A stretch of DNA of 43,017 nucleotides from Thermoanaerobaculaceae bacterium (lineage in GTDB: Bacteria; Acidobacteriota; Thermoanaerobaculia; Thermoanaerobaculales; Thermoanaerobaculaceae). The notes beneath the pieces were generated by a model, which made no database searches, was not told where the DNA came from, and worked only from the letters and a program-made list of their open reading frames with translations. Of the stretch, positions 1-43,017 are shown one piece after another. The first letter of the stretch is position 1. Every line of letters begins with the position of its first letter. The stretch is taken from the NCBI GenBank assembly GCA_025456225.1, contig JALOLB010000003.1, forward strand, positions 1 to 43,017, read 5' to 3'. The translations under genes were made by a program, and so were the position numbers.

Positions 1-1
1 C

Positions 2-754
2 ACCGACGTGGCGGCGCGCGGCCTCGACATCGAGCAGCTCTCCCACGTCTTCAACTTCGACGTCCCCTCGACCTCGGAGGCGTACGTGCACCGCATCGGC
101 CGGGTCGGCCGTGCCGGCCGCGCCGGCATCGTGGTCACCCTCGCCGAGCCGCGCGAGCACCGGCTGCTGCGCAACATCGAGCACGCCACGAAGCAGAAGA
201 TCCACGTCGACCGGCTGCCGACCCTCGCCGACCTGCGGGCGAAGCGGCTCGACATGACCCGCGCCGCCGTGCACGAGCTGCTGGTCGAGGACGACCTCGA
301 CGAGGTGCGGGTCGTGGTCGAGTCGCTGGCGAGCGAGTTCGACCTCATGCAGGTGGCGCTCGCCGCCGTGAAGCTCGCCCACCGGGCCGAGAACCGCTCG
401 GGCGACGAGGGGGAGGAGATCCCGGCGCTGGCCGTGGAGCCGCCGCGGCCGCACCAGCCGGCACCCCGTCGCGGCGCCGGCGCCAGGCCCCCGCGGGGCG
501 AGCGGCGCAGCCAGCCCGATGCCTCCATGACGCGCATCGTCTTCTCTGCCGGGCGCCGCGCCGGGCTGCGTCCCAAGGACCTGGTCGGGGCGATCACCGG
601 CGAGGCCGGGGTGGAGGGCAGCGCCGTGGGGGCCATCGACATCGGCGACAGCGCCTCCGTCGTCGAGGTGGCCTCGGAGGTGGCGCCGCAGGTGCTGCGC
701 GCCCTGCGCGGCACCCGCATCAAGGGCATGCGGGTCCGCGTCAACAAGGCGTAG
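2..754 (+). CDS. DEAD-box ATP-dependent RNA helicase, C-terminal part (5' truncated)
   Basis: The gene is cut by the window start; the open frame runs in from base 2. The visible part begins in helicase motif V (TDVAARGLD) and continues through motif VI ([13 protein letters not shown]), so it is the second RecA-like domain of a superfamily-2 DEAD-box RNA helicase. A charged, Pro/Arg-rich linker of about 50 residues follows. The last ~75 residues (from [16 protein letters not shown] to the end) match the DbpA-type RNA-binding fold found at the C-terminus of DbpA and CsdA/DeaD, so the substrate is probably rRNA or structured mRNA, in the cytoplasm. The N-terminal RecA domain with Walker A and the DEAD box lies outside the window, so DbpA and CsdA cannot be told apart. 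Confidence 0.93.
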
Positions 755-811
755 CCTGCGTGTCTGTGCGCCGCCGCACCGCCTATACTGGCGCGTGCTC
801 GGAGACGCCCG

Positions 812-2413
812 ATGGCTCGCCTGCTGCTGAAGGAAGGTCCCGGCGTGAGCGGTGGGCCCACGGCGTTCGAGCTGGCAGACGGCGAGACCCGGGTCGGGCG
901 GGATCGCGACAACGACCTGGTCGTCGACGACTTCGCGGTGTCGCGTCGGCACGCGGTGGTCCGGCGCCTCCCCGACGGGTTCTGGATCGAGGACCAGGGG
1001 AGCGCCAACGGCACCTCGGTGGGCGGCGTCCCCGTCGACCGACAGCTCCTGCGCCACGGCGACCGGGTGGAGATCGGGCAGACGGTCCTCGTCTTCGAGG
1101 ATCCGGGCGCCACGGTGCTGGTGGGCCGGCCTGACGGGGTCGGAACAACCGCTGCTGCCCCGCCCATCGTGGGTACACGGCCGGCCGTGGCGAGGGTCGT
1201 GGCTCCCGCTCCCATGGCCGTGCCATCCCCCGGGCCCACCGGTCCACTGCCGGGTATCGCCTGCTCGCGGTGCGGCCGGGTGAACCCCCCGGGGAACCGC
1301 TTCTGCATCGGGTGCGGCGCGCCCCTGGGAGCTCCGGCCACGGTGCCGCCGCCCACCGCCCCACGACCTTCCCGACCTGCCGCCGCACCGCGCCCGCCGC
1401 CGCCGTGGTCGCTGGTGGTGGGGCTGTTTGCCCTGGCGGTGGTGCTGGGCGGTGTGGTGGCGGGCGTCCTCGTGACCAGGAGGATGCCGGTGTCCGACCC
1501 GGCCGTGGCGGCGGCCGCCCGGCAGTTCCAGGTGATGGCCCGGGAGGACATGACAGCCGCGGCGGGGCACTTCGCGGCCCCGTCCGCCCGCCAGCGCCTC
1601 GAGGCCATGGCCCTGCCCGCCCTTCCCGACATGCCCTCGCAGGCCGGGTGGCGGTACCTGCTCACGGCCTGCCTCGTGCGCGAGGGGCGGCCGGCCCGGA
1701 GCGGGTACCTCGTCGCGTTCCACAGCCCCTGGAGCGATGTCACGCTTCTGACGGTGTGGGCCACGGCCGCAACCGGTGCGCCGAGGATGGTCGACGTCGA
1801 GCTGCTCACCGGAGACGCGCTGCGGGGGCGCGGCCAGTCGGAGCCCGCGCCGGCCTGGCTGCGGGCCGACGCGGACGCTGCCAGGGTCGCCGCCAGCGGG
1901 GCCACCGCGTGGGTGCAGGCGTTCGACCGCACGCTCCGCGGCCCGGCGTGGTGGCGCTCGTCCTGGCGCGCCGCGTTGCCGGAGCAGGACCAACCGGGTA
2001 CGCTCGACGCGATCGTGCGCGCCGCAGGCGGCCAGGTGGGCCGGGCTCTGGGCACGCTGACTCGGCCGGCCGATCCCGCAGCGGTGGAGCCCCGGGACGC
2101 GCGGCTGCGCGAGCGGCTCCTGTCGGCGCTGGACGAGCTCTGCCAGGGAAGCCGGGCCGAGCTGCTGGTCGAGGCCAGCGCCACGACGCCCGACACGGCC
2201 CGAGAGGTGATGGACACGAGTGGCGCCGAGTGGTGCGGGTTCCACGCGGTGGGGCTGGCCCGGGGGAGCCGGTCCTGGGTCCTGCTCCTGGCCCCCGGAG
2301 AGCTGGGGGGCCGCTTCGCCGCCATCGAGGCCATCGACCTGGGCGACCGCGCCCGGATCGAGAGGATCGAGGTCCTGAGCCTTCCGGACGTTCCGGCTGA
2401 CGCCCGCCCCTGA
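812..2413 (+). CDS. FHA domain / zinc-ribbon single-pass membrane protein
   Basis: Protein of 533 aa. Residues ~20-100 form a forkhead-associated domain (RVGRDRDNDLVV, SRRHAVV, GSANGTSVGG), which binds phosphothreonine peptides. A Pro/Ala-rich linker leads to a four-cysteine zinc ribbon (CSRC at 151-154, CIGC at 165-168), then a Pro-rich stretch, one transmembrane helix (~199-222) and an unrecognised ~310-residue C-terminal domain, predicted outside the cytoplasmic membrane. The architecture suggests a membrane receptor whose cytoplasmic end is read or controlled by Ser/Thr kinases; a kinase lies in the window at 29-32 kb, but a direct link is inference. The ATG follows a TATACT box (784-789) by 22 nt and fits the FHA start. 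Overlapping ORFs in this stretch are frame shadows. Confidence 0.9.
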   Translation: MARLLLKEGPGVSGGPTAFELADGETRVGRDRDNDLVVDDFAVSRRHAVVRRLPDGFWIEDQGSANGTSVGGVPVDRQLLRHGDRVEIGQTVLVFEDPGATVLVGRPDGVGTTAAAPPIVGTRPAVARVVAPAPMAVPSPGPTGPLPGIACSRCGRVNPPGNRFCIGCGAPLGAPATVPPPTAPRPSRPAAAPRPPPPWSLVVGLFALAVVLGGVVAGVLVTRRMPVSDPAVAAAARQFQVMAREDMTAAAGHFAAPSARQRLEAMALPALPDMPSQAGWRYLLTACLVREGRPARSGYLVAFHSPWSDVTLLTVWATAATGAPRMVDVELLTGDALRGRGQSEPAPAWLRADADAARVAASGATAWVQAFDRTLRGPAWWRSSWRAALPEQDQPGTLDAIVRAAGGQVGRALGTLTRPADPAAVEPRDARLRERLLSALDELCQGSRAELLVEASATTPDTAREVMDTSGAEWCGFHAVGLARGSRSWVLLLAPGELGGRFAAIEAIDLGDRARIERIEVLSLPDVPADARP

Positions 2414-2454
2414 CCGCTCGGAGCGCGGGAAGGAACCGGGGGAACACGTCGCCA

Positions 2455-2629
2455 CGTGGTCGTGGACGTGGACGTGGACGTGGCCGTGGATGTGGACCTG
2501 GTCCCTCGCGTCGGCACGTGTCGTGAGGCACACGGTAGTCCCACGGGGTGCTTCGGTGAGGTTCTCGCAGTGGGTGTCAGTCTCGCAGCATTCCCGTCCA
2601 CGTCCACGTCCACCTCCACGTCCACGTTG
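2455..2629. repeat. Inverted arrays of the hexamer GTGGAC
   Basis: Within the 341-bp gap between the FHA gene and the SPFH gene, a GTGGAC array (2455-2500, CGTGGACGTGGACGTGGACG with variants) is followed about 100 bp later by its reverse complement (2597-2629, GTCCACGTCCACGTCCACCT and so on). The two arms could pair into a long hairpin. The ORF 2456-2704 across this stretch (VDVDVDVAVDVD ... STSTSTST) is a product of the repeat and is not called. The rest of the gap holds the SPFH promoter and nothing else I recognise. Confidence 0.8.
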
Positions 2630-2700
2630 CCCTGCGTGACGATCGGCGCCGAGTGCGCCCTCGTACGAGTGGATCACAACCTCCCGGGCGCCCGTCGACC

Positions 2701-2729
2701 TTGACATGCAACCAAAGTGATATCACCAT
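2701..2729 (+). promoter_or_regulatory. Promoter with palindromic operator upstream of the SPFH gene
   Basis: A perfect TTGACA -35 box (2701-2706) is followed after 17 bp by CACCAT (2724-2729), a weak -10 that keeps the conserved A2 and T6. The 10-bp perfect palindrome GTGATATCAC (2717-2726) sits between and over these elements, as an operator would. The downstream gene starts 25 bp later after a GGAGGTG ribosome site. The regulator is unknown; the ribbon-helix-helix protein encoded two genes down or a GntR-type repressor are candidates. Confidence 0.5.
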
Positions 2730-2754
2730 CGTATCAGCACGCGGAGGTGCTGCG

Positions 2755-3657
2755 ATGAGCAACGAGAGGATTTACAAGCCGTGGTCGGGGTGGGGCATGC
2801 TGGTGCTCAACATCCTCGCCTTCCCGGCACTCATGGTGTCGTTCGTCTACGTCGTGACGCGGCTCGACAGCCAGCAGATGGCCCCGATCACGGGGGTGCC
2901 GATGCTGATCGGCATCCTCCTGCTGCTCGGCTGCAACGGCCTCGTGTCGGCCGGGTTCATCATCCTGCAGCCGAACCTGGCCGCCGTGCTGGTGCTGTTC
3001 GGGCGCTACATCGGGACGGTCAAGGACAACGGCTTCTGGTGGGTGAACCCCTTCGCCTCGAAGCGCCGGGTGTCGCTGCGCGCCCACAACCTCAACAGCG
3101 AGAAGCTGAAGGTCAACGACAAGGCGGGCAACCCGATCGAGATCGCCGCGGTCATCGTGTGGCGGGTGCGGGACACCTTCGCGTCCTGCTTCGACGTCGA
3201 GAACTACGTCGACTACGTGACGACCCAGAGCGAGTCGGCGCTCCGCCACCTGGCCTCGGCCTACCCGTACGACTCCTGGGAGGAGGGCCCCGACCAGGTG
3301 GAGTCGCTGCGCGGCAACATCGACGAGGTCTCGCTGGCCCTCGAGAAGGAGCTGCAGGTGCGCCTCGGCAAGGCCGGCGTCGAGGTCATGGAGGCCCGGC
3401 TGTCGCACCTCGCGTACGCCTCCGAGATCGCCGGCGCGATGTTGCAGCGCCAGCAGGCCTCGGCCATCATCGCGGCGCGCCAGAAGATCGTCGAGGGCGC
3501 CGTGGGCATGGTCCAGATGGCGCTCGAGAAGCTCTCCCGGGACAACATCGTCGAGCTGGACGCCGAGCGCCGGGCCGCCATGGTCTCGAACCTCCTCGTG
3601 GTGCTGTGCGGCGAGAAGGAGGCCCACCCGGTCATCAACGCGGGCTCGCTGTACTGA
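2755..3657 (+). CDS. SPFH/Band 7 domain membrane protein
   Basis: Protein of 300 aa starting at [10 protein letters not shown]; the ORF track extends further upstream, but the GGAGGTG at ~2743-2749 fixes this ATG. Two N-terminal hydrophobic segments (about residues 14-34 and 44-70) precede an SPFH (stomatin/prohibitin/flotillin/HflK) domain, with typical text such as [18 protein letters not shown] and [11 protein letters not shown], then a helical, Ala/Glu-rich region (about 200-275). SPFH proteins oligomerise on the membrane and scaffold or regulate other membrane proteins. It lies 9 bp before a small ribbon-helix-helix gene, a pairing I know from other bacterial genomes, so the two probably form an operon. 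The specific role is unknown. Confidence 0.9.
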
Positions 3658-3666
3658 GGTGAGGCC

Positions 3667-3861
3667 GTGGCGGACAAGAAGCCGTTCTTGCTCCGCATCA
3701 GCCCCGAGCTGTGGGAGGAGCTGCAGCGCTGGGCCGCCGACGAGCTGCGCTCGGTGAACGGCCAGATCGAGTTCCTGCTGCGCCAGGCGGTGGTCGAGCG
3801 GCGGCGGGGGCGGTCGGGACGATCGCCGGCACCGCCACCGGAGGAGAAGGACAGGCTGTGA
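3667..3861 (+). CDS. Small Arc-like ribbon-helix-helix protein
   Basis: Protein of 64 aa with a GTG start ([19 protein letters not shown]). The first ~45 residues read as a ribbon-helix-helix fold: a short beta strand (PFLLRIS), helix A ([14 protein letters not shown]) and helix B ([17 protein letters not shown]), followed by a basic, Pro-rich tail. Arc/MetJ-type proteins bind DNA as dimers through the strand, usually at palindromes. It is encoded 9 bp after the SPFH gene and followed directly by a hairpin terminator, so it is the last gene of a two-gene operon. It could autoregulate through the GTGATATCAC palindrome; that is inference. Confidence 0.85.
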
Positions 3862-3865
3862 GTCA

Positions 3866-3895
3866 GGGGCGACCGCGAGGTCGCCCCTTCGTTGT
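3866..3895 (+). terminator. Rho-independent-like terminator after the SPFH/RHH operon
   Basis: Perfect 9-bp stem GGGGCGACC / GGTCGCCCC around a GCGA tetraloop, 4 bp after the stop codon, followed by the T-rich TTCGTTGT. It sits between convergent genes (the RHH gene and the amidohydrolase). Confidence 0.7.
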
Positions 3896-3934
3896 CCGCT
3901 GGCGTATCCATAAGTGCGAAGGACAGGTCCGGCT

Positions 3935-5227
3935 TCACGTCCGTCCTGCAGTCGCCGCCGGGGGTCCCTCGTCGCGGATGACGACGCCGCTGTGCATCAC
4001 CAGCCGCACGTCCGTGAGGGCCTCGAGGTCGGCGAGCGGGTCCCCGCGCACCACGAGCAGGTCGGCGGTCTTCCCCGCCTCGACGGTGCCGAGCCGGTCG
4101 CCGAGCCCGCACACCCGCGCGCCGTTCCGGGTGGCCGCCTGGATGATCGCCGCCGGGGACATCCCGGCCTGCCGCATGGCGTCGATCTCGATCATCGGCA
4201 TGCCGAGCTCGAACTCGGCGTCGTACCCTCCGAAGTCGGTGCCCATCGCCACCTCGCCGCCCGCCGCCAGGAAGCGCGCCAGGTTGCTGATGGCAGCCGG
4301 CTTGTGCCCGTACCCGACCCAGTGCCACAGCTCGAGGGTCGGGACCCAGACGATGCCATGTGCAGCGACCTGGCTCGCCATCTCCAGGCTCAGGGTGGTG
4401 ACCGGCATGTGGGCGATGTCGTCCACCCCGGCGGCCACGGCGCGCGGGACGTCCACGCTCACCGTCAGGTGGACGGAGACTCCGAGCCCGCGCGCGTGCG
4501 CCTCGCTCACCACGGCCGCCGCCTCGGCGGCGTCGAGTGAGGGGATGACGCGGCCGAAGTCCTGCCCGCACTCGAGGGCGATCTTGATCACGCCGGCCCC
4601 TTCCCCGGCGAGCTGCGCCACGGCCGAGCGGGCCTCGTCCGGGGTCCGGACCGTCACCGCGTTGGTCGAGCCCCAGGGGACGATCGGGTAGCCTCCCGGC
4701 ACGGTGATGAACGGGCCGGCGGCCACCACCCGGGCGAGCTGCGGATCGCCGTTCTGCCGGGCCACCAGGTCGTAGGTCCGGGGCCCGCCCAGATCCCGTA
4801 CCGTCGTGACGCCGGCCTGCGCCCAGGCGCGCAGGCGGTCGACCTGGTAGCGGCAGTGCACGTGGGCGTTGATGAACCCGGGCAGGATCGTGGACCCGGT
4901 GACGTCGAGGACCACGGCTCGCGGCGGGATCACGATCTGGTCACGCGAGCCGGCGAACTGGATCAGCCCGCCCTCGACCACGACCACCGCGTCCCGCAGC
5001 GGCTCCGCCCCCGTGCCGTCGAGCAGCGTGCCACCGAGCAGCACCACGGGCCGAACCCGCTCGAGCCTCCGGCGGGGGACCCTCGGGGTTTCTCCGGATT
5101 CACGGGCGGCCACGGGCGCCACGGCCACCTGGTGTTGCCCCGCGGTGCCAGGCTGGCTGGCCTTGGTTGACCACGCCACGGCGGCCAGCCCGATTGCACC
5201 TGCAGCGGCCAACGCACGACGTGACAC
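3935..5227 (-). CDS. Exported amidohydrolase (imidazolonepropionase/prolidase-like)
   Basis: Protein of 430 aa. The GTG start is chosen because it follows a GGAGGTGG ribosome site and opens a signal peptide ([20 protein letters not shown]); SRRAL resembles a twin-arginine motif, so Tat export is possible. The catalytic part is a metal-dependent amidohydrolase with the composite beta-sandwich/TIM barrel: HVH near residue 120, a probable carbamylated Lys (VIKIAL), metal His in SVHLTV and IAHMPV, and the catalytic Asp in GTDFGGYD near 330. Relatives act on cyclic amides or Xaa-Pro peptides; the substrate cannot be read from sequence. The ORF track extends the frame by 470 codons upstream, but that is shadow of the NTPase gene. 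It is divergent from that NTPase across ~230 bp. Confidence 0.88.
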
Positions 5228-5458
5228 GTCCCACCTCCGCGCAGCACGACAGAGCTGGGGGCTGCCGCGTGGGACCCGGTCGATGCCCCCGCCTCGTGCT
5301 TGTCGCTCGGCTCCAGTTGTACACCAGCCCCTGTCCGGTGTCTCGCCTGTGGGGACGGAAAGCCTCCCCAGCGGGACGTCTGACCCCGGGACGGGACGAC
5401 TACAACCCACCGGATGCCCGGGAGGGGGTGTCGGGTCGGTAGAATGGGCGCAGCCCTC

Positions 5459-8400
5459 ATGGCCGACGTGACGCCCCACTGCCCCGTGCACCCGGACGTG
5501 CCGCTCGAGCCGCGCCGCCGGGGCTGGAGCTGCCCGGTCTGCGCGCGCCGGGTGCTCACCTTCCGGCAGTGGCCGCGCCCCGAGGGTCGGGTCGAGGTTG
5601 CGAGGCCGGAGGCCGATCCCGTCCTCGATCGGCTGCCGTGGATCGTCGCGCCCCACCTCGCTGCCGCCCGCGACACGACCCGGCCGGCCGCCGAGCGGCT
5701 CGACCACGCCGTCCAGGCGGCGTGCAACGCGGTACGTCTGGCGGTGGCGCTGCTCCTCGCCGGTGCCCGCCACCGTGGCATCACCGACCCCGGGCTGTGC
5801 GATGCGCTGGGCCGGCTCGCCCTGCCCGGGTGGCAGGGGTGGATCGGGCTGGGGGATCGTCTGGCCGGGGAGGAGGGGTTGCAGGCGGGCGGCCCCTGGT
5901 CGGCCGGCCTGGTCGGGGCGTGGCGCGACCTGAGCTCGCGCGGCGTTCTGGCTCGACTCGTCGCCACTCCCGCGGTGCCGGCCGACGGGGAGCTGGACGC
6001 GGTGCTCGACCGCGTCGCGGCGGATGCCGCAGAGGTCGTCGCGGCCCTCTTCGGAGCCGGAGACCCTCGACTGCTGCGGGTGGTCGCGCGCGAGCCCTGC
6101 CGGGTGATCTCGCTGCACGGCGTGCATGCCGATCTCCTCGACGAGGTGGAGGCACCTCGGGACCTCCCCAGCGTGCCCGAGGGCAGCATCCTCGTGGCGG
6201 TGGCCAGTGGCGAGGTGCGACCGCTCGAGCCGTTCCTGCTTCCCGGCGAGCTGGTGGCCGCGGGACAGGGGGTTCATCGGGGCGAGCCGGCGCTGGCCCT
6301 GCTGCTGCCCACGGCGGAGGGAGGGTTCTACCAGGGCGCCGGGGCACCGGTGCAGCTCCGGCAGGACTGGAGCCAGGTGCTTCCCTTCCTGGCGGAAGGC
6401 GACGCGCCGGGACCAGCTCGCATCGGCCGACAGCAGGTGGCGGCGCCGGCCGCGATCCACGCCAGCCGCATCATCGAGCGGCTGCGGCGGCTGCCCTGGC
6501 ACGTCGGGTCCTTCCTCCCCCGTCCGTCCCTGGAGGAGCCGCTCGCCGCGGCGCTCCGCCGTCCGGGTCGCGGCGTCCTCGTGGCGGGGGAGGCGGGCGC
6601 CGGCAAGACGGTGCTCCTGGCGCGGCTGGCGGCGCACCTGCTGGGGGAGGTCGATGGCGAGGAGCTGTCACCTGCCCTGGCGGGCCTGGCGACCAACCCA
6701 CCCGGGGACCCGGACGTGGTCGTCCTGGTGAGTGGTTCCCAGGACTGGGGAGCCGGCCGGGTGGACGGCGGCGCGCACGTGCTCGCGCTGGCCGTGGCCC
6801 GGGCCCTGGGGCTCGAGGGGACGCGGTGTGGGCGCCTGGAGGAGATCCTCGCCTGCCTCGATGCCAGCGGTGCCGCGGACCGCCGGCTGGGACGGAAGGT
6901 CTGGCTGCTTCTCGACGGGCCCGACGAGTCCGAGCACGGCGAGGCCGTGCTGGCCGCCCTGGAGACCGCCCTGAGCTGCCTGACCACCTACCCGTGGCTC
7001 CGGGTCGTCGTCTCGCTCGACACCGTCACCTGCCGCCGTCTCGGCGGTCCCGCCGGGCAGCCTCCGACGCCATTCTCCAACCTCCGTTACCTCAAGAAGT
7101 TTCCGGGCCCGGACGGCGCCGGAGAGCGGCCGTGGCTCGTCGTGCCGCCCGCCTCCCAGGCCGAGCTGCGGGGCTGGTTCGAGCATCGCCAGAAGGCCGA
7201 TCCCTCGCGGGCATGCCCGCTGCCGTTCGCGCTCCTCCCCGATCAGACCCGGGTCGCTCTCGGGAGCCCCCTGCAGATCCAGCTCTTCCACGAGTCCGGC
7301 CACTGGCTCAGCGCCGGGGCGGTTGGGCTCGATGCCCACACACTCATGGCCGGCTTCCTGGTGCGCCGGGGTGAGGCCGAGGGTTGGCCGCTCCGCGACC
7401 TGGCCGAGGCGCTGCTGCAGGCCCGGGCGTCGGGGGTGCCCCTGGCGGCGGGGTGGGAGCGCTGGCGGGCCTGGGTCGAGCCGCCGGGCGGGACCCCACC
7501 CGGGGCGCGATCCCTCGACGGTCCTCTCGAGCGCCTGGTGTCGAGCGGGATCGTGGTCGCACCCGATCCCATGCCCTGGCCGCCCGACCCGTCGCTGCGG
7601 CTGGTGACCGCCCACCCGGTGGTGGCCGAGAGCCTCATACGGTGGGCGCTGCTGCGCGACCTCGCGCCCGGGGCGGTGCCCGGGGCGGGTGACCTCGCGG
7701 CATGGCTGAACCTTGCCCCGGGACACTGGAGCCTGCGGAGCGAGCTGGCCGGGGTGCTCGCTGACCTGGCCGCGCGCCTCACCCACACCGAGTGGCCCCA
7801 GGCCCTGGACGTGTTGCTGCGCGAGGGTGATCCGGAGCTGGCTGCGCAGGCTCTGGCAGAGGCCCTGTCCATCGCCGTGCCACGGGAGGCGGGGGGGCCA
7901 TTGCGGGAGCACTGGCTCGAGGCAGCGCGGTGTTCAACGGACGCGGCGTCCAGGCTTGCCCGGGCCCTGGTCGTGGCCGGGCTGGACGAGCTGCACGGGC
8001 CACCGGGCGGTGGGTTCCGGCTGGGTTTCCAGCGGTCGCTGGTCGAGCACGTACCCGACGACCCCGAGCCGCGAATCGCACTGGTCGCCACGCTGCTCGC
8101 GGTGACGGAAGCCGAGAGCGATCCGGCGGCGACGCTCGGGTACCTCCGCGAGGCACGGACGCATCTGCGCGACCTGCGCCGTCGATGGCCGACCAGCCCT
8201 GGCCTGAGCAGGCTCGAGGCCGCGGTGCTGCCCTGGCTCGGCGAGGCGGCAGCGGTTCTCGGCCACACCGGGGAGGCCGAGAAGGCCCTTCGCATCGCCC
8301 TGCCGATCGTGCGCACCCGGGTCGCCGCGGACCCTTCCGGCAGTCGCTCACGGCAGGCGCTGGCCATGACCCTCGTCACCCTGGCGGACCTCGCCCTCCA

Positions 8401-8986
8401 GGCGGAGCGCCCGGTGGAGGCCGAACGCCTGCTGGAGGAGGCGACAGGCCTGGTGGGAAGCCTGCGAGCCTGCGAGCCGTCCGACCGGGGCCTGCAGCGG
8501 CTGTGGGGTCGCGTGGCGCTGGTGGCCGGCCGGCTCGCCCTGGTGCACCACCGCCTCCCGCAGGCCTGGGAGCTGCTGGAGGAGGCGGTGGCGAGGCTCC
8601 GTCCCCTCGCCGAGCCACCCCGCCATGGTTGGGCTGCCCTGGACTACGGCCTCGCCGTGGTGCGGTTCGCCGATCTGGCCGGGGAGGAGAAGCGGGTCGC
8701 CACGGCGCGCGCCGTGCTGGAGGAGAGCCTGCAGGTCCTGACATCAACTCCGGCCGACCCGGGCGACGCGACGACGACGCTCCTGGAAGCCGAGCTCTGC
8801 TGGCGGCTGGCGGGCCTGGCCTACCACGCCGACGAGGAGCGCGAGCTGGTGCTGCGCAGCTTCCGACTCCTCCAGCCTCTCGCCCGCGACGCGGATCCGC
8901 CTCCCCGCTGGCCCGTGCTGTGGCGCCTGGTCAGCGGACTCGTGCGCGAGCGGGGCTGGGCCGAGCCCACCCGCCCGCCCGGTTGA
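5459..8986 (+). CDS. Large STAND/NACHT-like NTPase with zinc ribbon and TPR-like C-terminus
   Basis: Protein of 1175 aa. The N-terminus has a Cys/His ribbon (CPVH ... CPVC, residues ~8-28), then a ~340-residue mostly helical region that I cannot assign. A P-loop follows near residue 375 (GEAGAGKT), and a Walker B near 480 reads LLLDGPDES, the hhhhDGxDE form typical of NACHT STAND ATPases. The last ~300 residues are Ala/Leu/Glu-rich helical pairs (for example EAEKALRIALPIV, AERLLEEATGLV, AWELLEEAVARL) that look like tetratricopeptide repeats, the usual STAND sensor. No TM helix or known effector domain is visible. ATG 5459 is preferred over 5444, because 5444 overlaps the TAGAAT -10 box (5440-5445). 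STAND proteins are signal-induced switches in transcription control, cell death or antiphage defence; which applies is unknown. Confidence 0.85.
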   Translation: MADVTPHCPVHPDVPLEPRRRGWSCPVCARRVLTFRQWPRPEGRVEVARPEADPVLDRLPWIVAPHLAAARDTTRPAAERLDHAVQAACNAVRLAVALLLAGARHRGITDPGLCDALGRLALPGWQGWIGLGDRLAGEEGLQAGGPWSAGLVGAWRDLSSRGVLARLVATPAVPADGELDAVLDRVAADAAEVVAALFGAGDPRLLRVVAREPCRVISLHGVHADLLDEVEAPRDLPSVPEGSILVAVASGEVRPLEPFLLPGELVAAGQGVHRGEPALALLLPTAEGGFYQGAGAPVQLRQDWSQVLPFLAEGDAPGPARIGRQQVAAPAAIHASRIIERLRRLPWHVGSFLPRPSLEEPLAAALRRPGRGVLVAGEAGAGKTVLLARLAAHLLGEVDGEELSPALAGLATNPPGDPDVVVLVSGSQDWGAGRVDGGAHVLALAVARALGLEGTRCGRLEEILACLDASGAADRRLGRKVWLLLDGPDESEHGEAVLAALETALSCLTTYPWLRVVVSLDTVTCRRLGGPAGQPPTPFSNLRYLKKFPGPDGAGERPWLVVPPASQAELRGWFEHRQKADPSRACPLPFALLPDQTRVALGSPLQIQLFHESGHWLSAGAVGLDAHTLMAGFLVRRGEAEGWPLRDLAEALLQARASGVPLAAGWERWRAWVEPPGGTPPGARSLDGPLERLVSSGIVVAPDPMPWPPDPSLRLVTAHPVVAESLIRWALLRDLAPGAVPGAGDLAAWLNLAPGHWSLRSELAGVLADLAARLTHTEWPQALDVLLREGDPELAAQALAEALSIAVPREAGGPLREHWLEAARCSTDAASRLARALVVAGLDELHGPPGGGFRLGFQRSLVEHVPDDPEPRIALVATLLAVTEAESDPAATLGYLREARTHLRDLRRRWPTSPGLSRLEAAVLPWLGEAAAVLGHTGEAEKALRIALPIVRTRVAADPSGSRSRQALAMTLVTLADLALQAERPVEAERLLEEATGLVGSLRACEPSDRGLQRLWGRVALVAGRLALVHHRLPQAWELLEEAVARLRPLAEPPRHGWAALDYGLAVVRFADLAGEEKRVATARAVLEESLQVLTSTPADPGDATTTLLEAELCWRLAGLAYHADEERELVLRSFRLLQPLARDADPPPRWPVLWRLVSGLVRERGWAEPTRPPG

Positions 8987-9002
8987 GGATCCACCCTCCC
9001 TC

Positions 9003-9078
9003 CCTCCCGGTGATCAGTGGTCAGTGCTCAGAGGGACGAGACGCCGGGGCGGGCGGGCTCTCTGCTCACTGATCAGAC
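9003..9078. repeat. Heptad repeat island, GTGGTCA family, inverted arms
   Basis: Lies between the convergent NTPase and macrodomain genes. The first arm is CCTCCCGG followed by heptads GTGATCA, GTGGTCA, GTGCTCA (9010-9030). The second arm (9058-9077, CTCTCTGCTCACTGATCAGA) is its approximate reverse complement. It could act as a bidirectional terminator hairpin. Confidence 0.7.
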
Positions 9079-9120
9079 GATCCCGCTCGGGCCCGCCGCA
9101 AGGGGGAGCGCCTTGACGGC

Positions 9121-9633
9121 TCAAGGAGCGAGGGCCTGTTGGTGCACGCGCAGCGCCTCGGCTCCGAAGCACACCAGACGAACCTCCAGGACCTCGGAGT
9201 GGGCCGCCAGGAACGCTCGCACCTCGCGCACTGCGATCGCCGCGGCGCGCTCCATCGGGAAGCCGTAGGCGCCGGTCGAGATCGACGGGAAGGCGATGGT
9301 CCGCACCCCGTGCGCGACGGCCAGCTCGAGGCTGCGCCGGTAGCAGGCGGCCAGCAGCCCGTCCTCGCCGTGCCCGCCGCCGCGCCACACCGGGCCCACG
9401 GTGTGGATCACGAGGCGTGCCGGCAGGCGGTACCCCCTCGTGATCCGCGCCTCGCCCGTGGGGCAGCCCCCGAGCGTCCGGCACTCGGCCAGCAGCTCCG
9501 GCCCGGCAGCGCGGTGGATGGCGCCGTCCACCCCGCCGCCGCCGAGCAGGCTCTGGTTGGCCGCGTTGACGATCGCGTCCACCTCCTCCCGGGTGATGTC
9601 CCCCTCCACCACGACGATGCGCCCGTCCGCCAT
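9121..9633 (-). CDS. Macrodomain protein (O-acetyl-ADP-ribose deacetylase family)
   Basis: Protein of 170 aa, the normal size of a single macrodomain. It has the ADP-ribose-binding signatures of the MacroD/YmdB class: [33 protein letters not shown], and ISTGAYGFP in the phosphate-binding loop. Such enzymes hydrolyse O-acetyl-ADP-ribose or remove ADP-ribose from protein or nucleic acid in the cytoplasm. The ATG at 9633 follows GGAGGTG and a TAGAAT -10 box (9658-9653). The ORF track start 35 codons upstream would run through a heptad repeat island and is rejected. The gene stands alone, between two repeat islands, convergent with the STAND NTPase. Confidence 0.92.
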
Positions 9634-9673
9634 GCCCACCTCCGGTGGCACGATTCTATCGCCGCGAGCCATG

Positions 9674-9755
9674 TGGCTGGTGATCAGGGGCCAGAGGGAA
9701 GAAGGGAGGAGCGGCCAGGGCTGCTGATCACCGACCACCGATCCTGATCACGGTG
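9674..9755. repeat. Heptad repeat island, GTGATCA/GTGGTCG family
   Basis: Located between the macrodomain gene start and the pbpC stop. Arm one is GGTGATCAGGGGCCAGAG (from ~9679). Arm two (9721-9755), read on the minus strand, contains GTGATCA, GGATCG, GTGGTCG, GTGATCA. The arms are partly complementary. It belongs to the same family as the island at 9003 and the one at 41422. Confidence 0.6.
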
Positions 9756-9761
9756 CACCGG

Positions 9762-12254
9762 TCACTGCACGACGACGCGCACCGGGGCGGAGGTCACCTT
9801 CGAGAACGGGACCCGGGCCTGGAAGGTGTGGGCGCCAGGGGCGAGTGGCCAGCGGGCGGTGTAGGGGTAGTCGGCGAGCTGCCAGGGGAGGCCGTCCACC
9901 AGCCACAGGACCTGCTCGACCCGCGGCTCGACGGTGGCGCGCAGGGCCAGGGTGGCCAGCTCGACGGGGGTCTCGGGGTCGCGCAGCAGCCGCGAGTCGG
10001 TCTGGGGGGCGGTGATGCGGATGCGCAGGGAGGGCGCGGCCGCCACCGCCGACCCCTCGCCCTCCAGGAGCCACAGGCCCGGGAGCGCCGGCGGGCGCGG
10101 CAGCCCGTTGCGGGCCGCCCAGTCGGCGTAGCGGGGCGGGAGCAGGGTGAAGGTGCGAGCGGCCACGACCTCCCGCGGGGTGCGGGTCGAGGCCGGGACG
10201 CCGGTGCGGGTGTCGATCGCCATCTGGAGGTGGGCGTCGCAGGTGCGCCGGGGCGCGTCGGAGGGCTGCACCCACTCGCTCATCACCTTGCCGCAGAGGG
10301 GGGAGGCGAGCCGGCCGGTGAGGGCGCACAGCCGCACCGGCACGAGCCCCTCCGGGGCCGGGAACGAGAGGTCCTCGAAGCCGTCGCGAAGCTCCGGGTG
10401 GAGCGACAGCATGACCCGCTGGGCGAGGGCGGCAGCCTGGGAGAAGCCGGTGGCGCCCTGCATGGGCCGGTGGTCGGGGCGCCCCATCCAGACCCCGATC
10501 AGGTAGCGCCGCGACCACGCCAGCGCCCAGGCGTCGCGCTGCTCGGGGGAGGTGCCGGTCTTGACGGCCACCGGGAACGGGAACTCGCTCGAGCCCATGC
10601 GCGGGAAGCTGGGGAGGCGGGCCATGGGATCCGCGAGCTGCAGGGTGACCAGGCGCGCCGTGGTCTCGGAGACGAGCCGGCGGCCGGTGCCCTCCGGGTC
10701 GCCCTCGAGCCAGGCCAGCTCGGCCAGCCGCCCGTCGGTCGCGAGCACGGTGGTGGCGCGCACGAGCTGCTCGAGGGTCACCGGCATGCCGCCCACCGCC
10801 ATCCCGAGGCCGATGCGCCGGGCCGGGGTGGTGCCGTCGTGGAGGCCGAGGTCCCGCAAGAACGTGTACCCCTCCTCGAGGCCAATCCGCTCGAGCAACC
10901 CCACGGCCGGAACGTTCCGGGAGTTGGCGAGGGCGACGCGGGGCAGCAGCGGCCCGAGGAAGCGGTGGTCGGCGTTGACGATGCCGCCGGGGGCGCGCTG
11001 CAGGTCGTCGACGATCGTGGCCGGCGTGATCGTCCCCAGCTCGTAGCCGAGGGCGTAGAGGAACGGCTTGAGGGTGCTGCCGGGGGAGCGCGGCACGCGG
11101 GTGTAGTCGATGGCGCCCAGGTGCGCGGCGTCGGTCCACCCGGAGGACGCGACCGAGGCCCGCACCTGGCGACCCGGCAGCTCGACGACCATCACCGCCG
11201 CGTTGCCGACCCCCACCCACTCGCCCTGGGCCACCGCCTCGCGCACGAGGGTGGAGACCTGCTCCTGGAGGCCCAGGTCCAGGGTGGTGGCGACGACCGG
11301 GTGCGCGGCGCGCGCGGCCCGGGCGGCTGGGGAGCCGAGCTGGCGCTCGAGCCGCAGGATGGCGTGCATGGCGACGATCGGCCGTACCTCCCTGGTGGGC
11401 ACGCGCAGCGTCCGGATGTCGAGCCGCGCCTGCGCCCACTCCACCTCGCCGATCACGCCCTGCTGGTGGAGCAGCGACAGGATGCGCTCGCCACGCGCCA
11501 CGGCGCGCAGCCGGCCGGAGGGGCGGAACGGGTTCATGGCGGCGGGGGCCTGGGGGATGGCCGAGAGGTAGGCGATCTCCGCCCAGGACAGGTCCTCCAC
11601 CGGCTTGTCGAGGTAGCGGCGGGCCGCGTGGGCGATCCCGTGCACCCGGTTGCCGTAGGGGGCGAGGCGCAGGTAGTGGGCGAGCAGCGCCTGGCGGCCG
11701 TAGCGGGCGGTCAGGAAGAAGGCCGTCACCGCCTCCACCGCCTTGCGCGGCAGCGTTCGGGCACCGGGCCGCTGCATGCGCGCCACCTGCATGGCCAGGG
11801 TGGAGGCGCCGGAGACCCGCTGGCGGCGCGACAGGTTCTGCCAGGCGGCACGGCCCGCGGCCAGGGGGTCCACGCCCGGGTGCAGCCAGAAGCGGCGGTC
11901 CTCGATCGCCACGGTGGCTGCCACGACCCTCGGGGGCAGGGCCTCGAGCGGCCAGTACCCCAGCTCGGCGTCCCGCCCGTCCCCGAGCTCGCACAGGAAC
12001 GCCCCGTGCCGGTCCCGGAGCAGCAGCGTCGGCGCCGGCGCCTCCAGGCGGGCACGGGCAAGGCCGATCCCCACGACTGCAAGGGTGGCCACCGCCACGA
12101 GCACCGCGAGAACCTTGGATACAGTCGAGAGTCTGGTACTGAAAGTCGAGAGTCGAGAGTTGAGAGTCGAGAGCCCTTTACAGAAGGTCGAGAGTCGAGA
12201 GTTGAGAGTCGAGAGTCCTCCCACCCACCCGGCAAAGCGGGTCCTCTTTCCCAT
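9762..12254 (-). CDS. pbpC: Penicillin-binding protein 1C (bifunctional murein synthase)
   Basis: Protein of 830 aa from the ATG at 12254. After one TM helix (VLAVLVAVATLAVVG) comes a GT51 glycosyltransferase domain (EDRRFWLHPGVD near 116, GASTLAMQVAR). A class A transpeptidase domain follows with SxxK (STLK near 393), SxN (SRN) and KTGTS near 563. The C-terminal ~90 residues match the BiPBP_C domain of PbpC proteins. It polymerises lipid II and may cross-link murein on the periplasmic side. The start is uncertain: residues 14-48 are a 7-residue repeat (LSTLNSR, LSTFCKG and so on) encoded by an intergenic heptad array. An in-frame GTG at 12104, just before the TM helix, would give 780 aa, close to the 770 aa of E. 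coli PbpC. It lies directly downstream of the A2M gene, the known yfhM-pbpC partnership. Confidence 0.93.
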   Translation of the reverse strand: MGKRTRFAGWVGGLSTLNSRLSTFCKGLSTLNSRLSTFSTRLSTVSKVLAVLVAVATLAVVGIGLARARLEAPAPTLLLRDRHGAFLCELGDGRDAELGYWPLEALPPRVVAATVAIEDRRFWLHPGVDPLAAGRAAWQNLSRRQRVSGASTLAMQVARMQRPGARTLPRKAVEAVTAFFLTARYGRQALLAHYLRLAPYGNRVHGIAHAARRYLDKPVEDLSWAEIAYLSAIPQAPAAMNPFRPSGRLRAVARGERILSLLHQQGVIGEVEWAQARLDIRTLRVPTREVRPIVAMHAILRLERQLGSPAARAARAAHPVVATTLDLGLQEQVSTLVREAVAQGEWVGVGNAAVMVVELPGRQVRASVASSGWTDAAHLGAIDYTRVPRSPGSTLKPFLYALGYELGTITPATIVDDLQRAPGGIVNADHRFLGPLLPRVALANSRNVPAVGLLERIGLEEGYTFLRDLGLHDGTTPARRIGLGMAVGGMPVTLEQLVRATTVLATDGRLAELAWLEGDPEGTGRRLVSETTARLVTLQLADPMARLPSFPRMGSSEFPFPVAVKTGTSPEQRDAWALAWSRRYLIGVWMGRPDHRPMQGATGFSQAAALAQRVMLSLHPELRDGFEDLSFPAPEGLVPVRLCALTGRLASPLCGKVMSEWVQPSDAPRRTCDAHLQMAIDTRTGVPASTRTPREVVAARTFTLLPPRYADWAARNGLPRPPALPGLWLLEGEGSAVAAAPSLRIRITAPQTDSRLLRDPETPVELATLALRATVEPRVEQVLWLVDGLPWQLADYPYTARWPLAPGAHTFQARVPFSKVTSAPVRVVVQ

Positions 12255-12330
12255 GGGTGGGAGGTGGCACTCTTGACTCTCGACTCTCAACTCTCGACTT
12301 CCCCGTGGCACTCTCGACTCCTTCCCTCGA
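12122..12330. repeat. GAGAGTC heptad repeat island, overlapping the 5' end of pbpC
   Basis: Two plus-orientation arrays (about 12143-12176 and 12187-12220: GTCGAGAGTCGAGAGTTGAG and so on) are followed by a short core and the reverse-oriented array (12268-12302, plus 12309-12319). GTCGAGAGTTGAGAGTCGAG occurs in the first half and its exact 20-nt complement in the second. The core arms CCTCCCACCCA / TGGGTGGGAGG extend the potential hairpin. The island fills the gap between the A2M stop and pbpC and runs into the pbpC reading frame. Confidence 0.9.
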
Positions 12331-12332
12331 AC

Positions 12333-15300
12333 CTACTTCGGAGTCGCAGGCTGGACGACGACCCGCGCGCCGGCGCCCTGGCCCCAGGTGGCGCCGTCGT
12401 ACATCATCTCGGCGCGGGCCGGGGGCTGGACGTACTCGCCGGCGACCGTGGCCCGGGTGCGGAAGTAGAAGTCGTACGTGCCCTTGGGCAGCCAGTCGTA
12501 GTAGAACGCCACGTGGTCGTCCATGAAACCGACGTAGGTCGGTGCGAGCGTCGCGGTACCCTTCGGGCGGGCCTCCGGCGGGGCGGTGGCGAGCCCGGGG
12601 TTGAGCGGCTCGCACCCGGCGGCCAGGGGTGTCACGACTGCCACGTACGCCCGGTCGGAGGGGTTGACCACCTGCACGTGCTCCTCCACCACGTCCCCAA
12701 CCGCCAGCTCGACGGTCGTGCCGGCCGCGGCGAGGGCGATCCGGTCGGGTGGAGCATCCTCCCCGCGCTGGCGCAGCCACTCGCGGCTCACCACGAACCC
12801 GTTCGCCTGGGGCGACACCTGGCTGCCGTCGGCGGCGGGCACCCAGCTCGTCTCGAGCCGCGCCACCACCGGCCGCCCGGCGCCGGGCTGGAGGGTGATC
12901 TCGCCGGCCGCCGGCGTGTTGGTCTTGAAGGTGACAAGGGGTGTCTCGGGTCCCAGATCGAGTGTGCGGTCCCCGCCCAGCCGCAGGCGGACCTGGCGCC
13001 TGCCGGCCCCGGCGAACGGCGGCTTCACGAGCTCGGAGAGCGCCAGCAGCGCCGCCGCGTTGGCGTTGGTGGACCCCCAGCCGTCGTCGCGGCCGAGGGT
13101 GACGAGGCCGTCCACGAGGACCTGGAGCCGCGGGCTTGACGCATCGCTCTGGATCACCGCCCGGGTGACCTCGGCGACGGTGCGGGTCTCGGAGGGCAGG
13201 ATGCGGGCGCTACGCGCCGTGGTCCGCCCCTGCAGCCCGCCGTAGATCTCCTTCCCCTGGTGGAGCCGCGTCACGATCCCGTCCCACATGCGCGTGGTGA
13301 GCGCCCGGGCGGCCGGGGAGTCGGCCTCCCCGGAGCGGGCGTAGGCGTGCAGCACCTCCGCCGTGCCCTCGAGGTCGAGGTACTCCGCCTTGCGCGCCAG
13401 CTCCGCCGCGTAGGCGGGCTGGGCCTTGCCGGCCTGCACGAGGGCGATGAGCGCCCAGGAGCGCTCGGCGAACGACTCCCCGTCGATGAACCGCGAGTAG
13501 TCGGAGCGCAGCGCCTGCTCGAGGGTGCGGGTGAGGCGGTCCATGAGCTTCGGATCGACGGGGTAGCCCGCCTCCTTCGCCTCGACGAGGAGCTGCACGG
13601 TCCAGGCGGTGAGGGAGACGTATCCGGGTCCACCCGGCCAGTACGCCACCAGCCCCTGGCCGTCCACGGCCTTGCCGATCCAGTCGAGGGTGTCCGCCAC
13701 CGCTCGCTGCAGTGCCTCCTCCCCGCCCTCCTGCGCGAGCAGCCCGCGCAGGCGCGCCATCGCCACCTGGGCGCGGGTGCGGGAGATGCGCTGCTCGGTG
13801 CAGCCGTACGGGTAGTCGAGCAGGAACGAGAGCCCGGCCGCCATGCGCACCAGGCCGGCCTGCTCGGAGAGCACGAGGGTGCGCCGCACCGTGCCGGGCC
13901 GCGGCGGGTCGGGGACGGCGGACACGGCGAGCGGCTTCCCGGACTCCAGCTCCTGCATCTGCCGCACCACCATGCGCGCCCGGTCGGGCTGGATCGGCAG
14001 CCTGACCTCGAAGGCATCGCGAGCCCCGTCGGCGGTGCGCGCCACCGCCACCCGGAACGTCACGTCCTTGCGGGACAGCGTGCCTTCGGCATCCACCCCC
14101 GGGGTCGTGACGGTGACCGGGAAGTCGATGCGCAGGGGCTGGTTGGGCACCCAGGCCAGGTCGCGGCTGGCGCCCCCGTCCAGGGTGACGCCCTCCACCT
14201 GCCACTCGGCCTTCCCGGGTCCGCCCTCACCCTCGACGACGCGGCCGATCGCCGCGGCGGTGAACCGGTCCCCCGGCCGCACGAAGCGCGGCAGCGCCGG
14301 CTGCACGATGACCGGGAGGCGGACGGCGATCTGGGAGACGCCGACCCCGAAGCGGTCGGGGCCGGACGCGGCCTTCGCCCGCAGCTTGAACACCGTGAGG
14401 TTGTCCGGCAGCTCGACGGTGACGGTGGCGACACCATCGGGCCCCACCTGGATCGCCGGGTTGTAGAACGGCACGCTCTTGAAGTTGCGGCGCACCGTGG
14501 TGCGCTCGAGCAGCCCGCCCTCCTCGCCCTCGTCGCCCCCCGGCAGCTCGGCGAACGCCAGCTCACCGAATGCCAGGTTGCGGGTGTCCCGCACCGTCAG
14601 GCGCGAGCGCACCGGGTCGATGAAGTCGGGGAGCGGGTCGAGTCGCTGCTCCCGCCCCAGGGCCAGCACCGCGGCGTCCACGAGCCACAGGGTCACCTCG
14701 CCGGGCAGCGGGCGGCCCTTGGGATCGGAGAGCCTGATGGTGACCTCGACCTCGCTGCCGGGCAGCGCCCGCTCGGGGTGCACGAGCGTCACCTCGACGC
14801 GGTTCGAGACCGCGCTGACCTGGAGCCACGTGGTGGCGGCCATGGTGGTGGGCTTGCCGAGGTCGGCGGTGGAGCCGGCGGCCGGCGCCGAGCCGGCGAC
14901 CCGGCCGCGCATGAGCACGGCGTGCACCGGCAAACGTGGCACGAAGGACGGCAGCACCGGCACCTCGACCGTGGCGGCGCCGCCCGAGACCTCCACCCAC
15001 CGGTACTGGTTGCCCTCCGGGGCCTCGACCACGAGCAGCGCGCGCGCCGCCTGGAACGGGCTCTGCAGCACCAGCTTCGCCGTGTCTCCGGGGTCGTAGG
15101 CCGGCTTGTCGGAGGACATCGTGAAGACCGGCGTGGCGGGCTTCGGCCAGCTCTGGGGCTCGGGGCCCCCGGCATAGAGGTCCACCGAGACGGTCTGGGA
15201 GCGCCCCAGCCGGTCGGCGGCCTCGAGCTCGACGATGTAGACGCCGGCGGTGGGGATGGCGAGCGGCACGGTGACGGCCGCGGCGCCGCTCGTGACCGTG

Positions 15301-18269
15301 GTCTCGGAGAGCTGCTCGTCCACGACATCGGTGAGGTAGCGGGCCTGCCCCTGGGCGAAGTCCGAGGCCTGCAGCACGGAGTGCCACTGGCGGTGCTTCA
15401 GCCGCACCGTCACCGGCAGCCCGGCGAGCGGCGTGTCATCCACCCCCAGCACCAGCACCTGGGGCTCGATGGTCGTGGCGTTGGCCAGGAAGCGTGGCGC
15501 CAGCAGGCCGAGCACGAAGGGCGGCACCGCCACGACCTGCTGCACGGCGGTGACCGTCTGGTCGTCGGCGCCGGTGACGGTGGCCTCGACGAGATAGGTG
15601 CGCGGCTGGGCCGTGGCCTCGGCGCCGGGGTTGAGGGTGAGCGAGGCGCCGCCCTCGGCGTCGGTGACGTCCTCCTGCTCGAGGCGCGGCGAGCCCTCGA
15701 ACCTCCGCGCACCGGCGAAGCGCGCGTCGGAGGAGAACAGGAACCCCTCCTGGCCCTTGGGCTGCCAGGCGTAGGGGAACTGGGTGACCCGCCAGCGCAC
15801 CGGCCGGCCGGCCACCCGGCCACCGGCGTAGTAGGTGGCGGTGAGGCCCACCTTGAGCTCGCCGTCCAGGGGCGCCCGGTCGGGGGCCGTGAGGTGGATC
15901 TCGAACTCCGGCAGGCGGTAGGCCTCCATGCGGAAGGCGACCTCGGCGATCCGCTCCTGGGTGGGCAGCTCGAGGGCGGCCGTGAACGTCCCGGTCGGCA
16001 GGTCGTCGGCCGAGAACGCCTGGTAGAACCCGCCGCTCGGCGACAGCTCGACGGGGAAGCGCCAGACGATGTCGCCCGGCCCTTCCACGAGCAGGGTGCC
16101 GCTACCCTTCAGGGGCGTGAGCTGCCCGTGGAAGCGCTGGCGCACCCACCCCTTGATGTGCACCGTCTCCTCGGGGCGGTAGACCGGGCGCTCGGTGAAG
16201 ATGTGGCACAGCCGGCGGGGGATCTCGGGTCGCCCGGCCAGACTCTCGTGCGTCCACTGCAGCCAGGTCTGGCGGGTAGGCTGCCAGCGGTTGTCGGCGA
16301 AGCCGTCGGGAGCGCGGTCCGGGTCCAGCACCAGCGAGTCGCCGTCCTTCTCGACCACCAGGCGGCGCACCTCCACGGAGCGGGTCGGCCGGAAGCCGGG
16401 GACGGCCCATCGCAGTGTGCCGTCGGCTCCGGTCGTGCCCTCGAAGAGCGTCTCCCAGGTCGTCTGGCCGGTCGACACGGAGCCCTCGACCCGTACCCGC
16501 GCGCCCGGCACCGGCTGGCCGCTCGACAGCGCCGTCACGGCGAACACCACCGCCCCGGGCTCCTCCAGGGTGGCGAGCGCCAGGTCGGTGACCTGCAGGC
16601 GCATCCAGGCGCGCTCGTTGCCGGTTCCCAGTCGGCGGATGCCCACCAGGTAAGTCCCGGGCCGGGACTTGCCGCCGGCCTTCGCCAGATGGGCCGCCAG
16701 GTCGAGGCCGAACGTCGCGGCCCCGCCCTCGGTGCGCAGGGGCAGATCGATCAGGGTCGAGACCTGGGGGGAGCCGAGGGCCGACAGGTGCTGGCGGAGC
16801 TGCCACTCGTCGATGCTGCGGTCCGCTGCCGTGTGGGGTGCCGGCTCCTCGCCGGGTCCAGGCGGGCGCTGGCTCTCGTCGGTGCGCACCGCCGAGGTCG
16901 GGAACGGCCAGAACGTGCGATCGAGTGGGTCGACGCGGTGGATGCGCAGGTCCACGCGCTCGTCGCCGCGTCCCTGCAGCGGGGCCATCTGCGGCCCGTA
17001 ACGTTCGACGATGCCGGAGGTGGCGCCCCACTGCAGGAACGCCGCCTTGCGGGGGAACGCCAGGAAGACCTCGGACTCCCCCTGGAGGTCGAGGCCGCGC
17101 CCGTGGGTGTCGGACAGCGACGTGGGCACCACGGCGACGCGGTAGAGGGTCTCCCGGGCGAACGAGCCGCTCACCGTGAGGCTCGTGCCGCTCACCGCGA
17201 AGGTCAGGTTGTCAACGGCCGGCGAGAGGCGCACCAGGTTGCGGGCCTCCACCGGCCCGAGCGCCTGGGGCGGCGACGAGAACCGCAGCACGAGCCGCGG
17301 CGAGTCGGCCTCGCACTGCAGCGCCTGCTCGCGGGAGTATCGGGACCCGGCCGGCGTCAGGGGGACCTGGGCCGCGCCGCACCCCATCGTCAGCACGCGG
17401 AACGGCTCGGCGGTGGAAAAGCTCACTCGCGCGAACGAGCGATCGGCCGAGTCGTCCAGGCTGAGGCGCAGGTGGACGATCGCCCGCGTGCCCAGGGCGA
17501 CCGGCTGGCGGAGCTGCACGACATAGGTCGCGGCATCCGCGCGGTTACTCCGCTCGGGGACCTTGATCGTGAGGTCCTCGCCCTCGAGGAAGCGGCCTCC
17601 GCCCGGCTCCACCCCGGGAAGGGGCCGCAGCTCGATGCGCACCATGCGTGCCAGGGCAGCCTCGTCGAGGGGCTCCGGGAAGGTGAGCGTGATGCCGTCC
17701 ACGGGCTCGAGCCCCTCCGCCCCGTTGGCGGGCAGACTGGAGGTGGGGGCGGACATCAACGTCATGAGGGGCTGGCGCGTGCCCCCCACCGTCACGACAA
17801 ACTGCCCGAGGGGAGGCCAGGGCTCGGCCGGCCTGAACTGCAGGGTGCGCGCGTCGAGCCACGTCCACGCCCCGGGGTGGTTCGGCTCCATTCGCACGAC
17901 GCGATCGGGCCGGTCCTCGGGCCCGCCGGTGGCCGGTCCGGCGTCGGCGGCGAAGAACACCGTGACCGGATCCCACCGGCGCAGGAAGTGGTCGGGCACC
18001 ACGACCGTGCCGGAGACCCCCGCCGGACGCGCCAGGGCCGGGGTCGGAGCCGGCTGGGTCTGAGCCGATGCCTGCCCCATGCCCGCCACCACCGTCGCCA
18101 CCACCAGCCAGGTCAAGGTCAACAGTACTCCAGGTCGGCCCGCTGGAAGGCTGGCTGCGACCGGGCGGGTGGGGGATGTGAGGGTGGGTTCGCCGGGTGG
18201 AGTGAGGGGGCAACCGTGAACTGACAACTGGGTGGTGGTTGGGGGCACACTGCTCTGCCGGCGTGACAT
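12333..18269 (-). CDS. Bacterial alpha-2-macroglobulin with thioester motif (YfhM-like)
   Basis: Protein of 1978 aa, somewhat longer than the ~1650 aa of E. coli YfhM. A hydrophobic export segment (VLLTLTWLVVATVVAGMG) lies about 50 residues from the predicted start. Beta-sandwich macroglobulin domains include the MG2 motif ERPVYRPEETVHIKGW near 693. The A2M core (RRNFKSVPFYNP, ELPDNLTVFKLRAKA) is followed by an intact thioester CTEQ with Cys at 1490 in PYGCTEQRIS, then the helical thioester domain. These periplasmic proteins trap attacking proteases by forming a covalent thioester link and are thought to protect the cell when the envelope is breached. ATG 18269 is chosen for the AAGGTG 8 nt upstream; GTG 18278, ATG 18275 and a TTG just before the export segment are alternatives. 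It starts about 6 bp after the giant gene stops and precedes pbpC. Confidence 0.93.
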   Translation of the reverse strand: MSRRQSSVPPTTTQLSVHGCPLTPPGEPTLTSPTRPVAASLPAGRPGVLLTLTWLVVATVVAGMGQASAQTQPAPTPALARPAGVSGTVVVPDHFLRRWDPVTVFFAADAGPATGGPEDRPDRVVRMEPNHPGAWTWLDARTLQFRPAEPWPPLGQFVVTVGGTRQPLMTLMSAPTSSLPANGAEGLEPVDGITLTFPEPLDEAALARMVRIELRPLPGVEPGGGRFLEGEDLTIKVPERSNRADAATYVVQLRQPVALGTRAIVHLRLSLDDSADRSFARVSFSTAEPFRVLTMGCGAAQVPLTPAGSRYSREQALQCEADSPRLVLRFSSPPQALGPVEARNLVRLSPAVDNLTFAVSGTSLTVSGSFARETLYRVAVVPTSLSDTHGRGLDLQGESEVFLAFPRKAAFLQWGATSGIVERYGPQMAPLQGRGDERVDLRIHRVDPLDRTFWPFPTSAVRTDESQRPPGPGEEPAPHTAADRSIDEWQLRQHLSALGSPQVSTLIDLPLRTEGGAATFGLDLAAHLAKAGGKSRPGTYLVGIRRLGTGNERAWMRLQVTDLALATLEEPGAVVFAVTALSSGQPVPGARVRVEGSVSTGQTTWETLFEGTTGADGTLRWAVPGFRPTRSVEVRRLVVEKDGDSLVLDPDRAPDGFADNRWQPTRQTWLQWTHESLAGRPEIPRRLCHIFTERPVYRPEETVHIKGWVRQRFHGQLTPLKGSGTLLVEGPGDIVWRFPVELSPSGGFYQAFSADDLPTGTFTAALELPTQERIAEVAFRMEAYRLPEFEIHLTAPDRAPLDGELKVGLTATYYAGGRVAGRPVRWRVTQFPYAWQPKGQEGFLFSSDARFAGARRFEGSPRLEQEDVTDAEGGASLTLNPGAEATAQPRTYLVEATVTGADDQTVTAVQQVVAVPPFVLGLLAPRFLANATTIEPQVLVLGVDDTPLAGLPVTVRLKHRQWHSVLQASDFAQGQARYLTDVVDEQLSETTVTSGAAAVTVPLAIPTAGVYIVELEAADRLGRSQTVSVDLYAGGPEPQSWPKPATPVFTMSSDKPAYDPGDTAKLVLQSPFQAARALLVVEAPEGNQYRWVEVSGGAATVEVPVLPSFVPRLPVHAVLMRGRVAGSAPAAGSTADLGKPTTMAATTWLQVSAVSNRVEVTLVHPERALPGSEVEVTIRLSDPKGRPLPGEVTLWLVDAAVLALGREQRLDPLPDFIDPVRSRLTVRDTRNLAFGELAFAELPGGDEGEEGGLLERTTVRRNFKSVPFYNPAIQVGPDGVATVTVELPDNLTVFKLRAKAASGPDRFGVGVSQIAVRLPVIVQPALPRFVRPGDRFTAAAIGRVVEGEGGPGKAEWQVEGVTLDGGASRDLAWVPNQPLRIDFPVTVTTPGVDAEGTLSRKDVTFRVAVARTADGARDAFEVRLPIQPDRARMVVRQMQELESGKPLAVSAVPDPPRPGTVRRTLVLSEQAGLVRMAAGLSFLLDYPYGCTEQRISRTRAQVAMARLRGLLAQEGGEEALQRAVADTLDWIGKAVDGQGLVAYWPGGPGYVSLTAWTVQLLVEAKEAGYPVDPKLMDRLTRTLEQALRSDYSRFIDGESFAERSWALIALVQAGKAQPAYAAELARKAEYLDLEGTAEVLHAYARSGEADSPAARALTTRMWDGIVTRLHQGKEIYGGLQGRTTARSARILPSETRTVAEVTRAVIQSDASSPRLQVLVDGLVTLGRDDGWGSTNANAAALLALSELVKPPFAGAGRRQVRLRLGGDRTLDLGPETPLVTFKTNTPAAGEITLQPGAGRPVVARLETSWVPAADGSQVSPQANGFVVSREWLRQRGEDAPPDRIALAAAGTTVELAVGDVVEEHVQVVNPSDRAYVAVVTPLAAGCEPLNPGLATAPPEARPKGTATLAPTYVGFMDDHVAFYYDWLPKGTYDFYFRTRATVAGEYVQPPARAEMMYDGATWGQGAGARVVVQPATPK
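18209..18232. repeat. Possible decayed heptad array in the A2M N-terminal coding region
   Basis: On the minus strand the bases read CAGTTGTCAGTTCACGGTTG, which divides into AGTTGTC, AGTTCAC, GGTTGCC with 7-nt spacing. It lies between the A2M start codon and its export segment, the same place where the array sits in pbpC. It is short and imperfect, so the link to the other islands is tentative. Confidence 0.3.
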
Positions 18270-18274
18270 GGTCA

Positions 18275-21200
18275 TCACCTTCCCTCACCCTCGGACGGCT
18301 CCTCGCCGCCCTCGGGCTCCTCCGACTCCTCGTCGAACGTCTCCTCGTCCTCACCTTCGGTCTCGGGCGCCACCGACGGCGTCTCCTCCTCGGGCTCGCC
18401 GCGGGCGGCCCGCAGGTAGTGCCGGACGACCTCCTCGGGCGGCCCGCTCGACGGGGGCACCAATCCCACCACTGCCGGGCGCGCTCGCAGCGCCCCGCCG
18501 CCGGCGGGGGCGTGGAGGACCACGACGTAGGCGCCCGGCCCAAGCCGCGGCATCATCGCCGTGCCGGTGCCGAGCGGCGTGCCGGCGGCATCCAGGAGCG
18601 TGGCCTCGACCACGTCCTTCTCGGCCCGCACCCCGACGCCCACCGGCCCGGCCGTGGTGACGGTGAAGCCGAACCCGCGGGACTGGCCGGGGGCCAGCAG
18701 CACTTCGGGACCCAGCCCCTCGCCCACCGCCACGAGGGGGCTTGCCGTGACCTCCAGCTCGCCGATGAGGACCGAGCTGTCAAGAGGCCGCAGGCGGACC
18801 TCCACGAGCTCCGGTCCGGCCAGGACGTCGAGGTCGAGGGCCTGGGGATGCAGCGCGATCCGGGTGCCGCTCGTCGTGGTCACCCGGGAGACCACCGGCG
18901 TGGCCGAGCGCAGGTGCACAAGGCCGCGGAGGCCGGGGTCGACCTCCAGGGCCGTCTCCGCGCCCTCGAGAGTCACCACGGCCGGTATCTGGACCGGCAA
19001 GGTGGGCGGGCCGCTCGGGCCGCCCCAGAGGACGGACGCATCCCCGGTGTCCGGCTCGAGCCAGGCCATGACCCGGCCCGGGCCATGGGGGATCAGGAGG
19101 GTGCCTCCGGCGCCCGCCGGGAGGCCGTCGCCGCGATGGACCCGACCATCGGCACCGACCAGGACCGCAGCCCCGTTCACCCCCCGCACCCGGACGCGGC
19201 GCTGATCCGAGGGCGGCACGGCGACGCGCAGCGTCCCCGCGGCGGGCTGGACGAGGATGAGGGGCCTGGCGGGATCGAGCCGGGCCGGGCTTCCGTCCAG
19301 CAGGGCGGTCGCCGAGAACGCCCCCGGCTCGGGACCCACTCTCGCGAGCAGGAGTCGACCGCCGACCGAGAGCGCCATCTCGCTGATCGACTCCCGGCCC
19401 CAGTGCACGCCCGTGACCTGGCCATCGCGCACCGTCAACCCGACGACACCGGGCGCCAGTGCCACCAGGAGCCTGCCCTCCCGGGCCGGCAGGTCGTAGG
19501 CCAGCACCTGCCCCGGCCCGACCTCTCCGGTCGTCAGTCCGATGAGGGGCGTGGCCGGTGGCACGCTGAGCCGGATCACCCGCACGCGGACGTCCAGCGG
19601 GCGTTCCCCGCCCTCGCCATCCCAGACCTCCAGGACCTGGGGCGGCTCGCCGACGGCGGCGGTGGCGGCAGCCTGGGCGGCGACGGCGACGACCCGGTCG
19701 ACCGCACCCTCCCCGGTGCTGCCCTGCAGCAGGCGCGCCACCGGCTGGCCGGCCGACGAGACGACGTGCGCAAGCCAGAGGCCGGCGGTCCCTTTACCGA
19801 GGTCGACCCGCAGCCGCTCTCCGGCCGGTGCGGTGAGGGGCAGCTCCCGGCCATCCGCAGCCAGCGCGAGACGCTCCCCGCGGACCCGGGCGCCGGCCTG
19901 ACCGAGCACCCAGAGTCGGTCGCCGGTCACCACGGCCAGACCCCGCTCGGCGGGCTCGGCGGCGCCTCCGGCAGCACCGCTCCACACCAATCCGCCCTCG
20001 GCCTCGAGGCGCAGCACCCCCGGCCGTCGCACGGTCACAGCGAGCGCGCCGACGGAGGGGTCGCTCCCGGGCACGGCTGCCATCGCGGCGCCGCCGGAGA
20101 GCTTGCTCTCGTCAACCTTGGCCGGGACCACGGCGGCGGCGCGCACGGTCACCGGCAGCCCCCGCTGGTCCGCCGACCACACGCGCAGGCGCAGCCTGGC
20201 GTTCGCGGGGATCGGCATGCCGAGCCGGACGTCCCGTCCCACCTGGCGGGCGAGGGGTTTCCAGGTTCCCTTCAGCTCCTGCTCCACCCCGACGCCGACC
20301 GCCTCGCCGCTGCGCAGGGTGACGACCAGCAGCTCGGCGCCCGGCGGCAGCGTCAGGGGCACCAGATGGGCGGTGTCGCCGGTCGTGATCTCCCGGCTGC
20401 CGGGCAGCGTCCACGCCGCCTCCTCGACCTCGGAGCGCGTCGTCATGCGGACGAGGGACGTCCCGCCGCTGATCCCGACCGGGTCCACGTGCAGGTCGTA
20501 CCGGCCCGGGGTGAGCTGGGTGGCGATGTGGAAGTTCCAGTCGTCGGAGCGGTCGTCGCTCCTGGCCAGGCTCCGCCCGTCGGCAGCGCCAAGCTCGGCG
20601 CGCACGTCGGTGCCGCCGAACGACGAGAGCTCGACCATGCCCGCTGCCCCCACCGAGACCTTCAGGATGCCTGGGATACGGATGCTCCGCGTCTGACCCG
20701 GCAGCAGCTCGAGGGGATGCACCATGACCGTGTACGGGACCCGGTTGTTGGGTCGTCCAGACGTCACCCGCAGCTCATAGCGACCGGCCGGCAGCCCCGT
20801 GAGCAGCCCCTTGCCGGGCTTCGTGCGGTCGAGCACCTCATCCTCTCCGGCACGGACCAGCTCCCCCGTCATCTCTCCGGAGAGCGTCACCCCAACGGTC
20901 GCCATCGCCGGCAGCTCGAAGCGCCAGATGTCGGGGAGCCGCTGGGCATCGCCTTCCGGCTCCAGCCAGAGGTGCTCCACCTCGCGGTCGAGGGGCAGGT
21001 GATGAGGGCCGTGCCCCGCGAAGCGAAGCGGCGGCACGATGGGCTCCAGCACGGTCAGACGGCGGCTTGGAACCGGGCCCGGAAGCAGCACCAGCCGGTA
21101 GCCGCCGGCGTCGAACGCCCGCGCGAGCTCCGCGGTGCCACCCGGAGCCACGAGTGGCCACGCCTCCGCGTCCTCGAGCCGGCACGTCGAGGGCTGGCGC

Positions 21201-23551
21201 AGGCCGAAGCTGCGCAGGGTGTAGTCGGCCCGCTCGGGGATCCCGAAGGTGTAGAGCACCCCCTCGCCCTCCCCCAGGGTGACCCGGGCGGGGAGGCCGG
21301 GCAGCAGCACGCCACCCTCGCGCAGGGTCGTCGGGACGAGACGGACCCCGAGGTGCCCCGCGGACCGACCCTCGGCGCGCACCGTGAGCTGGTAGTCACC
21401 CTCCCGCAGGTACTGCTGGATGAGGAAGTTCCGGCCGACACCGTTGGACTCCTGGGCGTCCAGGGAGGTGATGACCCGGGAGCGCAGGGTGCCCGCGGTC
21501 TCGAGCAGGCCGGAGGTCTCCAGGCGATACAGCCCCGGGGCGTCGACCTTCACCAGGAAGGTGCGGCTGCCGCGGCGCTCGAGGTCGAAGAGCTGAGGTG
21601 TGTCGGCCTGCAGCACCGGGTACTGCGGGAGCCCCGCCAGCACGGCGTCCGGGATCGGGGGAAGAGGCGTGGACGCCTGCAACCGCTCGGGCTCCAGCGC
21701 CAGCGCGCCGACCACGGTGGCGGTGCCGGGGTTCCGCACTGCCACGGTGTGCGCCCCAGCGGCGGCCGCGGCGGTGCTCGTCCAGCCGGCACCGTCCAGG
21801 CGCAACTCCAGCCGGCTGCCGTCCTCGGCCACGGCCCCCAGGGTGCCTGCCTCGGGGACCTCGAAGGGCACCTCCAGCTCCTCGCCGGGCTTGAGGACGA
21901 GGGGCAGGGCCTCCCGGAGGTCCAGGGGCAGGTGGCGCAGCACGAGGCCGGCGCTCACGCCCGGTTGTCGGTTGAGGAAGACCGTGTACTGGCTACCGTT
22001 ATCCAGGGCGAGCTTCGGGAGCTGCGCCGCGCCCTGCACAGCCCGCAGCGCATCCTGGGGGTGGTCGAGGAGGGCGAGGTTGAGCGCCATCGCCCCGACG
22101 TCGCGCACCACGAAGTCGAGGATCCCCTGCTTCTCGGGGCGGGCCGTGAGGACGTACAGGCCGGCGTCCAGGTTCCAGGTGGTGCCGGAGGGCTTGAACG
22201 GAGGCGGCTCGTAGCGGGCGGGCCGGGTGGTGAGGAACGGCTCGAAGCGGAAGCGGGCGTCGGCGCCGCGGGAGAGGATCTCGTAGGCGCCGGTGTCTGT
22301 GACGCGCACGAACACGGTCAGCTCCTCCAGGAGGTTGCAGCGGCGCAGGAGCCCGTGGCCCGGGCCGAGAGGGACGGCCCGGTCGGCGAAGGCCTCGCGG
22401 TCCGGTGGCTGGCCGAGGCGCTGGCGCTGCACGATCGCCGTGGCATCCACCGAGTCCTGGGGGGTGCCGCCGTGCACCGAGGACAGCCAGTGGTCGCCGC
22501 TCTCCCGGAAGGAGTACTCCCAGCGCTTCACGAAGTGCTGCAGGACATAGGGTTGACCCGCTTCCCCACGCACCGTGACGAGGTGATGGCCGTCAGTGGT
22601 CGCGACACGCAGCTCGGCCACCGGCGGGACCGTCTTCTTGTCGATGGCGGCCACGGCGCTGGCCGACCCATAGGGCGTCTCGTCCGAGTAGTCGGTCACC
22701 CCCAGCTCGGCAGTGCGGGCCTCGGGCAGCTCGATCCGGAAGAAGGTTGCCGTGCCCGGCACCAGGAAGCGGTCGATCCCGAACGGGCCCACCTCGTAGC
22801 GCCGGCGCAGCGCCTCCGGCAGCGACGGCACGCCCCAGCGCAGGTGGAACGGCCGGGCCTCGCCGCCCGCCGCCCAGGGTTGCCCGGGGCCGCCGTAGGC
22901 GGTGAGCAGGTAGAGCCCGGGCTCCAGCCGCGTGACCAGCCGGCAGGCCAGCAACGGCTGCCCCTTGCGCGGCTCGACGACCTCCCGGTCGGGCTCGGAC
23001 GCCTCCAGCCAGACCCCGTCCCGCCACAGGCGCAGGTCGGCGAGGTGCCGGCCGGCCGCCTCGAACGCCACGTGGCGCGCCGCCTCGATCGACACCCACC
23101 AGGAGCGCTGCTCGATGTCACCCAGCTCGGCCGAGACGAGCTTGTGCTCGACGAGCAGAGACGCCTGGGGTGTGTGCAGCTCGGTGAACGGGCGCACCGA
23201 GAGGGTGGCCTCGCCGCTCGCCGACGGGTGGCCCTCCACCAGCAGCTTGACCTGCCCCCGGTCCAGGAAGACGTCCAGGCGGCCGTCCGCCTCCCCGGGG
23301 GTGCCGCGCGCCGCCCCCGGCCCGGCCATGCGATCGACGAGCTGTAGGGCGACCCCCTGCTTGCTCGTCGCAGCGATGGCGTAGCGGCCGAACGCGAAGG
23401 TCGACGCGATGGCGCTGTGCCGGCCCGCGGCCGGCACCCGGTCCGGCTGGACGGTGGGGGCTGGCGGGGGCTCGGTGGCGGCCACGGGCAGGGCGGCGCT
23501 CACCAGCAGGGTGGCGAGCAGACCGGTGTGGAGTCGTGATCTGGCTGGCAT
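18275..23551 (-). CDS. Giant exported beta-rich protein of unknown function, upstream of A2M
   Basis: Protein of 1758 aa from ATG 23551 (GAGGTGAG upstream); the ORF track start lies 93 codons further up and is not supported. A clear signal peptide (MPARSRLHTGLLATLLVSAALPVAA) sends it to the periplasm or beyond. No catalytic domain is recognised. At least eight segments share an '[APE]GxYxL' turn-strand pattern (AGLYVLTARP, PGLYRLETSG, EGDYQLTVRA, AGGYRLVLLP, AGRYELRVTS, PGRYDLHVDP, PGAYVVVLHA), as in PPC-like beta-sandwich repeats, so it is probably a string of such domains. The last ~40 residues are strongly acidic (EEETPSVAPETEGEDEETFDEE). It ends about 6 bp before the A2M start, which points to translational coupling and a shared role with A2M and PbpC. 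A TAGAGT box (23621-23616) is a candidate -10. Confidence 0.85.
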   Translation of the reverse strand: MPARSRLHTGLLATLLVSAALPVAATEPPPAPTVQPDRVPAAGRHSAIASTFAFGRYAIAATSKQGVALQLVDRMAGPGAARGTPGEADGRLDVFLDRGQVKLLVEGHPSASGEATLSVRPFTELHTPQASLLVEHKLVSAELGDIEQRSWWVSIEAARHVAFEAAGRHLADLRLWRDGVWLEASEPDREVVEPRKGQPLLACRLVTRLEPGLYLLTAYGGPGQPWAAGGEARPFHLRWGVPSLPEALRRRYEVGPFGIDRFLVPGTATFFRIELPEARTAELGVTDYSDETPYGSASAVAAIDKKTVPPVAELRVATTDGHHLVTVRGEAGQPYVLQHFVKRWEYSFRESGDHWLSSVHGGTPQDSVDATAIVQRQRLGQPPDREAFADRAVPLGPGHGLLRRCNLLEELTVFVRVTDTGAYEILSRGADARFRFEPFLTTRPARYEPPPFKPSGTTWNLDAGLYVLTARPEKQGILDFVVRDVGAMALNLALLDHPQDALRAVQGAAQLPKLALDNGSQYTVFLNRQPGVSAGLVLRHLPLDLREALPLVLKPGEELEVPFEVPEAGTLGAVAEDGSRLELRLDGAGWTSTAAAAAGAHTVAVRNPGTATVVGALALEPERLQASTPLPPIPDAVLAGLPQYPVLQADTPQLFDLERRGSRTFLVKVDAPGLYRLETSGLLETAGTLRSRVITSLDAQESNGVGRNFLIQQYLREGDYQLTVRAEGRSAGHLGVRLVPTTLREGGVLLPGLPARVTLGEGEGVLYTFGIPERADYTLRSFGLRQPSTCRLEDAEAWPLVAPGGTAELARAFDAGGYRLVLLPGPVPSRRLTVLEPIVPPLRFAGHGPHHLPLDREVEHLWLEPEGDAQRLPDIWRFELPAMATVGVTLSGEMTGELVRAGEDEVLDRTKPGKGLLTGLPAGRYELRVTSGRPNNRVPYTVMVHPLELLPGQTRSIRIPGILKVSVGAAGMVELSSFGGTDVRAELGAADGRSLARSDDRSDDWNFHIATQLTPGRYDLHVDPVGISGGTSLVRMTTRSEVEEAAWTLPGSREITTGDTAHLVPLTLPPGAELLVVTLRSGEAVGVGVEQELKGTWKPLARQVGRDVRLGMPIPANARLRLRVWSADQRGLPVTVRAAAVVPAKVDESKLSGGAAMAAVPGSDPSVGALAVTVRRPGVLRLEAEGGLVWSGAAGGAAEPAERGLAVVTGDRLWVLGQAGARVRGERLALAADGRELPLTAPAGERLRVDLGKGTAGLWLAHVVSSAGQPVARLLQGSTGEGAVDRVVAVAAQAAATAAVGEPPQVLEVWDGEGGERPLDVRVRVIRLSVPPATPLIGLTTGEVGPGQVLAYDLPAREGRLLVALAPGVVGLTVRDGQVTGVHWGRESISEMALSVGGRLLLARVGPEPGAFSATALLDGSPARLDPARPLILVQPAAGTLRVAVPPSDQRRVRVRGVNGAAVLVGADGRVHRGDGLPAGAGGTLLIPHGPGRVMAWLEPDTGDASVLWGGPSGPPTLPVQIPAVVTLEGAETALEVDPGLRGLVHLRSATPVVSRVTTTSGTRIALHPQALDLDVLAGPELVEVRLRPLDSSVLIGELEVTASPLVAVGEGLGPEVLLAPGQSRGFGFTVTTAGPVGVGVRAEKDVVEATLLDAAGTPLGTGTAMMPRLGPGAYVVVLHAPAGGGALRARPAVVGLVPPSSGPPEEVVRHYLRAARGEPEEETPSVAPETEGEDEETFDEESEEPEGGEEPSEGEGR

Positions 23552-23757
23552 GGGGCTCACCTCGCGCGGGCTGGACGGCCCAACTTCCTGGCGGGCATCA
23601 GATCGTGCTGCGGCCACTCTAGCATGGGGTCGGGGCGTGCCCGGTGGCGCGCCGGCCGACCTCCGATCGTCGTGCGTGGCCCGTATGCTCACGCGACCCA
23701 GACTCGGTGCCGTGGATGGACGAAGTGTGGAGGGTTCGTGGAGGAGAGGTGCAGGAA

Positions 23758-24567
23758 TCAGGCGAGCAGCTCGGGGGCGATATCGAGGTCGGCGACCCAC
23801 TCGGCGGGCCCCGCCAGGCGCACCGGGCACGACGGGGCCATCCCGTCAGGGGTCACCAGCAGCTCCCGGCCGGACGCGGTGATGACGCGGATTGGCGGGT
23901 CGAGCCACCCCTCGGCGACCGCCACGAGGGCGGATGCCACGTCACCCGAGCCGCACGAGAGGGTCTCGCCCTCCACTCCGCGCTCGAACGACCTGGCGTG
24001 CAGGGCGCCCTCGCCGACCCGCACGAAAGTGACGTTGGCGCCGCCGGGAGGCAGGTCGGGGTGGGCGCGCAGCGCCGGGGCGAGGGGGCCGAGAGACCTG
24101 TCCCCGAAGTCGGGCCACCGCACGGGGACCACCAGATGGGGCACGCCCACGACCAGGTAGCGTGCCCGGACCTTCTCGCCGGCCGCGAGCAGCTCCTGCC
24201 AGGGATGCACCGCGGCGGGGGCGGGCAGCGCGAGCTCGACCTCGCGGGCGTCCACCCGGGCCGGGACGGTGCCGAAGCCGGTGTGGAGCCGCATATCGGC
24301 CCATCCCCAGCGCAACGAGGCGAAGCGTGCCGCACACCTGGTGCCGTTGGCGCAGAACGTGGCGAGGGAGCCGTCGCTGTTCCAGTAGGCGACCCGGGCC
24401 TCGTGGTCGCCACAGGGCGTGACGAGGAGCACGCCGTCGGCCCCCACGCCCAGGCGCCGGTGACACAGGCGGGCGACCAGCCCCGGCAGGCGCTCCTCCG
24501 GGGGCTCGAGGGAGCCGTCGAGGAGGAGGAAGTCGTTGCCGGCGCCGTGCAGCTTGGAGGCCCTCAC
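23758..24567 (-). CDS. dapF: Diaminopimelate epimerase
   Basis: Protein of 269 aa, the usual length. It converts LL- to meso-diaminopimelate for lysine and murein synthesis in the cytoplasm. The N-terminal HGAGNDF motif, the first catalytic Cys in FCANGTRC and the second in ETLSCGSGD are all present, as required for the two-thiol mechanism. The GTG start overlaps the upstream lipoprotein stop by 4 bp (GTGA), so translation is coupled. The ~200 bp between its stop and the giant exported-protein gene contains only a candidate -10 box. Confidence 0.96.
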   Translation of the reverse strand: MRASKLHGAGNDFLLLDGSLEPPEERLPGLVARLCHRRLGVGADGVLLVTPCGDHEARVAYWNSDGSLATFCANGTRCAARFASLRWGWADMRLHTGFGTVPARVDAREVELALPAPAAVHPWQELLAAGEKVRARYLVVGVPHLVVPVRWPDFGDRSLGPLAPALRAHPDLPPGGANVTFVRVGEGALHARSFERGVEGETLSCGSGDVASALVAVAEGWLDPPIRVITASGRELLVTPDGMAPSCPVRLAGPAEWVADLDIAPELLA

Positions 24568-25592
24568 CGGGCGCCCCGCACGGTGCAGTACACGGGGTCC
24601 GACTCGTTGCCGACGGCGTCCACGACCTTCACCGCGTACTCGGCCTCGCCGGCCGGGGGTTTCTCGTCGGTGTACTGGGGCTCCCGACCGTCGTCGATGA
24701 GGTGGACCCAGAGGGTGCCCTGCTTGCGGAAGACCCGGTACAGCGCCTTCGGCTCGGGGCTGGGGTCCCAGCGGAGCTGCGCGATATCGCCCTCGGGCAG
24801 GCAGATGAGGTTCTGCACGGGCGGTGGAGGGTAGATGTCCGGGTAGGCCAGACGGACCTCGGGGCCCGGTGGCCCCCACACCCGGTCGACGACGGCCCGG
24901 ACACGGTACACCCAGGTGGCGTTGAGCCTGGCGGTCGTGTCGAGGAAGGCTCCGGAGGCGAGCCCCTCGGCTGCAACCTCCCAGGCCTGGGTGGCCGCCT
25001 CCCGGCGCTCGACCAGGTAACCCGCACCCTCGCTTGTCTGCCACGTCAGGGCGATACCGGTCGGGCCTGCCGTGGCCTGGGCACCCTGCACGGCCGCTGG
25101 CACCGCCTTGACCTGCCAGGAGGCGATGTTCGAGAGCGCCGAGGGCGTGCCGTCCCGGCGGCGCGAGCGCACGGCGTACCAGAACGTCGGCTGGGACTGA
25201 CCGGCCTGGACCTGGGGGAGTGGATCGCGCAGCTCGAGCCGGGAGCCGCGCGTTGCGGCCTCCAGCATCGGGCCCTCCAGGCGCTCGATGAGCCGGCCGC
25301 GGCCGAGCATGAGCTGCCGCCGCAGCTCGACCCCGGAGGCACCGGTCCCCACCTGCTCCTGGCCCGGGGGTACGTCCAGCTTCCAGACCTCCACCCGTCC
25401 CAGGTCCACGAGCTGCCGGCCGGCCCGGGTCAGTTGCGGGTACGACCAGGCGAGGACCGCCTCGGCTCCCTCCTGGTGGACGGTGAGATCGGTCGTGGTC
25501 TCGGGCACCTCGATGATGGGAGGCAGGGGATCGCCCTTCCGGCCGCACCCGCCCAGGCCGAGCAAGGCGATCAAGATGGCGGCAAGGAGCAA
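24564..25592 (-). CDS. Fibronectin type III lipoprotein with LptM-like N-terminus
   Basis: About 342 aa from a TTG at 25592. The start is unsure because the upstream coding space is made of repeats; TTG 25661 is the next in-frame option. The hydrophobic stretch ALLLAAILIALLGLGG ends in the lipobox LGGC, so the mature protein is a lipoprotein starting CGRKGDPLPP. That resembles the CGxKGPLxxPP start of LptM (YifL), which in E. coli is also encoded just before dapF. Behind it are about three fibronectin type III-like domains (TTTDLTVHQ...AVLAWSYP; GIALTWQTSEGAGYLVERR; AQLRWDPSPEPKALYRVFRK). Fn3 modules bind protein or polysaccharide; the exact role is unknown. It overlaps dapF by 4 bp. Confidence 0.8.
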   Translation of the reverse strand: MLLAAILIALLGLGGCGRKGDPLPPIIEVPETTTDLTVHQEGAEAVLAWSYPQLTRAGRQLVDLGRVEVWKLDVPPGQEQVGTGASGVELRRQLMLGRGRLIERLEGPMLEAATRGSRLELRDPLPQVQAGQSQPTFWYAVRSRRRDGTPSALSNIASWQVKAVPAAVQGAQATAGPTGIALTWQTSEGAGYLVERREAATQAWEVAAEGLASGAFLDTTARLNATWVYRVRAVVDRVWGPPGPEVRLAYPDIYPPPPVQNLICLPEGDIAQLRWDPSPEPKALYRVFRKQGTLWVHLIDDGREPQYTDEKPPAGEAEYAVKVVDAVGNESDPVYCTVRGAR

Positions 25593-25595
25593 GGC

Positions 25596-25922
25596 TTGGG
25601 GTCCGGGGTCCGGGGTCCGGGGTCCGGCCTCCCCCCCTCCCGGTCGAGAGTCGAGAGTCAAGAGTCCAGAGCCCTCCCGCCCCCGGGATCCGACCGCCCG
25701 CCCTCCGCGTCGAGAGTCGAGAGTCGAGAGTTGAGAGTTCCCCCGCCCTGGTAGGTCCAGCCGTCCCGGCCCTTCGCATCGGGCTGGTTCCGGAGGAATG
25801 CTGGTGTGGCGGAGCAGTTTCGGAACACTCGGCAGGCAGGGCTTGCATTGGTGCATGGCTTTCGACCTTTGGTTCCCGGCTTTCACCTTTCGACTCTCAA
25901 CTCTCGACTCTCGACTGACTTC
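25596..25922. repeat. Repeat island with GGGGTCC and GAGAGTC heptad arrays
   Basis: This ~330-bp stretch between hslU and the Fn3 lipoprotein contains four exact tandem GGGGTCC heptads (25598-25625). Two GAGAGTC-type arrays follow (about 25643-25672, preceded by CCTCCCGG, and 25708-25741). A reverse-oriented array (25888-25919, ACTCTCAACTCTCGACTCTC) ends almost at the hslU stop. The ~145 bp between the arms holds no gene I recognise. The arms could form a long hairpin and may attenuate transcription out of hslVU. Confidence 0.85.
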
Positions 25923-27237
25923 AGAGGATGTAGCGGGCGAGGTCCTCGCGGCCGAGCAGCGGAGCGAGGGCCGCGCGTACCCCGGCGGCGTCGAGCACGA
26001 CGCGCGTGCCGCGGCGCTCGGAGGCCGAGAACGAGGTGTCCTCGAGGACCCGCTCCATCACCGTCGTGAGGCGGCGGGCACCGATGTTCTCGCCGCTGCG
26101 ATTGAGCTCGGCGGCGATGCGCGCGAGCTCGGCGCTCGCCTCGGGCGCGACCTCCAGCTCGACCCCCTCGGTGGCGAGCAGCGCCATGTGCTGCTTGAGC
26201 AGGGCGTGCTCCGGCTCGGTGAGGATGCGCAGCAGGTCCCCCTCGGAGAGGGCCTCGAGCTGGACGCGAACCGGGAAGCGTCCCTGCAGCTCGGGGATGA
26301 GGTCGGAGGGCTTCGAGACGTGGAAGGCGCCGGCGGCGATGAAGAGCACGTGGTCGGTGCTCACGGCGCCGTAGCGGGTGGTGACCGTGGTGCCCTCCAC
26401 GAGGGGCAGGAGGTCCCGCTGCACCCCTTCCCGCGAGACGTCGGGGCCGCTGCCGGTCTGGCCGCGGCCGGCGATCTTGTCGATCTCGTCCAGGAACACG
26501 ATGCCGCTTTCCTGGGCGCGCGACACCGCCTCGCGCTCCACCTCGCCCCGGTCCACCAGGCGCTCGACCTCCTCGGCCTCCAGCACCGCACGCGCCTGGG
26601 CCACCGACATGCGCCGCCGCTCGCGTTTCTGAAAGGCGCCGCCGAGGGCGTCCCGGAGGTTCATCTCCAGGGTCTCCATGCCCTGCCCGCCGAAGAGGTT
26701 GATGGAGGGCATGCGGGTCTCCGCGACCTCCACCTCCACCTCCCGGTCCTCGAGCTGCCTCTCGCGCAGCATGCGGCGCAGCGCCCGCCGGGACTCCTCG
26801 CGGTCGGTCCCGGCCTGACCGGGCAGCAGGAGGTCCAGGAGGCGGTCCTCGGCGGCGCGATGGGCGGCCACCTTGACGCGCTCCGAGCGCTCGCTCCGCA
26901 CCATGCCGATGGCCGCCTCCACGAGGTCGCGGACGATCGAGTCGACGTCCCGCCCGACGTAGCCGACCTCGGTGAACTTGGAGGCCTCGACCTTGACGAA
27001 CGGGGCGCTCGCCAGCCGCGCCAGGCGGCGGGCGATCTCGGTCTTGCCCACCCCGGTGGGGCCGATGAGGATGAGGTTGGCGGGGGTGACCTCGCGACGC
27101 AGCTCCTCGGGGAGCTGCTGCCGGCGCCAGCGGGTGCGCAGGGCGATGGCGACGGCGCGCTTCGCGGCCTGCTGGCCGACGATGTAGCGGTCCAGATCGC
27201 TGACGATCTCGCGGGGGGTCAGCACGAGCTGGCTCAT
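25921..27237 (-). CDS. hslU: ATP-dependent protease ATPase subunit HslU
   Basis: Protein of 438 aa. It is the AAA+ unfoldase ring that feeds substrates to HslV in the cytoplasm. Seen are [16 protein letters not shown], Walker A GPTGVGKT, the pore-loop region [18 protein letters not shown], a variable I-domain (~110-215), Walker [14 protein letters not shown], and the C-terminal ARYIL that inserts into HslV to activate it. The ATG overlaps the hslV stop by 4 bp (ATGA). The ORF track extends the frame far upstream through hslV in another frame; that extension is rejected. Confidence 0.98.
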
Positions 27238-27773
27238 GAGGCCACCTCGACGCTGATGTGGTCGTTGGTGTAGAGGTCGATGGCGGAGGCGATGCGGAGC
27301 GCCTCGCGGGCGATCTCCGGCGCCGGCAGGGCGGTGTGTGCGACGAGCGCGCGGGAGGCCGCCAGCGCCGCGGCGCCACCGGAGCCGATCGCCAGCACCC
27401 CGTCGTCCGGGGCGATGACCTCGCCCGACCCGGAGAGGAGCAGCAGCGCATCGCGGTCGGCGACGATCATCATTGCCTCGAGGTGGCGCAGCGCCCGGTC
27501 GGTGCGCCAGTCGCGGGCCAGCTCCACGGCGGCCCGCTCGAGGTTGCCGGCGAACTCCTCGAGCTTGGTCTCGAAGCGCGTGAAGAGGGCCAGGGCGTCG
27601 GCCACCGAGCCCGCGAACCCGGCCACCACGCGGCCGCCGCCCAGGCGCCGCAGCTTCGAGGCGCCGTGCTTGAGGACCGTCGTGCCGAACGTCACCTGCC
27701 CGTCGCAGGCCACGGCCGTGATGCCGTCGCGGCGCACCGCGCAGATCGTCGTGTGGTGCCAGGCAGGTGTCAT
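27234..27773 (-). CDS. hslV: ATP-dependent protease catalytic subunit HslV
   Basis: Protein of 179 aa, the proteasome-beta-like peptidase of the HslUV complex. A short propeptide (MTPAWHH) precedes the catalytic N-terminal threonine in [10 protein letters not shown]. Other conserved parts are [24 protein letters not shown] and the [14 protein letters not shown] segment. The ATG at 27773 follows GGAGGTG at good spacing; the track's GTG four codons earlier is less likely. It is the first gene of the hslVU pair and is divergent from the EamA transporter gene. Confidence 0.97.
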
Positions 27774-27864
27774 GTCCACCTCCACGAGCAGGGTAGCAAA
27801 CCGCCGCGCAACCGGAGGAGCGGCGCGGGCGTATGCTTACGGGCCGGTCGGGAGGCCGGCCTGC

Positions 27865-28746
27865 ATGCCTGTCGGCGAGCTGGCGGCCCTGGCCGCGGCG
27901 ACCCTCTGGGGGTTCACGAGCGTCTTCTTCTTCTCGGTGGCGGCGCACCGCATCGGCGCCCTGCGGGTCAACCTGCTGCGCCTGCCCCTGGGGTGGGCCC
28001 TGCTCGGCCTGACGCTGCTCGTCAAGGGGATGTCCCCGATCACCGATGCCGGGAGCCTGGCCCTGCTGGCGGTGAGCGGGGTGATCGGGCTGGCGATCGG
28101 CGACCTCGCGTACTTCGCGGCGATGCGCCGCATCGGGCCGCGCCTGGCGGTGCTGCTGCAATCCCTGGCGCCGCTGTTCGCGGCCGGGATCGGCGCGGCG
28201 CTGCTCCACGAGATCCCGGGGCCGCTGGCCGGCACCGGGATCGTCCTCACCCTCGGCGGGGTGTTCTGGGTGGTCCTGGAGCGTCGCGACGAGGGCATGC
28301 CGCCCGGCCACCACGCCTGGGGAGTGGTGCTCGCTGTGATCGCCGCCTTCTGCCAGGGGCTCGGGTTGGTGCTCGCCAAGTGGGGGATGGCCGGGGGCTT
28401 GCACCCGCTGGCCGCGTCCTGGCTGCGCATGACCGCCGGTACCGCCGCCATCTGGCTGGGGGCCGTGCTCGCCGGTCGCATCCGCGACCTCGACCTGCGC
28501 GGCAGCCTGCGCCTGGCCTGGCCGCAGGTGGTGGGGGGTGCGGTGATGGGGCCGTTCCTGGGCGCCACCCTGTCGCTGGTGGCGGCCCGCCACACCGAGG
28601 TCGGCGTGGCCGCGACGCTCATGGCCACGACGCCGATCATCGTCATCCCGCTCGTCATGCTCACCGAGCGCTACCGCCCGAGCTGGCGGGCGCTGGCCGG
28701 TACCATCGTCGCCATCGTGGGCATCGCCCTGCTGTTCGCACGCTGA
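27865..28746 (+). CDS. EamA/DMT family transporter
   Basis: Protein of 293 aa, the normal size for the drug/metabolite transporter superfamily, with about ten TM helices in two EamA repeats (GELAALAAATLWGFTSVFFFS ... and GVVLAVIAAFCQGLGLVLAKW ...). It probably exports or imports a small metabolite across the inner membrane; the substrate cannot be read. The ATG at 27865 is preceded by GGGAGG at 10 nt and a TATGCT box at 27832-27837. The ORF track start 195 codons upstream is antisense to hslV and is rejected. It stands alone, convergent with the kinase gene. Confidence 0.9.
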   Translation: MPVGELAALAAATLWGFTSVFFFSVAAHRIGALRVNLLRLPLGWALLGLTLLVKGMSPITDAGSLALLAVSGVIGLAIGDLAYFAAMRRIGPRLAVLLQSLAPLFAAGIGAALLHEIPGPLAGTGIVLTLGGVFWVVLERRDEGMPPGHHAWGVVLAVIAAFCQGLGLVLAKWGMAGGLHPLAASWLRMTAGTAAIWLGAVLAGRIRDLDLRGSLRLAWPQVVGGAVMGPFLGATLSLVAARHTEVGVAATLMATTPIIVIPLVMLTERYRPSWRALAGTIVAIVGIALLFAR

Positions 28747-28759
28747 CCGACCCTCCCGC

Positions 28760-28998
28760 CCAACTCCGGTCGAGAGTCAAGAGTCAAGAGTCGAAAGCCG
28801 AGAGTCGAGAGTCGAGAGTTCCCCCACCCCCCCGGGAGAGGTGACCTTGCGGGTCCCCTCCTCGGGGCGGGAAATCGAGGTTCTCCACGTTCAGGTGTCA
28901 TCACGAGTCCAACCTCGCGACCACACAAGGCGGTCGGGCCTTCCTGGTTCAGGGGTGGGGAGGGACTCTCGACTCTTGACTCTCGACTTTGAACCGGG
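28760..28998. repeat. GAGAGTC heptad repeat island between convergent genes
   Basis: Arm one (28768-28819) contains GGTCGAGAGTCAAGAGTCAAGAGTCG and, after a gap, GAGAGTCGAGAGTCGAGAGTT followed by CCCCCACCC. Arm two (28965-28992) is the reverse complement (GGGACTCTCGACTCTTGACT and so on) and is bounded by GGGTGGGGAGGG and GGGAGGGTGGGG. The core of ~145 bp holds no recognisable gene. It lies between the EamA gene and the kinase gene, which converge on it. Confidence 0.88.
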
Positions 28999-29008
28999 AG
29001 GGTGGGGG

Positions 29009-31789
29009 TTAGGGGAGGTTCTCCACCATCCAGAGGTCGCCGGTGCTCTGGGCGCGCACGAACACGATGCGGTCGCCCTGCGGGGACCAGGCGGGGTAGC
29101 GCACGTACTCGTCCAGGGCGTCGAACCGGGTGAGCTGCCGCATGCCGCTGCCGTCCACGGCCACCGAGTAGAGGTTCCACCTGCCGTCCAGGAGCGCGGC
29201 GATGGCGATGCGGGTGCCGTCCGGGGACCAGGAGTGGGCCCAGTGCTTGCCGGTGCCGCCGGTGAGCTGGCGCGGCTCCCCACCGCCGGCCGGCACCACC
29301 ACGAGGTGGTCATTCTCGCCCCGCCGGCGCTCGGCGGCCAGCCACCGGCCATCGGGGGACCAGCAGGCAAAGCCCACGAGCTCCGGGTCGAAGGTGAGCT
29401 GCCGGGGCGAGGACCCGTCGGTGCCCATGAGCCACAGGTTGACGGCCCCGTCGCGCCCCGCGACGTGATAGACGACCTGCCGCCCGTCGGGCGCCACGCG
29501 CACGCCGTCGGCGCCCGGTGGCAGGGGCGTGAGCCGGCGCTCGCTGCCACCTCCGAGGCCGATGGACCAGAGCGCCAGGGCCCCCCCGCGCTCCGAGACG
29601 AACGCCACGCCGTCGGCTCCGGGCAGTAAGCTGGGGGTGCCGTCGGCGGCCGGATCGACGGTGAGCTGGCGGGGCGATGCGCCCTCGGCATCCGTCACCC
29701 AGATGTCCTGACTCGCGCCCACCTGGCGGTGATCGAAGGCCAGCAGTCCGCCGTCCGCCGAGAAGGCCGGCCGGCTGTGGCGGCCGCTGCCGCTGGTGAG
29801 GGGAGCGGCTGGTCCGCGCGGCTCGGCGCTGGAGGGGTCCAGCGGCTGGGTCCAGAGGTTGGTGGCGGTGCCGAGCGCGGCGTGGACGAGCCTGCGCCCG
29901 TCGCGGGAGACGTCGAGCTGGCGGACGCTTGCCATGGGCAGCGACAGGACCGGCGTCGGCGGGCCCGCCGGACGGAACCCCCGGTCCAGGGGCAGCGACC
30001 ACACCGCGTACCGGTCGCCGGACGCCACGCCCGCAAAGAGCACACGCCGGCCGTCCTGGCTGCAGTGGGGGTCGAAGCCGAAGGCGGGCGTGTCGGTGAG
30101 GAGCCGGAGGTCGCTCCCGTCCACCGCGACCGTCCAGATGGCCGACCGGCGGCGATCCGAGGCCGTGAAGACGAGCCGCCGCCCGTCCGGCGTCCAGGCA
30201 GGCGCCCCGTGCCCGCCTGGCGGTGCCCCCTCCCGCGTCACCTGGCGGGGTTCGCCACCCGCGGCCGGCGCCACCCAGAGCGTCGAGGGTGGGAGCGCCG
30301 GGACGGCGCTTGCCGAGAGCTCGGCCGTGGGTTCGGACTGGAACGCGATCCACCCTCCGTCCGGCGACCAGGCCGGGTGGGAGCCGAAGGCGATCAGGGG
30401 GCGGGGGGTGCCGCCCAGGGAGGGGATCAGCCAGATGCCGCGCCGGCCGTGGGAAGCGTACGCCAGGAAGGCGCCGTCGGGGGACCAGTCGGGCTGGAAG
30501 TTCTGCTCGCCGTCGGCCGTGAGCTGGATGTCGCGGCCGCCGGTGGCCAGTTGCAGCAGGTAGATCTCGAAGCGGCCGCTGCGGTTGGCGGCGAAGGCGA
30601 CGGTGTGACCGTCCGGGGAGAACGCGGGGTCGAGCTCCAGCCCGGACCAGGTGGTGAGCTGCGCGGAGACCGGAGCCGCACCGGCGGGTTCCTGCCTCCA
30701 CCGCCCCACCAGGATCCCGGCAGCCACCAGCGCGACGGCCAGCATCGCACCCAGGCCAAGCCACAGCGCGCGGCGACGCCGCGGCTCCCCGAGGGCCGGG
30801 AGCTGGGCCGTCTGCGGCGGCTCGGCCTCGTCGCCGAGAACCGCGACCTGGCTGCCCGACCGTCCCTCGAGCGCCGCCAGCACCTCGCCCGCGGAGGTGA
30901 AGCGCTCGCCAGGGTCGACCATGAGGCACCGGCGGATCACGGCGTCCCACCGCAGCTCCAGGTCCGGGCGCCGCTCCCTGGCCGAGGGCGGCGGCTCCCG
31001 CAGCCGTCGCAGTAACGTGGCCATGGGTGTGGCTGCCTCGTGGGGACGCTGCCCGGTGACCATCTCGTAGATGACCACGCCGAGGGCGTAGATGTCCGAG
31101 GCCGGGGTGGCCTCCCGTCCCTGGGCCTGCTCGGGGGCCATGTAGTCGGCGGTGCCGACCACCATGTTGACTGCGGTGAGGGGCGGGGAGCCGGAGCCGG
31201 GCCCGGCGACCTGGTAGGCGAGCCCGAAGTCGGTGACCACGACTCTCCCGGGTGCGCCCGTCGGCTCGGGCGGGACCAGGACCACGTTGCCGCTCTTGAA
31301 GTCACGGTGCACCACACCCACCCGGTGGGCGGCAGCGAGGGCGGCGGTCATCTGGCGGATGATGGGGAGCGCCTGCTCCGGTGCCAGCGGCCCGTGCCGC
31401 GCCAGCCGCTCCCCCAGCGTCTCCCCCTCGAGCAGCTCCATCGTCAGGCCAAGCACCGTGTGTGGCCTGCCGGCATGATCGACGTCGTGATGGCGGACCA
31501 GGTCGAAGAGACGGCAGACGTTGCGGTGCGTGACCTGGCGGGCGAGCTGCACCTCGCGCCGGAAGCGCTCGAGCGCCAGGGGGTCGTCCGCCAGGTCCGG
31601 GCGCAGGGTCTTGAGTGCGACCCGGGAGCCCAGCTCCTGGTCGACCACCTCGTACACCTCGCCCATGCCGCCCCGGGCAAGGAGGCCGACGACGCGAAAG
31701 CGCCCGGCCACGACCTGATCTGGCTCCAGGGTTGGTGGGCGCGGGCCGAGGCCGCTGCCGGGAGGTCTGCCGGCGGGCTCCTCAGCCAT
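29009..31789 (-). CDS. Transmembrane Ser/Thr protein kinase with TolB-like double propeller
   Basis: Protein of 926 aa. The kinase domain (~28-300) is complete: Gly-rich loop ARGGMGEVYEV, catalytic Lys in VALK (residue 60), HRDFKSGN, DFGLAY and APEQ. One TM helix (~345-368, LWLGLGAMLAVALVAAGILV) leads to an extracytoplasmic region with twelve 'xxSPDGxxxAF' blades (AFSPDGHTVAF, DWSPDGAFLAY, AWSPDGGWIAF, AWTPDGRRLVF ... AWSPQGDRIVF). That number fits two six-bladed TolB-like propellers. The propeller probably senses a periplasmic ligand and controls the cytoplasmic kinase, an architecture common in Acidobacteriota. ATG 31789 follows AGGTG at 8 nt; GTG 31798 is an alternative. It lies 35 bp after a small zinc-ribbon gene. 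Confidence 0.95.
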   Translation of the reverse strand: MAEEPAGRPPGSGLGPRPPTLEPDQVVAGRFRVVGLLARGGMGEVYEVVDQELGSRVALKTLRPDLADDPLALERFRREVQLARQVTHRNVCRLFDLVRHHDVDHAGRPHTVLGLTMELLEGETLGERLARHGPLAPEQALPIIRQMTAALAAAHRVGVVHRDFKSGNVVLVPPEPTGAPGRVVVTDFGLAYQVAGPGSGSPPLTAVNMVVGTADYMAPEQAQGREATPASDIYALGVVIYEMVTGQRPHEAATPMATLLRRLREPPPSARERRPDLELRWDAVIRRCLMVDPGERFTSAGEVLAALEGRSGSQVAVLGDEAEPPQTAQLPALGEPRRRRALWLGLGAMLAVALVAAGILVGRWRQEPAGAAPVSAQLTTWSGLELDPAFSPDGHTVAFAANRSGRFEIYLLQLATGGRDIQLTADGEQNFQPDWSPDGAFLAYASHGRRGIWLIPSLGGTPRPLIAFGSHPAWSPDGGWIAFQSEPTAELSASAVPALPPSTLWVAPAAGGEPRQVTREGAPPGGHGAPAWTPDGRRLVFTASDRRRSAIWTVAVDGSDLRLLTDTPAFGFDPHCSQDGRRVLFAGVASGDRYAVWSLPLDRGFRPAGPPTPVLSLPMASVRQLDVSRDGRRLVHAALGTATNLWTQPLDPSSAEPRGPAAPLTSGSGRHSRPAFSADGGLLAFDHRQVGASQDIWVTDAEGASPRQLTVDPAADGTPSLLPGADGVAFVSERGGALALWSIGLGGGSERRLTPLPPGADGVRVAPDGRQVVYHVAGRDGAVNLWLMGTDGSSPRQLTFDPELVGFACWSPDGRWLAAERRRGENDHLVVVPAGGGEPRQLTGGTGKHWAHSWSPDGTRIAIAALLDGRWNLYSVAVDGSGMRQLTRFDALDEYVRYPAWSPQGDRIVFVRAQSTGDLWMVENLP

Positions 31790-31824
31790 GGCTGACACCT
31801 GGCTTCGGGTCCAAGCTCATGCCC

Positions 31825-32037
31825 TCAGCGGTCCTCCTCCGGGCAGGACCACCGCGACAGCGGCTCGGCCCCGGGATCGCCGGTGCCTCCCGCCAGCACC
31901 AGCACGCGCTCCGCCCCCCAACCCTCGACCAGGAAGCGGTGCGCTGCCGGGCCGAGGCAGGCGAAGAGCTCCTCACCCGGCACCCAGCCCATCGGGCTTC
32001 CGCACATGGGACACGGCGGCTCGTGACGCGTGGTCAT
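31825..32037 (-). CDS. Small CxxC protein encoded with the kinase
   Basis: Protein of 70 aa with a strong GGGAGGTGAG ribosome site before its ATG. CPMCGSPMGW near the N-terminus, FACLGPAAHRF in the middle and WSCPEEDR at the end give four Cys and one His that could form a zinc site. No family is recognised. It is 35 bp upstream of the kinase gene on the same strand, so it is probably co-transcribed and may be a kinase partner or substrate (inference). The ~215 bp between it and the divergent lipoprotein gene must hold promoters for both directions. Confidence 0.75.
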   Translation of the reverse strand: MTTRHEPPCPMCGSPMGWVPGEELFACLGPAAHRFLVEGWGAERVLVLAGGTGDPGAEPLSRWSCPEEDR

Positions 32038-32218
32038 CGCTCACCTCCCATCCCGCTCGGGGGACCCAGGGTCGTGCTTCCGGTTGATCCTCACCTTCCA
32101 GTCTAGCGGAGATGTCTCGGGGGGGTCGTGGACGGTCCGCGCCTCCCCGGGTGCCGCCGTCCGATACACCGAGGCGCACCGACCGCAAGAAAGCAGGCAG
32201 TCCCGAGCAGAAACGGCA

Positions 32219-32247
32219 TTGAAAGGCGCGCGGGGTGGACCTACACT
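32219..32247 (+). promoter_or_regulatory. Promoter for leaderless transcript of the small lipoprotein gene
   Basis: TTGAAA (32219-32224), exactly 17 bp, then TACACT (32242-32247), then only 6 nt before the ATG at 32254. Transcription from this box would begin at or within a base or two of the start codon. No Shine-Dalgarno sequence could fit, so the mRNA is predicted to be leaderless. Confidence 0.7.
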
Positions 32248-32253
32248 GGGAGC

Positions 32254-32562
32254 ATGAGGCGGGGTCTGCCCCTTCTCGTGCTCCTGGCCCTGGTGCTGCC
32301 TCTCGCCGGCTGCAGCGACCACTTCTGGGACGAGGAGTGCGACATCGTCGTCATCAACGGCTCCTCGTGCCGGCTGCGCATCCTGATCGACGGCTGGGAG
32401 GCCTTCACCATCAAGGTCGACGACACCCGCACCGTCGACGACGTGGGTGTGGGCCGCCACACCCTGGAGGCCATGGACCAGGATGACCGGCTCGTGGAGC
32501 GCCGGAGCATCGATCTCGACCATGGCGAGGACTTCTACTGGCACATCGAGAGCTGCCACTGA
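32254..32562 (+). CDS. Small lipoprotein of unknown function
   Basis: Protein of 102 aa. The N-terminus MRRGLPLLVLLALVLPLAGC is a classic lipoprotein signal with lipobox LAGC, and the next residues (SDHFW) do not include the Asp+2 inner-membrane retention signal, so outer-membrane placement is likely. The mature part (~83 aa) is acidic and beta-like (CDIVVINGSSCRLRILIDGWEAFTIKVDD) with three further Cys. No family is recognised. The start is fixed by the leaderless promoter; the longer ORF in the track is rejected. Confidence 0.8.
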   Translation: MRRGLPLLVLLALVLPLAGCSDHFWDEECDIVVINGSSCRLRILIDGWEAFTIKVDDTRTVDDVGVGRHTLEAMDQDDRLVERRSIDLDHGEDFYWHIESCH

Positions 32563-32644
32563 GGCGTTCCGAAGCCAGAGGCTCCACCCTCCACCCCAGG
32601 TCCGGACACGAGCTCCCGGTCATCCTGTTTCCGCATAAGCCGAC

Positions 32645-32680
32645 CGAACGTTCGCTTTTTGCGTAGGGCTGCGCTATCGT
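32645..32680 (+). promoter_or_regulatory. Candidate promoter and palindromic operator of the AceTr-like gene
   Basis: TTCGCT (32651-32656), 18 bp, then TATCGT (32675-32680). The perfect 10-bp palindrome CGAACGTTCG (32645-32654) overlaps the -35 box, as expected for a repressor or activator site. The ATG lies 70 bp downstream. Confidence 0.35.
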
Positions 32681-32749
32681 TGTCGCCAGCGCCGGGCCAA
32701 GGCTCCCTGGAGTCACGCCAGCAGCAGGCCTGGGCGAGGAGAGGTGACC

Positions 32750-33625
32750 ATGATCCGCAAGGCCGAGCTGGGACGCCCAACCCACACCGAGGTGATCGCC
32801 GAGCCCACGCCGGTGGGGCTGATCTGCCTGGCCATCGGCTGCGCCGCCCTCACCCCCATCGCCTTCGGCGCCAGCCTCACGCCTGCCGGGTTGAAGACCG
32901 CGGCCATCTACTGCCTGCTCTTCGGCGCCGGCGGCCAGCTCGTGGCCGGGCTCGGCAACCTCGTCAACCGCAACCTCTACGGCGGCACCCTGTTCACCGC
33001 CTTTGCGTTCAACTGGGTGCTCAACTGGTGGGCGCTCGACGGGCTGAGCCGCGGGGTGGTGCCCGACGCCGGCGTCATCTTCGCCGTGGACGTCTGCTTT
33101 CTCGTCATCTTCCTGGTCTTCAGCTACGGCTTCGGCTTCTACTCGAAGCTCCTGTTCGCGTTCCTGGTCGACATCGACCTCCTGTACGCGGCCAAGGTCG
33201 CGAAGCACCTCACCGGTGCCCGGTCGCTCGACCCCGTCGTCGCGGTGTGCACCGTGGCGCTGGCCGTGATCTCGCTGTGGATTGCCTTCGCGCTGCTCAT
33301 CAACCCGACCGCCGGGCGGCGCGTGTTCGCCTTCCCGGGCCCCCTCTTCCGCGCCCGGGCACATCCGGGGTTCGACGCCTCCCTGCGGATCGCGGTGTGC
33401 CGCGTTCTCCACGCCCACTGGCAGCAGCAGGCGTTCGTCCCGATGCCTCTCGGCGAGCTGGAGAAGGCGGTGGCCGACGTGAGCCAGGGGCGCAGCCTCG
33501 TACCTGACCTCGCCTACCTCGGGGAGCTTGGCGGTCTCCTCCAGACGGAGAGCGGCGTGCGCCTTACCGCCGCCGGCCTCGACTTCTACGAGCAGACCGT
33601 GCTCGGCAAGACCCAGTTCGCCTGA
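32750..33625 (+). CDS. GPR1/FUN34/YaaH (AceTr) family transporter with C-terminal extension
   Basis: Protein of 291 aa. The first ~190 residues have about six TM helices and the family's entry motif in the form EPTPVGLICLAIGCAALTPIAF (compare NPAPLGL), with LFGAGGQLVAGLGNLVNRNLYGGTLFTAFAFNW in the matching second and third helices. Members such as SatP carry acetate or succinate with protons across the inner membrane. Usual bacterial members have ~190-200 aa; here ~90 soluble residues follow, ending in LTAAGLDFYEQTV, which looks like a small winged-helix-type domain. The ATG follows GAGGAGAGGTG. The next gene is convergent. Confidence 0.8.
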   Translation: MIRKAELGRPTHTEVIAEPTPVGLICLAIGCAALTPIAFGASLTPAGLKTAAIYCLLFGAGGQLVAGLGNLVNRNLYGGTLFTAFAFNWVLNWWALDGLSRGVVPDAGVIFAVDVCFLVIFLVFSYGFGFYSKLLFAFLVDIDLLYAAKVAKHLTGARSLDPVVAVCTVALAVISLWIAFALLINPTAGRRVFAFPGPLFRARAHPGFDASLRIAVCRVLHAHWQQQAFVPMPLGELEKAVADVSQGRSLVPDLAYLGELGGLLQTESGVRLTAAGLDFYEQTVLGKTQFA

Positions 33626-33643
33626 CCCTCCAGCCTGCGTCGC

Positions 33644-34504
33644 TCACCGGGGCAGGTCGCGAGTGGGGAGACCAGATCGGCAGGGTGCTCCACGTGCACG
33701 CTGCTGGCGGCGGACCTCGTAGAGGAGGACGGCGGCGGCGCTGGCGACGTTGAGGGAGTCGACGCCGGAGGGCATCGGGATGGTGGCCGCAAGGTCACAG
33801 ACGGCCTCGACCTCCGGCCGCAGGCCGTACCCCTCGTGGCCGAGGACGACACAGCAGTCGCGGTCGAGCTCGCACTCCCAGGTTGCCCGACCGGTGAGCG
33901 TCGCCGCGACGACCGTGAAGCCTCGCTCGCGCAGGGTGCCGAGGGTGGCCGCGAGGCTGCCCACCCGCGGCAGCGCCAGGCGGAAGACCGTCCCCATGGA
34001 GTTGCGCACGGCGCGGCGCAGCCACGGGCTGGCGCCGGTCTCCCCGGCCAGCACGGCGGCGGCCTCGAACGAGGCGGCGGTGCGCAGGATGCCCCCGACG
34101 TTCTCGGGGTTGGTGACGCCGTCCAGCGCCACCACCAGGCGGGGACGCGGCGCCCGGGCCAGGGCGTCGTCGAGGGTGGGACGGGGCAGGATGCGCCCCA
34201 CCGCCATCACCCCCTGGTGGAGCCGGAACCCCACCAGCTCGGCGAGCACGCGCTCGGGTGCCACGAAGGCGGCGATCGTCTCGGCCCTGGCGGTCAGCTC
34301 GGGGCGCAGCGCCTCGAGCCATGCCGGTGTCAGCAGCAGCGACGCGACCGGGAGCGTGCTTTCGAGCAGGCGCCGCACCACGTGCCCACCCTCGGCCACG
34401 AAGATGCCCAGCCGCTCGTGCTCCGCCGGCCGGCGCATCGTCCGGTAGGGCGCGAGGGCGGGAGCATCCAGGTCCGAGACCGGCTCGACGTGCAGCAGGC
34501 TCAC
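33644..34504 (-). CDS. SpoU/TrmH family RNA 2'-O-methyltransferase
   Basis: Protein of 286 aa, the usual RlmB/TrmH-like size. The N-terminal ~110 residues form a substrate-binding domain (LGIFVAEGGHVVRRLLES). The C-terminal SPOUT domain has all three motifs: VALDGVTNPENVGGILRTAASF, VVLGHEGYGL and IPMPSGVDSLNVASAAAVLLYE, which build the trefoil-knot AdoMet site. It methylates ribose in rRNA or tRNA in the cytoplasm; the target nucleotide is unknown. The GTG at 34504 gives the expected length; no strong ribosome site is visible. It lies 10 bp after the DUF481 gene on the same strand. Confidence 0.92.
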   Translation of the reverse strand: MSLLHVEPVSDLDAPALAPYRTMRRPAEHERLGIFVAEGGHVVRRLLESTLPVASLLLTPAWLEALRPELTARAETIAAFVAPERVLAELVGFRLHQGVMAVGRILPRPTLDDALARAPRPRLVVALDGVTNPENVGGILRTAASFEAAAVLAGETGASPWLRRAVRNSMGTVFRLALPRVGSLAATLGTLRERGFTVVAATLTGRATWECELDRDCCVVLGHEGYGLRPEVEAVCDLAATIPMPSGVDSLNVASAAAVLLYEVRRQQRARGAPCRSGLPTRDLPR

Positions 34505-34514
34505 CGGCTGTCGC

Positions 34515-35231
34515 TCAGAAGCTCCACACCAGCGACGCGGTGGTGGTCGTGTCGGTGCTGGTGTAGCCAATCGGTGGCACGTTGTCGTAGCGCAGGATGT
34601 AGGCGAGCTTGAGGGCGAAACGCCTGGAGAGCACTGCCTGCGCCGCGGTCTCCGAGGACAGTCGCCAGTCGTCTGTCTCGTCGAAGCTCGGGTAGAACAT
34701 CAGGCGCTCGGTGATCTTGGCGCCCTCGCTGAGGACATACGCGTAGGTGACGCCGGCCAGTGCGCCGGCGTAGTCCCGGTTCTCCGCGTCGGTCAGCTCC
34801 TCCCTGGTGTACGTGGCGCCGATGTCGAAGGAGAGCACGTGCTCGGGACCGGTCAACGCCTTGAAGGTGGCCCCCGCCTCGGCGACGGCTCGCAGGTCGA
34901 GGCCGGCGAAGTCATCCTGCTCGACCGTGACCCCGCCGAACACGTCCCAGCTTCCACTCAGGGCCATCTGGACTCTGGCCCGGCCGAAGGCGCGGTCGGC
35001 GGTCTTGACGCCGTCCTGCTCGGCGCGGAACGCCAGGGCGCTGATCTCCAGCCCCCACGGCTCCGGCTTGCGCTTGACGGTCGCCTCGATCCCCAGGGAG
35101 CCGGTGTCGGAGTTGCCGCTCGTGGCGATGTACGACAGCCCGAGCGACCCGCTCCACGGCCCGGTCGGCTCCTCGGCGCTTGCGGTGACGGCCACAAGCA
35201 ACGCCACCATCATCCATCTCGTCGTTCGCAT
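34515..35231 (-). CDS. DUF481 family outer-membrane-type protein (YdiY-like)
   Basis: Protein of 238 aa with a signal peptide (MRTTRWMMVALLVAVTASA). The mature part alternates polar and hydrophobic residues as amphipathic beta strands and ends in SLVWSF, the terminal Phe typical of beta-barrel proteins. GSLGLSYIATSGNSDTGSLG is the DUF481 signature near the N-terminus. The family is described as salt-induced outer membrane proteins; function is unknown. The start is fixed by AGGAGGAG just upstream. TACAAT (35265-35260) is a possible -10. It is divergent from the L,D-transpeptidase gene. Confidence 0.88.
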   Translation of the reverse strand: MRTTRWMMVALLVAVTASAEEPTGPWSGSLGLSYIATSGNSDTGSLGIEATVKRKPEPWGLEISALAFRAEQDGVKTADRAFGRARVQMALSGSWDVFGGVTVEQDDFAGLDLRAVAEAGATFKALTGPEHVLSFDIGATYTREELTDAENRDYAGALAGVTYAYVLSEGAKITERLMFYPSFDETDDWRLSSETAAQAVLSRRFALKLAYILRYDNVPPIGYTSTDTTTTASLVWSF

Positions 35232-35384
35232 CGCTCCTCCTCCTATCGTGGTAGGGAACATTGTACTGGAGCTTCCATCGGAGCGGCTGCCGTGCCACGG
35301 CCAGCCCCGGGCCGACCGCTTCCATCCGGGCGGCCGGAGGCTCTTGCTATGCTTCGCCGCGCGGCCGTCGCCGCCGGGGGAGAC

Positions 35385-36266
35385 GTGAGTAAGGTCCGAA
35401 CATGCGAGAGACCGGCCAGCCGTCTGGCTCTGAGGAGCACTGTCCCCGCAGTGGCCTTGCTCGCTGCAGGCGCTGTCGCCCTCGCCGGCTCGGCCCGGGT
35501 GGTGCCGGAGGGCCCGCTCGCCCAGGCCCAGCAGCGTTACGCGCGGGTCGCGGCCGCCCGGGCCCACCAGGGTGCGGCGCTGGACCGGCTGTTCGAGAAG
35601 GCCGGCGTGCCGTACCCCGCACCCCTCGTCGTCCGGGGGTTCAAGGAAGAGGGCGTGCTCGAGCTGTGGGCTGCCCCGACGCCAGGGGGACCGTACCAGA
35701 AGATCGTGGCGTGGCCGTTCACCGGGTACAGCGGCGACCTCGGGCCGAAGCGACGGCGGGGCGACCGCCAGATTCCCGAGGGGTTCTACCGGCTCGATGG
35801 CCTCAACGGCGCCAGCCGCTACCACCTGTCGCTCCATGTCGACTACCCCAACCAGGCGGACCGCTACTTCGCCCACCGCCGCCACCCCGGCAACAACATC
35901 TTCATCCACGGCAACGAGCTGACCAACGGCTGCATCCCCATCGGCGACCGTGCCGTCGAGCAGCTCTACATCGCCGTGCTCGACAGCCGCAACGCCGGGT
36001 ACGAGGTGCCGGCGCATCTCTTCCCGTGCCGCTTCGACACCCCGGCGTGCGCCCGCCGCCTGCGCGCCGACACGCGGCACAACCCGAAGCTGGCGGCGTT
36101 CTGGGCAAACCTGGAGGAGGGGTTCCGGTGGTTCACGGGGACGGCCACCCTTCCGGTGGTGACGGTGGACGTGGCCGGCCGCTACAGCTTCGCGGCGCCG
36201 GACACCACCTCCGCCGAGGTTTTGCCGTCAAACCCGTCCTCGGGGCCCGCCGGCCAGGCGCCCTGA
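35385..36266 (+). CDS. L,D-transpeptidase-like murein enzyme (YafK/YkuD family)
   Basis: Protein of 293 aa from GTG 35385. The ATG at 35349 is rejected because it overlaps a TATGCT -10 box. A positively charged start and a hydrophobic segment (AVALLAAGAVALAGSA) send it to the periplasm. The catalytic pattern is IHGNELTNGCIPIGD with His175 and Cys183, plus the preceding strand YHLSLHVDYPNQADRYF, which fits YafK-type members. Such enzymes make or break 3-3 cross-links or release Braun-type lipoprotein from murein; which one applies here is not determinable. It ends 1 bp before sfsA starts. Confidence 0.88.
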   Translation: MSKVRTCERPASRLALRSTVPAVALLAAGAVALAGSARVVPEGPLAQAQQRYARVAAARAHQGAALDRLFEKAGVPYPAPLVVRGFKEEGVLELWAAPTPGGPYQKIVAWPFTGYSGDLGPKRRRGDRQIPEGFYRLDGLNGASRYHLSLHVDYPNQADRYFAHRRHPGNNIFIHGNELTNGCIPIGDRAVEQLYIAVLDSRNAGYEVPAHLFPCRFDTPACARRLRADTRHNPKLAAFWANLEEGFRWFTGTATLPVVTVDVAGRYSFAAPDTTSAEVLPSNPSSGPAGQAP

Positions 36267-36267
36267 G

Positions 36268-37017
36268 GTGCGGTACCCCGTCGGCACCACCTGGTGCACC
36301 CTCCTGCGGCGCTACAAGCGTTTCCTCGCCGACGTCGAGCTGCCGGGCGGCGAGGTCGTGACGGTCCACGTCCCCAACCCCGGGGCCATGCGCGGCTGTG
36401 CCGCTGCCGGGAGCCCGTGCCTGGTGTCGCCGGCCCCGGGCACACACCGCACGCTTGGCTGGACGCTCGAGGTGGTGGTGGAGGGCGGCATTCCGGTCGG
36501 CGTCAACACGGGCCGGGCGAACGCCCTGGTCGCCGAGGCGCTCCACTCGGGGGTGCTGGCGCTGCCGGGTCTTGCCACCGGATGGCGGGTGCACCGGGAG
36601 GTGCGGCTGGGGACCCACTCGCGGGCCGACTTCCGACTGGACGACGGGGGCGCTCCGTTCTGGGTGGAGGTCAAGAGCGTGAGCTGGGCGGTGGACGGCG
36701 TGGGGTGCTTTCCCGATGCCGTGACCGCGCGCGGGACGCGCCACATGGCCGAGCTGGCGGCCCGGGTGCGCCTGGGGGAGCGCGCCGCAGTCGTGTTCCT
36801 CGTGCAGCGGGGCGATGCCAGGGCGGTGCGCGCCGCGGCCGAGATTGACCCGGCGTACGCCGGCGCTCTGGCCGAGGCACGGGCCGCGGGGGTCCATGCG
36901 CTCGCCGTGCAGGTCGCCATCGCGCCTCACGCCATCGCGCCCTGGCGGATGCTGCCGGTCCAGGTCCAGCTCCACCCCCATGCTGGCGCGGGCCGGGGCT
37001 CTTTGCCTGTCGCCTGA
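36268..37017 (+). CDS. sfsA: SfsA family protein (sugar fermentation stimulation protein A)
   Basis: Protein of 249 aa with a GTG start, the expected length. The N-terminal OB-like part (RRYKRFLADVELPGGEVVTVHVPNPGAMRG) and the C-terminal PD-(D/E)XK-like part (SRADFRLDDG ... FWVEVKSVSW) are both conserved. SfsA binds nucleic acid and its fold suggests a nuclease; its physiological role is poorly known. It follows the L,D-transpeptidase stop by 1 bp, so the two are co-translated. Confidence 0.93.
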   Translation: MRYPVGTTWCTLLRRYKRFLADVELPGGEVVTVHVPNPGAMRGCAAAGSPCLVSPAPGTHRTLGWTLEVVVEGGIPVGVNTGRANALVAEALHSGVLALPGLATGWRVHREVRLGTHSRADFRLDDGGAPFWVEVKSVSWAVDGVGCFPDAVTARGTRHMAELAARVRLGERAAVVFLVQRGDARAVRAAAEIDPAYAGALAEARAAGVHALAVQVAIAPHAIAPWRMLPVQVQLHPHAGAGRGSLPVA

Positions 37018-37031
37018 CAGGCGTGTACTCT
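37003..37031 (+). promoter_or_regulatory. Promoter for leaderless transcript of the MgtC/DUF4010 gene
   Basis: TTGCCT (37003-37008), exactly 17 bp, TACTCT (37026-37031), then 6 nt to the ATG at 37038. The geometry is the same as for the lipoprotein promoter at 32219. The -35 box lies inside the end of sfsA. Confidence 0.65.
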
Positions 37032-37037
37032 CGTTGC

Positions 37038-38306
37038 ATGAGCCAGGTCCAGACGCTGCTCAACCAGGTGCCGCCGGAGGCGTTGCGCATCCTGCTGGTG
37101 CTCGGGCTGTCGTTCCTGCTGGGCCTCGAGCGGGAGGGGCGGAAGGCCCACGCCGGGCACTACATCTTCGGGGGCGTGCGCACCTTCCCGCTGATCGGCC
37201 TGCTGGGCTACGGTGCCGCGTTGGTGGCCGGCACGCAGCTCGTGCTCGTGGCGTTCGGGCTGCTGGCGGTGGCGGCGTTCATGGTCGTGTCGTACCGCCA
37301 CAAGCTCGAGACCGCCGAGGATGCGGGCGTCACCACCGAGATCACCGGGCTCCTCACCTACGTGCTGGGGGCGCTCGTCCACTACGGGAACTACTGGATC
37401 GCCACCACGGTGGTCGTCGTGACGATGCTGCTGCTCGAGCTCAAGGTCTGGCTCGAGAGCCTGTCGGAGCGCATCTCCTCGGAGGAGGTGGAGACCTTCA
37501 CGAAGTTCCTCCTGCTCACGGCGGTGATCCTGCCGGCCGTGCCCAACCAGGACTTCGGGCCGTTCCACCTCAACCCCTTCAGGACCTGGCTGGTGGTCGT
37601 GGCGGTGAGCGGCATCTCGTACGGCTCGTACGTGCTGCAGCGGGTCACCCGCCAGCGCGGCGGCATCGTCCTCGCGGCCATCCTGGGCGGGGCCTACTCC
37701 TCCACGGTGATGACCGTGGTGCTGGCGCGGCGGGCCAAGCGCGAGAACCGCCCGCACCTGTTCGCCGGCAGCATGCTCATGGCCTCGGGGATGATGTTCC
37801 TGCGCCTCGTGCTGCTGCTGGCGTTCTTCAACGAGGCGCTGATGCGGGTGCTGGCCCAGCGGTTCGTGATCCTGGGGCTGGTGACGCTGCTGGGCGGGCT
37901 GTGGTGGGCCCGGCGGGCGGATGCCAACCCCAACGAGCCGGTGCGGGAGTACCAGGCGAAGAACCCCCTCGAGCTGCGTTCGGCCTTTGCCTTCGCCGGG
38001 ATTTTCGTGGTGCTGGTGGTGGTCACCACCCTGGTGCTCCGGCACTTCGGGAACCTCGGGATGTTCGCCCTGGCGGTGGTCATGGGCGCCGTCGACGTGG
38101 ACCCCTTCATCATGGGTCTGACCCAGACGGCGGGGGTGACCACACCTCTGGGGGCGGCCGCGGCGGCCGTGCTCCTCACCACGGCCTCCAACAACGCCCT
38201 CAAGGGGGTCTATGCCTTCGTCTTCGCCGACCGCCGCACCGGTGTGCAGGGGCTGGTTGGCCTGCTGCTGCTCGCCCTGGTGGGCGTGACCCTCATGCTG
38301 GTGTGA
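37038..38306 (+). CDS. MgtC/SapB-DUF4010 family membrane protein
   Basis: Protein of 422 aa with about ten to twelve TM helices. The N-terminal ~150 residues match the MgtC/SapB domain (LGLSFLLGLEREGRKA, GGVRTFPLIGLLGYGAAL, TTEITGLLTYVLGALV). The rest matches DUF4010 (AILGGAYSSTVMTVVLARRAK, VVMGAVDVDPFIMGLTQTAG, TTASNNALKGVYAFVFADRR). It is an inner-membrane protein of unknown transport or regulatory function; MgtC itself modulates the F-type ATP synthase and magnesium-limited growth. ATG 37038 rather than GTG 37023 is chosen because the promoter leaves no room for the longer form. Confidence 0.9.
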   Translation: MSQVQTLLNQVPPEALRILLVLGLSFLLGLEREGRKAHAGHYIFGGVRTFPLIGLLGYGAALVAGTQLVLVAFGLLAVAAFMVVSYRHKLETAEDAGVTTEITGLLTYVLGALVHYGNYWIATTVVVVTMLLLELKVWLESLSERISSEEVETFTKFLLLTAVILPAVPNQDFGPFHLNPFRTWLVVVAVSGISYGSYVLQRVTRQRGGIVLAAILGGAYSSTVMTVVLARRAKRENRPHLFAGSMLMASGMMFLRLVLLLAFFNEALMRVLAQRFVILGLVTLLGGLWWARRADANPNEPVREYQAKNPLELRSAFAFAGIFVVLVVVTTLVLRHFGNLGMFALAVVMGAVDVDPFIMGLTQTAGVTTPLGAAAAAVLLTTASNNALKGVYAFVFADRRTGVQGLVGLLLLALVGVTLMLV

Positions 38307-38315
38307 GCCGTGGCG

Positions 38316-38771
38316 TCAGGTCGGGCGGCCTTCCGGAGGTCGTGGGCCGGTACCGGGGATCGAAGCGAGGGCCCGCCAGACGAGCACGGCGAGGATGGTC
38401 ACGATGACGATGCCCCACTGCACCGGCGGCACGGCGAGGGTGGCCAGAGCGTTGACCAGGCCGCGGTGAACGACCAGGACGTCGCCCAGGACCAGGGCGC
38501 CGAAGCCGGCCGTCAGCAAGGATGCCACCAGGACCAGGACCTCCTGCCCGGGTGAACGGGCCAGGCGCAGCGCCCCGGCCAGGCCGGCATAGGGGCTCAC
38601 ACACCAGAGCACGAGCGCGGCCAGACCGCCCAGCGTCGAGACGGGGTCCTCCCACGGCGCGCCGGCGTGGAGCAGCACGGCCAGGGTCAGCAGCGCCCCG
38701 ACCGTCACGACCCACCGTGCGAGCCGCCGCGACAGGTGCGGCCGGTATCCATCGGGAGGAAAGTCGGGCAT
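38316..38771 (-). CDS. Small four-TM membrane protein of unknown function
   Basis: Protein of 151 aa from MPDFPPDGYRPHLSRR; a GAGGAG lies 11 nt upstream of this ATG, while the track's longer start (38819) runs into the divergent promoter. Four hydrophobic segments are seen (WVVTVGALLTLAVLL, LGGLAALVLWCVS, VLVLVASLLTAGFGALVLGDVL, WGIVIVTILAVLVWRAL). No family is recognised. It is convergent with the MgtC gene (9 bp apart) and divergent from the bd-like oxidase cluster. Confidence 0.65.
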   Translation of the reverse strand: MPDFPPDGYRPHLSRRLARWVVTVGALLTLAVLLHAGAPWEDPVSTLGGLAALVLWCVSPYAGLAGALRLARSPGQEVLVLVASLLTAGFGALVLGDVLVVHRGLVNALATLAVPPVQWGIVIVTILAVLVWRALASIPGTGPRPPEGRPT

Positions 38772-38874
38772 CGATGCTGACTCCTCGGCCACGATGCCCG
38801 AGCGGTGGGGGGTTGTCAAACCCGAGCCGGTGGTAGTCTTTCCTCCAAGCTGTCTGTCCGGGAAGGAGGCCGAC

Positions 38875-40239
38875 GTGGACTACCCGATCTGGGACCTGGC
38901 GTTGGGTGGCGGGGTGCTGATCGGCATTGTCGCCATCGCGCACGTGCTGGTCTCGCACTTCGCCGTGGGCGGAGGGTTGGCGATCGCGCTGGCCGAGACC
39001 CTGGCAGTGCGGCGGGGCGACCGTGCCTTGCGGGACCTCGCGAAGCGCAGCTCGTGGATGCTCGTCCTCGTGTCGACGGTGTTCGGGGCGATCTCCGGCG
39101 TGGGGATCTGGGTGACGATCGGCCTGGTGGCGCCCGCGGCGACCTCGGCGCTCATCCACACCTGGGTGTGGGCCTGGGCGACCGAGTGGGCGTTCTTCGT
39201 GCTCGAGGTGGCGATGGCGCTGGCGATGGTCGCCACCTGGGAGAAGGTGCGGCCGCGCACCCACCTGTGGCTGTCCTGGCTGTATGCCTTCGCGGCGTTC
39301 ATGTCCCTGGTGATCATCCAGGGGATCCTGGCGTTCATGCTGACGCCGGGGCGCTGGATCGAGACGCGATCGTTCTGGGACGGCTTCTTCAACCCGTCCT
39401 ACCTTCCGGGGGTGGTGCTGCGCACCGGTATCTCCCTGTTCCTCGCCGGCGCCTACATGACGTTCGCGGCGCTTCGGGAGCCGGACGCCGCGGCGCGCGC
39501 GCGGCTGGTGCGGTGGCTTGCCGGCCTGCAGGTGGTCGGGGCGCTCGTGGCCTACGGCGGTTACCGGTGGTGGGAGGTGGCGCTGCCCGACCAGGTGCGG
39601 GCACTGTTCGTGGGCGAGAAGGCACTGCTCGCCTCTCTCGCCTCGACCCGCTCGCTGGCCCTCTGGGCGCTCACCGCGTACCTGGGGCTGGTGCTGCTCG
39701 CCGCGCTGGTGCCGCGGGCGCAGCGGTGGCCGGTGGCGGCCGTGGCGCTGTGCGCGTCGTTCGTCTTCTTCGGTGGCTACGAGCGGTTGCGGGAGGGCTC
39801 GCGCAAGCCGTTCGTGATCCGCGACCACATGTTTTCGAACGGCCTCATGGTCACGGACATCCCAACCCTCAATGAGTCGGGGGCGCTGGCCCGGGCCGGC
39901 TGGGCGGCCGTGGGTCAGCCCGACACCCTGGAGGGCAGGGGGCGGGCGGTGTTCCGGGCCCAGTGCGCGAGCTGCCACACGCTGGACGGCTACCTCGGCA
40001 TTCGCCGGCTCACCACCCAGGCCGACGCCGACATGCTCAACGGGATCCTGATGACCATGAAGGGCATGGGCGAGGTGTACGCGACAGCCCACGCCCGGGG
40101 CGAGCGGGTCGACACGACCACGGTCGACTACCCGCTCATGCCGCCGCTGGTGGGCAGCGACGAGGAGGTGGAGGCATTGGCCACGTATCTGCATTCCCTC
40201 AAGCCCGCGCAGCCGACGGAGGTGGCCGATGCCCGCTAG
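38875..40239 (+). CDS. Cytochrome bd-like subunit I fused to cytochrome c (CydA-like)
   Basis: Protein of 454 aa, GTG start after AAGGAGG. About nine TM helices align with CydA. His23 in AHVLVSHFAVGGGLAIALAE matches His19. E104 and E111 in TEWAFFVLEV match E99/E107. The stretch LREGSRKPF (E307) matches the E445-GRQPW region. The position of His186, a heme b558 ligand, is Arg183 (VLRTGISLFLAGAY against FVHTVASGYVCGAM). No Q-loop-like segment is visible. The C-terminus is a class I cytochrome c with CASCH (364-368) and Met-rich MTMKGMGEVY. It thus appears to be a bd-superfamily oxidoreductase fed by cytochrome c instead of quinol, in the inner membrane. TTGTCA (38813) and TAGTCT (38834) are a possible promoter with a short 15-bp spacer. 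It overlaps the next gene by 11 bp. Confidence 0.8.
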   Translation: MDYPIWDLALGGGVLIGIVAIAHVLVSHFAVGGGLAIALAETLAVRRGDRALRDLAKRSSWMLVLVSTVFGAISGVGIWVTIGLVAPAATSALIHTWVWAWATEWAFFVLEVAMALAMVATWEKVRPRTHLWLSWLYAFAAFMSLVIIQGILAFMLTPGRWIETRSFWDGFFNPSYLPGVVLRTGISLFLAGAYMTFAALREPDAAARARLVRWLAGLQVVGALVAYGGYRWWEVALPDQVRALFVGEKALLASLASTRSLALWALTAYLGLVLLAALVPRAQRWPVAAVALCASFVFFGGYERLREGSRKPFVIRDHMFSNGLMVTDIPTLNESGALARAGWAAVGQPDTLEGRGRAVFRAQCASCHTLDGYLGIRRLTTQADADMLNGILMTMKGMGEVYATAHARGERVDTTTVDYPLMPPLVGSDEEVEALATYLHSLKPAQPTEVADAR

Positions 40240-41323
40240 CCTGATCCCCGCTCCGGACGCCACGGCGCTTCCCGGTCCGCCGTGGCTGTTCCACACCCTC
40301 TGGCTCGTCACCTTTCTCCTGCACCTGCTCTTCGTCAACACGGTCCTGGGCGGCTCGCTCCTGGCGGTCTTCGCCGGGGGCGCCGGCGCGGGGCGGCTGG
40401 CGCTGCGCAAGCTCCTGGTGGGGATGAACTCCTGGGCGATCTCGGGGGCCATCACCCTGGGCATCGCGCCGCTGCTGTTCATGCAGGTGCTGCTGGGGCG
40501 GTTCTTCTACGCGGCGACGATCCTGTGGGCGTGGCCGTGGTTCGCCATGCTCGGGGTGTTGACCGTGGGGTACTACCTCAACTACCTCGCCAAGCGGTGC
40601 ATGAAGGAAGGTCGCGAGCCGCTCGGGGTGCTGGTCGTCGAGGCCGCGTGCTTCGTGTGCATCGCCGTGGTCCAGGTGGTGATCCACCTGCTGCACATGC
40701 AGCCGGAGCGCTGGCGGGCGGCGGCGGGCAGCGGCTGGCAGGTGCTCGCCGACCCGACCTTCGTGCCGCGGGTGCTCCACTTCGTGCTCGCCGCCCTGGG
40801 CGTGACGGCCGCCATCGTGGCGCTGTGGGCGGTGCGCTGGAGTGGAGAGCCCGAGGACGTGCGAGGGGGCATGGCGCGTTTCGGCGTGCGCGTCGCCCTG
40901 GGAGCGGCGGCGCTGCAGGTGGTGGACGGGCTGTGGTTGCTCCTGGCGGTTCCCCGCGAGGTGCTGCGTGCCTTCATGCGCGGCGGCGCGGCGACCATGG
41001 TGCCGCTCACGCTCGGCATCCTCCTGGCGCTCGGGCTGGTGGCGCTCCTGGCACTGGTCCGGGACCCTCTGGCCAGGCCGAGGCTGGTGCGTCACGCGCT
41101 CGAGCTGACGGTGGCAGCGGTTGCGGTCATGGTCCTGACGCGCCACCAGCTCCGCGGCCTCTACCTGGCCGCCGCGCGCGCCGGGGAGCAGGTGGCGGTG
41201 CAACCCCAGTGGGGCGTCTTCGCGCTCTTCCTCGTCACCTTCCTGGTGTGCGTGGGCCTGACGATCTGGGCGCTGATACGGGCCGCGACGGACCGGCCTG
41301 GAGCCGGGGAGCCGGTGGCGTAG
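40229..41323 (+). CDS. Second CydA-like membrane subunit of the bd-like complex
   Basis: Protein of 364 aa with about nine TM helices and no c-type heme site. Its start overlaps the previous gene, with GGAGGTG as ribosome site. The first helix (LLHLLFVNTVLGGSLLAVF, His32) resembles the His19 helix of CydA. The segment NSWAISGAITLGIAPLLFMQ through LWAWPWFAMLGVLTVGYYLNYLAK resembles the second and third helices of the upstream gene. The acidic residues equivalent to E99 and E107 are absent. It is therefore probably a degenerate CydA paralogue taking the place of CydB, as in CydAA'-type pairs, and not a true CydB. This relationship is by eye only. Confidence 0.65.
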   Translation: MPASLIPAPDATALPGPPWLFHTLWLVTFLLHLLFVNTVLGGSLLAVFAGGAGAGRLALRKLLVGMNSWAISGAITLGIAPLLFMQVLLGRFFYAATILWAWPWFAMLGVLTVGYYLNYLAKRCMKEGREPLGVLVVEAACFVCIAVVQVVIHLLHMQPERWRAAAGSGWQVLADPTFVPRVLHFVLAALGVTAAIVALWAVRWSGEPEDVRGGMARFGVRVALGAAALQVVDGLWLLLAVPREVLRAFMRGGAATMVPLTLGILLALGLVALLALVRDPLARPRLVRHALELTVAAVAVMVLTRHQLRGLYLAAARAGEQVAVQPQWGVFALFLVTFLVCVGLTIWALIRAATDRPGAGEPVA

Positions 41324-41421
41324 CGCCAGGCAGACGTGCGGGCCGTCAGGGTTGCCGGTGAGCTGTGCGCAGTGCGCAGCGCTGTGACGTTCCTCCCGAC
41401 CGCCGTTCTCCTCCCACCCCT

Positions 41422-41457
41422 CCGAGCACCGATCACCGACCACTGACCACCGGGAGG
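41422..41457. repeat. Heptad repeat, GTGGTCA family
   Basis: On the minus strand: CCTCCCGG followed by heptads GTGGTCA, GTGGTCG, GTGATCG, GTGCTCG. It carries the same flank and the same heptad family as the island at 9003. It lies in the 194-bp gap between the second membrane subunit and the multiheme cytochrome gene, just before that gene's promoter. Confidence 0.75.
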
Positions 41458-41466
41458 CTGGAGGTG

Positions 41467-41495
41467 TGGACACACGGGGCGGGCGGTCATACGAT
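41467..41495 (+). promoter_or_regulatory. Promoter of the five-heme cytochrome gene
   Basis: TGGACA (41467-41472), exactly 17 bp, TACGAT (41490-41495). A GGGGGA ribosome site follows at 41505-41510 and the ATG at 41518. It allows the cytochrome genes to be expressed apart from the upstream membrane subunits. Confidence 0.55.
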
Positions 41496-41517
41496 TGTTC
41501 GAAAGGGGGATCCCACC

Positions 41518-42873
41518 ATGCGATGCGCTCTCCTGTTGCTGCTGCCGGCGGCGCTGCTGGCGCAGGGCGGGGGTGTGCCCAGGGTCTCCGACGAGGCCCT
41601 GGGGACGCAGCCCTACGACCGCTACGAGAGGCCGCAGGCCTGTGCGACCTGTCACGTGGACATCGCCCGCCAGCACGAGCAGGCCATGATGTCCCAGGCC
41701 TACACGCACCACTGGGACGAGATCGAGTACTTCGAGCTGGCCATACCCCACGCCGACAAGGAGCCCAAGGTGGCCGGCGTCAAGGCCGGCTGCAACGGCT
41801 GCCACGCCCCGCTCGCCTTCCTGGCGGGTGACATCCCCCCGAAACCGCCCAAGGACGGGACGCGCGCCAACGAGTCCGTGTCGTGCGACCTCTGTCACAC
41901 GGTCACCGGCTTCCAGGGGGACGTGCCCCACAACTTCAACTGGGTGACCCAGCCCGGGAGGGTCAAGCAGGGACCGCGAGCGGGGGTCGTCAGCCCCCAC
42001 CACGAGACCAGGGAGAACCCGTTCCTGCGCTCGGCCGACTTCTGTGGCACCTGCCACAACGAGAAGGACCCCTGGGGGCTGTTCGTCAAGTCCACCCACC
42101 TGGAGTGGAAGGAGGGCCCCCACGGCAAGGGCGGGATCGTGTGCCAGGACTGCCACATGCCGCCCGCGGCCGGGCGCAGCGCCCGCATGGGCTCGGAGCT
42201 GCCCGACATGCGGCAGCACCTCTTCCACGGCGCCCACGACCTGGGGAAGCTCCTCGGGGTGGCCGAGGTGCGCATCCACCCGGAGAGCCGTGAGGCGGAG
42301 CCCGGGGACACCGTCAAGCTCACGGCGGTGGTGGTGAACGCCAAGGCCGGCCACAAGATCCCGTCCGGGTCGGCCGAGGAGCGCCTGCTCTGGCTGCACG
42401 TCGAGGCGAAGGACGCCAAGGGCCGGACCTACCACCTGCCGGTGGATCGCAAGGGGTTCAAGGACGAGGACTTCACCATCGCCTCCGAGGCCCTGGCCTA
42501 CCAGGACATCGGCGACATCAAGGGCATCGCCGGCTTTGCGGGCCTCAAGCGGGACGGCACCTACACCACGATGAAGGCGGGGGACCGCATCTTCCGGCTG
42601 CCCTACCTGGACCCCAAGGGGCGCATGACCATCGCCCAGTGGAACACCGCCGCCTTCGCCACCGACTACCGCCTGGCCCCCCTGCAGGCCACCAGCGAGT
42701 CCTTCACCTGGAAGCTCCCCGCCGACGCGCCCCCGGGGCCGGTGACGGTGACGGCCACCGTGCACTACTCGCGGCTGGTCAGCTCGGTGGCCGAGCACCT
42801 GAAGGTCCCTGCCGAGGAGTGGGAGCCGGTGCAGATCGGCGTCCACACCACGACGTTCACGGTTCTCGAGTGA
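41518..42873 (+). CDS. Exported five-heme cytochrome c
   Basis: Protein of 451 aa with a signal peptide (MRCALLLLLPAALLAQ). It has five CxxCH heme sites: CATCH (42-46), CNGCH, CDLCH, CGTCH and CQDCH, all in the first ~220 residues. A beta-rich C-terminal domain follows with the GHKIPSGSAEERLLWL motif common in cytochrome c554-like multiheme proteins. It is periplasmic and probably carries electrons to or from the bd-like complex encoded upstream. Members with this layout have varied roles (electron shuttles or oxyanion reductases), so the reaction is not assigned. The next cytochrome gene begins 11 bp downstream. Confidence 0.88.
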   Translation: MRCALLLLLPAALLAQGGGVPRVSDEALGTQPYDRYERPQACATCHVDIARQHEQAMMSQAYTHHWDEIEYFELAIPHADKEPKVAGVKAGCNGCHAPLAFLAGDIPPKPPKDGTRANESVSCDLCHTVTGFQGDVPHNFNWVTQPGRVKQGPRAGVVSPHHETRENPFLRSADFCGTCHNEKDPWGLFVKSTHLEWKEGPHGKGGIVCQDCHMPPAAGRSARMGSELPDMRQHLFHGAHDLGKLLGVAEVRIHPESREAEPGDTVKLTAVVVNAKAGHKIPSGSAEERLLWLHVEAKDAKGRTYHLPVDRKGFKDEDFTIASEALAYQDIGDIKGIAGFAGLKRDGTYTTMKAGDRIFRLPYLDPKGRMTIAQWNTAAFATDYRLAPLQATSESFTWKLPADAPPGPVTVTATVHYSRLVSSVAEHLKVPAEEWEPVQIGVHTTTFTVLE

Positions 42874-42883
42874 GGAGGAGACG

Positions 42884-43017
42884 ATGAACCGCAACCGATG
42901 GATCGTTGCTGCGGTCCTGGCTGCCATCGGCCTGTGGGGCCTGCTGGCGGCCTCCAGCGCCGACGCCATCCCGGCGTTCGCCCGCAAGTACCAGCTCTCG
43001 TGCTCGACCTGCCACGC
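42884..43017 (+). CDS. c-type cytochrome, N-terminal part (3' truncated)
   Basis: The first 44 codons are visible, after a GAGGAGGAG ribosome site. A signal peptide (MNRNRWIVAAVLAAIGLWGLLAASSADA) precedes IPAFARKYQLSCSTCH, whose CSTCH is a heme c site. This start is typical of a group of exported multiheme cytochromes. The rest lies outside the window. It is probably co-transcribed with the five-heme cytochrome. Confidence 0.85.
   Translation, partial: MNRNRWIVAAVLAAIGLWGLLAASSADAIPAFARKYQLSCSTCH

Follow-up and report, generated by a model that had tools for sequence, protein, structure and literature searches.

The stretch of DNA analysed here (the window; 43,017 nucleotides from a Thermoanaerobaculaceae bacterium) carries three adjacent genes on its minus strand, between positions 9762 and 23551, which encode an exported giant protein, an alpha-2-macroglobulin (A2M) and a PBP1c-like transglycosylase/transpeptidase (PbpC). 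The initial annotation had placed a 1758-aa exported protein, a thioester A2M and PbpC side by side at this site, and the open reading frames, domains and motifs confirm that description. The giant gene is closely preceded on its own strand by dapF (diaminopimelate epimerase; 23758-25848), and the window also encodes a DUF481 protein (34515-36080, minus strand) and a cytochrome c7/MtrC-like protein (41365-42873, plus strand).

The giant gene (18275..23551, minus strand) opens with an ATG at 23551 and closes with a stop at 18275, giving 1758 codons; its assignment to an undescribed family is based on the reading frame and its start, database nulls, homologues and a 60-sequence alignment. A Sec signal peptide lacking a lipobox is predicted by eye at about residues 1-25 (23477..23551, minus strand), and the N-termini of homologues are likewise signal-peptide-like. 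Searches of Pfam and NCBIfam returned no domain match for the window giant, and the PDB yielded no sequence relative even with profiles of 56 to 60 members, which agrees with the earlier claim that the protein has no known domain. A weak match to PDB entry 4pw2 (E 0.1-0.3) was treated as chance. Searches of the open literature found no description of a third, giant gene alongside A2M and PbpC. The A2M-PbpC concept is already known, and the new part is the giant family, which adds proteins of ~1,700-1,860 residues that are undescribed in the libraries searched.

The A2M gene (12333..18278, minus strand), identified by Pfam and placed by tree in a giant-linked clade, encodes an exported protein with MG2, A2M_BRD, A2M and bMG10 domains. 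It has no lipobox, and the lipobox pattern found no match among the 46 A2Ms of that clade. Its two candidate starts, a GTG at 18278 and an ATG at 18275, lie in the junction GGTGATGACCATG (GTGATG), where the GTG would overlap the giant frame by 4 nt and the ATG by 1 nt, the two frames sharing TGATG. Because both starts overlap the giant stop, the gap of about 6 bp previously given for this junction is not right. The N-terminal region of A2M (residues 82-560; 16599..18035, minus strand), which includes VVPDHFLRRWDPVTVFF, is highly conserved within the clade and served as a diagnostic query, and the CTEQ thioester motif (13791..13802, minus strand) is intact, with GCTEQ at ORF residue 1493. PbpC (9762..12311, minus strand) was identified from Pfam and NCBIfam models and its catalytic motifs: it has Transgly, Transpeptidase and BiPBP_C domains, its best NCBIfam model is PBP_1c at 446 bits, under the cut-off of 494, and the motifs EDRRF, STLK, SRN and KTGT are all intact.

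Heptad repeats of the form (AGTCGAG)n, in inverted pairs ~60-150 bp apart, occur in the window at 12144-12299, 25642-25916 and 28768-28988. A search with a 21-base version gave 379 matches in the window genome and 0 with a reversed control; two relatives had 21 and 27, and the others almost none. The repeat resembles a dispersed hairpin element that has expanded recently. The copy located between A2M and PbpC is read through at the annotated PbpC 5' end; the true start of PbpC is uncertain because that end lies inside the repeat element.

The fold of the giant was addressed with two overlapping AlphaFold2 models, of residues 27-1040 and 640-1745, with the window sequence and homologue alignments as input. 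The models reached pLDDT values of 93.6 and 90.1 and pTM values of 0.85 and 0.75, respectively, and contain beta strands nearly throughout, except at the C-terminus, where a helix is followed by an acidic tail modelled with low confidence. The helix (residues ~1706-1716; 18404..18436, minus strand), identified from model and consensus, bears a GPPxxVxRxYL-like motif that is visible at the C-termini of most homologues. The tail (residues 1717-1758; 18278..18403, minus strand) has a pLDDT below 50 at the modelled C-terminus and is the least conserved part of the protein in the 60-sequence alignment. Alignment of the giant with its own profile (self-HHalign) detected repeats at E ~5e-20, with offsets fitted by a unit of ~125 residues, which leads to an estimate of roughly 13-14 domains between residues 27 and 1710 (18422..23473, minus strand). 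The motif [AP]GxYxL occurs six times, compared with 0.08 expected and a maximum of 2 in 1000 shuffles, and its recurrence is therefore not due to chance.

Foldseek matched the modelled giant to neuropilin/cubilin CUB domains, the ColG collagen-binding domain, SID1 ectodomains and A2M/complement chains, which were the top PDB matches, with TM-scores that were low across the whole chain. The tandem collagen-binding domain of ColG (5iku), for example, matched with E 3e-8 and a target-normalised TM-score of no more than 0.34. The A2M/C3/C5 matches (TM 0.05-0.08) were rejected as homology and ascribed to generic similarity of tandem beta-sandwiches. No PPC domain (PF04151) reached the curated Pfam cut-off in the window giant; among the sub-threshold Pfam matches of homologues, PPC was the most common (5/12), with a best E of 0.005. 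The earlier proposal that the repeats resemble PPC is tentatively supported, and the repeats themselves are real by the self-profile alignment. The giant is, as predicted by these models, an elongated chain of repeated PPC/CUB-like beta-sandwiches. No enzyme fold was recognised in the AlphaFold2 models, and of the outcomes that the initial annotation had set against its proposal, an unrelated enzyme or an adhesin, neither is recognisable in the predicted fold.

Homologues of the giant are widespread. Full-length or contig-split copies, at 33-49% identity, were present in 11 of 100 relatives, in all 11 of which A2M lies directly downstream. Scanning 84,980 species genomes with two peptide patterns, a method that undercounts, gave 65 loci with full-length or partial homologues in about ten phyla, including Acidobacteriota, Pseudomonadota (alpha, beta and gamma), Myxococcota, Nitrospirota, Thermodesulfobacteriota, Elusimicrobiota, Spirochaetota, Schekmaniibacteriota and CSSED10-310. 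One record, 'Mycobacterium sp. KBS0706' (L071), is probably misnamed or contaminated, as its operon hardly differs from the one in Inquilinus limosus (A2M branch 0.02).

The gene order is conserved across these loci. A2M adjoins the giant downstream on the same strand in 51/53 readable loci, and PbpC comes next in 37/43, being missing beside A2M in the other 6. An overlap of the giant frame with the A2M frame is seen as ATGA in 19/51 loci and as GTGA or TGATG in a further 8. The two loci in which A2M does not adjoin the giant (L062 and L065) were rejected as counter-examples, since the cognate A2M is present elsewhere in each genome. At L062 (genome G100) a full-length giant is followed ~3 kb downstream, on the same contig, by a further stretch that resembles part of the giant (residues 1120-1718, E 1e-8). 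Outside the trio the neighbourhood is not conserved, and no fourth conserved neighbour was found across the giant loci; hence the unit consists of three genes. The giant had been expected to neighbour A2M and pbpC, and it does so; far from occurring mostly without A2M, no homologue was found to lack its cognate A2M in the loci and genomes that could be read.

Co-occurrence extends this relationship from neighbourhoods to genomes. Searches of 396 Acidobacteriota genomes for the giant and for the N-terminal region of its cognate A2M, each at E<1e-50, gave an identical set of 20 genomes from 12 families, and neither was found alone; weaker matches, two for the giant and eight for A2M, were short or poor. 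In a sample of the Inquilinus order, 4 genomes had both and 13 had neither. Among the 100 relatives, close A2Ms (47-65% identity) were confined to giant-bearing genomes, other A2Ms having at most 30% identity over long matches, and close PbpC copies also tracked the giant, at a distance of 9 kb in one case and ~94 kb in another. Pairwise identities across 34 loci were correlated for giant and A2M (r = 0.956), giant and PbpC (0.86) and A2M and PbpC (0.88), with 0/2000 Mantel permutations as high; such correlations reflect shared ancestry and are not by themselves proof of contact or of a physical complex. The giant diverges faster than its partners, with a mean identity of 33% versus 47-48% for A2M and PbpC.

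The three genes are also shared, at 63-85% identity, by genomes (MAGs) of Elusimicrobia, Nitrospiria and Desulfuromonadales, which suggests that the whole operon may have been transferred between phyla or that MAG contigs were misbinned. Co-occurrence by chance or by ancestry alone was rejected on the strength of the two samples and this cross-phylum sharing. In Rhizobium, dN/dS ratios of 0.16 for the giant and 0.13 for both A2M and PbpC show, at the sequence level, that all three genes are under purifying selection. The giant is, by co-inheritance, an obligate partner of one A2M clade, and gene order and co-occurrence sustain the earlier view of giant, A2M and PbpC as one system by marking them as a conserved unit.

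This A2M clade is distinct from the classical one. The 46 giant-linked A2Ms formed a single clade relative to 14 others with an SH-aLRT value of 100, in a tree whose depth is limited by few classical rows and long branches, and the window A2M fell outside the classical A2Ms. The window genome has four A2M genes, on contigs C331, C375, C350 and C53 (L095-L097); the divergent A2Ms on C350 and C53 have no PbpC match nearby. The pair on C375 (L096) is a classical A2M-PbpC pair without a giant. The presence of this giant-free pair elsewhere in the same genome implies that the giant operon is a parallel system rather than the known pair with a gene added, and the window A2M is not, as the initial annotation had it, a member of the well-known pair. 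The idea that the giant belongs to every A2M-pbpC locus was likewise rejected, given its absence from the classical loci of ten relatives, from C375 and from E. coli.

Two features vary within the family. The thioester is kept in 36/46 aligned giant-linked A2Ms across many phyla, the cysteine being gone in 10/46, and was lost at least twice on the A2M tree with the giant retained; two Rhizobium plasmid A2Ms have STEQ in place of the thioester cysteine motif. Degenerate thioesters were noted at L050, L052, L053, L063, L073, L075, L077, L083, L085, L086, L109 and L110. Covalent trapping thus cannot be the function common to all members. Thioester loss does not exclude trapping, since MagD, a type II A2M, traps protease though it is thioester-less (PMC5764988).

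The second variable feature is an N-terminal LprI domain (PF07007), which scores above the Pfam threshold in the giants of Rhizobium CIAT894, an Acetobacteraceae MAG and Roseococcus, three in all, and is absent from the window giant, by Pfam, and from most others. All seven giant homologues on Rhizobium plasmids align across the LprI region; in Rhizobium acidisoli WP_245293026 (L110 10416-11001) the annotated start omits an in-frame upstream LprI domain and signal peptide. The LprI-fused giants of Rhizobium and Roseococcus are partly among the degenerate-thioester loci; L081 is not. The name LprI comes from lysozyme inhibition. The Salmonella LprI protein ScwA does not contribute to resistance against lysozyme and acts on the control of wall hydrolases instead (PMC7933661), and in either case, whether LprI acts on lysozyme or on wall hydrolases, the giant is linked to the cell wall.

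Together these data point to an undescribed three-part envelope shield, comprising the giant, A2M and usually PbpC, that is spread over many bacterial phyla. The three genes probably form an envelope-defence operon, with the giant serving A2M in the periplasm as a rigid scaffold and recognition subunit. The data show gene order, export signals, fold class, repeats, co-occurrence, co-inheritance and purifying selection, and from there the complex, its location and its activities are inferred: the giant would bind the non-lipidated A2M, stabilise it and position it at the peptidoglycan beside membrane-anchored PbpC. On entry of foreign proteases and wall hydrolases into the periplasm, A2M would trap the protease, via its thioester where present, the giant itself or, in some alphaproteobacteria, its LprI domain would engage the wall hydrolases, and PbpC would restore the peptidoglycan. 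A precedent is MagD, whose stability depends on operon partners (PMC5764988). Counting against this scaffold reading are the loss of the thioester in part of the clade, the 6 readable loci that have no PbpC beside A2M, and the fact that LprI domains are not always lysozyme-directed, as ScwA illustrates (PMC7933661). A bolder version, less likely than not, makes the giant array of recognition domains an obligate co-receptor, which would sense or capture both proteases and wall hydrolases and pass them to A2M while PbpC repairs the wall; were it true, the three proteins would be a modular, immune-like complex of the periplasm, transferred between phyla as one unit and working with or without a thioester.

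The main rival is a recognition or decoy role, in which the giant itself is the trap, bait or decoy: its beta-sandwiches would bind, or be cut by, proteases or lysozyme-like enzymes, and A2M would act on the captured enzymes, making the giant a recognition arm and not a passive scaffold. PPC/CUB-like domains are common recognition domains and recognition proteins are often fast-diverging, and the Foldseek matches to such domains, the LprI fusion in some giants and the lower mean identity of the giant (33%, as against 47-48% for A2M and PbpC) are all in keeping with this role. We nevertheless consider it rather unlikely, as no bait-like or protease-inhibitor motif was recognised in the giant, most giants have no LprI domain, and model confidence is high throughout, the tail being the sole long low-confidence stretch.

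Retention of the giant-A2M pairing through at least two losses of the thioester, the intact catalytic motifs of PbpC and the long domain array modelled at high confidence would also suit an envelope-building or stabilising machine, with the giant as a periplasm-spanning rod, A2M as a structural or maturation factor and PbpC as a local synthase. This seems improbable: 36/46 A2Ms from many phyla retain the thioester, MagD traps protease without one (PMC5764988), and a patchy distribution (20/396 genomes) is ill-suited to a core building function and makes such a role less likely. Most improbable of all is a secreted adhesin, or a surface or matrix protein, with no link to A2M and PbpC beyond the common operon, because the giant's co-occurrence with one A2M clade is exclusive across phyla, no anchor, autotransporter or sorting signal was noticed in giant sequences, and no adhesin family matched the giant (Pfam and NCBIfam; homologues by Pfam). 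Large all-beta repeat proteins are often adhesins, and the Foldseek matches to receptor and collagen-binding domains are what that explanation has in its favour.

Bacterial alpha-2-macroglobulins are relatives of complement C3, and their positioning and targets are largely open. A giant partner that is present in about ten phyla, and fused to LprI in places, provides a handle on the complex, location and phenotypes of A2M, and the predictions made from the scaffold reading are testable in culturable environmental bacteria such as Rhizobium.

Comparison with known systems places the giant operon beside them. In its components, the giant may resemble PPC/clostridial collagen-binding folds, by the sub-threshold Pfam matches in 5/12 members and the Foldseek match to 5iku, and differs in having ~13-14 domains per chain and no attached peptidase; its likeness to the LprI family lies in the N-terminal fusions of Rhizobium plasmids, the Acetobacteraceae MAG and Roseococcus. 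Type I A2M-PbpC systems consist of a thioester A2M followed by pbpC, with protease trapping and wall repair proposed as their function (PMC3328433). E. coli YfhM/ECAM-PBP1c has this order and, like the window, encodes MG, bait and A2M domains; unlike the window A2M, the E. coli protein is a lipoprotein without a giant neighbour. Classical A2Ms in general are at most 30% identical to the window A2M, match essentially its C-terminal two thirds and lie outside its clade. The mag operon of Pseudomonas aeruginosa (MagA-F) shares with the giant operon an A2M with dedicated operon partners, which in the case of MagD bind it and are needed for its stability (PMC5764988), and some members of the giant-linked clade are, like type II A2Ms, without a thioester. 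In contrast, the mag operon comprises six genes with partners of 26-60 kDa, no giant and no PBP1c, whereas the window has a unit of three genes, encoding PbpC, an A2M with a thioester, and a giant. The giant operon is most likely a third operon class of bacterial A2M system, the other two being the classical A2M-PbpC pair and the mag operon.
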